Positions 1-43,493 of a stretch of DNA of 43,493 nucleotides are shown here, in pieces. How positions within the stretch are numbered: position 1 is the stretch's first letter; the number at the start of each line of letters is the position of its first letter. Below the pieces are notes generated by a model that was given only the letters and a program-made list of their open reading frames with translations, had not been told where the DNA came from and did no database searches. The position numbers and the translations under genes were made by a program. Source of the DNA: an uncultured Veillonellaceae bacterium (lineage in GTDB: Bacteria; Bacillota; Negativicutes; Selenomonadales; Selenomonadaceae). The DNA is taken from the NCBI GenBank assembly GCA_900315575.1, contig OMZR01000021.1, positions 1 to 43,493 of the forward strand, given 5' to 3'.

Positions 1-1461
1 TTCGGCCTTCGTCGCCTTCTTGATGGTCTCGCGATAGGCGATGCGCGGCTTTGCGAGCGTCAGGCCGACATGGTACTTGCTTTCGAGCTTTTCTTCGAGG
101 ATCTTGAGCTGCATCTCGCCGATGCCCGCGAGAATCGTCTCCTTCGTGCCCGCTTCCTTGCGCATGGCGAGCGTCGGGTCGGCTTCCTCGCATTTCGCGA
201 TGGCGGCAAAGAGCTTGTCTTCCTCGCCCTTCTTCTTCGGATGGACGGCCATCTCGAGCATTGGAGTCGGGAACGCGGCCGCTTCGTAGGCAATCGGATG
301 CGCAGTGTCGGCAAGCGTGTCGCCCGTCTGGACATTCGCGAGCTTCGACGTGACGACAATGTCGCCGGCATGTGCGACGGCGACGCTGTGCGCCTGCTTG
401 CCGTGGAGCGTCTGGAGTGCCCCGATGCGCTCCGTGCGGCCCGTCGTGACGTCGAGCACGCTCGTGTCGGCCTTGAGCTTGCCCGAATAAATGCGCAGAT
501 ACGTCTGACGGCCCGCGAGCGGATCGACGGTCGTCTTCCAGGCATAAGCCGAGAACGCATCGCCCACCGCGCGCTCGACAAGTTCTTCTGAGCCCGGCAC
601 CGTGCCGATGACCGTGCGGTCGGCTGGCGACGGCAGGTAGGCCGCGATGCCGTTCAGGAGCTTCTTGACGCCGATGTCGGCTTTGGCCGAGCCGCAGAAG
701 ACCGGGAAGAGCTTGCCATCCGCGATGCCTTTCCGCAGTGCCTCGCCGACCTCGTCCTCGCTGATTTCTTCGCCTTCGAGATATTTCTCGAGGAGCTCGT
801 TGTTGTAGTCGGCCACGGCCTCGATGAGCGTCTGGCGCGCCATTTCGACATCATTGTCGAGATATTCCGGGATGTCCGTCACGACGCAGTCGTCCTCGTC
901 GTGCGGCACGATCTTGCCGTGCATCTTCAAGAGATCGACGACGCCCTGGAATGCCGCTTCCTGGCCGATCGGCAGCTGGACGGGCACGACGCCCGAGCCA
1001 AAGCGCACGCGCAGCTCATCGACGACGCCATGGAAATCCGTGTGCTCGCGATCCATCTTGTTGAGGAAGAACATGCGCGGCAGTTCCTGCTCCTTCGCGA
1101 GGTTCCAGAACTTCTCCGTCTCGACCTCGATGCCCGAATGCGCCGAGACGACGATGACAGCGGCATCGGCTGCATTCATGGCCTCGATGGCCTCACCGAC
1201 GAAATCGGGATAACCCGGCGTGTCGAGGAGGTTCAGCTTGCAGTCGCCCCATTCGCAGGCCGCGAGCTTCGCCTCCATCGTCAGATGGCGCTCCTGTTCC
1301 TCTGGGCTGGCATCGAGCAGGCTCGTGCCGTCATCGACGCTGCCACGGCGCTTCGCCGTGCCCGTGTGGAAGAGGGCATCGTCGAGGAGGCTCGTCTTGC
1401 CGCAGTTGCCGTGCCCGAGGAAGACGACATTCCGGAGATCCTTGCTTTGAAATTCTTTCAT
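1..1461 (-). CDS. fusA: Elongation factor G paralogue (N-terminal part; C-terminus beyond left edge)
   Basis: This is a translation-factor GTPase of the EF-G family; 487 residues are visible and the gene runs off the window. The G domain shows a P-loop GHGNCGKT at about residues 16-23, then DTPGYPDF (G3) and NKMD (G4). Domain II and the start of domain III follow. The P-loop differs from the GHVDAGKT of canonical EF-G and resembles EF-G-like paralogues (EF-G2 type), so it may not be the main translocase. Two adjacent ATGs (1464 and 1461) sit behind GGAGGGG; 1461 gives the better spacing. It is separated from pduO upstream by a strong terminator, so it probably has its own promoter between 1465 and 1520, where TACTATAGT resembles a -10 region. 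Confidence 0.9.
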   Translation of the reverse strand, partial: MKEFQSKDLRNVVFLGHGNCGKTSLLDDALFHTGTAKRRGSVDDGTSLLDASPEEQERHLTMEAKLAACEWGDCKLNLLDTPGYPDFVGEAIEAMNAADAAVIVVSAHSGIEVETEKFWNLAKEQELPRMFFLNKMDREHTDFHGVVDELRVRFGSGVVPVQLPIGQEAAFQGVVDLLKMHGKIVPHDEDDCVVTDIPEYLDNDVEMARQTLIEAVADYNNELLEKYLEGEEISEDEVGEALRKGIADGKLFPVFCGSAKADIGVKKLLNGIAAYLPSPADRTVIGTVPGSEELVERAVGDAFSAYAWKTTVDPLAGRQTYLRIYSGKLKADTSVLDVTTGRTERIGALQTLHGKQAHSVAVAHAGDIVVTSKLANVQTGDTLADTAHPIAYEAAAFPTPMLEMAVHPKKKGEEDKLFAAIAKCEEADPTLAMRKEAGTKETILAGIGEMQLKILEEKLESKYHVGLTLAKPRIAYRETIKKATKAE

Positions 1462-1518
1462 CATGACCCCTCCAATGTGTTTTTCTTCTTTCGCATACTA
1501 TAGTATTCGCCTAATCAG

Positions 1519-1558
1519 AAAAAACTCCTGCAAAATCTGACGAAATTGCAGGAGTTTT
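1519..1558 (-). terminator. Rho-independent terminator after pduO
   Basis: A 13-bp inverted repeat (1521-1533 with 1546-1558, core ACTCCTGCAA) is followed on the minus strand by a run of six T. It lies just downstream of the pduO stop and ends the gamma-carbonic anhydrase/ndk/pduO unit. Confidence 0.85.
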
Positions 1559-1586
1559 CAAATTGTTGCTTCGTATTTTCTGGCAG

Positions 1587-2087
1587 TCAGACGTTCGTCT
1601 CTTCGAGCCGCATGAGCAGGAACGCATAGTCCGAGAGGCGGTTGAGGAAGCGGCGGTCGGTACCGTGGACGTCCTCATGCTCCGCGAGCTCGCAGAAGCG
1701 GCGTTCGGCGCGGCGCACGACCGTGCGCGCATGGTCGAGGCAGGCACCGGCCGGCGTGTCGCCCGGAATCAGGAACGACGTGAGCTTTGGCAGGCGCTCT
1801 TCGATGTCATCCATCGCCGATTCGAGCGCGATGACGTCCTCTTCATGAATGATCGGCCCCTTGTCGAGGCTCGCGATGTCGGCCATGAGGCTCGGAAGCT
1901 TTTTCTGGATGCCGAGGATGGCCGTCTTGACTTCGGCTTTCGTCGCGAACGCGCGTGCCATGCCGAACGCGGCGTCGGCTTCGTCAATCGTGCCATAGAC
2001 ATCGACGCGCAACGAGGATTTCTTCACACGTTCCCCCGTGTAAAGGCCCGTCTCGCCCGCATCGCCGGTTTTCGTATAGACATGCAT
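1587..2087 (-). CDS. pduO: PduO-type ATP:cob(I)alamin adenosyltransferase
   Basis: The enzyme transfers the adenosyl group of ATP to cob(I)alamin to make coenzyme B12. The 166-residue protein has the family's N-terminal TKTGDAGETGLYTG motif, where ATP is bound, and the C-terminal helix motif RTVVRRAERR with the conserved arginines. Length matches single-domain PduO proteins. The ATG at 2087 follows GGAGGGG by six bases; a longer frame upstream has no family similarity. It lies 13 bases after ndk on the same strand and probably shares its transcript. No cobalamin biosynthesis genes are visible nearby, so its B12-dependent partner enzyme is not known from this window. Confidence 0.93.
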   Translation of the reverse strand: MHVYTKTGDAGETGLYTGERVKKSSLRVDVYGTIDEADAAFGMARAFATKAEVKTAILGIQKKLPSLMADIASLDKGPIIHEEDVIALESAMDDIEERLPKLTSFLIPGDTPAGACLDHARTVVRRAERRFCELAEHEDVHGTDRRFLNRLSDYAFLLMRLEETNV

Positions 2088-2100
2088 GGGAGTCCCCTCC

Positions 2101-2520
2101 TCAGTCGTCGTAGATTTCCGTCTCGTTGAAGAAGATATGGATTTCGCGCTCGGCGCTCTCGGGACTGTCGGAAGCATGGACGGCGTTGCGGCGGCCGCTC
2201 GTCGCATAGAGCTTGCGGATCGTGCCCTCGGCAGCGTCGGCCGGATTCGTCTTGCCATGGAGCTCGCGCACGCGATGGATGACATCGTCGCCCATGAGCA
2301 CCATCGCGACAATCGGCCCCGACGTCATGAAGCCGCTGAGGTCTTCGTAATACGGCCGTCCGATGTGCTCGGCATAGTGAATCGAAGCGAGCCGCCGATC
2401 CATCCTGAGCATCTTCATCGCGGCAATGCGGAAGCCTTTCTCTTCATAAATCTTGATGATGTCACCCACATGATGGGCAGCGAAAGCATCCGGCTTGATG
2501 AGTACGAGCGTTTTTTCCAT
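2101..2520 (-). CDS. ndk: Nucleoside diphosphate kinase
   Basis: This enzyme balances nucleoside triphosphate pools by moving the gamma-phosphate of ATP to NDPs through a phosphohistidine. The 139-residue protein starts MEKTLVLIKPDA and carries the catalytic histidine in NAVHASDS near residue 115. The family's RPYYEDLSGFMTSGP segment is intact. The start has GGAG about 11 bases upstream. It is the second gene of a three-gene unit (gamma-carbonic anhydrase-like, ndk, pduO). Confidence 0.96.
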   Translation of the reverse strand: MEKTLVLIKPDAFAAHHVGDIIKIYEEKGFRIAAMKMLRMDRRLASIHYAEHIGRPYYEDLSGFMTSGPIVAMVLMGDDVIHRVRELHGKTNPADAAEGTIRKLYATSGRRNAVHASDSPESAEREIHIFFNETEIYDD

Positions 2521-2558
2521 AAAACAGGTTTCTCCTTTGGGTGGTTTTTTTCAAAAAT

Positions 2559-3077
2559 TCAAAGCAATTCTGCCTTGTATTTCTTTGCGAGTTCCGCATG
2601 CGCCAGCGCGGATTCGTGCAGCGCCTGGATCTCATCGTCGCGCAGTGCGCGGATGATCTTGGCAGGATTGCCGTAGACAATGGAATTGTCAGGAATCTTC
2701 TTGTGCTGGGTGATCAGCGACCCCGCACCAATGATGCAGTTCTCGCCGATTTCCGTGTAGCCGAGCAAGATGGCGCCCATGCCGATCAGCGTGTTCGAGC
2801 CGATGGACTTGCTGTGCACGATAGCGTTGTGGCCGATCATGACATAGCTGCCAATCGTCAGCGGACAGTCGCCCATGACGTGGATCGTCGCGTTGTCCTG
2901 GATGTTCGTGCAGCGCCCGATGCGGATCGGCTGGAAATCGCCGCGCACGACGCTGGCAAACCAGACGCTCGAATCCTTGCCGATGACGACGTCGCCGGCC
3001 ACGCATGCCGTCGGCGCAATGAAGACCGACGGATCGACCTTGGGCCGCTTGCCCTTGTATGGTACGATGAGCCCCAT
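2559..3077 (-). CDS. Gamma-carbonic anhydrase family / hexapeptide-repeat protein
   Basis: This 172-residue left-handed beta-helix protein of the YrdA/CaiE/gamma-carbonic anhydrase family would form a trimer binding metal through histidines between subunits. The hexapeptide repeats run through most of the protein (GDVVIG, IGSYVMIGHN, IGSNTLIGMG, IGENCIIGAG). Metal-binding candidates are the histidines in NATIHV and MIGHNAIVH. The N-terminus MGLIVPYKGKRPKVD fits the family. ATG at 3077 follows GGAGG by eight bases and was preferred to an ATG 15 bases upstream that overlaps the ribosome-binding site. Real activity is uncertain: many members have no detectable carbonic anhydrase activity. Confidence 0.9.
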   Translation of the reverse strand: MGLIVPYKGKRPKVDPSVFIAPTACVAGDVVIGKDSSVWFASVVRGDFQPIRIGRCTNIQDNATIHVMGDCPLTIGSYVMIGHNAIVHSKSIGSNTLIGMGAILLGYTEIGENCIIGAGSLITQHKKIPDNSIVYGNPAKIIRALRDDEIQALHESALAHAELAKKYKAELL

Positions 3078-3131
3078 AAAAATCGCCTCCATGATGAATT
3101 TGTTATTATCTTATCTCATTTCCTACTGTCT

Positions 3132-3160
3132 ATTATAGCCGAATAGAAATGAGATGTAAA
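3132..3160 (-). promoter_or_regulatory. Sigma-70-type promoter for the gamma-CA/ndk/pduO unit
   Basis: On the minus strand, TTTACA (3155-3160) and TATAAT (3132-3137) are separated by exactly 17 bases, giving a near-consensus promoter about 55 bases before the start codon at 3077. Confidence 0.8.
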
Positions 3161-3215
3161 CACTTCCAATCAATTCATCATCAAGACGTTGGCTTCGAGT
3201 TTCATCGCATCGTTA

Positions 3216-4442
3216 TCATACTTTCATAAGAACGCGGAGGCGCGCCGCCTGCTGGGCAAAAATCCAGTCGGCAATCGCACGACCTTCGAGCGTCTTCGGC
3301 GCATCGCGGCCCGAAATCTTCATGAGCTCGGCCGCCCACGATTCGCCGTTTTCAAGATACGGCGGCAGGCTGTCGTGGTCGGCGCGGATAACGGCATTGA
3401 AAGACGCGAACGAGAGCGGCGACTTCCGGATGGCGAGCAGGAGCTGCGTGATTTTTCCGAGCTTCGTCAGCCGCGCCGCGCGCATGTGCTCGCGGATGAC
3501 GAACGCCGCCGCCTGCCGCCACGCCTTCGGGAAATGCATGCGCGCATCCCACGATGCGAGGACGTCCCCGCCCTTGAGTTCGTGGCCGTAGTGATGCGGC
3601 AGCAGGCCCTCTGGCGTCACGCCCTTGCCGATGTCGTGCGCGAGACCGCAAAACCGCGCGAGCACATCATCGGTCTCCGCCGCAACCTTGTCAACGACGA
3701 GCATCGTATGCTCGAATGCATCGCCCTCGGGATGGAACGCGACGGGCTGCGTCTTGCCGATCAGCGCGAAGAGCTCGGGGAACGTCGCATCGAGCAGCCC
3801 CGCGGCATGCAGCCATCGAAAAAACTGCGACGGCCGCCGCGCCGTGAGCGCCCGCGAAAGTTCGCCAAACAGCCGTTCCGATGGCTCGGCCAGTAGTTCC
3901 TCGCGGCAGGCACGCATGTAAGCAAGCGTCTCATCCGTGATGGAAAAATCGAACAGCGCCGCCTGCCGCGCCGCCCGCAGCGCCCGCACGGGGTCTTCCG
4001 TGAAGTGCTCGGAGACCGCGCGCACGCGACGCTGCGCGATGTCCTCCCGCCCGCCGTAGGGGTCGAGCAGTGTTCCGTCCGGCAGCTCCCGCGCCATGCT
4101 GTTCATCGTCGTGTCGCGGCGGTAGAGGTCTTCCTCAATCGTGACTTCGGGCGAGAACGCGACGTCGAAACCGCGATAACCCGCCCCCGTCTTGCGTTCG
4201 CGCCGCGCAAAGGCGACCTCGCAGGAATGGCCGTCAATGGGCACGAGGTAGACGGGAAACGACCGGCCGACGCGCGGGGCGTCTGGGAAGAGCGCACGAA
4301 AATCCCCCTCGGCGATGCCGCTCACGACATAGTCCTTGTCAGCCGCCGCCACGCCGCGCAACTCGTCACGCACAAAGCCGCCGACAAGAAAGACCCGCGC
4401 GCCCGCCGCGCGGAGCTTCGCGACAAATTCCGTCTCTTTCAA
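3216..4442 (-). CDS. cca: CCA tRNA nucleotidyltransferase with HD domain
   Basis: This enzyme adds or repairs the 3'-CCA end of tRNAs. The 408-residue protein begins with the polymerase-beta-type nucleotidyltransferase head (LVGGFVRDELRG, then DKDYVVSG and RRDTTMNSMA). Next come the RNA-binding neck (EDPVRALRAARQ) and a C-terminal HD domain (GLAHDIGKG, HHYGHE), as in multifunctional CCA enzymes. The start is TTG at 4442, with GGAGGTG five to six bases upstream; no ATG fits. The C-terminus may be altered: a one-base change in an AAA run near 3223 would extend the frame by about 16 residues (see findings). It lies 31 bases past the thrB terminator and shows no strong promoter of its own. Confidence 0.92.
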   Translation of the reverse strand: MKETEFVAKLRAAGARVFLVGGFVRDELRGVAAADKDYVVSGIAEGDFRALFPDAPRVGRSFPVYLVPIDGHSCEVAFARRERKTGAGYRGFDVAFSPEVTIEEDLYRRDTTMNSMARELPDGTLLDPYGGREDIAQRRVRAVSEHFTEDPVRALRAARQAALFDFSITDETLAYMRACREELLAEPSERLFGELSRALTARRPSQFFRWLHAAGLLDATFPELFALIGKTQPVAFHPEGDAFEHTMLVVDKVAAETDDVLARFCGLAHDIGKGVTPEGLLPHHYGHELKGGDVLASWDARMHFPKAWRQAAAFVIREHMRAARLTKLGKITQLLLAIRKSPLSFASFNAVIRADHDSLPPYLENGESWAAELMKISGRDAPKTLEGRAIADWIFAQQAARLRVLMKV

Positions 4443-4473
4443 TCTTTCACCTCCCTCCGATACCTGCGTCCTC

Positions 4474-4506
4474 AAAAAAAGCTGCTGCACGCTGGCAGCA
4501 GCTTTT
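4474..4506 (-). terminator. Rho-independent terminator after thrB
   Basis: A GC-rich hairpin (AAAGCTGCTGC / GCAGCAGCTTT) is followed on the minus strand by seven T. It begins directly after the thrB stop codon and ends the threonine operon. Confidence 0.9.
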
Positions 4507-5448
4507 TCATGCTTGATGATTGCGATTGACAATATGTGCGCCGCGCGTATCGAGGCCGAGGTGCTTGATCTCGGCCTTGACGCCATGCTTCTCGAATGCT
4601 TCGCGCATGGCCTCGCCCACGGCTTCTTCACGTTCGTCCCGTTCCTCGACAAAGGAAATGAGGCACGGCCCCGCGCCCGAGAGCACCGTGCCGAGCGCTC
4701 CGGCCGCGCGGGCGGCGCGGAAGACATCGTACATGCCTGGAATGAGCTGTGCGCGGTACGGCTGATGCAGCGCATCGTCAAACGACCGCCGCAGGAAATA
4801 GGCACTGCCCTTCATAAGTGCTGCCACGAGCATGGACGCACGGCCGATGTTGAAGATGGCATCGGCACGCGGCACGGTTTCTGGCAGAACTTCGCGCGCC
4901 TTCTTTGTCGGCAGAAAGAAGTCCGGCACAGCGACGACGAAGCGCAGACGGATCTTCGGCAGAAACGAGAAGCTTTCGACATGGCGCCCCTTCATCGTGC
5001 TGACCGTGAAGCCGCCGAAAATGGCAGGCGCGACATTGTCGGGATGGCCTTCGATTTCCGTCGCGAGCTGCAGGAGTTCGCGGCGGTTGTACTTGTTGCC
5101 GATGATGACGTTCGCGGCCTTGAGCCCCGAGACGATGGCCGTCGCGCTCGACCCAAGGCCGCGCGAGAGCGGCACCTCGTTCTTCATACGGATGATGGCA
5201 CCCTGGTATTCCTTTTCATGATGCGAACGTTCGAGCAAGAGCTGGATGGAACGCCAGACGATGTTGCGGTCGTCCTCAGGAATGCGCCCCGCGCCCTCCC
5301 CTTCGACGGAAATCGAGAGCCCCGGCCGCTCCGTCAGCGTCAGTTCGAGTTCATTATAAAGATTGCACGCGAGTCCGAGCGTGTCGAAGCCGGCGCCGAG
5401 ATTGGCGCTCGTGCCCGGCACGCGGACGCGGATGCTGCGATCTGCCAT
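4507..5448 (-). CDS. thrB: Homoserine kinase
   Basis: This enzyme phosphorylates homoserine for threonine synthesis. The 313-residue GHMP-kinase protein has N-terminal VPGTSANLGAGFDTLG and the ATP-binding motif PLSRGLGSSATA at about 93-104. The C-terminal GAVLSGAGP-type segment appears as GTVLSGAGPCL. The ATG at 5448 follows GGGGG by seven bases; hom ends only four bases upstream, so the two are translationally close. No threonine synthase gene is in the window. Confidence 0.95.
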   Translation of the reverse strand: MADRSIRVRVPGTSANLGAGFDTLGLACNLYNELELTLTERPGLSISVEGEGAGRIPEDDRNIVWRSIQLLLERSHHEKEYQGAIIRMKNEVPLSRGLGSSATAIVSGLKAANVIIGNKYNRRELLQLATEIEGHPDNVAPAIFGGFTVSTMKGRHVESFSFLPKIRLRFVVAVPDFFLPTKKAREVLPETVPRADAIFNIGRASMLVAALMKGSAYFLRRSFDDALHQPYRAQLIPGMYDVFRAARAAGALGTVLSGAGPCLISFVEERDEREEAVGEAMREAFEKHGVKAEIKHLGLDTRGAHIVNRNHQA

Positions 5449-5452
5449 GCGA

Positions 5453-6748
5453 TTACCCCCGGTCATTTTCTACGCGGATGAGATTGCGGACTTCACTCAC
5501 AACCGGCAACGCCTTCAGCACGCCGAGCGCTGCGAGGATGTTCGCATGCGAGACACAGTGCGTGATCGCGACGATTTCCGCATGCTCGTTGCCGTCGCGC
5601 TGTGTCTGGATGACCGACTGCAGGCTCACGTCGGCATTGCCGAACGCCGTCGCAATCGCGCCGAGCACGCCGGGCTTGTCCTCGACAAGCAGGCGCACGT
5701 AATACGACGACTGCGTCTTCTCAATCGGGCAGAGCACTTTTTCGCGGTAGCAGGTGCAGTTCAGGCGGCCGAACGAATGCGTAACGATGTCGCGCGAGAC
5801 ATCGATGATGTCCGCGACGACGGCCGATGCCGTCGGCAGGCTGCCTGCGCCCGGGCCATAGAACATCGCCTCGCCAATCGCGTTGCCGCGCACGAAGATG
5901 GCATTGTAGACGCCATTGACGGACGCGAGCGGATGCTCTTTCGGCAAAAAGACCGGATGGACGCGCACGTTGATGCCGTCGTCCGTCTCCTTGCCGATGG
6001 CAAGCAGCTTCACGACATAGCCGAGGTTCTTTGCATAGCTGATATCTTCCGGCGTGATCTTCGTGATGCCTTCGACGGAGACATCCGCGAGGCTGATGCG
6101 CATGTTGAACGCGATGGACGAAAGGATGGCCGCCTTGCGCGCGGCGTCGAGGCCATCGACATCGGCCGAAGGATTCGCTTCGGCGTAGCCTTTTTCCTGC
6201 GCCTCCTTCAGCACGTCATCATAGCTCATGCCTTCCTCGCTCATCTTCGTCAGCATGTAGTTCGTCGTGCCGTTCACGATGCCGAGGACTTCTGAAATGC
6301 GGTTGGCCGTCAGGCACTGTTTCAGCGGCATGATGATCGGGATGCCGCCGCCGACGCTCGCCTCGAAGCGGAAATCGACGTCATGCTTTTCCGCCATGTC
6401 GAAGAGCTCCTGGCCGAACTGCGCAACGACATCCTTGTTCGCCGTCACGACGCTCTTGCCCGCTTCCATGGCGCGGAGCATGTACTCCTTTGCCGGATGC
6501 AGGCCGCCCATGGCCTCGACGACGACCGAGATTTCCTCATCCTCGAGGATGTCCTCCACACGGTCCGTGAGCTCGACGCCGTCCAAGTATGGACGCGGCT
6601 TCTTCTTGTCGCGCACGAGGACTTTTGCCAGCACGAGACGTGTGCCGACGCGCGCCGTGATTTCTTCCATGTTCTCCTTCAGTACCCGAACAACGCCCGA
6701 ACCGACCGTGCCGGAACCGAGGAGACCGATCTTGATGGCTTCTTTCAT
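5453..6748 (-). CDS. hom: Homoserine dehydrogenase with C-terminal ACT domain
   Basis: This enzyme reduces aspartate semialdehyde to homoserine with NAD(P)H. The 431-residue protein has the nucleotide-binding loop GSGTVGSG (11-18), the catalytic-domain motifs VNGTTNYMLTKM and DVDGLDAARKAAIL, and a C-terminal ACT domain from about 350. The ACT domain suggests feedback control by an amino acid, usually threonine. The start at 6748 has AGAGGTG upstream. It sits between an ACT-domain regulator gene and thrB in one operon. Confidence 0.96.
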   Translation of the reverse strand: MKEAIKIGLLGSGTVGSGVVRVLKENMEEITARVGTRLVLAKVLVRDKKKPRPYLDGVELTDRVEDILEDEEISVVVEAMGGLHPAKEYMLRAMEAGKSVVTANKDVVAQFGQELFDMAEKHDVDFRFEASVGGGIPIIMPLKQCLTANRISEVLGIVNGTTNYMLTKMSEEGMSYDDVLKEAQEKGYAEANPSADVDGLDAARKAAILSSIAFNMRISLADVSVEGITKITPEDISYAKNLGYVVKLLAIGKETDDGINVRVHPVFLPKEHPLASVNGVYNAIFVRGNAIGEAMFYGPGAGSLPTASAVVADIIDVSRDIVTHSFGRLNCTCYREKVLCPIEKTQSSYYVRLLVEDKPGVLGAIATAFGNADVSLQSVIQTQRDGNEHAEIVAITHCVSHANILAALGVLKALPVVSEVRNLIRVENDRG

Positions 6749-6773
6749 ATCGACACACCTCTTTCCTTTTCCT

Positions 6774-7220
6774 TCACGCCTGGCCGAGCACTTCGAGCCG
6801 CTTGACGCCATCGACCATGCGGAGCTTGTCAAGGAGCGCCTCGAGGTCGACGGAGAGCTGTGCCGTCTCGATGGAAACCGTTGCATTCGCCACGCCCTGC
6901 AGGGGAATGCCCTGATTAATCGTCAGCACGCTGCCCGAATCCTGCGAAATCGTATTGAGCACGCTTGAAAGCACGCCCTTTTTGTGCTCCAGCAGGAACG
7001 TCAGCGTGACGATCTTGTTCTGGCTCGCCTCGTAGAACGGGAACACATAGTCCTTGTACTTGTAATACGCGCTGCGCGAGAGATCCATTTTCTCGACCGC
7101 CTCATTGATCGTGCGCGCATCCCCGCGCTTCAGCATCTCTTTGACGCGGATCGTCTTCTTGATTGCTTCCGGCAGAATCTCCTCACGTACGAGGAAGAAC
7201 CCATTCTTCTCTTTTTCCAT
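6774..7220 (-). CDS. pheB: ACT domain-containing protein (PheB/UPF0735 type)
   Basis: This small 148-residue protein has an N-terminal helical part with the look of a helix-turn-helix (NEAVEKMDLSRSAYYKYKD, about 38-56) and a C-terminal ACT domain (about 70-146). The family is often annotated as PheB or an ACT-domain regulator and is commonly found upstream of hom in Firmicutes. Its role is not firmly established; regulation of the threonine genes by amino-acid binding is an inference from the domain pair and the operon position. The ATG at 7220 follows GGAGG by seven bases. A perfect 13-base palindrome lies in its leader. Confidence 0.85.
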   Translation of the reverse strand: MEKEKNGFFLVREEILPEAIKKTIRVKEMLKRGDARTINEAVEKMDLSRSAYYKYKDYVFPFYEASQNKIVTLTFLLEHKKGVLSSVLNTISQDSGSVLTINQGIPLQGVANATVSIETAQLSVDLEALLDKLRMVDGVKRLEVLGQA

Positions 7221-7239
7221 ATTCTGGCCTCCAAGGTAT

Positions 7240-7252
7240 CATACGTCGTATG
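7240..7252. promoter_or_regulatory. Palindrome CATACGTCGTATG, candidate operator of the threonine operon
   Basis: A perfect palindrome around a central T/A lies between the -10 region (7286-7291) and the ribosome-binding site of the ACT-domain gene. Its position suits a repressor or an autoregulatory site. Which protein binds it is unknown; the helix-turn-helix-like ACT protein encoded next to it is one candidate. Confidence 0.45.
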
Positions 7253-7285
7253 TTTATTTAGCATTCTTGTTCGTGTCTGTGGGAT

Positions 7286-7291
7286 ATTATA
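7286..7291 (-). promoter_or_regulatory. -10 element (TATAAT) of the pheB-hom-thrB operon
   Basis: A consensus TATAAT lies on the minus strand about 65 bases before the ACT gene start. The -35 region is poor (TAGCAT at 17 bases), which may mean an activator or a weak promoter. Confidence 0.6.
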
Positions 7292-7339
7292 CCATCAAAC
7301 GTCCGTAAATGCTACCCTGGATTTCAAAAATGTCCACGA

Positions 7340-7385
7340 AAAGAGGGCAGATGACCTGAAAACGTTACATCTGCCCTCTGTTTTT
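7340..7385 (-). terminator. Terminator after plsY, possibly bidirectional
   Basis: A perfect 12-bp stem (AGAGGGCAGATG, 7342-7353, with 7368-7379) is followed by T-rich sequence in both directions. It ends the der-plsY transcript read on the minus strand. Confidence 0.85.
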
Positions 7386-7407
7386 CACAAAACTTCCAAA
7401 AACATTG

Positions 7408-8007
7408 TCACCGATGTCCGGCGTGAATCTTGCTCTCCGTGCCTGAAAGCAGGCGTCCGATGTTCGCGTGGTGGCGCACGATGATCAGCAGGGCTGCCAG
7501 CAGGCCGAAGATGATGTATTCATAGCTGTAGCCGAAGAGCCAGGCCATGACAGGCACGAGCGCGGCCGCGACGATGGAGCCGAGCGAGACGTAGCGCGTG
7601 ACCGCGACGATGGCGAGCCAGACGACGAAAACGATGAGCGTCGGCACGGGCATGAGCATGAGGATGACGCCGAGGCCCGTCGCGACGCCTTTGCCGCCAT
7701 GGAACTGCATGAAAATCGACAACGAATGGCCGATGATCGCAAAGATGCCGCAGAGGATCATCGCGGTGGGCGTGCCGACAAGCACGCTGCCGAGCCAGAC
7801 GGAGACGAGGCCTTTCAGCATGTCGAGGAAGAAAATCAGGAAGCCCGGGCCCTTGCCGAGCGTGCGCCAGGCATTCGTCGCGCCGATGTTGTGGCTGCCA
7901 TATTTCCGAAGGTCGGTCTGCCAGAGCGCCTTGCCGAGCCAGAGACCGTTCGGGATGGAGCCAAGCAAGTAGCTCACGACCAGCGAGAAAATCAGCATGA
8001 GGCTCAT
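7408..8007 (-). CDS. plsY: Acyl-phosphate:glycerol-3-phosphate acyltransferase PlsY
   Basis: This integral membrane enzyme makes 1-acyl-glycerol-3-phosphate, the first step of phospholipid synthesis, using acyl phosphate. The 199-residue protein has several membrane helices and the conserved loops GSIPNG (16-21), YGSHNIGATN (36-45) and GHSLSIFMQFHGGKGVATG (93-111). The ATG at 8007 follows GGAGG by eight bases. It starts three bases after the der stop. PlsC, which does the next acylation, is encoded at 12986. Confidence 0.96.
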   Translation of the reverse strand: MSLMLIFSLVVSYLLGSIPNGLWLGKALWQTDLRKYGSHNIGATNAWRTLGKGPGFLIFFLDMLKGLVSVWLGSVLVGTPTAMILCGIFAIIGHSLSIFMQFHGGKGVATGLGVILMLMPVPTLIVFVVWLAIVAVTRYVSLGSIVAAALVPVMAWLFGYSYEYIIFGLLAALLIIVRHHANIGRLLSGTESKIHAGHR

Positions 8008-8010
8008 CTC

Positions 8011-9342
8011 TTACGCCTCCTCGTCTTCGTTGCGCTTGCGGACGATGAGCACGAGCGGCGTGCCCTCGAAGCCGAACTGCTCGCGCAGGCGGTTTTCGAT
8101 GAAGCGCAGGTACGAGAAATGCATGAGCTCCGTATCGTTGACGAAGATGATGAACTTCGGCGGCTTGACGTCGGCCTGCGTCATGAAGAGGATCTTGAGC
8201 TGGCGGCCGCGATGCATCGGCGGCGGGTTGACGGAGACGGCGTCGCGGATGAGCTCGTTCAGCACGCTCGTCTTGATGCGCATGGACTGCTGCTCGGCGA
8301 CGTACTTGACGAGCTCCGTCACGCGGGCGACGCGCTGGCCCGTGAGTGCCGAGGCGTAGAGAATCGGCGCGTACTGCAAAAAGCCGAGCTCGTCGCGCAG
8401 GTCTTCCGTGAAACGCAGCGTCGATTTGTCATCCTTGTCGGGATAGATGTCCCACTTGTTGACGACGATGACGACGCCGCGGCCCGATTCGTGCGCATAA
8501 CCCGCAATCTTCTTGTCCTGCTCTGTGATGCCCTCGGCCGCATTGATCATCATGAGCACGACGTCGGCGCGGTCGATGGCGCGCAGCGAACGCATGACGC
8601 TGTAGCGCTCGACGGGCTCGTCAATCTTGCCGCGGCGGCGCATGCCGGCCGTATCGATCAGCATGTATTTCTGGCCGTCCTTGACGAAATGCGTGTCAAT
8701 GGCGTCGCGCGTCGTGCCCGGGATGTCGCTGACGATGACGCGGTCTTCGCCGAGAATCTTGTTGACGATGGACGACTTGCCGACATTCGGACGGCCGATG
8801 ACGGCGATGCTGATCTCGTCTTCGGCCTTGTCCTCGCCCGTCTTCTCCGGAAATGCCGCGATGATGGCGTCGAGGAGATCGCCGAGGTTCATGGCGTTCG
8901 ACGCCGAAATGCCGATGGGGTCGCCGAGGCCGAGGCTGTAAAACTCATAGATGTCCATCTGACGCTCGGGGCTGTCGACCTTGTTGACGGCCAGGATGAC
9001 GGGCTTCTTCGTCGCGCGCAGCATGTGGCCGACTTCGTCATCAGCCGGCGTGAGGCCCGCACGGCCATCGACGACAAACAGGATGACGTCGGCCTCCTCC
9101 ATGGCAATCTGCGCCTGCTGGCGCATGGATTTCAGGATATGGTCGCTCTCGTCGAGCTCGATGCCGCCCGTGTCGATCATCGTGAACTCATGGCCGAGCC
9201 ACTCGGCATCGAGATAGATGCGGTCGCGCGTGACGCCCGGCATGTCGTCGACGATGGACACGCGCTGCTTGCCGATCTGGTTGAAAAGCGTCGACTTGCC
9301 GACATTCGGCCGGCCGACGATGGCAACGATGGGTTTGCTCAA
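8011..9342 (-). CDS. der: Ribosome biogenesis GTPase Der (EngA)
   Basis: This tandem GTPase is needed for 50S subunit maturation. The 443-residue protein has two G domains, each with GRPNVGKS, DTxG (DTGG, DTAG) and NKxD (NKVD, NKWD) motifs, and a C-terminal KH-like domain that ends in a basic tail. The start is TTG at 9342, eight bases behind AGAAGG; it gives the standard SKPIVAIVGRPNVGKST N-terminus. It is placed between the DUF512 gene and plsY, a common order in Firmicutes. Confidence 0.97.
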   Translation of the reverse strand: MSKPIVAIVGRPNVGKSTLFNQIGKQRVSIVDDMPGVTRDRIYLDAEWLGHEFTMIDTGGIELDESDHILKSMRQQAQIAMEEADVILFVVDGRAGLTPADDEVGHMLRATKKPVILAVNKVDSPERQMDIYEFYSLGLGDPIGISASNAMNLGDLLDAIIAAFPEKTGEDKAEDEISIAVIGRPNVGKSSIVNKILGEDRVIVSDIPGTTRDAIDTHFVKDGQKYMLIDTAGMRRRGKIDEPVERYSVMRSLRAIDRADVVLMMINAAEGITEQDKKIAGYAHESGRGVVIVVNKWDIYPDKDDKSTLRFTEDLRDELGFLQYAPILYASALTGQRVARVTELVKYVAEQQSMRIKTSVLNELIRDAVSVNPPPMHRGRQLKILFMTQADVKPPKFIIFVNDTELMHFSYLRFIENRLREQFGFEGTPLVLIVRKRNEDEEA

Positions 9343-9374
9343 ATCAAATACCTTCTTTCTTTATTCTAATGATA

Positions 9375-10799
9375 TTATTCCGATTTTGTATATGCGGCGT
9401 TGCTCTGCCACATGTAGGCCGTCTCGCCGGCCCGTGCCTTGTGGTAATGCTGCCAGTCATGGAGCGCCTGCCAATAGTCGGCACCGCCCTCCACGGGCTC
9501 GACGCGCACACCAGGCAGCGCTTCGCGGAACGCGCTGAGCGTCATGTCGTCGAGAAAGATGTCCTCGCCTGCCCGCAAAGCGCGTTCCGGCAGCAGGACG
9601 CCCGTGCGCGGGCCGTCGAGCTTGCTGAGTGCCGCAAGGATGTCGTGGCCCGTCAGGAGTCCCGAGACATTGACCGTCGTGCCGAAGAAATCATTCTCGA
9701 CGGGCACGATGCGGACATGGAGCCCCGGTGTTTCCGATTCGGCAAGGCGTGCCAGGCGCTCGAAAATCGGCGCGACGGACGTGCCGGTCACAACATCGAG
9801 ATACACAGGCTCGTCTGCGTTTTCATCTGCCGCAGCCGGAGCCGACGGTTCTCCTTCGGCAGCTGTTTCTTCCCAGTCTTTGAGGAAGCTCCGCGTCAAG
9901 CCGATGCCGTTGTCGAGCTGCGGAAAGCCGTCATACCATTCCTCGGGCGGCACCTCGCGCCCTGCGAGGAAATAGAACTCGTCGCCAAGATAGAGGAACG
10001 TGCGCCCCGTTTCCTCACGCAGTTTCTTCTGCCAGCGCTCCGCCTCATCGATGACGGCGGCCGCGCCTGCGGCATCGAACTGCTTCAGCGGGTATGGGTC
10101 TCTGCGATATTTCGTGATGCCGACCGGCACGACGGCGAGCGAGAGCGCATGGGGACGCCGCGCAGCAATCTCGCGAATCGTGCGCGCGAGCTCCTCGCCG
10201 TCATTGAGCCCCGCGCAGAGCACGACCTGCGTGTGATAATCCGCGCCTGCCGCTTCGAGGCGGTCAAGCTGATTTGCGATTTCCGCCGCGCGCTTACAGC
10301 GCAACATCTTCGCGCGGAGCTCGGGATTCATGCACTGCACAGAAACGTAGAGCGGCGACAGATGGAATTGCTCGATACGGCGGAAATCGGCTTCGGCCAT
10401 ATTCGTCAGCGTCACGAAGTTGCCATAGAGGAACGACAGACGGTAGTCGTCATCCTTGATGGCGAGGCTTGCGCGGGCATCGGGCGCGCCCATGTTGACG
10501 AAGCAGAAATAGCAGTTGTTCGCGCAGCGGCGGATACCGTCGAAAACGGCCGACGTGAACTCGGCGCCGAGTTCCTCATCATAATCCTTGTCGAACGAAA
10601 TCATCTCCTGCTCGCCGTCCGCGTGCTCGACGAGCATGTCGATTTCCTCGTCGGCGAACGCGAAGCTCAGGTCGATGATGTCGCGCAGCGCCATGCCGTT
10701 GATTTCGAGGATCTTGTCGCCAGCGACGAGCCCGAGCTCGTCGGCCAGCGTGCCCTCGGGGACGCGCAGGATCGTGCCTGCGTACCGATGCTGTTCCAT
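9375..10799 (-). CDS. PDZ and radical-SAM-like DUF512 protein
   Basis: This 474-residue protein of unknown function is conserved next to der in many Firmicutes. An N-terminal PDZ-like segment (TLADELGLVAGDKILEING, about 17-35) is followed by a CxxxCxxC cluster motif (C92, C96, C99). That motif suggests a radical-SAM [4Fe-4S] core, and the DUF512 region lies C-terminal to it. An acidic, Ala/Pro-rich linker near residue 320 separates the last domain. The ATG at 10799 is chosen because GGAGG lies five bases upstream; the frame is open further upstream but has no such site. The substrate is unknown, and no role should be assumed beyond an iron-sulfur enzyme. Confidence 0.88.
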   Translation of the reverse strand: MEQHRYAGTILRVPEGTLADELGLVAGDKILEINGMALRDIIDLSFAFADEEIDMLVEHADGEQEMISFDKDYDEELGAEFTSAVFDGIRRCANNCYFCFVNMGAPDARASLAIKDDDYRLSFLYGNFVTLTNMAEADFRRIEQFHLSPLYVSVQCMNPELRAKMLRCKRAAEIANQLDRLEAAGADYHTQVVLCAGLNDGEELARTIREIAARRPHALSLAVVPVGITKYRRDPYPLKQFDAAGAAAVIDEAERWQKKLREETGRTFLYLGDEFYFLAGREVPPEEWYDGFPQLDNGIGLTRSFLKDWEETAAEGEPSAPAAADENADEPVYLDVVTGTSVAPIFERLARLAESETPGLHVRIVPVENDFFGTTVNVSGLLTGHDILAALSKLDGPRTGVLLPERALRAGEDIFLDDMTLSAFREALPGVRVEPVEGGADYWQALHDWQHYHKARAGETAYMWQSNAAYTKSE

Positions 10800-10834
10800 T
10801 TCTGCCTCCTGCCATTTTATCATATCATAACAGC

Positions 10835-10866
10835 AAAGAAAAAGGAGTGATGAAATCATCACTCCT
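10835..10866 (-). terminator. Rho-independent terminator after rpsA
   Basis: The hairpin AGGAGTGAT / ATCACTCCT is followed on the minus strand by TTTTTC. It separates the ispH-rpsA transcript from the DUF512-der-plsY genes. Confidence 0.85.
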
Positions 10867-10891
10867 CGATTCTTTGCTTGTAACGTGAGGA

Positions 10892-12028
10892 TTACTCCTG
10901 AGCGTCGCCCTCTGCTTCTTTTGCGGCCTGATCTTTGAGATAGCTCTTGTAGATGGCCTGGTCGCCGTCGCGCTTCGCCTTCGTGATGGAGAGCGAAATG
11001 CGTTTGCGCTTCATGTCGATGCGGAGGATCTTGACCTTGACGATGTCGCCCGTGTGGACAGCTTCGTCTGCACGCTCGATGCGGTGGTCAGCGAGCTCGC
11101 CCATCGGGATGAGGCCGTCGAAGCCCGGCTCGATTTCCATGAAAGCACCGAAGTCCGTCAGCTTGATGACCTTGCCTTCGATGTGGTCACCCTCGGCGTA
11201 CTTCTCCGCCTTGTCGAGCCACGGATCACGCATCGTGTCCTTGACGGACAGCGAGATGCGCTTTGCTTCCTTGTCAACATTCTTGACGTAGACATCGAGT
11301 TCCTGGCCAACCTGGAGCACATCGCTCGGCTTGTTGACACGGTGCCATGCGAGGTCGGAGATGTGAGCGAGGCCGTCCACGCCGCCGATGTCGATGAAGG
11401 CACCATAGTCCACGAGGCGCTTGACAACGCCCTTGACCGTCTGGCCAGCTTCGAGCGTCTCGAAGATTTCTGCCTGGCGTTTCTCACGCTCAGCCTCGAG
11501 GAGCTGGCGGCGCGAGAGAACGAGGCGCTGCTTGCGCACGTCGATCTCGATCGGCAGTGCTTCGACCGTCTGGCCGACATAAATGGAGAGGTCTTTCACG
11601 AAGTGAAGCTCCATCTGGGAAGCCGGAATGAAGCCGCGGAGGCCGTTGACGGAAGCCACGAGGCCGCCCTTGACGACCTGCTGGACCTTTGCCTCGACCG
11701 TCTCGCCGCGCTCCTGGATGCCTTCCATATCCTTCCATGCAGCCATGCGATCTGCCTTGACTTTGGAAAGGAGGCCGCCATTCTCGCCGCCGAGGGAAAC
11801 GATATAGACGTCGATTTCATCGCCGACGCTCACGACATCCTCTGCGGAATCAGGCTCCGGATAAGCCAGCTCTTTTTTCGGAACAGGGATTTCCTGCTTG
11901 TAGCCGATATCGATGAAGGCCTCGCTCTTGTTGACGAGCACGACCTTGCCTTTTACGACCTCATGCTCCCGGATCTCCGGGCTGTTCTTCTCTTCTTCCT
12001 CTAAAAGGGTTTTCATATCCTCTGACAC
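10892..12028 (-). CDS. rpsA: S1 RNA-binding domain protein / 30S ribosomal protein S1
   Basis: This 378-residue protein has four S1 domains (about 25-95, 110-175, 195-265 and 280-350), fewer than the six of E. coli S1 and typical of Firmicutes S1-like proteins. It is expected to bind mRNA during translation. It begins with GTG at 12028, inside the end of ispH, with AAGGAGG ten bases upstream; an ATG at 12016 is possible but too far from that site. In several Clostridia-related lineages ispH and S1 are fused into one protein, whereas here they overlap by 16 bases in different frames. Confidence 0.93.
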   Translation of the reverse strand: MSEDMKTLLEEEEKNSPEIREHEVVKGKVVLVNKSEAFIDIGYKQEIPVPKKELAYPEPDSAEDVVSVGDEIDVYIVSLGGENGGLLSKVKADRMAAWKDMEGIQERGETVEAKVQQVVKGGLVASVNGLRGFIPASQMELHFVKDLSIYVGQTVEALPIEIDVRKQRLVLSRRQLLEAEREKRQAEIFETLEAGQTVKGVVKRLVDYGAFIDIGGVDGLAHISDLAWHRVNKPSDVLQVGQELDVYVKNVDKEAKRISLSVKDTMRDPWLDKAEKYAEGDHIEGKVIKLTDFGAFMEIEPGFDGLIPMGELADHRIERADEAVHTGDIVKVKILRIDMKRKRISLSITKAKRDGDQAIYKSYLKDQAAKEAEGDAQE

Positions 12029-12840
12029 TTTTTATATACCTCCTTGATAATCCAGTCCGGTGTAGAAGCACCAGCTGTAATACCAATTTTTTCAATGTTT
12101 TCGAACCACCCGGCCTCGAGCTCTTCGGCTGTTTCGATATGATGGGTCGGGCAGATTTTCGCACAAAGCTGTGCGAGGCGCGTCGTGTTCGCGCTGTTCT
12201 TGCCGCCGATGACGAGCATGACATCGACGTTCCTGGCGAGCTCCTGCGCGGCTTTCTGCCGCTGGTCGGTCGCCGTGCAGATCGTGCGGAGGATCCGCAC
12301 ATCACGGGATTTTTCGAGGAGCACGCTGACGATGGACTTGAACCTTTCGCCAGAGAACGTCGTCTGCGAGACGATGCCGAGCCGTGGGAAACTTCCAAGC
12401 TTTTCGGCTTCCTCCTCGGTCTCGACGATGTCAGCGTCGCCGCCCGCCCATTCGCCAATGCTCTGGACTTCCGGGTGGCGCTTCTCGCCGATGATGACGA
12501 CGTGGTACCCCTGCTCCGCGAGTTCGTTCGCTGAAAGCTGTGCTTTCTTGACATGGGGACATGTCGCGTCGACGAGTTCGAGCCCGCGGCTCTCCGCTTC
12601 GTCATAGGTATCGGGACCGACGCCATGCGAGCGGATGATGATCCTGCCTTGCGGCAGGTCGTCCAGATGGTCGACCGTTCCGACGCCCTCGTTTTTGAGC
12701 CGCTCCACCATCTGCGGATTGTGGATGATGGGGCCGAGCGTACAGGAACTGCCATCCGGCGAAGCATTTTCCCGGGCAATCTTGATGGCGCGCTTGACGC
12801 CATAACAGAACCCCAGGTAGTCTGCCAAAAGGACTTCCAA
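12013..12840 (-). CDS. ispH: 4-hydroxy-3-methylbut-2-enyl diphosphate reductase
   Basis: This is the last enzyme of the MEP isoprenoid pathway, producing IPP and DMAPP with an iron-sulfur cluster. The 275-residue protein carries the three cluster cysteines at about C12 (GFCYGVKRA), C93 (DATCPHVKK) and C188 (TICTATDQR), plus the family's SHGVGP and VIGGKNSANT motifs. TTG at 12840 is preferred: AGGTGG lies eight bases upstream and it gives the usual MEVLLA-type N-terminus. A GTG at 12852 would overlap the ribosome-binding site. It follows plsC with a promoter of its own and overlaps rpsA. Confidence 0.94.
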   Translation of the reverse strand: MEVLLADYLGFCYGVKRAIKIARENASPDGSSCTLGPIIHNPQMVERLKNEGVGTVDHLDDLPQGRIIIRSHGVGPDTYDEAESRGLELVDATCPHVKKAQLSANELAEQGYHVVIIGEKRHPEVQSIGEWAGGDADIVETEEEAEKLGSFPRLGIVSQTTFSGERFKSIVSVLLEKSRDVRILRTICTATDQRQKAAQELARNVDVMLVIGGKNSANTTRLAQLCAKICPTHHIETAEELEAGWFENIEKIGITAGASTPDWIIKEVYKKCQRI

Positions 12841-12912
12841 ACTATCTACCACCTATGTGATTTCATGCCTGAAAGGCTCGATTTCTTGAACCGGTCAAGC
12901 AATCTAAGTGCT

Positions 12913-12941
12913 AGTATATCATTTTCGCGGCAGAATGTATA
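12913..12941 (-). promoter_or_regulatory. Promoter for ispH-rpsA
   Basis: On the minus strand, TATACA (12936-12941) and TATACT (12913-12918) are separated by 17 bases. The roughly 70-base leader contains a small inverted repeat, CTTGA-ACCGG-TCAAG, of unknown meaning. Confidence 0.6.
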
Positions 12942-12985
12942 GGGTCTCGGCGTCCATTTCCAAAAATTTTTCTTGCGGCCGTCCC

Positions 12986-13579
12986 TCAGACCGTCTGCTT
13001 CATGCGCGCAATCTCGTCGAGAATCGACTGCGAGAACGCCTCAAGCTGCGCCTTGTCCTTGCGGTCGCCCGTGAAATGCATCGGCTCGCCGACGAGAATC
13101 GTGAGCTTTGGCAAAAAGCCGCCGTTCGCGAAAATCTTGTCCGTGCCGAGGATGGCTGCCGGCACGACGGGCGCGCCCGTCATGGCCGCGATGAGGCCGA
13201 CGCCGGCCTCGGCTTTCCGCATCTTGCCCGTGCGGCTGCGCGTGCCCTCGGGGAACAGGCCGAGGCAGTGGCCGCCTTTCAGCACCTGCACGGCCGTCTT
13301 GATGGCCGCGCGGTCGGCCGCGCCGCGCTTCACGGGGAACGCGTGGCAGATGCGGATGGCCGTGCCGAAAATCGGATGCTCGAACAGCTCTTCCTTCGCC
13401 ATGTACGAGACGATGCGCGGCATGAAGCATGCGAGAAGCGGCGGATCCCAGTTGCTCATGTGGTTTGCCGCGAGGATGACCGGGCCGTCCTTCGGCAAGT
13501 GCTCCGTGCCACGCACGCGCGTGCGGAACACGATGCGAAAGAGAGTCTGGAAGAAGATTTTGAGGAATGCGTAAAGCAT
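12986..13579 (-). CDS. plsC: 1-acyl-sn-glycerol-3-phosphate acyltransferase
   Basis: This membrane-associated enzyme adds the second acyl chain to make phosphatidic acid. The 197-residue protein has the acyltransferase motif NHMSNWD (catalytic H40 and D45) and the substrate-binding FPEGTRSR (109-116), with a hydrophobic N-terminus. The start at 13579 follows AGGTGA and lies four bases after the cmk stop, so the two are probably one transcript. The ORF is open further upstream only because it overlaps cmk in another frame. Confidence 0.95.
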   Translation of the reverse strand: MLYAFLKIFFQTLFRIVFRTRVRGTEHLPKDGPVILAANHMSNWDPPLLACFMPRIVSYMAKEELFEHPIFGTAIRICHAFPVKRGAADRAAIKTAVQVLKGGHCLGLFPEGTRSRTGKMRKAEAGVGLIAAMTGAPVVPAAILGTDKIFANGGFLPKLTILVGEPMHFTGDRKDKAQLEAFSQSILDEIARMKQTV

Positions 13580-13583
13580 CGAA

Positions 13584-14203
13584 TCACCTGCCCGCTTCGC
13601 TGCACATCGCGAGGATGCGCGCGACGACCTCGTCAATCGAAAGCCCCGTCGTATCGAGAAGCGTCGCGTCGTCGGCCTGCACGAGCGGCGAAATCTCGCG
13701 CTCGCTGTCGGCCTTGTCGCGTGCCGCAATGTCTTTCTGGAGCTCTTCAAGGCTCATGTCGTAGCCTTTTTCCTTCATTTCCTTCCAGCGGCGCTGGGCG
13801 CGCTCCTCGATGGAGGCCGTCAGGAAAATCTTGACATCGGCATCCGGCAGCACATGCGTCGCGATGTCGCGGCCGTCCATGAGCACGCCGCCTTCCGTCG
13901 CCATCTGGCGCTGGAGATCGACCATCTTTTCGCGCACGGGGCCGAGCGCGGCGACCTGCGAGACGATGTGGCTGACCTCCGGCGTGCGGATCTCTCCCGT
14001 GATGTCCTGTCCGTCGACCGGGCGACGTCAAGAATCAGCGCATCCGTGACGTCCGCTTTTTGCTGCAGCGTCTTCCATGCGACGGCGCGGTACATCGCGC
14101 CCGTGTCGATATACGTATAGCCGAGCTCCTTCGCCGCGAGCTTCGCGACCGTGCTCTTTCCGGCGCCTGCCGGCCCGTCGATGGCGACAACGAGTTTCTT
14201 CAA
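13584..14203 (-). pseudogene. cmk: Cytidylate kinase (cmk), frameshifted with an apparent internal deletion
   Basis: CMP/dCMP kinase, normally about 220 residues. The N-terminal part (P-loop GPAGAGKST at 10-18, [13 protein letters not shown]) reads in one frame from TTG at 14203, which has GGAGG seven bases upstream. The rest ([23 protein letters not shown]..., then [20 protein letters not shown]) reads in another frame down to the stop at 13584. The switch is near 14010-14026. The 620-base span is not a multiple of three, and roughly 15-20 residues usually present between these blocks are missing, so this is a deletion rather than a single-base slip. Both halves are otherwise well conserved. 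cmk is important or essential in most bacteria, so a sequence or assembly error is a serious alternative to a true pseudogene. Confidence 0.88.
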
Positions 14204-14235
14204 GAGAATCCCTCCACATGAATCTGAATTTTTTA

Positions 14236-14268
14236 CAAGAAAAAGGGGCTGCACATGGCAGCCCCCGG
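14236..14268 (-). terminator. Rho-independent terminator after rplS
   Basis: The hairpin GGGGCTGC-CATGT-GCAGCCCC is followed on the minus strand by TTTTTC, a few bases after the rplS stop. cmk begins 33 bases beyond it. Confidence 0.88.
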
Positions 14269-14275
14269 CTGGATT

Positions 14276-14617
14276 TCAGCGTTTCTCGCGGATACGAGCA
14301 GCCTTGCCCGTAAGATTGCGGAGATAGTAGAGCTTTGCACGGCGCACAATGCCCTTGCGCAGGACATCGATCTTGTCGATGCGCGGGGAATGCACCGGGA
14401 ACGTACGCTCGACGCCGACGCCGTAAGAAATGCGGCGGACCGTGAACGTCTCGCGGACGCCCTTGCCCTGACGAGCAATGACGACGCCCTCGAACATCTG
14501 GATACGCTCGCGCGTACCCTCGACGATCTTCGCATGGACGCGAACCGTGTCGCCAGGTGCGAATGCCGGGATGTCGCTCTTGAGCTGCTCTTTTTCCAAA
14601 GCCTCGATGATATTCAT
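14276..14617 (-). CDS. rplS: 50S ribosomal protein L19
   Basis: This is the large-subunit protein at the 30S-50S interface. The 113-residue protein has the standard length and shows [28 protein letters not shown] and the C-terminal [20 protein letters not shown] signature. It has a strong AAGGAGG ribosome-binding site, its own promoter and its own terminator, so it is transcribed as a single gene here. The usual rpsP-rimM-trmD partners are not beside it. Confidence 0.98.
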
Positions 14618-14697
14618 TTCGTTTCCTCCTTGCTGCTGGCGTTCGTGGCGGAAGCTATCATCTCATTTCCGTCCAGAGGACCGCCCAGTACTTCGAA

Positions 14698-14726
14698 AGT
14701 ATATCATAAAAGAAAGGCGTGCGCAA
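14698..14726 (-). promoter_or_regulatory. Promoter for rplS
   Basis: On the minus strand, TTGCGC (14721-14726) and TATACT (14698-14703) are separated by 17 bases, about 80 bases before the rplS start. Confidence 0.6.
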
Positions 14727-14738
14727 GAAAAACTTCGG

Positions 14739-15071
14739 TCATCCGACTAAAGTGGTTTCTTTGACCAAGGCATTCTCCACCAACTTGTTAATAGAGATAT
14801 GCTCCTTTTTTGCAGCTTCAGCCACGCGGCTATGCAGTTCTGGCGAAATCCGAACAGTGAACGTTCCGGAATACGGCTTTTCTGGCTCCACGCCATCTTC
14901 CCTGCACCAATTCAAGTAATCATCAACCGAGTCACGGAATGCCTGCTCCAGCTCTATCACGGACTCTCCCTCGAAAGTGATGACATCACGTGTATTGATG
15001 ACATCACCGTGGAAAATCTTTGCCTCATCATCATATTCTACGAAACCGATGTATCCCTTATATTTCAGCAT
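14739..15071 (-). CDS. hicB: HicB-type antitoxin
   Basis: This 110-residue antitoxin partner of HicA has an N-terminal partially degraded RNase-H-like fold (GYIGFVEYDDEAKIFHGDVINTRDVITFEG) and a C-terminal ribbon-helix-helix segment (GTFTVRISPELHSRVAEAA). The latter would bind the operon's operator. The start lies inside the end of hicA (14-base overlap), typical for coupled translation. The order toxin first, antitoxin second is the usual one for hicAB. Confidence 0.93.
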   Translation of the reverse strand: MLKYKGYIGFVEYDDEAKIFHGDVINTRDVITFEGESVIELEQAFRDSVDDYLNWCREDGVEPEKPYSGTFTVRISPELHSRVAEAAKKEHISINKLVENALVKETTLVG

Positions 15072-15336
15072 TTTTCAAAGCCTCCTTAGTAACGCCTGCC
15101 GATTGCAAGAACCTGCGCATAGATTTGACAGCTCCTTTGTCTGTCGTGTTTTCAGGATGAGGACGATGGAATACTGCTCGCACATCATTCAGCTTGATGC
15201 GCACGCGAGAACCATTGCCTTCACTGATTTCCGCGCCGATTGACGTCAACATTGATTCGATGTCCGACCATACGATCCCCGATAAAACAGGGTCGTGCCA
15301 TAGCTTGTCCCATGTTTTCAAATGTTTCTTGTTCAT
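15058..15336 (-). CDS. hicA: HicA-type mRNA interferase toxin
   Basis: This 92-residue toxin has a double-stranded-RNA-binding-like fold and cleaves mRNA in related systems. The segment SDIESMLTSIGAEISEGNGS is followed by the catalytic histidine region VRAVFHRPHP and the DKGAVKSMRRFL block. It is longer at the N-terminus than the minimal 60-residue HicA but matches the subfamily with a KHLKTW-type start. No strong ribosome-binding site is visible before the ATG at 15336, which would keep toxin output low. Its palindromic operator lies just upstream. Confidence 0.93.
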   Translation of the reverse strand: MNKKHLKTWDKLWHDPVLSGIVWSDIESMLTSIGAEISEGNGSRVRIKLNDVRAVFHRPHPENTTDKGAVKSMRRFLQSAGVTKEALKNAEI

Positions 15337-15344
15337 GTTTATAT

Positions 15345-15363
15345 GGTATCATATTTTGATACC
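15345..15363. promoter_or_regulatory. Candidate HicB operator (GGTATCA-5-TGATACC)
   Basis: A perfect 7-bp inverted repeat with a 5-base spacer ends nine bases before the hicA start. It overlaps the AT-rich region where the hicAB promoter should lie. HicB proteins with a ribbon-helix-helix domain repress their own operon through such sites; assignment here is by position. Confidence 0.6.
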
Positions 15364-15424
15364 AGTTGCAATAATAATCGAAAATTCGAAAGGACTCGCA
15401 CTTGCCCAGTCTGGGCAACTTATG

Positions 15425-15476
15425 AGAAAAATAAGAAGCGAAGCTGCTTCAAAAAACAGTTCCGCTTCTTCCTGTA
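15425..15476 (-). terminator. Terminator after aroB (imperfect stem)
   Basis: GAAGCGGAACTG pairs, with two mismatches, to CAGCTTCGCTTC across a T-rich loop and is followed by TTATTTTTCTC on the minus strand. It would end the aro (and possibly pil-aro) transcript. The rest of 15364-15424 shows nothing recognisable. Confidence 0.6.
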
Positions 15477-15483
15477 AAACAGA

Positions 15484-16563
15484 TTATGCCAATATGCCTG
15501 ACATAGCCATGCGCACGACATCCTCTGGAACATCACTTTTCACGATGGTATGGCCGATGCGGTCGGCGAGCACCCAGTTGACTCTGCCGTTGACGGTCTT
15601 CTTGTCGTGGAAGATGCCTGCATACATCGCATCGACCGTGCAGCCCTCGGCTTTCGTCGGCAGGCCGAGGCGTTCGATGAGATGCGTGACGCGCTGAACG
15701 GCCGCTTCGTCCACGAGACCGAGGCGGCGGCTGATGTCCATCGCGCCGCACATGCCGATGGCGACGGCTTCGCCGTGGTTGTAGCGCACATAGCCCGTCT
15801 CCTGCTCGATGGCATGCGCCATCGTATGACCGAAGTTCAGGATGCGCCGCAGGCCCGCTTCCTTCTCGTCCTCGCTGACGACGGCCGCCTTGATTTCGCA
15901 CGAGCGCGCGATCATGTGGACAGCCGCCTCGGGCGCGAGCGCGAGCACGTCGTCGGGATGCGCTTCGAGGAATGCGAAGAATGCTTCATCGTAGATGATG
16001 CCGTATTTGACGATTTCGCCGAGCCCTGTCGCAATTTCGCGCTTCGGCAATGTCTTCATGAGGTCGAGGTCGATGAAGACGGCGTCTGGCTGGTAGAAAC
16101 AGCCGATGAGGTTCTTGCCGAGCGGATGGTCGACGGCGACTTTGCCGCCGACACTCGAATCGACTTGCGCGAGCAGGCTCGTCGGCAGCTGCACGAACGG
16201 TACGCCGCGCATGTATGTGCTCGCGACGAAGCCCGCGAGGTCGCCGACGACACCGCCGCCGAGCGCGAAGACCGGCGACTTGCGGTCGAGGCCGTGCTCG
16301 ATGATGCGTGTGTAGATGTCTTCAGCAACGCCCATCGTCTTCGAGCTTTCGCCGGCCGGGAACGTGTAGAGGATGGGCTCGAGCCCAGCCTCACGGAGCC
16401 GCCCGCAGACCGCGTCTGCATAGAGCGGCCCGACGTTGCTGTCCGTCACGACGAGCGCTTTCTTCGAATACTTTTTCGAGCGCACGAAATCCGAGAGCGC
16501 CGTGCCGAGCCTGCGTCCGATGACGATGTCATAGCTGTCTTTGCCGAGCTCGACGCGGACCAT
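15484..16563 (-). CDS. aroB: 3-dehydroquinate synthase
   Basis: This is the second shikimate-pathway enzyme, converting DAHP to 3-dehydroquinate with NAD and a divalent metal. It shows the NAD-binding FALGGGVVGDLAGFVAS, QLPTSLLAQVDSSVGGK and the metal histidines in LNFGHTMAHAIE and YNHGEAVAIGM. I chose the ATG at 16563 (AAGGA six bases upstream, N-terminus MVRVELGKDSYDIVIG as in the family). An ATG at 16593, also with a usable GAGGGG site, would overlap aroK by eight bases. It is the last gene of aroC-aroK-aroB. Confidence 0.95.
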   Translation of the reverse strand: MVRVELGKDSYDIVIGRRLGTALSDFVRSKKYSKKALVVTDSNVGPLYADAVCGRLREAGLEPILYTFPAGESSKTMGVAEDIYTRIIEHGLDRKSPVFALGGGVVGDLAGFVASTYMRGVPFVQLPTSLLAQVDSSVGGKVAVDHPLGKNLIGCFYQPDAVFIDLDLMKTLPKREIATGLGEIVKYGIIYDEAFFAFLEAHPDDVLALAPEAAVHMIARSCEIKAAVVSEDEKEAGLRRILNFGHTMAHAIEQETGYVRYNHGEAVAIGMCGAMDISRRLGLVDEAAVQRVTHLIERLGLPTKAEGCTVDAMYAGIFHDKKTVNGRVNWVLADRIGHTIVKSDVPEDVVRMAMSGILA

Positions 16564-16585
16564 CCGCTTTCCTTCATTATCTACG

Positions 16586-17116
16586 TTATTCATGCAGTGC
16601 CCCTCTCCCCCGCAGGTATTTCACGATGTCATCGACGACCTGGAGCGGCGACCATTCGCTCGTATCGACCGTGTAGTCGGCGCCCGCATAGAGGCCCGCG
16701 CGCTCGGCGAGCAGCTGCTCGATGGCCGCGCGGCGGTCGCCCGTGTCCTGCCCGTCGAGCACGGGCCGCTGGCCGCGCATCGACGTCCGCGCGAGAATCG
16801 TATCGACATCGGCCGTCAGGCAGACGATGACGCCATGCGCACGCAAATACTTCATATTCTCCGCACTCTTCACCGTGCCGCCGCCCGTCGAGATGACGGT
16901 ATTGCGCCGTTCGGCCGCAAGCTTCACGGCCTCGCGCTCCCGTGCGCGGAAGCCCTCTTCGCCAAACTGCTCGAAAATGGCGGGAATCGTCATGCCCGCC
17001 GCCTGTTCGATGGCTTCGTCAAGGTCGAGAAACGAAAAGCCGAGCCGCGCGGCCAGCGTCTTGCCCGTGCTCGTCTTGCCCGTGCCCATGAAGCCGATCA
17101 GGACGATGTTCTTCAT
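16586..17116 (-). CDS. aroK: Shikimate kinase
   Basis: This enzyme phosphorylates shikimate with ATP. The 176-residue protein has the P-loop GFMGTGKT (8-15), the shikimate-binding DLDEAIEQ and F-RxREREA segments, ISTGGGTV, and the lid region near RGQRPVLDG. It starts three bases after the aroC stop and its end meets aroB, so the three aro genes are closely packed. Confidence 0.96.
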   Translation of the reverse strand: MKNIVLIGFMGTGKTSTGKTLAARLGFSFLDLDEAIEQAAGMTIPAIFEQFGEEGFRAREREAVKLAAERRNTVISTGGGTVKSAENMKYLRAHGVIVCLTADVDTILARTSMRGQRPVLDGQDTGDRRAAIEQLLAERAGLYAGADYTVDTSEWSPLQVVDDIVKYLRGRGALHE

Positions 17117-17119
17117 GGT

Positions 17120-18289
17120 TCACCAGTCCTTTTCCACGCGCTCGTCATACGCTACGATGGCCGATTTGACATCCGTCATCGCGTCGCCGCCAAATTTTTC
17201 GACGATGGCCTGTGCGAGCACGAACGCCACCATGGCCTCGCCGACAACGGACGCTGCCGAAACAGCGCAGGCATCACTGCGCTCCTTGCAGGCGAGTACA
17301 GGCTCTTTCTTCGCAACATCGACGGAATGGAGCGGCTGCATGAGCGTCGGAATCGGCTTCATGACCGCGCGCACGATGACGGGCTCGCCATTCGTCATGC
17401 CGCCTTCGAGACCGCCTGCGTTGTTCGTCTTGCGATAGACATGCGTGCCCTCGATGTACATCTCGTCGTGCATCGCGCTGCCGGGCTTTTCCGCATACTC
17501 AAAGCCCGCACCGATCTCGACGCCCTTGATGGCCTGGATGGACATCATCGCACCCGCGAGACGCGCATCGAGACGGCGGTCCCACTGGATGTGCGAGCCG
17601 AGGCCGAGCGGCAGGCCGCGCGCGATGACCTCGAACGTGCCGCCGAGCGTGTCGCCCGCCGCCATCGCCTCGCGGATGCGCGCCTTCATGCGTTCCTCCG
17701 CCTCCGCGTCGTAGCAGTTCAGCCCGTCGGGGTCGAGCGGCGCATCCGTACCGAGAATCTTCGTGACATCGACTTTCGCAGGGTCAATGGCCACACCGCC
17801 AATCTTCGTGACATGCGAGACGACGCTGACGCCGAGCGCGCGCAAAAATTCCTTGCAGACGCCGCCGACCGCCACGCGCATCGTCGTTTCGCGGGCGCTC
17901 GAACGCTCAAGGATGTCGCGGATGTCCTTGCGCGCGTATTTCTTGTACCCCGTGAGGTCGGCATGGCCGGGCCGCGCCGCCGTGACGGGCTCGCCCGCCG
18001 GCTTTCCGAACGGTGCCATGCGATCCGTCCAGTTCTTGAAATCGCGGTTCTCGACGGAAAGCGTGATCGGGCCGCCGAGCGTCTCGCCAAAGCGCACGCC
18101 CGACAGCACCTCGACATGGTCTTTCTCAATCTTCATGCGACCGCCGCGCCCATAGCCCTGCTGCCGCCGCGCGAGGTCGCGGTCGATGCGGGAGAGGTCG
18201 AGCGCGAGCCCGGCCGGCAGGCCTTCGAGAATCGCCGTCAGGCGCGGGCCGTGAGATTCGCCGGCCGTCAGAAAACGCAAACTGCTCAT
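17120..18289 (-). CDS. aroC: Chorismate synthase
   Basis: This FMN-dependent enzyme performs the last common step of aromatic amino acid synthesis. The 389-residue protein shows GESHGP (10-15), RRQQGYGRGGRM, the RPGHADLTGYKKY block and the C-terminal DACAVSAASVVGEAMVA signature. ATG at 18289 follows GAGGTGG; a GTG nine bases upstream overlaps that site. The 97 bases before it (18290-18386) hold a possible weak promoter (TTGCTT-17-TTATCT on the minus strand) but no terminator for the pil genes, so readthrough from the pil operon is likely. Confidence 0.96.
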   Translation of the reverse strand: MSSLRFLTAGESHGPRLTAILEGLPAGLALDLSRIDRDLARRQQGYGRGGRMKIEKDHVEVLSGVRFGETLGGPITLSVENRDFKNWTDRMAPFGKPAGEPVTAARPGHADLTGYKKYARKDIRDILERSSARETTMRVAVGGVCKEFLRALGVSVVSHVTKIGGVAIDPAKVDVTKILGTDAPLDPDGLNCYDAEAEERMKARIREAMAAGDTLGGTFEVIARGLPLGLGSHIQWDRRLDARLAGAMMSIQAIKGVEIGAGFEYAEKPGSAMHDEMYIEGTHVYRKTNNAGGLEGGMTNGEPVIVRAVMKPIPTLMQPLHSVDVAKKEPVLACKERSDACAVSAASVVGEAMVAFVLAQAIVEKFGGDAMTDVKSAIVAYDERVEKDW

Positions 18290-18386
18290 AGATGCCACCT
18301 CATCATGGTTGATTTCTTGATTTTTGATTTCTTTACAAGATAACAGATACCATTAGTGTAAAGCAAACGCGCAGAGAAAGCAAGCA

Positions 18387-18971
18387 TCAGCCTTTCCCCT
18401 GCGCGAAGATGGAGAGCAAGAGCGTCGCCGAGAGCGGGCCGCCGTCCCTGCCCGCCTCGACCGTCATGCCGCGCACGATGACGAAACGGCCATCCGCCTG
18501 CCCCGAAGACACGGCGCTGAGAAAGTCGAGCAGCGAAAAATAATCGCCCGAAACCTTCACCGTCACGGGAAGCTCCGATAGGCCGTCCGGCCGTGCGATG
18601 ACCGCACCCGGCTGTACGCCTGCGAGCAGCAGATGCTTGGCAATCGCCAGCCGTTCGAGCCCGCCGATGAAGGCGCCCTGCCCGAGCTCCGAAGGCAACG
18701 CCTTCATGAGAAACTGATGGCGCTCCTTCTGCGCCTTTTCCGCCGCCTCGATGCTCTGGCCCTGCTGGCGGTAATTCTCGACATCGACGAGCTGCGCATG
18801 CGCCTGCGCGCTCTCCGCCTGCATGGCCTCGACCGCATCGCGCATCGGTGCATGAAAGAAGAACCACCAGCCCGCCACGAGCCAGAGCAGGACGAGCAGT
18901 GCCAGCCCGAGCTTGTCGCGTTCCGACATCGCCTGCGCGCGCCGCAAAACGCGTAAAAACATTTGCTTCAA
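18387..18971 (-). CDS. pilO: PilO-like type IV pilus assembly protein
   Basis: This 194-residue inner-membrane protein has one N-terminal membrane segment (about 23-40, LGLALLVLLWLVAGWWFFF), then a coiled-coil region (DAVEAMQAESAQAHAQLVDVE) and a periplasmic ferredoxin-like domain ending SATLLLSIFAQGKG. PilO pairs with PilN in the alignment complex of type IV pili. The start is TTG at 18971, directly after the stop of the upstream PilMN-like gene, with GGAGG eight bases before it. The assignment rests on topology and operon position more than on sequence motifs. Confidence 0.78.
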   Translation of the reverse strand: MKQMFLRVLRRAQAMSERDKLGLALLVLLWLVAGWWFFFHAPMRDAVEAMQAESAQAHAQLVDVENYRQQGQSIEAAEKAQKERHQFLMKALPSELGQGAFIGGLERLAIAKHLLLAGVQPGAVIARPDGLSELPVTVKVSGDYFSLLDFLSAVSSGQADGRFVIVRGMTVEAGRDGGPLSATLLLSIFAQGKG

Positions 18972-20186
18972 TCACGGAGCCTCCTTTCCCATGACATCGA
19001 GCTCGAGCGAGAAATGAATCGTTTCGCCATCCCCGTTTTTGTCCGAACGCGAGGAATCGCGGAGCTGAGGCCCGTTCGGGAAGAACGCTGTATCCTGGCT
19101 GAGGCCCTGCAGATATTCCGCCAGCGCGTCAAATGTTACGGCTTCTCCCTCCAGTATGAGCGGCTTGCCCGCTGAGAAATCGAGCTTGCCAAGGCAGATG
19201 CCATCGACGGACAGCCGTCCGAGATGGGCGAGCACAGCAGGCGCAGGCCCTGCTTCCTCCGTCAGCTTTCGCAAGGCCGCGTCATGCTGCTCGACCCAGC
19301 TTTTTTCCTCGCGCTCTTCCTCCATGTGCTGCGTGTCGCCATAGAGCATCGCAAGATCCGAGCGCGCCTGACGAACGTCTTTCTGCGCCGTGAAATATGC
19401 GTATGCATCCCACGACGTCAGCGTCGCGAGCACGACGAACACCACGGCACACGCGGCCAGAGCAATCCGGCCGCATGCCCATCCCGAAAGCTGGACAGCG
19501 CCGAACGGAAACACGAGCCCTGGCTGATGGATAGCTTGCACCATGAGAGCCGCGCCATAGATTGCCGCTGACGCGCCCTCGTCCCAGCCGTGGAACGTGC
19601 CATCCTCGCCGAGCAGCTGCGGCGCAATCTTGAACTTTTCTTCTCCCCATGAAAGCGCATCGCCCTCGCAGAGCAGGCTGAAGTTCTCAGGCGGCACCGC
19701 AACGCCCCAGAGCTCGAGATCGGCAGACAGGAATGCTTCGTAGATGGACGCGAGCTGCGATTCGGCAACCGCCGCAACTATCTGTAAGCCATCGCCTGCT
19801 GGCGCACAGGCCGCGCGGAACGTGCTGCCCGAAAAGAGCCCGCGCGCCTCGACTTCGTAGCGCGCCATTTCCTGCAGTTCTTCCGGCTCTGTCCCCGGCG
19901 GAAATGACTCCTCAAAAACCGTCGCCATCCCTTCCGGCAATGCGAAGACGACGCGTTCCTGCTCCCATCCCTTCTGCGCGAGCAGGCAGGCCGTCTTTTC
20001 CGCGAGATCCTGCACGAGCTCCTCCTCTGGTGCCTGCAGCATCACGTGGCAGAAAAAAGAGGCCTCCCAGGCCTCGTCCCGCCACTCCAGTCCGACCACA
20101 TGAAGCATGTTGTCGCGAAGCGCCACGCCAGCGACGCGCGTCACATGGCGACGCCATTTCTCACGGAACCCATCCCAGCCAGACAT
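18972..20186 (-). CDS. PilM-PilN-like fusion protein (GspL-like architecture)
   Basis: This 404-residue protein reads as a shortened PilM-like cytoplasmic domain (about 1-220; RVAGVALRDNMLHVVGLE, FALPEGMATVFEESFPPG, MARYEVEARGLF) joined to one membrane segment (about 240-257). A PilN-like coiled coil (about 266-310) and periplasmic domain (LEGEAVTFDALAEYLQGL) follow. The actin-like ATPase domain of a full PilM is about 350 residues, so the second lobe appears missing. The whole resembles GspL of type II secretion. It overlaps the upstream pseudopilin gene by 26 bases and abuts pilO. The role, linking the cytoplasmic motor side to PilO, is inferred from position. Confidence 0.72.
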   Translation of the reverse strand: MSGWDGFREKWRRHVTRVAGVALRDNMLHVVGLEWRDEAWEASFFCHVMLQAPEEELVQDLAEKTACLLAQKGWEQERVVFALPEGMATVFEESFPPGTEPEELQEMARYEVEARGLFSGSTFRAACAPAGDGLQIVAAVAESQLASIYEAFLSADLELWGVAVPPENFSLLCEGDALSWGEEKFKIAPQLLGEDGTFHGWDEGASAAIYGAALMVQAIHQPGLVFPFGAVQLSGWACGRIALAACAVVFVVLATLTSWDAYAYFTAQKDVRQARSDLAMLYGDTQHMEEEREEKSWVEQHDAALRKLTEEAGPAPAVLAHLGRLSVDGICLGKLDFSAGKPLILEGEAVTFDALAEYLQGLSQDTAFFPNGPQLRDSSRSDKNGDGETIHFSLELDVMGKEAP

Positions 20187-20640
20187 AGTACTTCCCTTCC
20201 TTTGATGGCGCGAGGTGCGCCCGTACGCGCATATAGCTCTTCATCTGCGGAATCCGCCGCGCGGACGCATCCATCGATGTCGTCGCTGCGATCATGAGTT
20301 CCCGCTCGCCCGAGCGCGTGCCTTTTTCAAAATACGCCATGACATGGTACGAAATGCCATCCGTCGTCACACCTTCAGCAAGCTTTTTCTTCCCGTTCTT
20401 TTCCTCCGCCAGCCCGGCTTCCGTCATACCCGCTTCTTCCCCGCCCTTTTCAAACAAAAGCGCCGCCCGCTCTGCCTCGCTCCGCGCAACAAGCCGCAGA
20501 CGCACTTCATCCTCATAGCGCCGCGTCGCATATGCTTCGTTGCGCTCAACGGCCAGGAGTCCGGCTGCCGCCAGTATCATGACACCGAGCATTACGAGCC
20601 CGAAGAGCGAACTCATGCCACGCTCGCCAAGATGTCTCAT
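20161..20640 (-). CDS. Pilus-assembly membrane protein, PilX-like
   Basis: This is a 159-residue protein with one N-terminal membrane helix preceded by ERG (GERG|MSSLFGLVMLGVMILAAAGLLAVERNEA), then a hydrophilic domain. The layout resembles PilX/GspK-type minor pseudopilins, but the residue at position +5 after the possible cleavage site is not glutamate. It overlaps the previous gene by four bases (ATGA type) and the next by 26. I do not recognise a specific family. Confidence 0.65.
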   Translation of the reverse strand: MRHLGERGMSSLFGLVMLGVMILAAAGLLAVERNEAYATRRYEDEVRLRLVARSEAERAALLFEKGGEEAGMTEAGLAEEKNGKKKLAEGVTTDGISYHVMAYFEKGTRSGERELMIAATTSMDASARRIPQMKSYMRVRAHLAPSKEGKYYVWLGWVP

Positions 20641-21182
20641 GACTTTCTCTCCAAAAAAGAATAGACCGCCGTCTGCCGATATGCATGCCCCGTCCTGCGA
20701 GATCGGCCTTCCAGGGCGACATGGATACCGCCCCCCGGCATTTCCTCAACGCGAAAAGATTCTATCGTCACATCGCCAAACATGCTCTCTCCTGTCATTG
20801 GCTGCGGAACGCTCGACGCATAACGGATTCTGCAAAATTTCACCAAGCCATTTTTTTGGCGCGTTTCATACGTCACGCCGCTTGTCTCCGTGCGGCTGTC
20901 CTCCTTCTCTGTATCCTGGCTTTCGTCCGAACGTTCCTTCTGAAATGCAATGCGCATATTGCTACCTGTATCATGGATTTCATACGTCGACGACTCCATT
21001 GCATCCGTATCCAGCACGCGCATCGCGCCATCGATTTCCTGCTGCAGCTCGAGGTCGGCACGTTCCATCAAAACCAGCTTCATAAAGGAAAGAAATGCAA
21101 AGCCGACGGCAATCAATGTCACCGTCAGAAGGGAAAGCGAAATACCTGCAGAAAGAAAGCCACGTTCATCACTCTCGATCAT
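20637..21182 (-). CDS. Minor pseudopilin-like protein (PilW-like position)
   Basis: This 181-residue protein has an N-terminal DERG|FLSAGISLSLL segment leading into a membrane helix of about 22 residues, then a helix (LMERADLELQQEIDGAMRVLD) as in prepilins. A soluble domain follows, with an acidic, repeat-like stretch around 88-100. No glutamate is present at position +5. It is tightly packed in the operon (14-base overlap upstream, four-base overlap downstream). Function as a minor pilin is inferred. Confidence 0.65.
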   Translation of the reverse strand: MIESDERGFLSAGISLSLLTVTLIAVGFAFLSFMKLVLMERADLELQQEIDGAMRVLDTDAMESSTYEIHDTGSNMRIAFQKERSDESQDTEKEDSRTETSGVTYETRQKNGLVKFCRIRYASSVPQPMTGESMFGDVTIESFRVEEMPGGGIHVALEGRSRRTGHAYRQTAVYSFLERKS

Positions 21183-21555
21183 GATGTGCCGCCCACCTTT
21201 CGAAGCGGAGTTCTTTCGATGTTCCGTTCTCCTGCCAGTGGAGCTCCACGGTCAGCGAAAAACCGCGTTCGCCATCTTTCTGCACGACGCCTGACACGTG
21301 ATAGTCTGCCGGCCGTCCCGAAAGATCCTCAGCTGGGCCAAGCCATCCATATGTCCCGGCCGAAAGACTGCCATCCTCTGCCCTTCGTTCCAATACGTCA
21401 AGCTCTTCTTCGGCAAGAAAGATCGCCGTCATGCGGCAGCTGTCCATCCTCCGGATCTCCGCTGCATGACGCGGCAACGCAAAAAGCCCCGTCATAGCCA
21501 CCAAGATCGTTCCGAGAATAGCCGCTTCCAAGAACAAGAATCCCTCACTTCGCAT
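21169..21555 (-). CDS. Prepilin-like minor pilin (PilV-like)
   Basis: This 128-residue protein has a canonical type IV prepilin N-terminus: SEG|FLFLEAAILGTILVAMTG, with phenylalanine at +1 and glutamate at +5, followed by the hydrophobic helix. The start at 21555 was chosen for GGAGG six bases upstream; a longer frame reaching 21798 is only the shadow of the next gene. It overlaps its upstream neighbour by 11 bases. It is probably processed by the prepilin peptidase encoded at 22078. Confidence 0.78.
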   Translation of the reverse strand: MRSEGFLFLEAAILGTILVAMTGLFALPRHAAEIRRMDSCRMTAIFLAEEELDVLERRAEDGSLSAGTYGWLGPAEDLSGRPADYHVSGVVQKDGERGFSLTVELHWQENGTSKELRFERWAAHHDRE

Positions 21556-22081
21556 GATGTTCCTCCACGCGGATCCGCCCGACGATATCGATGATGACGT
21601 CTTTCCCTTTCTGCTGCTCGCCCTCATAACAGACTTCGATCGTCGTAATATCCAGCGTGCTCCCATCCCGGCCAAAATCAATCGTATCCTTCGTCCGCGC
21701 CGCCACCGTGATCTGCGGTGGATAATGATGGATGACCAGATTCTGCCGTTGCTGCACGCCTTCTGGCGAAAATCCCAACCGGATGATACGATACTCATGA
21801 AGATTGTCCTCGAGATCCAGTTCCGGCTTTCCCAGACTCAGATAATCATCGCCGATACCCTCATTCGACGGAAAGACAATGGCGGTTCGCGTCATTTGCT
21901 GCAGCAAGCGGAGATTGCTCACGAGGCAGTCCGTCTCATATTGCACGAGCGCCGCATGATACCAGCCCACACAGCGAGGCGCGATAGCCGCTGCAGCAAA
22001 GCCGACGCCCGCGATGAGGAAAATCACATACATCATCGCAAAGCCTCGGCAATCCAGCCTCCGCCGCCCTGCCCGCTTCAA
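21545..22081 (-). CDS. Pseudopilin-like protein
   Basis: This 178-residue protein has a short basic leader ending CRG|FAMMYVIFLIAGVGFAAAAIAPR, so it has the pilin-like hydrophobic helix but tyrosine instead of glutamate at +5. The soluble part shows TIEVCYEGEQ and a basic end. It overlaps the prepilin peptidase gene by four bases. No closer family is recognised; it may be a GspH/FimT-like minor pseudopilin. Confidence 0.62.
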   Translation of the reverse strand: MKRAGRRRLDCRGFAMMYVIFLIAGVGFAAAAIAPRCVGWYHAALVQYETDCLVSNLRLLQQMTRTAIVFPSNEGIGDDYLSLGKPELDLEDNLHEYRIIRLGFSPEGVQQRQNLVIHHYPPQITVAARTKDTIDFGRDGSTLDITTIEVCYEGEQQKGKDVIIDIVGRIRVEEHHAK

Positions 22082-22551
22082 AAGAGCGCCTCATAAAAAG
22101 AAAGGATTTCCTCACCATAAAAGACGCCGATGGTACCCCCCACCGAAAGGCATGGGCCAAATGGGAGCTTCGCCTTCCTCCCGGATCCACGCAGGAGGAG
22201 GACGATGCCCCAGAGACTTCCGAGCAGAAAAGCGATAAAGAGCGCAGGCAGGATTCCTTCGAATCCCGTCCAGATCCCGAGTGCAGCCGCAAGCTTCACA
22301 TCACCGCCGCCCATGCCGCCATGGCTCAGCACGCGGACGACAAAGAGCACCCCGCCGCCAAGAATCGCGCCCGAAACTGCAGACAGCAGCGCCACCTGGC
22401 CGAAAAGCACCATGACGAGGCCAGCAGCAGCCAGCAAAGCAACCCACTTGTTGCGGAGAAAGCCCGTACGGATGTCATCAACCGACAGACGCAGCAGCAG
22501 GGCAAAGAACACAAAATCCAGAACGAGAAACAGCCCTTCGCCCATCCTCAT
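22078..22551 (-). CDS. pilD: Prepilin peptidase (A24 family), short form
   Basis: This membrane aspartyl protease removes prepilin leader peptides. The 157-residue protein lacks the N-terminal cysteine-containing methyltransferase domain of full PilD and consists of the A24 catalytic core. The first catalytic aspartate lies in RLSVDDIRTGFLRN and the second in GGMGGGDVKL. About six hydrophobic helices are visible. ATG at 22551 has GGAGG six bases upstream and overlaps the pilin stop by four bases. Whether N-methylation of pilins occurs in this organism is not visible from this gene. Confidence 0.88.
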   Translation of the reverse strand: MRMGEGLFLVLDFVFFALLLRLSVDDIRTGFLRNKWVALLAAAGLVMVLFGQVALLSAVSGAILGGGVLFVVRVLSHGGMGGGDVKLAAALGIWTGFEGILPALFIAFLLGSLWGIVLLLRGSGRKAKLPFGPCLSVGGTIGVFYGEEILSFYEALF

Positions 22552-22943
22552 TTCGTGCCTCCTGCCATGTAATCTTCGGCTGGATGCGCGTCGAGCGTGG
22601 CACGAATGTCCTTGTTGTCCGGCTTCGTCAGCTTGTAATCTCCATCCTTGACCTCTTCTGTACTGGAACCGCGGATGACCATGCTCCCTTTCGGCGGCTT
22701 GACGTTTTTGATATTCTGGATGTAATCGGAAAGATCATTGATGCCCGTCGGCTGCGTCCCATGCTCTGTCTCATACATCACGACAGCAGCATCGAGCGTC
22801 TGCAAGTCGGAGACAACGCGCTGCGTGCGGCTCACGGCCAAAACGTGCGCGGCCTTCGGCAGTGCCGCGGCTGCGACAACCCCAATAATAGAGACTGCCA
22901 GCAAAATCTCGACCAAGGAGAAGCCCTTTTCATCGTCTTTCAT
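22548..22943 (-). CDS. pilA: Type IV major pilin-like protein
   Basis: This 131-residue prepilin has the classic processing site EKG|FSLVEILLAVSIIGVVAAAALP, with glutamate at +5, and then the curved N-terminal helix. The C-terminal domain is short and has no cysteine pair. The layout resembles GspG or ComGC-like pilins. It is followed by the peptidase gene and preceded by pilC, so it is the likely main subunit of this system. Confidence 0.88.
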   Translation of the reverse strand: MKDDEKGFSLVEILLAVSIIGVVAAAALPKAAHVLAVSRTQRVVSDLQTLDAAVVMYETEHGTQPTGINDLSDYIQNIKNVKPPKGSMVIRGSSTEEVKDGDYKLTKPDNKDIRATLDAHPAEDYMAGGTK

Positions 22944-22958
22944 AAGATTTCGCCCCTT

Positions 22959-24164
22959 TCAGACAAACATCGTCATCATATCCATCCAAGGGAGTGCTAC
23001 AGCGGCGACACAGCCGCCGACGAGCGCAAAAATCACGAGATAGGCAGCGGGTTCCGCCATCGCCTGCAGACGTGCCGCCTGGTTCTCTGCCGCCTGCGCC
23101 GCATAGTCCGCGCCGCGTCCGAGCATGGATGGCAGGCAGCCGGCCAGCTCGCCCGTCCGCAGAAAATCCAGCAGGACATGCGGCAATGACGCTTCGCCAG
23201 CGAGCAGATCCGAAAGCGGAAATCCGTTCTGAATGCCATGCACCGCATTCGCCAGCACGCGCGCAATGGCACGATTGCCTGCAACAGCGGACGCTGCCGT
23301 CACTGCCTCATCAAGAGGAATACCGCAGGCCGTCAGCACCGAAAGAGCCCGATACGTCTTCATCCAGACGACTTCGCGCCGGAGCCTGCCAAACAGCGGG
23401 CCGAACAGCCTCCATCGGTCGATGCAAGCACGCACCTGCGGCCGTCGGAACAACAAGGAACATCCCGCCAGGGCGAAAACGACACTCAGCGCGATAGCTT
23501 CTGCATATTCCCGTGCAAATATCCCAAGCGTGAGCAGCAGCTGCGTCGGCCACGGAAGCTCCGCCTGCATGCTCAGAAAGAGATCCGAAAATGCCGGCAG
23601 CACAAAGCCGGTCAGGAACACTGCAATCGCCACGGTTTCCACAAAAAGAATCATCGGATACGCCAGCACGGTCTTCAGCTTTTCCCGTGCCCGTTGTTCC
23701 TCTTCCATCCATCCAGCGAGCTCCGCGACCATCTCCGGCAGGCGTCCCGCCTGCTCGCCAACGGCCACCATGCCAACTGCCACAGGAGAAAAAACATCCG
23801 TATGACGCTGCAAAGCATTCGAGAACGACTGGCCTTCGGCAATCCTCTGCTGAAGGCCACGCAAGAACGCCTGCCTGCGGCCTCCCTCTTCCCCCGCGAG
23901 AGCGCCGAGGCTCTCATGGAGCGACATGCCTGCCTGCAAGAGCACGGCAAGCTGCCGGAAGAACGGCCCCGCCTGCGACTTTGAAAATGGACGCTCCATC
24001 AACTGCGGCAAGCGCCATCGCCGATCCCGCTTTTTCTGCAGACGGGATACAAAGAGGCCGCGGCTCTTCATCTCGCGGACCGCCTGCGCCTCGTTTTCTG
24101 CCACGAGCTCGCCGATGGCCAGCGTCCCGTCCATCTGCCGCGCCCGATATGAAAAGACCGTCAT
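22959..24164 (-). CDS. pilC: Type IV pilus / type II secretion inner-membrane platform protein PilC
   Basis: The GspF/PilC family platform protein interacts with the assembly ATPases. The 401-residue protein starts with YRARQMDGTLAIGEL and contains two T2SSF domains (about 68-190 and 270-392), each followed by membrane segments. The FFRQLAVLLQAGMSL and ALSVLTACGIPLDEAV motifs mark their starts. It lies five bases after the pilT stop. Confidence 0.93.
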   Translation of the reverse strand: MTVFSYRARQMDGTLAIGELVAENEAQAVREMKSRGLFVSRLQKKRDRRWRLPQLMERPFSKSQAGPFFRQLAVLLQAGMSLHESLGALAGEEGGRRQAFLRGLQQRIAEGQSFSNALQRHTDVFSPVAVGMVAVGEQAGRLPEMVAELAGWMEEEQRAREKLKTVLAYPMILFVETVAIAVFLTGFVLPAFSDLFLSMQAELPWPTQLLLTLGIFAREYAEAIALSVVFALAGCSLLFRRPQVRACIDRWRLFGPLFGRLRREVVWMKTYRALSVLTACGIPLDEAVTAASAVAGNRAIARVLANAVHGIQNGFPLSDLLAGEASLPHVLLDFLRTGELAGCLPSMLGRGADYAAQAAENQAARLQAMAEPAAYLVIFALVGGCVAAVALPWMDMMTMFV

Positions 24165-24168
24165 CCAA

Positions 24169-25191
24169 TCACTCCTCCATGAGTTTCTGAACGCCCGCCT
24201 GCGTAATCACGCCAGATTGCAGCAGGCGCTGGCCCTCCTGTGCAAATGTCGTCATGCCGGCCTGCCTGCCAGACCGAAGTGCATTGGGAATCTGCGGATC
24301 CTCAGCCGCGCGGATCATATGACAGATGGCAGGCGTCCGAAGCAAAACTTCATAGACTGCCTGCCGCCCCTCCCGCACGCGGATCAGGCGCTCGGCGACG
24401 ATGGCCGTCAGCGAAGCTGCGAGTGCCGCCCGTATCGGCTGCTGTTCCTCTGCCGGAAAGAAATCAGCAAGCCGCTGCGGCGCCTCGGCCGCCGTCCGCG
24501 CATGGATCGTCGACAGCACGAGCGTCCCCGCCTCTGCCGCTGCGAGTGCCGCACGAATCGTCTCGCGATCACGCAGTTCGGAAACGAGCAGAACATCAGG
24601 ATCCTCGCGCAACGTGCTGCGAATGGCAGCATCAAATGTCGTGAAATCCCGTCCGAGCTCCCTCTGATGAAAGATGCTGCCTTCCTTCTGATACAGAAAT
24701 TCAACGGGGTCCTCAAGCGTCACGACATGCAGCGGCCGCTGCTCTGCCAGTGCCAGCAGCAACGCCGCAAGCGTCGTGCTCTTGCCCGATCCCACACGTC
24801 CCGTCATCAGGATCAGGCCGTGGTGCACCTTGGAAAGTCCCACGAGGCCCGCAGGCGCTCCAATCTCGTCAAACGTCGGAATGTGCTCGGGCAGCAGGCG
24901 GAACGCCAGCGCCTCCCTGCCATTCGCCAGATACGCATGGCCGCGCAGCCGCCGTCCCGCGAACGAAAGAGAGAAATCCACATCTTCCTTCGCGCGCTGG
25001 AGACGCCGCAAAAGCCCTGCCTGCTGTCCGAGCCATGCGCCAATCGAAGCAGCAGGCAGCCAGGCGGCCGGCACGAGACTTCCATCCTTCCGCAAGAACG
25101 CAGGCGCATCCGGCGTCAGATGCAGATCGGACGCTTCGCATTCCACCATGCAGCCGAGCAGCGCCTCGACCGTCATCACTTCAAGCTTCAC
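24169..25191 (-). CDS. pilT: Twitching-motility type ATPase PilT
   Basis: This 340-residue hexameric ATPase is expected to power pilus retraction. It shows Walker A GRVGSGKST (131-139), the Asp box TLEDPVEFLY, Walker B region LREDPDVLLVSELRD, and the His box STIHARTAAE. The usual G in VGE(M/L)RD is S here. Start assigned at GTG 25191, which overlaps pilB by 11 bases and has only a modest GAGG upstream; ATG at 25176 is the alternative. Presence of both pilB and pilT argues for a dynamic pilus rather than only secretion. Confidence 0.9.
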   Translation of the reverse strand: MKLEVMTVEALLGCMVECEASDLHLTPDAPAFLRKDGSLVPAAWLPAASIGAWLGQQAGLLRRLQRAKEDVDFSLSFAGRRLRGHAYLANGREALAFRLLPEHIPTFDEIGAPAGLVGLSKVHHGLILMTGRVGSGKSTTLAALLLALAEQRPLHVVTLEDPVEFLYQKEGSIFHQRELGRDFTTFDAAIRSTLREDPDVLLVSELRDRETIRAALAAAEAGTLVLSTIHARTAAEAPQRLADFFPAEEQQPIRAALAASLTAIVAERLIRVREGRQAVYEVLLRTPAICHMIRAAEDPQIPNALRSGRQAGMTTFAQEGQRLLQSGVITQAGVQKLMEE

Positions 25192-26452
25192 TGAGCATCC
25201 GCCTCACTTCCTCCCATGTCGTCTCGCCAGCGAGAACTTTTTCGCGGCCATCCTCCCGCATGGTCTGGAGCCCTGCTTTCTTCGCGAGTGCACGGAGCTC
25301 CTCGATTTCCACGCCATGCACGATTTCCTTCCTCATCTCATCCGTGAGCACGAGCACTTCCGCGAGCACCATGCGGCCGCGATACCCCGTCCCGTGGCAG
25401 GCAGGGCAGCCGCGGCCGCGATAGAGCGTCGTCCCGGCAGGAACGCCGAGGGCTTCCGCCTCTCCTGGATCCGCCTCATATGATTCACGGCAATCCGGAC
25501 AGATCCGTCGCACGAGCCGTTGTGCGATCACGCCGCGCAGCGTTGCTGCCAGAAGATAGGGCGGCAGGTGCATCTCGAGCAGGCGCAATACTGCGAGGCA
25601 TGCATCGTCTGCATGCAGCGTCGTGAGGACGCGATGCCCCGTCAGCGCCGCACGGAGCGCGACCTCTGCTGTTTCCTTGTCGCGCATTTCGCCGACGGCA
25701 AAAATTTCCGCATCGAGGCGCAGAACATGGCGGAACATCTCCGCAAACGTCTTCCCTGCTTCTTCACGGACAGGAATCTGCAGGACACCGGGCAGGAGGT
25801 ACTCCACGGGATCATCCAACGTCAGAATGCTTGTCTCCTGACGGTTCAGCTCCGAGAGTCCGGCATAGAGCGTCGTCGTCTTCCCCGCTCCCATCGGGCC
25901 GACCCAGGCCGTGATCCCCGACGGACTCTGCAGCAAGGTGCGGATTCTTGCCTCGTCATTTTCCGAGAATCCAAGTGCTCCCAGCTCCCAGACATGACCG
26001 TCGCGCGGCAGGAGGCGAAGGACAATTGCCTCCCCATTTACCGAAGACATCGTCGCAGCACGCACATCGACATCTCCGCCCTCCCGTGAAAATGTGAATC
26101 TCCCATCCTGCGGCTCGCGCGACTGGCTGACATCCATCTTGGCCAAAACTTTGATACATGATAAAAATACGGCATAAACCTTCTTGGGAAGTTCATGCCG
26201 TACTTGAAGAAGTCCGTCCAGGCGAATGCGGATACGCACGCTGGATGCCTGCGGTTCCACATGGATATCGCTCGCACCATCCTCCGCCGCCTCAGAAATG
26301 ACAGCATCGACGAGCGCTCTGACAGGAGAGACTCCGCTTGTCGTCATGCGCGCAGCAGCCCCGCCATGCATTTGCGCCTCCTGGCGGTCGATTTCACGGA
26401 GCACCTGCTGCACGAGATGATGAAATTCAACATTCTGCTGCCGCTCCGTCAT
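25181..26452 (-). CDS. pilB: Type IV pilus assembly ATPase PilB/GspE, short form
   Basis: This assembly motor has 423 residues, shorter than the roughly 560 of canonical PilB, because the N-terminal MshEN-type domains are absent. Visible motifs are GASDIHVEP, Walker A GPMGAGKT (185-192), TLDDPVEYLL, a degenerate Walker B region LRLDAEIFAVGEMRD, TTLHADDA and a zinc-binding tetracysteine motif (C318, C321, C349, C352). It is the first gene of the operon and has a near-consensus promoter. The lack of an MshEN domain would remove the usual site for c-di-GMP or PilM-type control. Confidence 0.92.
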   Translation of the reverse strand: MTERQQNVEFHHLVQQVLREIDRQEAQMHGGAAARMTTSGVSPVRALVDAVISEAAEDGASDIHVEPQASSVRIRIRLDGLLQVRHELPKKVYAVFLSCIKVLAKMDVSQSREPQDGRFTFSREGGDVDVRAATMSSVNGEAIVLRLLPRDGHVWELGALGFSENDEARIRTLLQSPSGITAWVGPMGAGKTTTLYAGLSELNRQETSILTLDDPVEYLLPGVLQIPVREEAGKTFAEMFRHVLRLDAEIFAVGEMRDKETAEVALRAALTGHRVLTTLHADDACLAVLRLLEMHLPPYLLAATLRGVIAQRLVRRICPDCRESYEADPGEAEALGVPAGTTLYRGRGCPACHGTGYRGRMVLAEVLVLTDEMRKEIVHGVEIEELRALAKKAGLQTMREDGREKVLAGETTWEEVRRMLSEA

Positions 26453-26507
26453 GCCGAAGACCTTCTTTCATCCATGATTTCAAAGATTTAAATCTTGCTT
26501 TTTGTTT

Positions 26508-26536
26508 ATTGTATCTCGGTTCTCTGTATTTTGCAA
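26508..26536 (-). promoter_or_regulatory. Promoter of the pil operon
   Basis: On the minus strand, TTGCAA (26531-26536) and TACAAT (26508-26513) are separated by 17 bases, about 55 bases before pilB. This is a housekeeping-type promoter. The next downstream terminator recognised is the one after aroB. Confidence 0.8.
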
Positions 26537-26582
26537 GCATTCTTCCATCTTTTCGATCCTATATCTCCAATCTCGGGTTTCC

Positions 26583-26611
26583 TTGCGCTCCGCCTGCCGA
26601 GATGATAAAAT
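26583..26611 (+). promoter_or_regulatory. Promoter of the plus-strand hypothetical gene
   Basis: TTGCGC (26583-26588) and TAAAAT (26606-26611) are separated by 17 bases, 40 bases before the ATG at 26651. It diverges from the pil promoter, and the two -35 regions are about 45 bases apart. Confidence 0.65.
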
Positions 26612-26650
26612 GGCTTTCAGATATCACAGACCTCTCGAAAGGAGTCTCAT

Positions 26651-27304
26651 ATGGTTCTCTACCTTCTCGCAGCCATCCTCGTCGTGCTGCTGATTCTCTT
26701 GTACCGCTATCTGCCGAACAAGCGCATCTATGCCTGCTTCTGCGTCACGCTTGCTGTGCTCGGCGTCCTTTGCTACCTCTTTTTCCCGCGCACGTCGCAA
26801 AACGAGGCCATGACAGAGGAGCAGAAGTATGACATCCTCCAGCAGCAGCAGATTTTCGCGACATGGTACGCGGGCTATCAGAAAGATGTCAAAGACCTCG
26901 ACCACAACTGGCGCTGGTATCATCAGATTCTCGAGGATTTCAAGGAGGACAATATCAGCATTCAGACGGCCTACGTGCGTCTCAAGCAGCTCGAGGAAGA
27001 CGAAAAGGCGCTGACGGCCCGTATTGGTGCCAGCGCCCCGCCGCTCGAACTCCATGACAACTTCTACGATCTCACGGCCTCCATCGTCCAGAAGACGAAA
27101 TCCTATGCCGAGGCGCAGCAGAAAGCCATCACGCTGACGCGCGCCGCCAGCGATCCCCAGCGCATGCCGACCGACGACCAGGAAGAGCAGAACCGCCTGC
27201 TCCAGACCGTCATGGAGAAAGAATCCCCCGTCGGCCTCTTTACAGCAGAAGAGATCGCCGAAATCCGAAATGGATTGGCGATCCCTGATGAATTCGAACC
27301 TTGA
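26651..27304 (+). CDS. Membrane-anchored protein of unknown function
   Basis: This 217-residue protein has two hydrophobic N-terminal segments (about 2-20 and 28-46), then a helical, charged soluble part (LQQQQIFATWYAGYQKDVKDLDHNWRWYHQ...) and a C-terminal TAEEIAEIRNGLAI segment. AAAGGAG precedes the ATG. It is the only plus-strand gene in the window and stands alone with its own promoter and terminator. Its last about 20 codons have a 91%-identical DNA copy at 42301-42357. I do not recognise a family, and the divergent pil operon gives no firm clue. Confidence 0.85.
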   Translation: MVLYLLAAILVVLLILLYRYLPNKRIYACFCVTLAVLGVLCYLFFPRTSQNEAMTEEQKYDILQQQQIFATWYAGYQKDVKDLDHNWRWYHQILEDFKEDNISIQTAYVRLKQLEEDEKALTARIGASAPPLELHDNFYDLTASIVQKTKSYAEAQQKAITLTRAASDPQRMPTDDQEEQNRLLQTVMEKESPVGLFTAEEIAEIRNGLAIPDEFEP

Positions 27305-27317
27305 TTTTCAGCCTTCC

Positions 27318-27350
27318 GCACGAACCTCCACGGTTCGTGCTTATTTTTTC
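27318..27350 (+). terminator. Rho-independent terminator after the hypothetical gene
   Basis: The perfect 9-bp stem GCACGAACC / GGTTCGTGC with a 5-base loop is followed by TTATTTTTT. The T-run overlaps the stop codon of the convergent GH26 gene. The hairpin could also stop transcription from that side, although no T-run follows it on the minus strand. Confidence 0.85.
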
Positions 27351-30010
27351 ACTGCGCGCACATCATCAAAGAAGATATGGGAATCCACGTCTGCATCCCC
27401 GACCGTGTTGCAGTAAATCGCAAAATGCTGCACGGCGGATTTGTCGAACGTGCCGCCGTTCTTGCCTTGGAACTGCGCAAATGGCAGCGTCACGAGCTGC
27501 GGCGGCGTCGTCTTTGCGAGGCTCGTGAGATCGACCTCGAAATCCTCACCGTTCGAGTTCAGCTGGCAGATGAGCTTCTGCCCTCTGCCGTCCGGCGTCA
27601 CCCAGAACTGGACGGCGTCGTACGCAGACCAATCGACACCGCCGAGGCTCTTCACGATGCCGGCATAGCCCCCCTTGTTGATCTGATAGTGGAAATCGAG
27701 CCCCGTCTCGCCGCCTGCGTGCGTTGCCGCGAGCAGCGGCTCGACCGAGCAACCGGCACCACAGTTCGTCGAATACGCCGCCTTCAGCAGGCCGCCGTCG
27801 CCATAATAGCTCTCGAAGTCATCGACGAGCGCCGGATCTTTTGCAGGTTCCGGCATGTTGAACAGCACCATGACGCTGTCGGCCGTCTTGCCGTCGAGCT
27901 GGAGCTCTGCCTGGCCGACCGTCGTGCCCGCTGCTGCGAGCGCATCTGCCGTAATCTCGCCTTTCACGCTGCCTGCGCTATCTGGGACGGCCGGCAGCTT
28001 TGCGATGACAGAGCCGTCTTTTCGCTTGAGCACAAATTCCGCCGATTCGTACGAACCAGCGACACGGGCCCTGATGGTTTCCGGCTGGAGCACGCGCTCC
28101 ATGGAGCCCGGTGCTGTGAGATAGCCGCATTCCGCCGCTGCTGGCCGGACGGCTACGGAAAGTTTCGACAAATCCGGCGTCTGCCCCGCAAAGACCGACT
28201 GCGGCGCATTGTAGAACGAGATAAATTCATTTACCATCTCATGACCGCGCATCGGCGTCACGAGATAGGGCTGATCGAAGTTTCCTTCATTGAAATTCGA
28301 CCATGTCATGAAATATGCCATCTTGTGCGGCGCAATCGTCTTCATGGCCTCGTTGAACCAGTCAGGACGCTGGTTGCCCGTCTTTGCGAGCGCTCCGCCG
28401 CTCGTCCCGACGAGGATGCCTGTCTCCGTCACAGCTGCGAGCTTGTCATGCGCGTCTGCAAAGGATTCCACAGCCTTCATCGTTTCATCAAAGCTTTTCA
28501 TCCAGCCGTCATGCTTCTGCGGGTCGCGATGATAGGTATCGAATCCTGTAATGTCGATGAACGCATCCCCCGGATAGCGCGAGAGATAGTCGGCCGCATC
28601 AGCCACCGGGCCGCCCGGCGAGTACGCATAAAGAAGATTGTGCAACCCCTTGACATCGCGCAGATACTTCACGGTGTAACGGAAGAGATTCTTGTACTCG
28701 CTCGGCGTGCAGTGCGCCGCGCCCCACCAGAACCAGCTGCCGTTGTTTTCGTGGAACGGACGGAAGATCACGGGCACATGTTCTTTCTGCAAGATGCTGA
28801 GAAAATCTGCGACCATGTCGAGGTAACCGTCATAAACTGCGTTGAGGTCGCCGCCCGGCACGATGCGCTGCACGACGCTGCCGCTTGTGTTGTTCGGCGA
28901 GTAGCCTGTGTAATCATATTTTCCATCAATTTTCGGACGTTTCGCAACTTCTGCAAAATTCGGCATGTGGCACGACATCGTGAGGATGGCACCCTTTTTC
29001 GTGGCTGGCAGCACTAGGCGCGCAAGCTTCGTCGCATACGTCTCGCCATTTGCGCGCTCCGCCTCCGTGAGCTTGAGCTCGTTCCCCGTCAGCGCCAGGC
29101 CGTCCATGCCGACGACACCGGAGAAATCCTTCACGATATCATACGTATCCGACGCGCCGGGCAGTTTGCTGACCTTGCGGTTCATCTCATTCTGGTGGCC
29201 GTAGAGCACCTGATCGGATGCTGCAATCCCCTTCATATAAGCATAGACGCGCGCGGTCTCCGGCGTGGCATCCTTGTCCACGAGCGACACGGTCTGCGGC
29301 ACGGCGAGCTTTGCGAGTTCCACAGTCTGCTGCGGCTGGACGGCCGTCTTCACGTCCACATAACCATCGGCCACCTGCCCAGCTTCCGCGCGGAGCTTGC
29401 CAATGAAGAGGTCACCCTTGTAATCCGTATGGCTGCCGACAATGCTGACCATGAAGTACGTGAGCGGTGCTTCCTGCTTCGGGATGGGCACGCGCACATG
29501 CACAACCTTCCAGCCCTGCCCCGCATTTTCCGCCTTTTTCGTCTCAATGGCGACATCCGTATTGATGACTTCCTGGCCCTTCGCATCCTTTGCGTAGACC
29601 TTCGTCCGGAACTCGCCGCTCGTCATCTGCTTCGGATGGTAGTAGAAATCATAAGACACGACGTTCGCGCCCGCGAGATCGAGCGGCTGCTCCGCCGCCC
29701 TGCCATCCTCGAGCTTCACCTCGGACCAGCTTTCGTCCGCTTCCTGCGAAAAATCAACGCCGAGTCGTACGCAGCCGCCATGTTCGGACGAATGTTCGAT
29801 GACAGGATCTCCCTTGTAAGCCCACTTGCCGCCATATTTCCATCCATCGAGGCCTTCCTGGAACGTCCAGCTCACGCCCTGCGCTTCCGCGGCTTCGGTC
29901 TGTGCGATGACGATTGTTGGCATCATCTGCGGCAGTACGGCCGGGACGCCCAGCACGATGCCTGCCGACAACGTCAGCGAAACCGCCCGCCGCAATCTCT
30001 TCAGCTTCAT
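27341..30010 (-). CDS. Secreted modular beta-mannanase (GH26) with flanking carbohydrate-binding-like domains
   Basis: This 889-residue endo-beta-1,4-mannanase candidate has a signal peptide (about 1-37), a beta-sandwich region (about 45-210, starting GVSWTFQEGLDGWKYGG; CBM-like), and a GH26 catalytic domain (about 250-605). An Ig-like segment and a second CBM-like beta-sandwich (about 728-889, starting LVDDFESYYGDGG) follow. The acid/base is E421 in RPFHENNGSWFWWG and the nucleophile E529 in VTETG. No SLH or lipobox is visible, so it may be released or periplasmic. AAGGAG lies eight bases before the ATG. It has its own strong promoter, apart from the transporter operon upstream. Confidence 0.92.
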   Translation of the reverse strand: MKLKRLRRAVSLTLSAGIVLGVPAVLPQMMPTIVIAQTEAAEAQGVSWTFQEGLDGWKYGGKWAYKGDPVIEHSSEHGGCVRLGVDFSQEADESWSEVKLEDGRAAEQPLDLAGANVVSYDFYYHPKQMTSGEFRTKVYAKDAKGQEVINTDVAIETKKAENAGQGWKVVHVRVPIPKQEAPLTYFMVSIVGSHTDYKGDLFIGKLRAEAGQVADGYVDVKTAVQPQQTVELAKLAVPQTVSLVDKDATPETARVYAYMKGIAASDQVLYGHQNEMNRKVSKLPGASDTYDIVKDFSGVVGMDGLALTGNELKLTEAERANGETYATKLARLVLPATKKGAILTMSCHMPNFAEVAKRPKIDGKYDYTGYSPNNTSGSVVQRIVPGGDLNAVYDGYLDMVADFLSILQKEHVPVIFRPFHENNGSWFWWGAAHCTPSEYKNLFRYTVKYLRDVKGLHNLLYAYSPGGPVADAADYLSRYPGDAFIDITGFDTYHRDPQKHDGWMKSFDETMKAVESFADAHDKLAAVTETGILVGTSGGALAKTGNQRPDWFNEAMKTIAPHKMAYFMTWSNFNEGNFDQPYLVTPMRGHEMVNEFISFYNAPQSVFAGQTPDLSKLSVAVRPAAAECGYLTAPGSMERVLQPETIRARVAGSYESAEFVLKRKDGSVIAKLPAVPDSAGSVKGEITADALAAAGTTVGQAELQLDGKTADSVMVLFNMPEPAKDPALVDDFESYYGDGGLLKAAYSTNCGAGCSVEPLLAATHAGGETGLDFHYQINKGGYAGIVKSLGGVDWSAYDAVQFWVTPDGRGQKLICQLNSNGEDFEVDLTSLAKTTPPQLVTLPFAQFQGKNGGTFDKSAVQHFAIYCNTVGDADVDSHIFFDDVRAVKK

Positions 30011-30067
30011 ATCCTTCTCTCCTTCATATCTTCATCCAGCAAGCGTGATGATTCTTGCTTGGATTTC

Positions 30068-30096
30068 ATTATACAGGATTCATCGTATGTTGTCGA
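30068..30096 (-). promoter_or_regulatory. Promoter of the large GH26 gene
   Basis: On the minus strand, TCGACA (30091-30096) and TATAAT (30068-30073) are separated by 17 bases. The leader is about 55 bases. No copy of the 13-base LacI operator overlaps it; only a weak look-alike, TTATACTAAG, lies upstream at 30113-30122. No clear terminator for the porin gene is visible in 30097-30132. Confidence 0.75.
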
Positions 30097-30132
30097 TAAA
30101 AGTTATATCATTTTATACTAAGAGTATTTCTA

Positions 30133-31749
30133 TTAAAAACTCCACGCGATGCAGCTGTATACTTTCGCGCGGTCGCTGTGCACCGGATTCGTGATGGATT
30201 TGCCACGGCCGTATTTCAGACTGAACTGGCAGTTTGCCGTGAGATTGTAGAACATGCCGACTTCCCAGCCCTTCTGCCCCTGCCCGATGCCATCGCTGAG
30301 GTTCGTCTTCACGAGCGCGTCTGGTCCGAGATAGCGATAAGCAAGATAACAGCCGAACAGACCCGGACGGTCAGACGGGATGCCCGGGTTGCCGCGATAG
30401 CGGAGCTCGAGGTTCCATGCGTTGTCATGACCGTGCTGATTGCCGTGTGCATAGATGCCGTTGAGCATCCAGTTGTGGTCGATGCGGTAGTTCACGAGCG
30501 CTGCGCCGATATCGAGCCAGTCATGATCGTAGGCTGCCGAACGGAAATGGTACCAGCCGAGTGATCCGTCGAGCTTCTTGCTGTACGTATAATCCACGAC
30601 CGCGCCATAGTAATCCATGCGCTGCTTGTTGCCGCTGATGTTCCTGCGGTCGCCGCCGAGGTTGTCAACGTTTTCCTCTGTCTCCCCAAGATTCTTGTCG
30701 AAGTCGATGGAGCTGTAATCATAATCCCCGGATGCGCGGTACGCCTCCACCGTGCTGCGCTTGCTCGTGGGGACATAGCGCGTCTTGTCCGTCCAGTTGT
30801 TGTACGTCTGTGCCTGTCCTGCGCTCTTCACCCAGATTTTCTTCGCATCACCATCCGATATACCGAGTGCGCTCTTGAGTGCGGACTGCACGCCTGACGC
30901 CTGATCGGCGAGCCATCCTTCCGAGAAACCATCGATGTCCTTCACTTCTGCATCCATCGCCATGTCCCAGACTTTCGCATCGAGGCGGCCGCCGAAGACA
31001 TGCGTCGCGAACTTGCTCCCCCAATGCTCGAACTCGACGCCCTTGAGGTTGGCATCATTGACGAATCCATTCTGCACCCACGGCTGGAAGTCGCCGAATT
31101 TCAGCGTCTGCCCCGTCTTGCCGAGCGGACCTTCGACATAGATCTTGTCGAGGCGGAAGCCTGACGAGCGCGTCGAGCCGCCAATCCATTCTTCATCGTA
31201 TGCTTCTTCGTCATTCCACTTGCTCGCGCCCCACTTGTTATCGATGGCAAGATGCGCCGTAAAGCCGGAGCCCGGGACTTCGGCATCGGCATTGAGCCAG
31301 AATTCCTTCTCCCAGTACGGATCTGCCTTGTCTCCCGTCGGGCCTTTGTGCATATCGCGCATGTACTTCTGCGCAAAACCGCCACTCCACTTCACGTTGT
31401 CGCTGTGCTTCTCGAGATTCGCCACGCGGACGCCGAGGCTCGCGAGCTCGTCGCCAAACTCTGCTGCGAGCTTGTCGAGCTCTGCCTTGTCAGCCGCCGG
31501 GACCTCCTTCTTCGCCATGGCTTTCGCGACCATCTGCGCCATCTCGTAGCGCGTGATGCTACGCCCGCCTTGGAATGTCGCATCGCCATACCCTTCGATG
31601 ATGCCATCCTTCGCGAGCTGCGCGACAGCATCATAGGCCCAGTGATTCTCCGGCACGTCGCTGAATGGATTCTGAGCGGCAGACGCCGTCGATGAGAGTG
31701 CGAAGGTCATGATGGCAAGCGTGGTGAGAATACGTTTTCTTTTCTGCAT
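30133..31749 (-). CDS. Outer-membrane porin with N-terminal SLH domain
   Basis: This 538-residue protein has a signal peptide ending ASA (about residue 24) and one SLH domain (about 26-80; NPFSDVPENHWAYDAVAQL, GYGDATFQGGRSITRYEMA). A coiled-coil linker (about 84-115) and a long aromatic-rich beta-strand region with a C-terminal phenylalanine follow. In Negativicutes, SLH domains of such OmpM-like proteins bind polyamine-modified peptidoglycan and tether the outer membrane. Sitting between mannanase genes, this one is a candidate entry channel for manno-oligosaccharides, which is an inference. AAGGA lies upstream of the ATG. The 68 bases before it hold no clear promoter. Confidence 0.88.
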   Translation of the reverse strand: MQKRKRILTTLAIMTFALSSTASAAQNPFSDVPENHWAYDAVAQLAKDGIIEGYGDATFQGGRSITRYEMAQMVAKAMAKKEVPAADKAELDKLAAEFGDELASLGVRVANLEKHSDNVKWSGGFAQKYMRDMHKGPTGDKADPYWEKEFWLNADAEVPGSGFTAHLAIDNKWGASKWNDEEAYDEEWIGGSTRSSGFRLDKIYVEGPLGKTGQTLKFGDFQPWVQNGFVNDANLKGVEFEHWGSKFATHVFGGRLDAKVWDMAMDAEVKDIDGFSEGWLADQASGVQSALKSALGISDGDAKKIWVKSAGQAQTYNNWTDKTRYVPTSKRSTVEAYRASGDYDYSSIDFDKNLGETEENVDNLGGDRRNISGNKQRMDYYGAVVDYTYSKKLDGSLGWYHFRSAAYDHDWLDIGAALVNYRIDHNWMLNGIYAHGNQHGHDNAWNLELRYRGNPGIPSDRPGLFGCYLAYRYLGPDALVKTNLSDGIGQGQKGWEVGMFYNLTANCQFSLKYGRGKSITNPVHSDRAKVYSCIAWSF

Positions 31750-31817
31750 GCTGTTTCTTTCCTTTCTTTCCCCTTGTATGGAATCCCCGTTTTATATGTT
31801 TCTGTTTTTTTATGAAA

Positions 31818-33122
31818 TCAGGCATCCCTTCTTTCCCATGCTGCATAGTCCGCATTCTGCCCGGCAAAGATGCTGGCAGGATGGTTGTAGAAATCGATGA
31901 ACGCGTTGATCATTTCATGGCCGCGCGTTGCATCAACCATATAGGGCTGGTCGAAATTCGTCTCATCGAAATTCGACCATGTGAGAAAATACGCCATCTC
32001 ATGCGTCCGCATGACATCCATCGCATCGAGAAACCATGCATCATAGCCGTTGTGACGCTTTGCCATAGCGCTCTTCCCCACGAGCATCCCCGTCTCAGTG
32101 ACAGCCGCAACTTTGTGGTGCGCTCGGGCAAACTGCTCGACAATGCTGAGAACATCCTTGAACTCCTTTTCAAGGAAGCCATCGCCGCGCCGTGGATCCC
32201 GATGATACATGTCGAAGCCCGTGAGATCGACAAAGCGATCACCAGGGTATGTACGGCTGTAATCATCCTCGCTCCGCGTCTCTCCGCCGCCCGGCGAATA
32301 GGCGTAGAGCATGTTGTGCAGCCCCTTCCGCTGGAGATAGGCCTCCGTGTACTGGAAGAGCCGCCGGAACTCGTCCGGCGTGCAGTGGCCTGCGCCCCAC
32401 CAGAACCAGCTGCCCGTGTTTTCATGGAACGGGCGGAAGATCAACGGTACATCCGCCTGCTGGAGATGTCGGTCAAACGCTGTGACGAGGTCGAGATACC
32501 CTGTAAAGACCTCATTGAGATCGCCACCCGGCAGGATGCGGTGGACGACATTGCCGTCTGTATGATCCGGGGAGTAGCCACTGTAATCATATCTGCCGTC
32601 CCGATGTCTTTCCCGCTTCGCAACCTCGGCGAAATTCGGCATATGGCAGGAAAGCGTGACGATGGCACCTGCGCGGTCGGCCTTGACGGCCACGCGCGCG
32701 AGCTTCTCCGCGAGCGTGAGGCCGGATGCGCGCTCGCATTCCGTGAGATCGAGTTCGTACCCCGTCAACGCAAGACCATCCACGCCGACGACGGCAGGAT
32801 AATCGCCTGTGATATCATATGTGTCGGAATCGGTCTTCAGTTTTTTGCCGACTTTGCGATGCATGTCGTTCTGGTGGCCGTAAAGAATCCGATGGGTATG
32901 CGCGATGGCGCCGAGGTAGCGGAGCAGCGCCTTCGTCTTCGGTGTCGCCGCCTCATCTGCTGCCGTGACATCGGGTGCCTCAAGTTCTGCAAGGCAGACG
33001 CGCTTCTTCGAACGGACGTTCGCCACCTTCCTCACATAGCCGTCCCGGTCTGGCCGGACACGCGCCTCTGCAACATCCTCTTCCGCAAACACTGGTTCGA
33101 TCCAGCCTATGTTCGTTGCCAT
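31818..33122 (-). CDS. GH26 beta-mannanase without signal peptide
   Basis: This 434-residue enzyme is close to the GH26 domain of its 889-residue neighbour: RPFHENTGSWFWWG with acid/base E234, and VTETG with nucleophile E343. The N-terminus MATNIGWIEPVFAEED carries no signal peptide or membrane helix, and the upstream frame offers none, so the protein is probably cytoplasmic. That would fit cleavage of imported manno-oligosaccharides. The ATG at 33122 follows AAGGAGG by seven bases and begins two bases after the stop of the previous GH26, so the two are coupled. Confidence 0.9.
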   Translation of the reverse strand: MATNIGWIEPVFAEEDVAEARVRPDRDGYVRKVANVRSKKRVCLAELEAPDVTAADEAATPKTKALLRYLGAIAHTHRILYGHQNDMHRKVGKKLKTDSDTYDITGDYPAVVGVDGLALTGYELDLTECERASGLTLAEKLARVAVKADRAGAIVTLSCHMPNFAEVAKRERHRDGRYDYSGYSPDHTDGNVVHRILPGGDLNEVFTGYLDLVTAFDRHLQQADVPLIFRPFHENTGSWFWWGAGHCTPDEFRRLFQYTEAYLQRKGLHNMLYAYSPGGGETRSEDDYSRTYPGDRFVDLTGFDMYHRDPRRGDGFLEKEFKDVLSIVEQFARAHHKVAAVTETGMLVGKSAMAKRHNGYDAWFLDAMDVMRTHEMAYFLTWSNFDETNFDQPYMVDATRGHEMINAFIDFYNHPASIFAGQNADYAAWERRDA

Positions 33123-33124
33123 TC

Positions 33125-34543
33125 TCATTCCTCCTTTGTCGGATGAACCGAAAGGATATATCCATACGCCGCTTCTGCCGGCCGGACCGCGACATGCCAC
33201 GTGCCATAATCCGGAACCTGGCTGGCGAAGACAGAACTGCCAAGATTGTAGAAGTCCACGAATTCATTGACCATCTCGTGCCCGCGCGTGCGGCTTACCA
33301 TGTATGGCTGGTCAAAATCCGTTCGATTGTCATTCGACCACGTCATAAACCAGGCAACGGGATGGCGCTCAAGCACGCGTTCGACTTCGGAAAACCACGT
33401 TTTCCGCACGTTGCCCTGCTCCGCCATCGCATGCCCGTTTGCGAGGATGCCCGTCTCCGTGACGGCGAGGATCTTGTGATGCTCTTTCGAAAAGTCCCCG
33501 AGGACGTCGAGCGTCTTGTCGAGCGAAGCGAGAAATGCATCATCCGGCGCAGGATCGCGGTGATACATATCGACGCCGACGATGTCGACAAAGGCATCGC
33601 CCGGGTAGCGCTGCGCATACTCCGCCGCGCTCCGCACAGGGCCTCCGGGCGACCATGCATAGAGGAAATTATGGACGCCGCACGCAACGCGCAGATACTC
33701 GACGGTGTAGCGATAGAGGTTCTTGTACTGCGGTGCTGAGCAGCAGCCTGCGCCCCACCAGAACCAGTTGCCGTCGCACTCATGATAGAGACGCACGATG
33801 AGCGGGATGTCATCCTCTGCAAGACGATGCCCGAACGCCGCCATGCGGTCGAGATATTCGCGATAAACATCATTGAGGTCGCCGCCCGGCAGCACGCGGT
33901 TCATGACATCGCCTTCAAGGACGGGCGTCGTATATCCCGTATAATCCCAGTCTTTCTCTCCTTTCGCTCCTCTTCCGCGCTTTGCCACGACATCGAAGTT
34001 CGGCATATGCGCTGTAGCCGTGAAGATGACGCCCTTGTCTGCGCCGTTCTTCAAGATGCGCGCCATCTTTTCCTGGAGCGTAAGGCCCGCCGCTGCTTCC
34101 TCGGACGTGAGCTCGAAGTCGCCATGCTCGAGCGCCTGGAAATCGAGTCCCGCAATGGCCGGATAATCGTGCACGATATCATGCGTGTCCGACGGGTTCC
34201 CGTCCGCCATGCCCGCCTTGTGATGAAGGTCGTTCTGGTGGCCGTAGAGCACGAATTGCGACCGGCCGACGCCTGTGAGAAACGATGCCAGCGCCGCCGT
34301 CTTCGCTGTTGCCTGCGCATCGACGAGACGAACGGTGTTTGGCGCTCGCCCTTCGAGCACCTGCTTCGTGACGCGCGTCTGCGGCAGAATGGGTTCGACA
34401 AGCTCGACACTGCCATCTTCAATAGGCGCAGGATCGGCCGTACGAGCCGCAAGTTCGGCGAATTGCGGAACGAAGAGGAACGGGGTGGCAAGCGTCGCAG
34501 AAAGCGCCGTCCGCAGAAAGCGGCAGCGCTTTCCCCGCCTCAT
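33125..34543 (-). CDS. Exported GH26 beta-mannanase
   Basis: This 472-residue enzyme has a basic N-terminus and hydrophobic stretch ([19 protein letters not shown]), a likely signal peptide ending near residue 34. The GH26 domain is more divergent than its two neighbours: acid/base E255 lies in [14 protein letters not shown], and nucleophile E363 in VTETG. With no surface anchor visible, it is probably periplasmic. It starts with a four-base ATGA overlap on the ugpC-type gene, GGGAGGTG being upstream. The three GH26 genes look like products of duplication followed by changes in localisation. Confidence 0.9.
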
Positions 34544-35664
34544 GCTGCACCTCCCATCTTCCCATACAGCAAGCTCCTGCCATCCCTTTTGCGGAACGCA
34601 TACATGCGATCCGTCGTGAAGACGAGGTCGATGGGATCACCCGGATGATATTCCTTGCCCGATGGCATGCTCGCAACGAGGAATTCCCGGCCGCAACGCA
34701 CATGCAGCAGCGTCTCTGCACCGAGCAGTTCGACGACCTCGACCGTGCCACGCGCGGCGATGTCGATGTTCTCCGCGAGCAGCATCGCAGCGTCATGGAT
34801 GGCTTCGGGACGAATACCGAAAACGATTTCCTTTTCGCCCGCCGCACGCAGGACATCCGCCTGCGGTTGCGGCACCTCGATGAGAATGCTCTCGCTGGAA
34901 GCAAAGAGGCGTCCCTCGTTCTCCATGAGTTCCACGGGAAAGAAATTCATGGGCGGATTGCCGATGAAGCCCGCGACGAACTGGTTGACGGGATGCTGGT
35001 AAAGCTCCATCGGCGTGCCGCACTGCTGGATGACGCCGTCATTCATGACGACGATGCGGTCGCCGAGCGTCATGGCCTCCGTCTGGTCGTGCGTGACATA
35101 GATCATCGTCGTCTGGAGGCTCTGGTGGAGCCGTGCGATTTCCGTGCGCATGGAGACGCGGAGCTTGGCATCGAGGTTCGAGAGTGGCTCGTCGAGCAGA
35201 AACACCGAGGGATTCCGCACGAGTGCGCGCCCCATTGCAACGCGCTGGCGCTGGCCGCCGGAGAGTTCCTTCGGCTTGCGCTCGAGCAGCGATTCGAGCT
35301 GCAGCACGCGGGCTGCCTCCCCGACTTTCTTTCGGATCTCGTCCTTTGACAGATGGCGGAGCTTCAGGCTGAACGCCATGTTCTCATAAACGGTCATATG
35401 CGGATAGAGCGCATAGTTCTGGAACACCATCGCGATATCACGGTCTTTCGGCGAAACATCGTTGACGCGGCGGCCGCCGATCAGGAGGTCGCCGCCCGTG
35501 ATGTCCTCAAGCCCCGCAATCATGCGCAGCGTCGTCGACTTGCCGCAGCCAGACGGCCCGACGAACACCATGAATTCTTTGTCGCGGATATCGAGATCGA
35601 AATCCTTGACAATCTCGACGTCCCCGTAGCTTTTCTTGATATGGCTGAGCTTCACTTCTGCCAT
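34540..35664 (-). CDS. ugpC: ABC transporter ATPase, UgpC/MsmK type
   Basis: This 374-residue energising subunit of carbohydrate ABC importers has Walker [10 protein letters not shown] (36-44), Q-loop [10 protein letters not shown], signature [17 protein letters not shown], and Walker [15 protein letters not shown]-terminal OB-fold regulatory domain (about 240-374, GIRPEAIHD) also matches the group. UgpC/MsmK proteins often serve several importers. Here it lies within the operon with its two permeases, so at least this transporter is its partner. It overlaps the GH36 gene by 13 bases and has AAAGGAG upstream. Confidence 0.93.
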
Positions 35665-37934
35665 GAATCTTCTCCTTTCTCGCCGACAGCGTGCAGATAC
35701 CAGCCGAACGACTGGCTGTCGCCCATGAGAATCGGCAGCATAACGCCGGCATGCATGAGCTCGTCGCCGCCGAACACCCGGCCATCCGGCCCCTTCTCGC
35801 TCCAGGCACTCGGCACGCCTGAAAAATGCTCTTTCGCTGACGCGATAACGCAGTCAATTTGATATCGAAGCTCGGGTGCAAGCCCTGAGAGATGCAGGAA
35901 GCGCAGTCCGGGATTCGGACGCGCGAGCGGCTGGACATACGTCAGGAACGCCGTGCGCCGGTCTTCAGAAACCACCATCCAGGCACTCGGCGCTCCATGA
36001 TGCTCCAGCACGAGGATGCGATAGAGATCGCCCTGCTGCAGGAGCGGGCGCATTTTCTTGAACATCGCGACCTGCTTTCGGACTTCTTCACATTCTTCGT
36101 CTGTGAAATGTGTAATGTCGAGCTCATAACCGAACGCGCCCTGCATGGCGACGAGGCCGCGCGTCGCAAGCGGCACGTCACGGCCCGCCTGGTTGCTCGG
36201 ATTCACGGAAACGTGCGCGCCCATCGTGCTGGAGGGATAAATGAGGCTCGTGCCGTATTGGATGGAGAGCCGCTCGACGGCATCGAGGTCGTCGCTCGTC
36301 CACGTCTGCGGCATGTAATAGAGCATGCCGGGGTCGAAGCGGCCGCCGCCGCCCGAACAGCTTTCAAACAGCACGTCTGGAAAGCGCGTGCAGAGCTCCT
36401 CGAGCACGGCGTAGAGGCCGAGGATATAACGGTGCATGGTCTCCTGCTGCCGTGTCGGCGGAAGCATTTTGGAATATGCCTCCGTCATGTGGCGGTTCAT
36501 GTCCCATTTCACATAGCGGATGGGAGCACTTGTCAATATGCGGCTCACGCTCTCGATGACATAGGACTGCACATCCTCGCGCACGAGGTCGAGCACGAGC
36601 TGCCCGCGTCCTTCTGACGCTTCGCGTCCCGGCACGCCGAGCGCCCAATCGGGATGCTTCTGATAGAGCTCGCTGTCGCGCGAAATCATCTCCGGCTCGA
36701 ACCAGAGGCCGAACGAAAGCCCCTGCTTTTCGGCATATTCCGCAATCGGCCGGATGCCGTTCGGCAGCTTCCGATGATCGACGAACCAGTCCCCCAGCGA
36801 TGAATCGTCGTTATCGCGATGACCGAACCAGCCATCATCGAGCACCATGAGCTCGATGCCGAGCGCTTTCGCGCGGTCGATGAGGGCAAAGAGCTTCTTT
36901 TCATCGAAATCGAAGAACGTCGCTTCCCAGTTATTGACGAGCACGGGCCGCACGCGGTCGCGCCAGTGGCCGCGGCAGAGGTGCTTGCGGAAGAGATGAT
37001 GGAACGTGCGCGACATCACACCGAGCCCTTCACCGCTGTAGACAAGCACTGCCTCCGGCGTCTCGAACGCCTCCCCAGGCGCGATCTGCCACGAAAAATC
37101 AAACGGATTCAGCCCGATGGCCATGCGCGTGATGTCGAACTGGTCCGGTTCGGCAAATGCCTGGAACGAGCCGCTATAGATGAGGCTCATGGCATACACC
37201 TCGCCATGCCGTTCCTCCGTGCCGGGTGACAGCAGCGCTAGGAATGGCTGCTCCTGATGGCTGCTCGCACCGCGCCGGCTTTCGACGACATGGCGGTAAT
37301 GCCCGAGCGGCCGCCGCTCCGGGATGCGCTCGCGCGCATGCGCACCAGGGAGATACAGCACATCCCATGTACTGACATCGCCGAGATCGACGCAGGCACT
37401 CATGGCATGCGTGATGCGGACGGCAGCGATGCCGTGATTTTCCATCCGCACGCTCCGCAGAATGGCATCGCTGTCCTCGAGGATGCTGTATGTCAGCACG
37501 GCATCGAGATGGAGTTTTTCATCCCGCAGGACAATCGTGAGATTTTCCGCCTGGCTCTCCCCTGCATAGATGGAGGGCAAGCCATGAATGCCGCGCTTCC
37601 CCTGCGCGATGCAATGCGACTGGTAGCGGAAATCCGTGATGCGCGAGCCGTCTGCCTGAAGAACGCAGATGGCAGGCTCGCGGAAATCCGTATTGCCGTA
37701 GGCTGGAAATTCCTGTGCTGTCGTATCGAGGGAGAAATCACGGTTGCCGCAGACAGGATTCGCCGAGAACGAGCGATCCATGCCCGGTATCGTGCTTGCG
37801 CCGTCGAAGCACTCGACGCGCGCTCCCCAATAGAGATGGCGGAGCCAGCCGCCCGGCAGGATGTCCATGACATAGCTCGCGTGCGCTGTCTGGATATGGA
37901 ATTGTTTTTTCTTTTCATCAAATGAAATCGGCAT
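35652..37934 (-). CDS. Alpha-galactosidase (GH36)
   Basis: This 760-residue enzyme removes alpha-1,6-galactose from galactomannan oligosaccharides or raffinose-type sugars. GH36 motifs are present: [10 protein letters not shown], the nucleophile aspartate D478 in YVKWDMNRH, the [14 protein letters not shown] glycine loop, and the acid/base D548 in [13 protein letters not shown]. It has no signal peptide, so it acts in the cytoplasm on imported sugars. Its place in the mannanase operon argues for side-chain removal from galactomannan. Confidence 0.94.
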
Positions 37935-37948
37935 GATATACTATGCTC

Positions 37949-38779
37949 CTAGTTTTTCGAACCGGTGCCTGCGACACCCTGGATGAACTGCTTCTGGAAG
38001 AGGACGAAGAGGATGAGCATCGGCCAGATGGCAATCATCGAGCCTGCCATGAGCTGCGGGAAATTCGTCGAATACTGTCCCTGCAGCGAAGCAAGGCCGG
38101 ATGCGAGCGGCATCTTGTCAAGCGATGTATTGACGATGAGCGGCCACATGAGGTCCTTCCACGCGAAGAGAGCCGTAAAGATGGAAAGCGCGATGAGCCC
38201 CGAACGCGTCAGCGGCAGCATGACGTGCCAGAAAATCTGCCAGCGGCTGCAACCATCAAGCACGGCCGCTTCCTCGAGCTCTTTCGGGATGCCGAGGAAG
38301 AACTGCCGCAAGAGGAACGTGCCAAACGCACTGACAATACCCGGCAGCACGAGCGCGAACAGCGAATCGACCGCACCGAGCCGCGCGACAATCTCATACT
38401 GCGGAATCAGGAACAGCTGCCCTGGAATCATCATCGTGACGAGCACGAGGCCGAAGAAGAAGTTCCGCCCCGGAAACTCGATGCGCGCAAACGCATAGGC
38501 CGCCGTCGCGCTGAAAAAGACCGAGCCAATCACGCGGAAGAGGATCATGCCGAACGTATTCGCATAGAACGCTGCAAACGGCAGGCTGCTCCAGACGTCT
38601 GCGTAGTTCGACCATTGGAGCGTCTCCGGCCAGAGCGTCGGCGGCACCATCGTCGATTCTGCCAGCGTCTTGAGGGACGTGATGACCATCCAGAGAAACG
38701 GCACGAGCATCGTGACGGCACCGACGCAGAGCGCCACATGGACAGAGAGATGTTTTTTCGTTGATGTTTTGAACTGCAT
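37949..38779 (-). CDS. Carbohydrate ABC transporter permease (MalG type)
   Basis: This 276-residue inner-membrane protein has six predicted helices and the EAA loop ELEEAAVLDGCSRWQIFWHVMLPL. The N-terminus (FKTSTKKHLSVHVALCVGAVTMLVPFLWM) and the PGTQxx-type periplasmic segment fit the CUT1 MalG/UgpE family. GGAGG precedes the ATG. It pairs with the MalF-type permease immediately upstream. Confidence 0.93.
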   Translation of the reverse strand: MQFKTSTKKHLSVHVALCVGAVTMLVPFLWMVITSLKTLAESTMVPPTLWPETLQWSNYADVWSSLPFAAFYANTFGMILFRVIGSVFFSATAAYAFARIEFPGRNFFFGLVLVTMMIPGQLFLIPQYEIVARLGAVDSLFALVLPGIVSAFGTFLLRQFFLGIPKELEEAAVLDGCSRWQIFWHVMLPLTRSGLIALSIFTALFAWKDLMWPLIVNTSLDKMPLASGLASLQGQYSTNFPQLMAGSMIAIWPMLILFVLFQKQFIQGVAGTGSKN

Positions 38780-38792
38780 GACGACGCCTCCT

Positions 38793-39674
38793 TTATTCGT
38801 AATGCACCCAGCGCTTCTGCAACTTCATCTGAATCTCTGTGATGATGAGCGTGATGACGAGCAGCAGCATGACGATGGCCGCGCCATAGCTCCGATCGCC
38901 CATGAGGAACGACTGCTTGTAGAAAAGGTACACGAGCGACTGCGTCGAAGCCATCGCCGTGTTCGACGGCTCGATCATCATGAAGATGAAATCAAAGACC
39001 TGCAGGCCGCCGATGACGGATGTCACGACGACGAAGAACAGCGTCGGCGAAATCATCGGCAGCGTCACATGGAAGAATTTCTGCACCGGGCCTGCGCCGT
39101 CCATCTCTGCTGCTTCATAAAACGTTTTGGGGATCTCCTGGAGTCCTGCCAGGAGCAGCACCATGTTGTAGCCGACCATCGTCCAGACACCGACGATGAC
39201 AATGGAAATCATCGCCATCCGCGGATCCGTCAGCCAATGGACGGCGCCAATGCCGAACATGGAAAGCAGATAATTGATCAGACCAGCATCTGCGTTATAC
39301 AACCAGCGCCAGACCATCGCAACCGCTGCCGGTGCCGAAACGACCGGCAGAAAATAAATCGTGCGGTAGAGCCCGCGCCCGCGAATCTTCTCATTGAGCA
39401 GCACGGCGACAACAAGAGAAAGGAATACGCCGATCACGACGGAAAGCACCGTATAGGCAAGCGTATTGGCGACGGCCTGCCAGACTTCCGGATCCGCGAT
39501 CAGCCGCACGTAGTTGTCGAGGCCGATCCATTTGTAGATGCCGAACCCCTTGCTCTCCGTGAAGCTCAGATAGCAGCTCTTGAAGAGCGGATAGATATTG
39601 AGGATCAGAACGCCGAGAACAGTCGGAGCCACCATCGCATAGGCGAACACCCAATCTTTTTTTCCTGCATTCAC
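38793..39674 (-). CDS. Carbohydrate ABC transporter permease (MalF type)
   Basis: This 293-residue permease of the CUT1 family has six predicted helices, with the EAA loop KTFYEAAEMDGAGPVQKFFHVTLP. The start is GTG at 39674 (MNAGKKDWVFAYAM), with AAGGA about ten bases upstream; a GTG at 39683 forms a GTGA overlap with the binding-protein stop but is too close to that site. It forms the heterodimeric channel with the next gene. Confidence 0.92.
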   Translation of the reverse strand: MNAGKKDWVFAYAMVAPTVLGVLILNIYPLFKSCYLSFTESKGFGIYKWIGLDNYVRLIADPEVWQAVANTLAYTVLSVVIGVFLSLVVAVLLNEKIRGRGLYRTIYFLPVVSAPAAVAMVWRWLYNADAGLINYLLSMFGIGAVHWLTDPRMAMISIVIVGVWTMVGYNMVLLLAGLQEIPKTFYEAAEMDGAGPVQKFFHVTLPMISPTLFFVVVTSVIGGLQVFDFIFMMIEPSNTAMASTQSLVYLFYKQSFLMGDRSYGAAIVMLLLVITLIITEIQMKLQKRWVHYE

Positions 39675-39679
39675 AAAAA

Positions 39680-40951
39680 TCACTTCCTTTCTTCTTGTTC
39701 TTTCTGTTCTTTGGCCAGCATCGCGTCAATCTTGTCCGCGAGTGTCTGGCAGGCATCTTCTACGCTGACGTCTCCCGCCCACGCCTTCTTCAGTACATCT
39801 GTTTCCGTGAGCATCCATTTCTCGCGCGTCTCGCTGTTCGGGAAGATGACGGCATAATCCAGGGCTTCCGGATAAATCTTGACATTGAAATTCCGATTCG
39901 CATCAATCCATCCCTGTTCCGTACCCCGGTACGCTGGGATGCAGGCATTCATGTCCGCCTGGATTTCATTGGCCTCCCGGCTCGCGAGGAAGGCTGCGAA
40001 TGCGAGTGCTGCTTCCTTGTGTTTCGTCTTTGCCGAAACGGCATTCCCGAGGCCGCCGTAAATCGTTGCGCGCCGTTTCCCCTTCGGCAGCATGGCGACA
40101 TCGCAATTCTGTGCGACATACTCGTTTTTTGAGAAATCGCCGAGCATCCACGAGCCGAAGAATGCCATTGCTGCCTTGCCCGACTGGAAATACTGTTCGC
40201 GGCTCATATCGGCAAACTGTTGGATCGTCGGCGACACATGATATTTCTGACTCATATCGACAGCGAACTGGATGGCTTCCTGCGTTATAGGGTCGCGGTA
40301 GCCGCAGGCTGTCTTGTCCGCATTCAGGATTTCTCCGCCATTCTGGTAAACAAGATCATAGTAAAACGACTGCTGATCAAGCGGTGCGAGAAAGCCATAG
40401 ATGCCGCGCGCAGGATCCGTGAGCTGTTGTGCGACCGTGACGAGCTTCTGCCAGTCCCATGTTTCATCCGGATACGGGATGCCCTTTTCATCGAACAGGC
40501 GCTTGTTGTACCAGAGACCGATCGTATCGAAGTCTTTCGGGATTGCATAGCGCTTGCCTTCATACGTATAAAACTGCACGAGGTCTTCTGGATACGCCGA
40601 CGTGTCGAACCCCTCCAGATCCGTCAGGTCGAGCAGCATCCCGTTCGATGCGTAGCGCAGGAAGCTCTGCGAATGCATCCAGAAAACATCCGGCATCGTG
40701 TCGCTCATCGCACTTGCTTCAAGCTTCGTCCAATACTGGTTCCACGGGATGAGCTGTACGTCGACCGCGATTCCTGGATGCGTTTCCTCGAAACGCCGTG
40801 CGATCTCTTCCATCGCCGGCTGCTGGTTCTTGTCCCAGATGGCATACGTGATCCGCGTCCTGCCGTCTCCTGTTTCCGAGCCGCATCCGGCCAAGAGGAT
40901 CATCAGCGCTGAAACCACCAGTGCGAGGATGATCCTACACTTTTTCTTCAT
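39680..40951 (-). CDS. Sugar ABC transporter substrate-binding lipoprotein
   Basis: This 423-residue binding protein of the MalE/UgpB family has a signal peptide with a lipobox, LLAGC, the cysteine being at about residue 23. It would be anchored to the inner membrane facing the periplasm. The domain shows WDKNQQPAMEEIARRFEETHPGI and the later GKAAMAFFGSWM segment usual for the family. GGAGG lies upstream. It is the first gene of the operon behind a consensus promoter with an operator. Manno-oligosaccharides are the likely ligands, judged by neighbours only. Confidence 0.94.
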   Translation of the reverse strand: MKKKCRIILALVVSALMILLAGCGSETGDGRTRITYAIWDKNQQPAMEEIARRFEETHPGIAVDVQLIPWNQYWTKLEASAMSDTMPDVFWMHSQSFLRYASNGMLLDLTDLEGFDTSAYPEDLVQFYTYEGKRYAIPKDFDTIGLWYNKRLFDEKGIPYPDETWDWQKLVTVAQQLTDPARGIYGFLAPLDQQSFYYDLVYQNGGEILNADKTACGYRDPITQEAIQFAVDMSQKYHVSPTIQQFADMSREQYFQSGKAAMAFFGSWMLGDFSKNEYVAQNCDVAMLPKGKRRATIYGGLGNAVSAKTKHKEAALAFAAFLASREANEIQADMNACIPAYRGTEQGWIDANRNFNVKIYPEALDYAVIFPNSETREKWMLTETDVLKKAWAGDVSVEDACQTLADKIDAMLAKEQKEQEERK

Positions 40952-41009
40952 ATGTTCTTCCTCCTATCCAAAGTCTTTATATTTTATTGAATATGTCTTT
41001 GTTGCTCTT

Positions 41010-41038
41010 AATATAGCATGTTTAGTAAAATCTGTCAA
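41010..41038 (-). promoter_or_regulatory. Promoter of the mannan transport/degradation operon
   Basis: On the minus strand, a consensus TTGACA (41033-41038) and TATATT (41010-41015) are separated by 17 bases, about 60 bases before the binding-protein gene. Such a strong promoter needs a repressor, and an operator lies within the spacer. Confidence 0.88.
41019..41031. promoter_or_regulatory. LacI-type operator in the operon promoter (TGTTTAGTAAAAT)
   Basis: The 13-mer has a palindromic core, TTTAGTAAA, and lies between the -35 and -10 elements. The same 13 bases occur in the promoter of the adjacent LacI-family gene (42253-42265, reverse orientation). A repressor bound here would block RNA polymerase directly. 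Confidence 0.75.
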
Positions 41039-41079
41039 CATATTTACTTGACTTTTCTTCTGATTCTTTATCGAAACCA

Positions 41080-41124
41080 TAAAAAGGAAGCCCCGACAGG
41101 CAACTCTGCCTGCCAGGGCTTCAG
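41080..41124 (-). terminator. Rho-independent terminator after the lacI-type gene
   Basis: A long stem (AAGCCCTGGCAGGCA with TGCCTGTCGGGGCTT, GAGT loop, minor mismatches) is followed on the minus strand by CCTTTTT. It insulates the regulator gene from the operon promoter just beyond. Confidence 0.88.
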
Positions 41125-41136
41125 ACTCTCAAGAGA

Positions 41137-42281
<1,145 letters not shown>

Positions 42282-42290
42282 AAAATCGCG

Positions 42291-42373
42291 ATCCCCCCCT
42301 CGGCCTCTTGACAGCAGAAAGGATCGCCGAAATCCAAAATGGACTGGCGATCCCTGAAGCTGGTAATGAATGA
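42291..42373 (+). pseudogene. Fragment resembling the 3' end of the 26651-27304 gene
   Basis: In the plus frame this reads LGLLTAERIAEIQNGLAIPEAGNE and a stop, close to the VGLFTAEEIAEIRNGLAIPDEFEP end of the unknown gene at 26651. By hand alignment, 52 of 57 bases (42301-42357 with 27232-27288) are identical, with no start codon or upstream coding part. It contains the inverted repeat GGATCGCC / GGCGATCC (42320-42327 and 42346-42353). It may be a gene remnant or a dispersed hairpin element; on the minus strand it also lies just past the gntR stop. Confidence 0.7.
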
Positions 42374-42395
42374 AGTTTTCCCGCGGCAGCAAAGC

Positions 42396-43106
42396 TCAGC
42401 GGATGCTGACGGAGCGGAACACGCTCCGGTCGCCGCGGTGATGCGACATGGAATACTCGAACGGACGCCCGTCATCGAGGAATGCGACCTGCACGACTTC
42501 CAGAATCGGCAGGACGCCCTTGATGTCAAGCTCTTTTTTTTCGTCCTCCGTCGGCATGACGGCGCGGACGGTGCGGTGCGCGGACTGGATCTTGAGCTTG
42601 AGGTCGCCCTCGATGTAGCTGTAGATCGAGTTCTCGAGCACCTGGCGCTTGATACCGGGAATCAGCTGGATCGGCATCTGCGTGTATTCCACGACGATGG
42701 GCTTGCCATCGCAGAAACGCACGCGGATGATGTCGTAGATGAAATCCTCGACGCTCATCTGGAGCTTTGCCGCGACCTCGGATTCGGGATGGACGATATC
42801 AAACTTCACGACTTTCGTTGAGACATCATGCCCCTTGAACGTCGCCGCGAAGCCATTGAACTGGTTCGCCATGCTGAGCTCCTTGACGTCCTGGTCTTCG
42901 AGCGACTTGACGAACGTGCCCGAGCCGCGGCGCTTGACGACGAGCCCCTGCTTGACGAGCTCGTCAACTGCACGCTTGATCGTAATGCGGCTGACATCGT
43001 ACTGCTCACACATCTCTTTTTCGAGCGCGAGCTGCTGGCCTGGCGAATAGACGCCGTTCATGATATTCTGACGAAGTTCATTTGCTATCGCTTCGTATTT
43101 TAACAT
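42396..43106 (-). CDS. GntR-family regulator with UTRA domain
   Basis: This 236-residue HutC-type regulator has a winged helix-turn-helix at about 5-70 (YSPGQQLALEKEMCEQYDVSRITIKRAVDEL, RRGSGTFV) and a C-terminal UTRA effector domain (about 90-235, ending SMSHHRGDRSVFRSV). UTRA members near GH1 genes commonly respond to sugar phosphates and control beta-glucoside use. The upstream GH1 gene on the same strand supports that. The ATG at 43106 has GAAGG seven bases upstream; a frame 30 bases longer lacks a good site. Confidence 0.92.
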   Translation of the reverse strand: MLKYEAIANELRQNIMNGVYSPGQQLALEKEMCEQYDVSRITIKRAVDELVKQGLVVKRRGSGTFVKSLEDQDVKELSMANQFNGFAATFKGHDVSTKVVKFDIVHPESEVAAKLQMSVEDFIYDIIRVRFCDGKPIVVEYTQMPIQLIPGIKRQVLENSIYSYIEGDLKLKIQSAHRTVRAVMPTEDEKKELDIKGVLPILEVVQVAFLDDGRPFEYSMSHHRGDRSVFRSVSIR

Positions 43107-43141
43107 GCACGTACCTTCTTTCGGATTCAATATCAACCCCC

Positions 43142-43163
43142 ATTATACATGAAACCTGTATAA
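43142..43163 (-). promoter_or_regulatory. Operator (TTATACA-7-TGTATAA) with overlapping -10 for gntR
   Basis: A perfect 7-bp inverted repeat (43143-43149 and 43157-43163) overlaps a TATAAT on the minus strand (43142-43147), 36 bases before the regulator's start. This is the usual size and placement of a GntR/HutC operator. Confidence 0.65.
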
Positions 43164-43182
43164 ATTACCATTCAGCGTTTGT

Positions 43183-43201
43183 TATGATTCAGGAAATCAT
43201 A
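43183..43201. repeat. Inverted repeat TATGATT-5-AATCATA after the GH1 gene
   Basis: A perfect 7-bp inverted repeat directly follows the GH1 stop codon. It has no T-run, so it is a poor terminator. It may stabilise the transcript end or be a second binding site for the regulator. Confidence 0.4.
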
Positions 43202-43202
43202 T

Positions 43203-43493
43203 TCAAAATCCATGGTTGGCGATGACATCGTGCATCCAATAACCAGACTTCTTGATGGTCTTCTGCTGCGTCACGAGGTCGAGCGCAATGAGACCGTAGC
43301 GGTTCTTGTAGGCATTCGACCACGACCAGCAGTCAATCGGCGTCCAGAGATGGTAGCCGAAGCAGTTCGAACCTTCCTGCATGGCCTTGTGCAGCCAGCC
43401 GAGATGTTCCTTGATGAAGTCGATGCGGTAGTCGTCCTCGATGAAGCCGTCTTTGTTGCGATACTTCTCCTCGCCCTCGACGCCCATGCCATT
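43203..43493 (-). CDS. bglA: 6-phospho-beta-glucosidase, GH1 (C-terminal 96 residues)
   Basis: The visible end reads NGMGVEGEEKYRNKDG..., WLHKAMQEGSNCFGYHLWTPIDCWSWSNAYKNRYGL..., IKKSGYWMHDV, matching the GH1 family and in particular its 6-phospho-beta-glucosidases. The window edge falls right after the catalytic nucleophile glutamate of the (E)NG motif, so that residue is outside. Together with the GntR/UTRA gene downstream it suggests a phosphotransferase-linked beta-glucoside pathway. Confidence 0.9.
   Translation of the reverse strand, partial: NGMGVEGEEKYRNKDGFIEDDYRIDFIKEHLGWLHKAMQEGSNCFGYHLWTPIDCWSWSNAYKNRYGLIALDLVTQQKTIKKSGYWMHDVIANHGF

Follow-up and report, generated by a model that had tools for sequence, protein, structure and literature searches.

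Why a gene for an SLH-porin lies among mannanase genes is the question raised by the window, as we term the 43,493-nucleotide stretch of DNA analyzed here, which belongs to the 3.16-Mb, Selenomonas-type genome of a rumen bacterium (G000). OmpM proteins have been treated as tethers and general porins (PMC10628300, PMC5491611, PMC5007114), and PMC5491611 asks why several OmpM copies exist. The sequence-only reading had proposed that this copy may instead be expressed with the mannan operon and would then be a dedicated oligosaccharide channel. Our analyses indicated that it is probably an OmpM-type, peptidoglycan-tethered and presumably trimeric porin that was recruited into, and specialized for, a galacto(gluco)mannan uptake operon. 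Dedication to a locus was strongly supported and proved broader than had been proposed, extending to clades linked to GH53 and X25 genes. In the open-access literature searched we found no paper joining SLH-porins with polysaccharide loci.

The porin and its locus

The minus strand of the locus reads LacI, SBP, permease, permease, GH36, MsmK, GH26a, GH26b, porin and GH26-CBM27-CBM11 (Table 1), confirming that the porin gene lies between two GH26 genes of the same strand. The genes are packed as in an operon, overlapping or nearly touching; the start codon of GH26b, for example, shares bases with the stop codon of GH26a (ATGA). GH26b has no evident signal peptide, in contrast to the CBM-bearing GH26 and to GH26a, which suggests that it is an intracellular mannanase.

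Table 1. Positions of features of the mannan locus and of its porin in the window.
Feature	Position	Strand	Basis
64-nt direct repeat (91%), left and right copies	27225-27288; 42294-42357		Flanks LacI-to-GH26 block
Secreted GH26 with CBM27 and CBM11	27341-30010	-	Pfam
SLH-porin, 538 aa, mannan-linked clade	30133-31749	-	ORF, Pfam, OmpM1 match, trees
Beta-barrel, about residues 117-538, C-terminal Phe	30136-31401	-	OmpM1 profile alignment
Expanded loop, residues 261-378, 118 aa	30616-30969	-	Alignment
Coiled-coil stalk, about residues 85-116	31402-31497	-	OmpM1 alignment
SLH domain, residues 28-71	31537-31668	-	Pfam PF00395, E 8.5e-12
Putative signal peptide, about residues 1-24	31678-31749	-	MQKRKRILTTLAIMTFALSSTASA, by eye
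GH26b-porin gap, 68 nt, RBS-like AAAGGAAAG	31750-31817	-	Promoter scan, comparison with relative
GH26b, signal peptide not seen	31818-33128	-	Pfam and sequence
GH26a	33125-34543	-	Pfam
MsmK/MalK-type ABC ATPase	34540-35664	-	Pfam
GH36 alpha-galactosidase	35652-37934	-	Pfam
ABC sugar permease 2	37949-38779	-	Pfam
ABC sugar permease 1	38793-39683	-	Position between SBP and permease 2, conserved in L026 and L103 (no Pfam basis)
SBP, sugar-binding lipoprotein	39680-40951	-	Pfam SBP_bac_1; LAGC lipobox by eye
Operator-like element TTTTACTAAACA inside SBP promoter	41019-41030	-	Promoter/motif scan
LacI-family regulator	41137-42240	-	Pfam
GntR/UTRA regulator of adjoining GH1-PTS module	42396-43136	-	Pfam and locus comparison

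The window porin has the two marks of an OmpM-type SLH-porin, an N-terminal SLH domain after a signal peptide and a C-terminal barrel homologous to that of OmpM1. A single-sequence search matched V. parvula OmpM1 (8bys/8bym) over the SLH domain, the stalk and the first strands. In addition, a family profile of 21 relatives matched 8bys with an E value of 1.9e-45 over residues 2-419 of the 428 in the OmpM1 chain; because this match spans nearly the whole chain, the barrel of the window porin is homologous too. Sixteen barrel strands were counted by eye on the alignments. The SLH domain is predicted to hold polyaminated peptidoglycan. The succession of signal peptide, SLH domain, coiled-coil stalk and C-terminal barrel is that of OmpM1 (V. 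parvula; PDB 8bym, 8bys, 8byt; PMC10628300) and of S. ruminantium Mep45.

Pfam gave only the SLH domain and a sub-threshold Porin_5 match (residues 334-524) and did not place the protein in the LamB or OprB families. The window porin and the cyanobacterial SLH-OprB porins (Som) have an SLH-plus-porin plan in common, but the NCBIfam model por_somb matched the SLH part only, below its cut-off, and no OprB match was found in this genome. NCBIfam had no name for the window porin, nor for two of the GH26 proteins. An AlphaFold2 model of the porin, based on a shallow alignment of four homologues, reached a pLDDT of 31.7 and was discarded.

A second mannan-clade porin gene (L017, 4933-6275; G000 C47:46932-48274, plus strand) is located 15 kb from the first and adjoins PTS/GH1 genes. 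Its frame, open in relatives, is broken near the 3' end with N bases nearby, and the break is possibly an assembly error.

Phylogeny, linkage and gene order

A tree was calculated for 103 SLH-porin genes from 12 Selenomonadaceae genomes, and a copy was counted as linked when a GH26 gene was no more than 10 kb away. The tree contained a mannan-linked clade of 24 genes (SH-aLRT 100), a housekeeping OmpM clade of 45 genes, whose members are short and often in tandem, and other groups. All 16 GH26-linked copies were inside the 24-member clade, with 0/79 outside it (Fisher 3e-13) and 0/45 among the housekeeping OmpM copies. A tree of the barrels only kept the mannan and housekeeping clades apart (support of 98/92 and 95/97, respectively), indicating that their separation does not depend on the SLH end, and in that tree the window porin did not group with the tandem or major housekeeping OmpM copies. 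The phylogenetic check suggested by the sequence-only reading was thereby answered in favor of a separate, GH26-linked clade. Most of the eight remaining clade members are likewise in mannan-type settings: three are 12-18 kb from a GH26 gene on the same contig, one (G004) is near a GH26 remnant, and several adjoin GntR, GH1, PTS, CE2 or GDSL genes or are on short contigs.

The linkage was also found in a held-out set, for which 189 genomes were scanned with a clade profile (A3) and members from genomes absent from the tree were counted. Eleven of these 13 members were beside GH26. The two exceptions were beside GntR, one of them (G055, not G054) with GH1 and PTS genes as well. Of the several SLH matches in each of these 11 held-out genomes, the GH26-neighboring copy matched the window porin best. 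Genes are not independent data points, and part of the linkage is inherited; as several of the genomes are closely related, the counts overstate independence. GH26 genes are also present in genus g6, G053 and G188, where a linked porin was not found at the thresholds used; GH26 genes thus need not have one beside them.

Two weaker matches (L033 and L038) were rejected as porins because their SLH domains belong to trimeric autotransporter-like proteins, of Acidaminococcus and Veillonella, in which the SLH is at the C-terminal end. L034 was not a porin either and was taken out of the alignment.

SLH-porins are numerous, with about 8-20 homologous matches per genome, and some would be expected to neighbor mannanase genes; the window porin could in principle be a housekeeping copy that came to lie there by chance or hitch-hiking. 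We find this explanation scarcely credible. It is already contradicted by the trees, the linkage counts and the held-out scan, in which housekeeping OmpM copies were never near GH26 whereas 16/24 clade members and most held-out members were, in several gene orders.

The association of GH26 and porin (REARRANGEMENT) survives at least five gene orders. The porin is inside the operon in G000 and G006, whereas in G184 (C33) tandem porins are divergent from SBP-permease-permease-GH36-MsmK-GH26. In G150, G151 and G184 (C88), GDSL and CE2 esterase genes follow tandem porins. A PTS-GH1-GH26 arrangement is found in the last two orders, with the porin divergent from it (G165 and L176) or following it in line, between two GntR genes (G164 and L179). 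At L102, L105 and L106, tandem mannan-clade porins are followed by GDSL and CE2 esterase genes; these loci are an acetyl-mannan variant, and the porins of each of their tandem pairs represent two sister lineages.

The block from LacI to GH26 is flanked by a direct repeat, the left copy of which forms the 3' end of a gene of 217 aa, located beside GntR in G006 and G003. In these two genomes the repeat is present once, at the end of that gene, and in G006 the mannan operon is on the opposite side of the gene. The whole block, with the porin inside, is thus at different places in two congeners. Based on the single repeat in G006 and G003 and the position of the operon in G006, the 15-kb block most likely moved or was inserted as a unit, porin included.

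Promoters and operator-like elements

The totals of the promoter scan in the window were about those expected from shuffles, not above, so the promoter calls given here rely on position, match quality and conservation. Neither a promoter nor a terminator was found before the porin in the GH26b-porin gap, and in a 94%-identical relative nothing promoter-like is kept there, which bears out the earlier remark that the gene has no clear promoter of its own. The porin is presumably co-transcribed with the mannan operon in this organism. Against the preferred reading of a porin recruited into the operon, the downstream GH26-CBM27-CBM11 gene has a promoter-like site of its own (TCGACA-17-TATAAT, 30096-30068, minus strand), the -35 and -10 of which are conserved in the relative.

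A promoter-like site before the SBP gene (TTGACA-17-TATATT, 41038-41010, minus strand) contains the operator-like element, and the same 12-mer is present at 42254-42265 in the promoter of the LacI gene (42281-42253, minus strand). In G184, the intergenic region common to the porin pair and the divergent SBP-GH36-GH26 operon has three operator-like sites, each with at most one mismatch from the element in the window, and TTAACTAAACA is inside the promoter on the porin side, TTGACA-N17-TATCAT. These shared operator-type sites are the best evidence that porin and operon may be controlled alike. Because neither the region before the window porin itself nor loci of the GH1-PTS type yielded an operator-like site, shared LacI control is argued for the SBP promoter of the window and for G184 only.

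Porin features, proposed substrates and other glycans

In alignments, the mannan clade differed from OmpM mainly in one expanded loop (about 100 vs 18 residues), with median lengths of 99.5 in subclade B, 35 in subclade A and 18 in housekeeping OmpM. Going by the strand count, the long loop would be L4. A second loop (window porin residues 177-196) has 20 residues vs 4. The clade has about 50 conserved residues that are uncommon in OmpM, including W146, W279, R324, Q438, D477 and Q508. Concerning a possible aromatic slide in the pore, there are 11.9 Trp per barrel in the mannan clade vs 8.0 in OmpM, partly through length, and two of the clade-conserved residues (W146 and W279) are Trp.

Other SLH-porins of G000 adjoin genes for other glycans. 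One (C77, L022) adjoins a GH53 galactanase, a second (C122, L021) has a GH13 enzyme with PTS on one side and an X25 pullulanase on the other, a third (C60, L024) adjoins GH9 and a fourth (C146, L023) a PTS EIIC gene. When GH53 and X25 linkage was tested over ten genomes, all members of the nine-member clade of the GH53-side porin were beside GH53 (0/94 elsewhere), and 9/9 in the clade of the pullulanase-side porin were beside the X25 pullulanase (1/94 elsewhere). The GH9 linkage was isolated (two cases). As the GH53 and X25 clades are each glycan-linked, the window porin is one case of a family-wide pattern.

These data bear on the view that the window porin is a non-selective OmpM-type porin that raises total outer membrane permeability, and tethers the membrane, on mannan, with no sugar preference. 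Its domain plan and homologous barrel are those of the general porin OmpM1, and VpOmpM1 of Veillonella, which passes monosaccharides and not disaccharides, is a non-specific porin (PMC10628300). We nevertheless consider this view unlikely. OmpM1 is abundant and excludes disaccharides, while the window porin belongs to a separate clade with fixed clade-specific residues, is encoded in a sugar operon and has one loop that is about 100 residues longer; in addition, different clades for different glycans would not be needed by a permeability booster.

Since OmpM1 excludes disaccharides, oligosaccharides plausibly need another channel. The genome has only two TonB-dependent receptors, together on contig C102 and outside these loci. 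Given the size limit of OmpM1, the lack of an OprB match and the location of the TonB receptors, a dedicated SLH-porin per glycan would be the simplest explanation. Against a dedicated channel, small oligosaccharides may be able to pass through a general OmpM; PMC10628300 cites liposome swelling work on Mep45 of S. ruminantium.

The expansion is in one predicted extracellular loop, and Pfam revealed no SusD-like or other surface-binding gene in the mannan locus. Both observations would suit a protein that acts mainly in surface glycan binding or enzyme docking, its large loop capturing mannan or holding the secreted GH26, with transport secondary. We judge this quite improbable, as subclade A is in the same kind of loci with a shorter loop (about 35 residues) and the GH26 bears its own CBMs.

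We therefore return to the dedicated channel as the preferred explanation. The window porin would best be read as serving (galacto/gluco)manno-oligosaccharides. The CBM-bearing GH26 would cut mannan, and the porin, presumably located in the outer membrane and with a preference for its substrate, would admit galactosylated manno-oligosaccharides across that membrane. The SBP lipoprotein and ABC transporter would then import the oligosaccharides, GH36 and an intracellular GH26 would complete their breakdown, and the LacI regulator would control the operon.

In Proteobacteria, LamB, ScrY, RafY and chitoporin are outer-membrane channels encoded with the matching sugar operon. The clade of the window porin is similarly encoded with its cognate sugar operon across genomes; the comparison concerns how the channels would work, as no sequence relation was seen, and to our knowledge the proteobacterial channels are without an SLH tether. 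A likeness to SusC/SusD of Bacteroidota is that there would be one outer membrane importer per polysaccharide locus, but SusC is TonB-dependent and the only two such receptors of this genome are elsewhere.

On balance, we lean toward the view that Selenomonadaceae SLH-porins radiated into channels dedicated to different glycans, with a separate lineage for each kind of polysaccharide locus (mannan, galactan and starch, and perhaps also cellulose and PTS sugars). If this is correct, outer membrane tethering and polymer-specific uptake would be carried out by the same proteins, the set of tethers would shift with diet, and the retention of so many OmpM copies by diderm Firmicutes would be explained. 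The linkage of clade to glycan offers a concrete answer to the copy-number question, and one that is open to testing for each gene in turn. A further implication is TonB-independent, SusCD-free uptake of plant polysaccharide fragments by abundant rumen Firmicutes.

Neighboring the mannan block (22078-26452) are genes for two T2SSE ATPases, a T2SSF protein, a prepilin and a prepilin peptidase (Type IV pilus/type II secretion), through which the GH26 enzymes might be exported.
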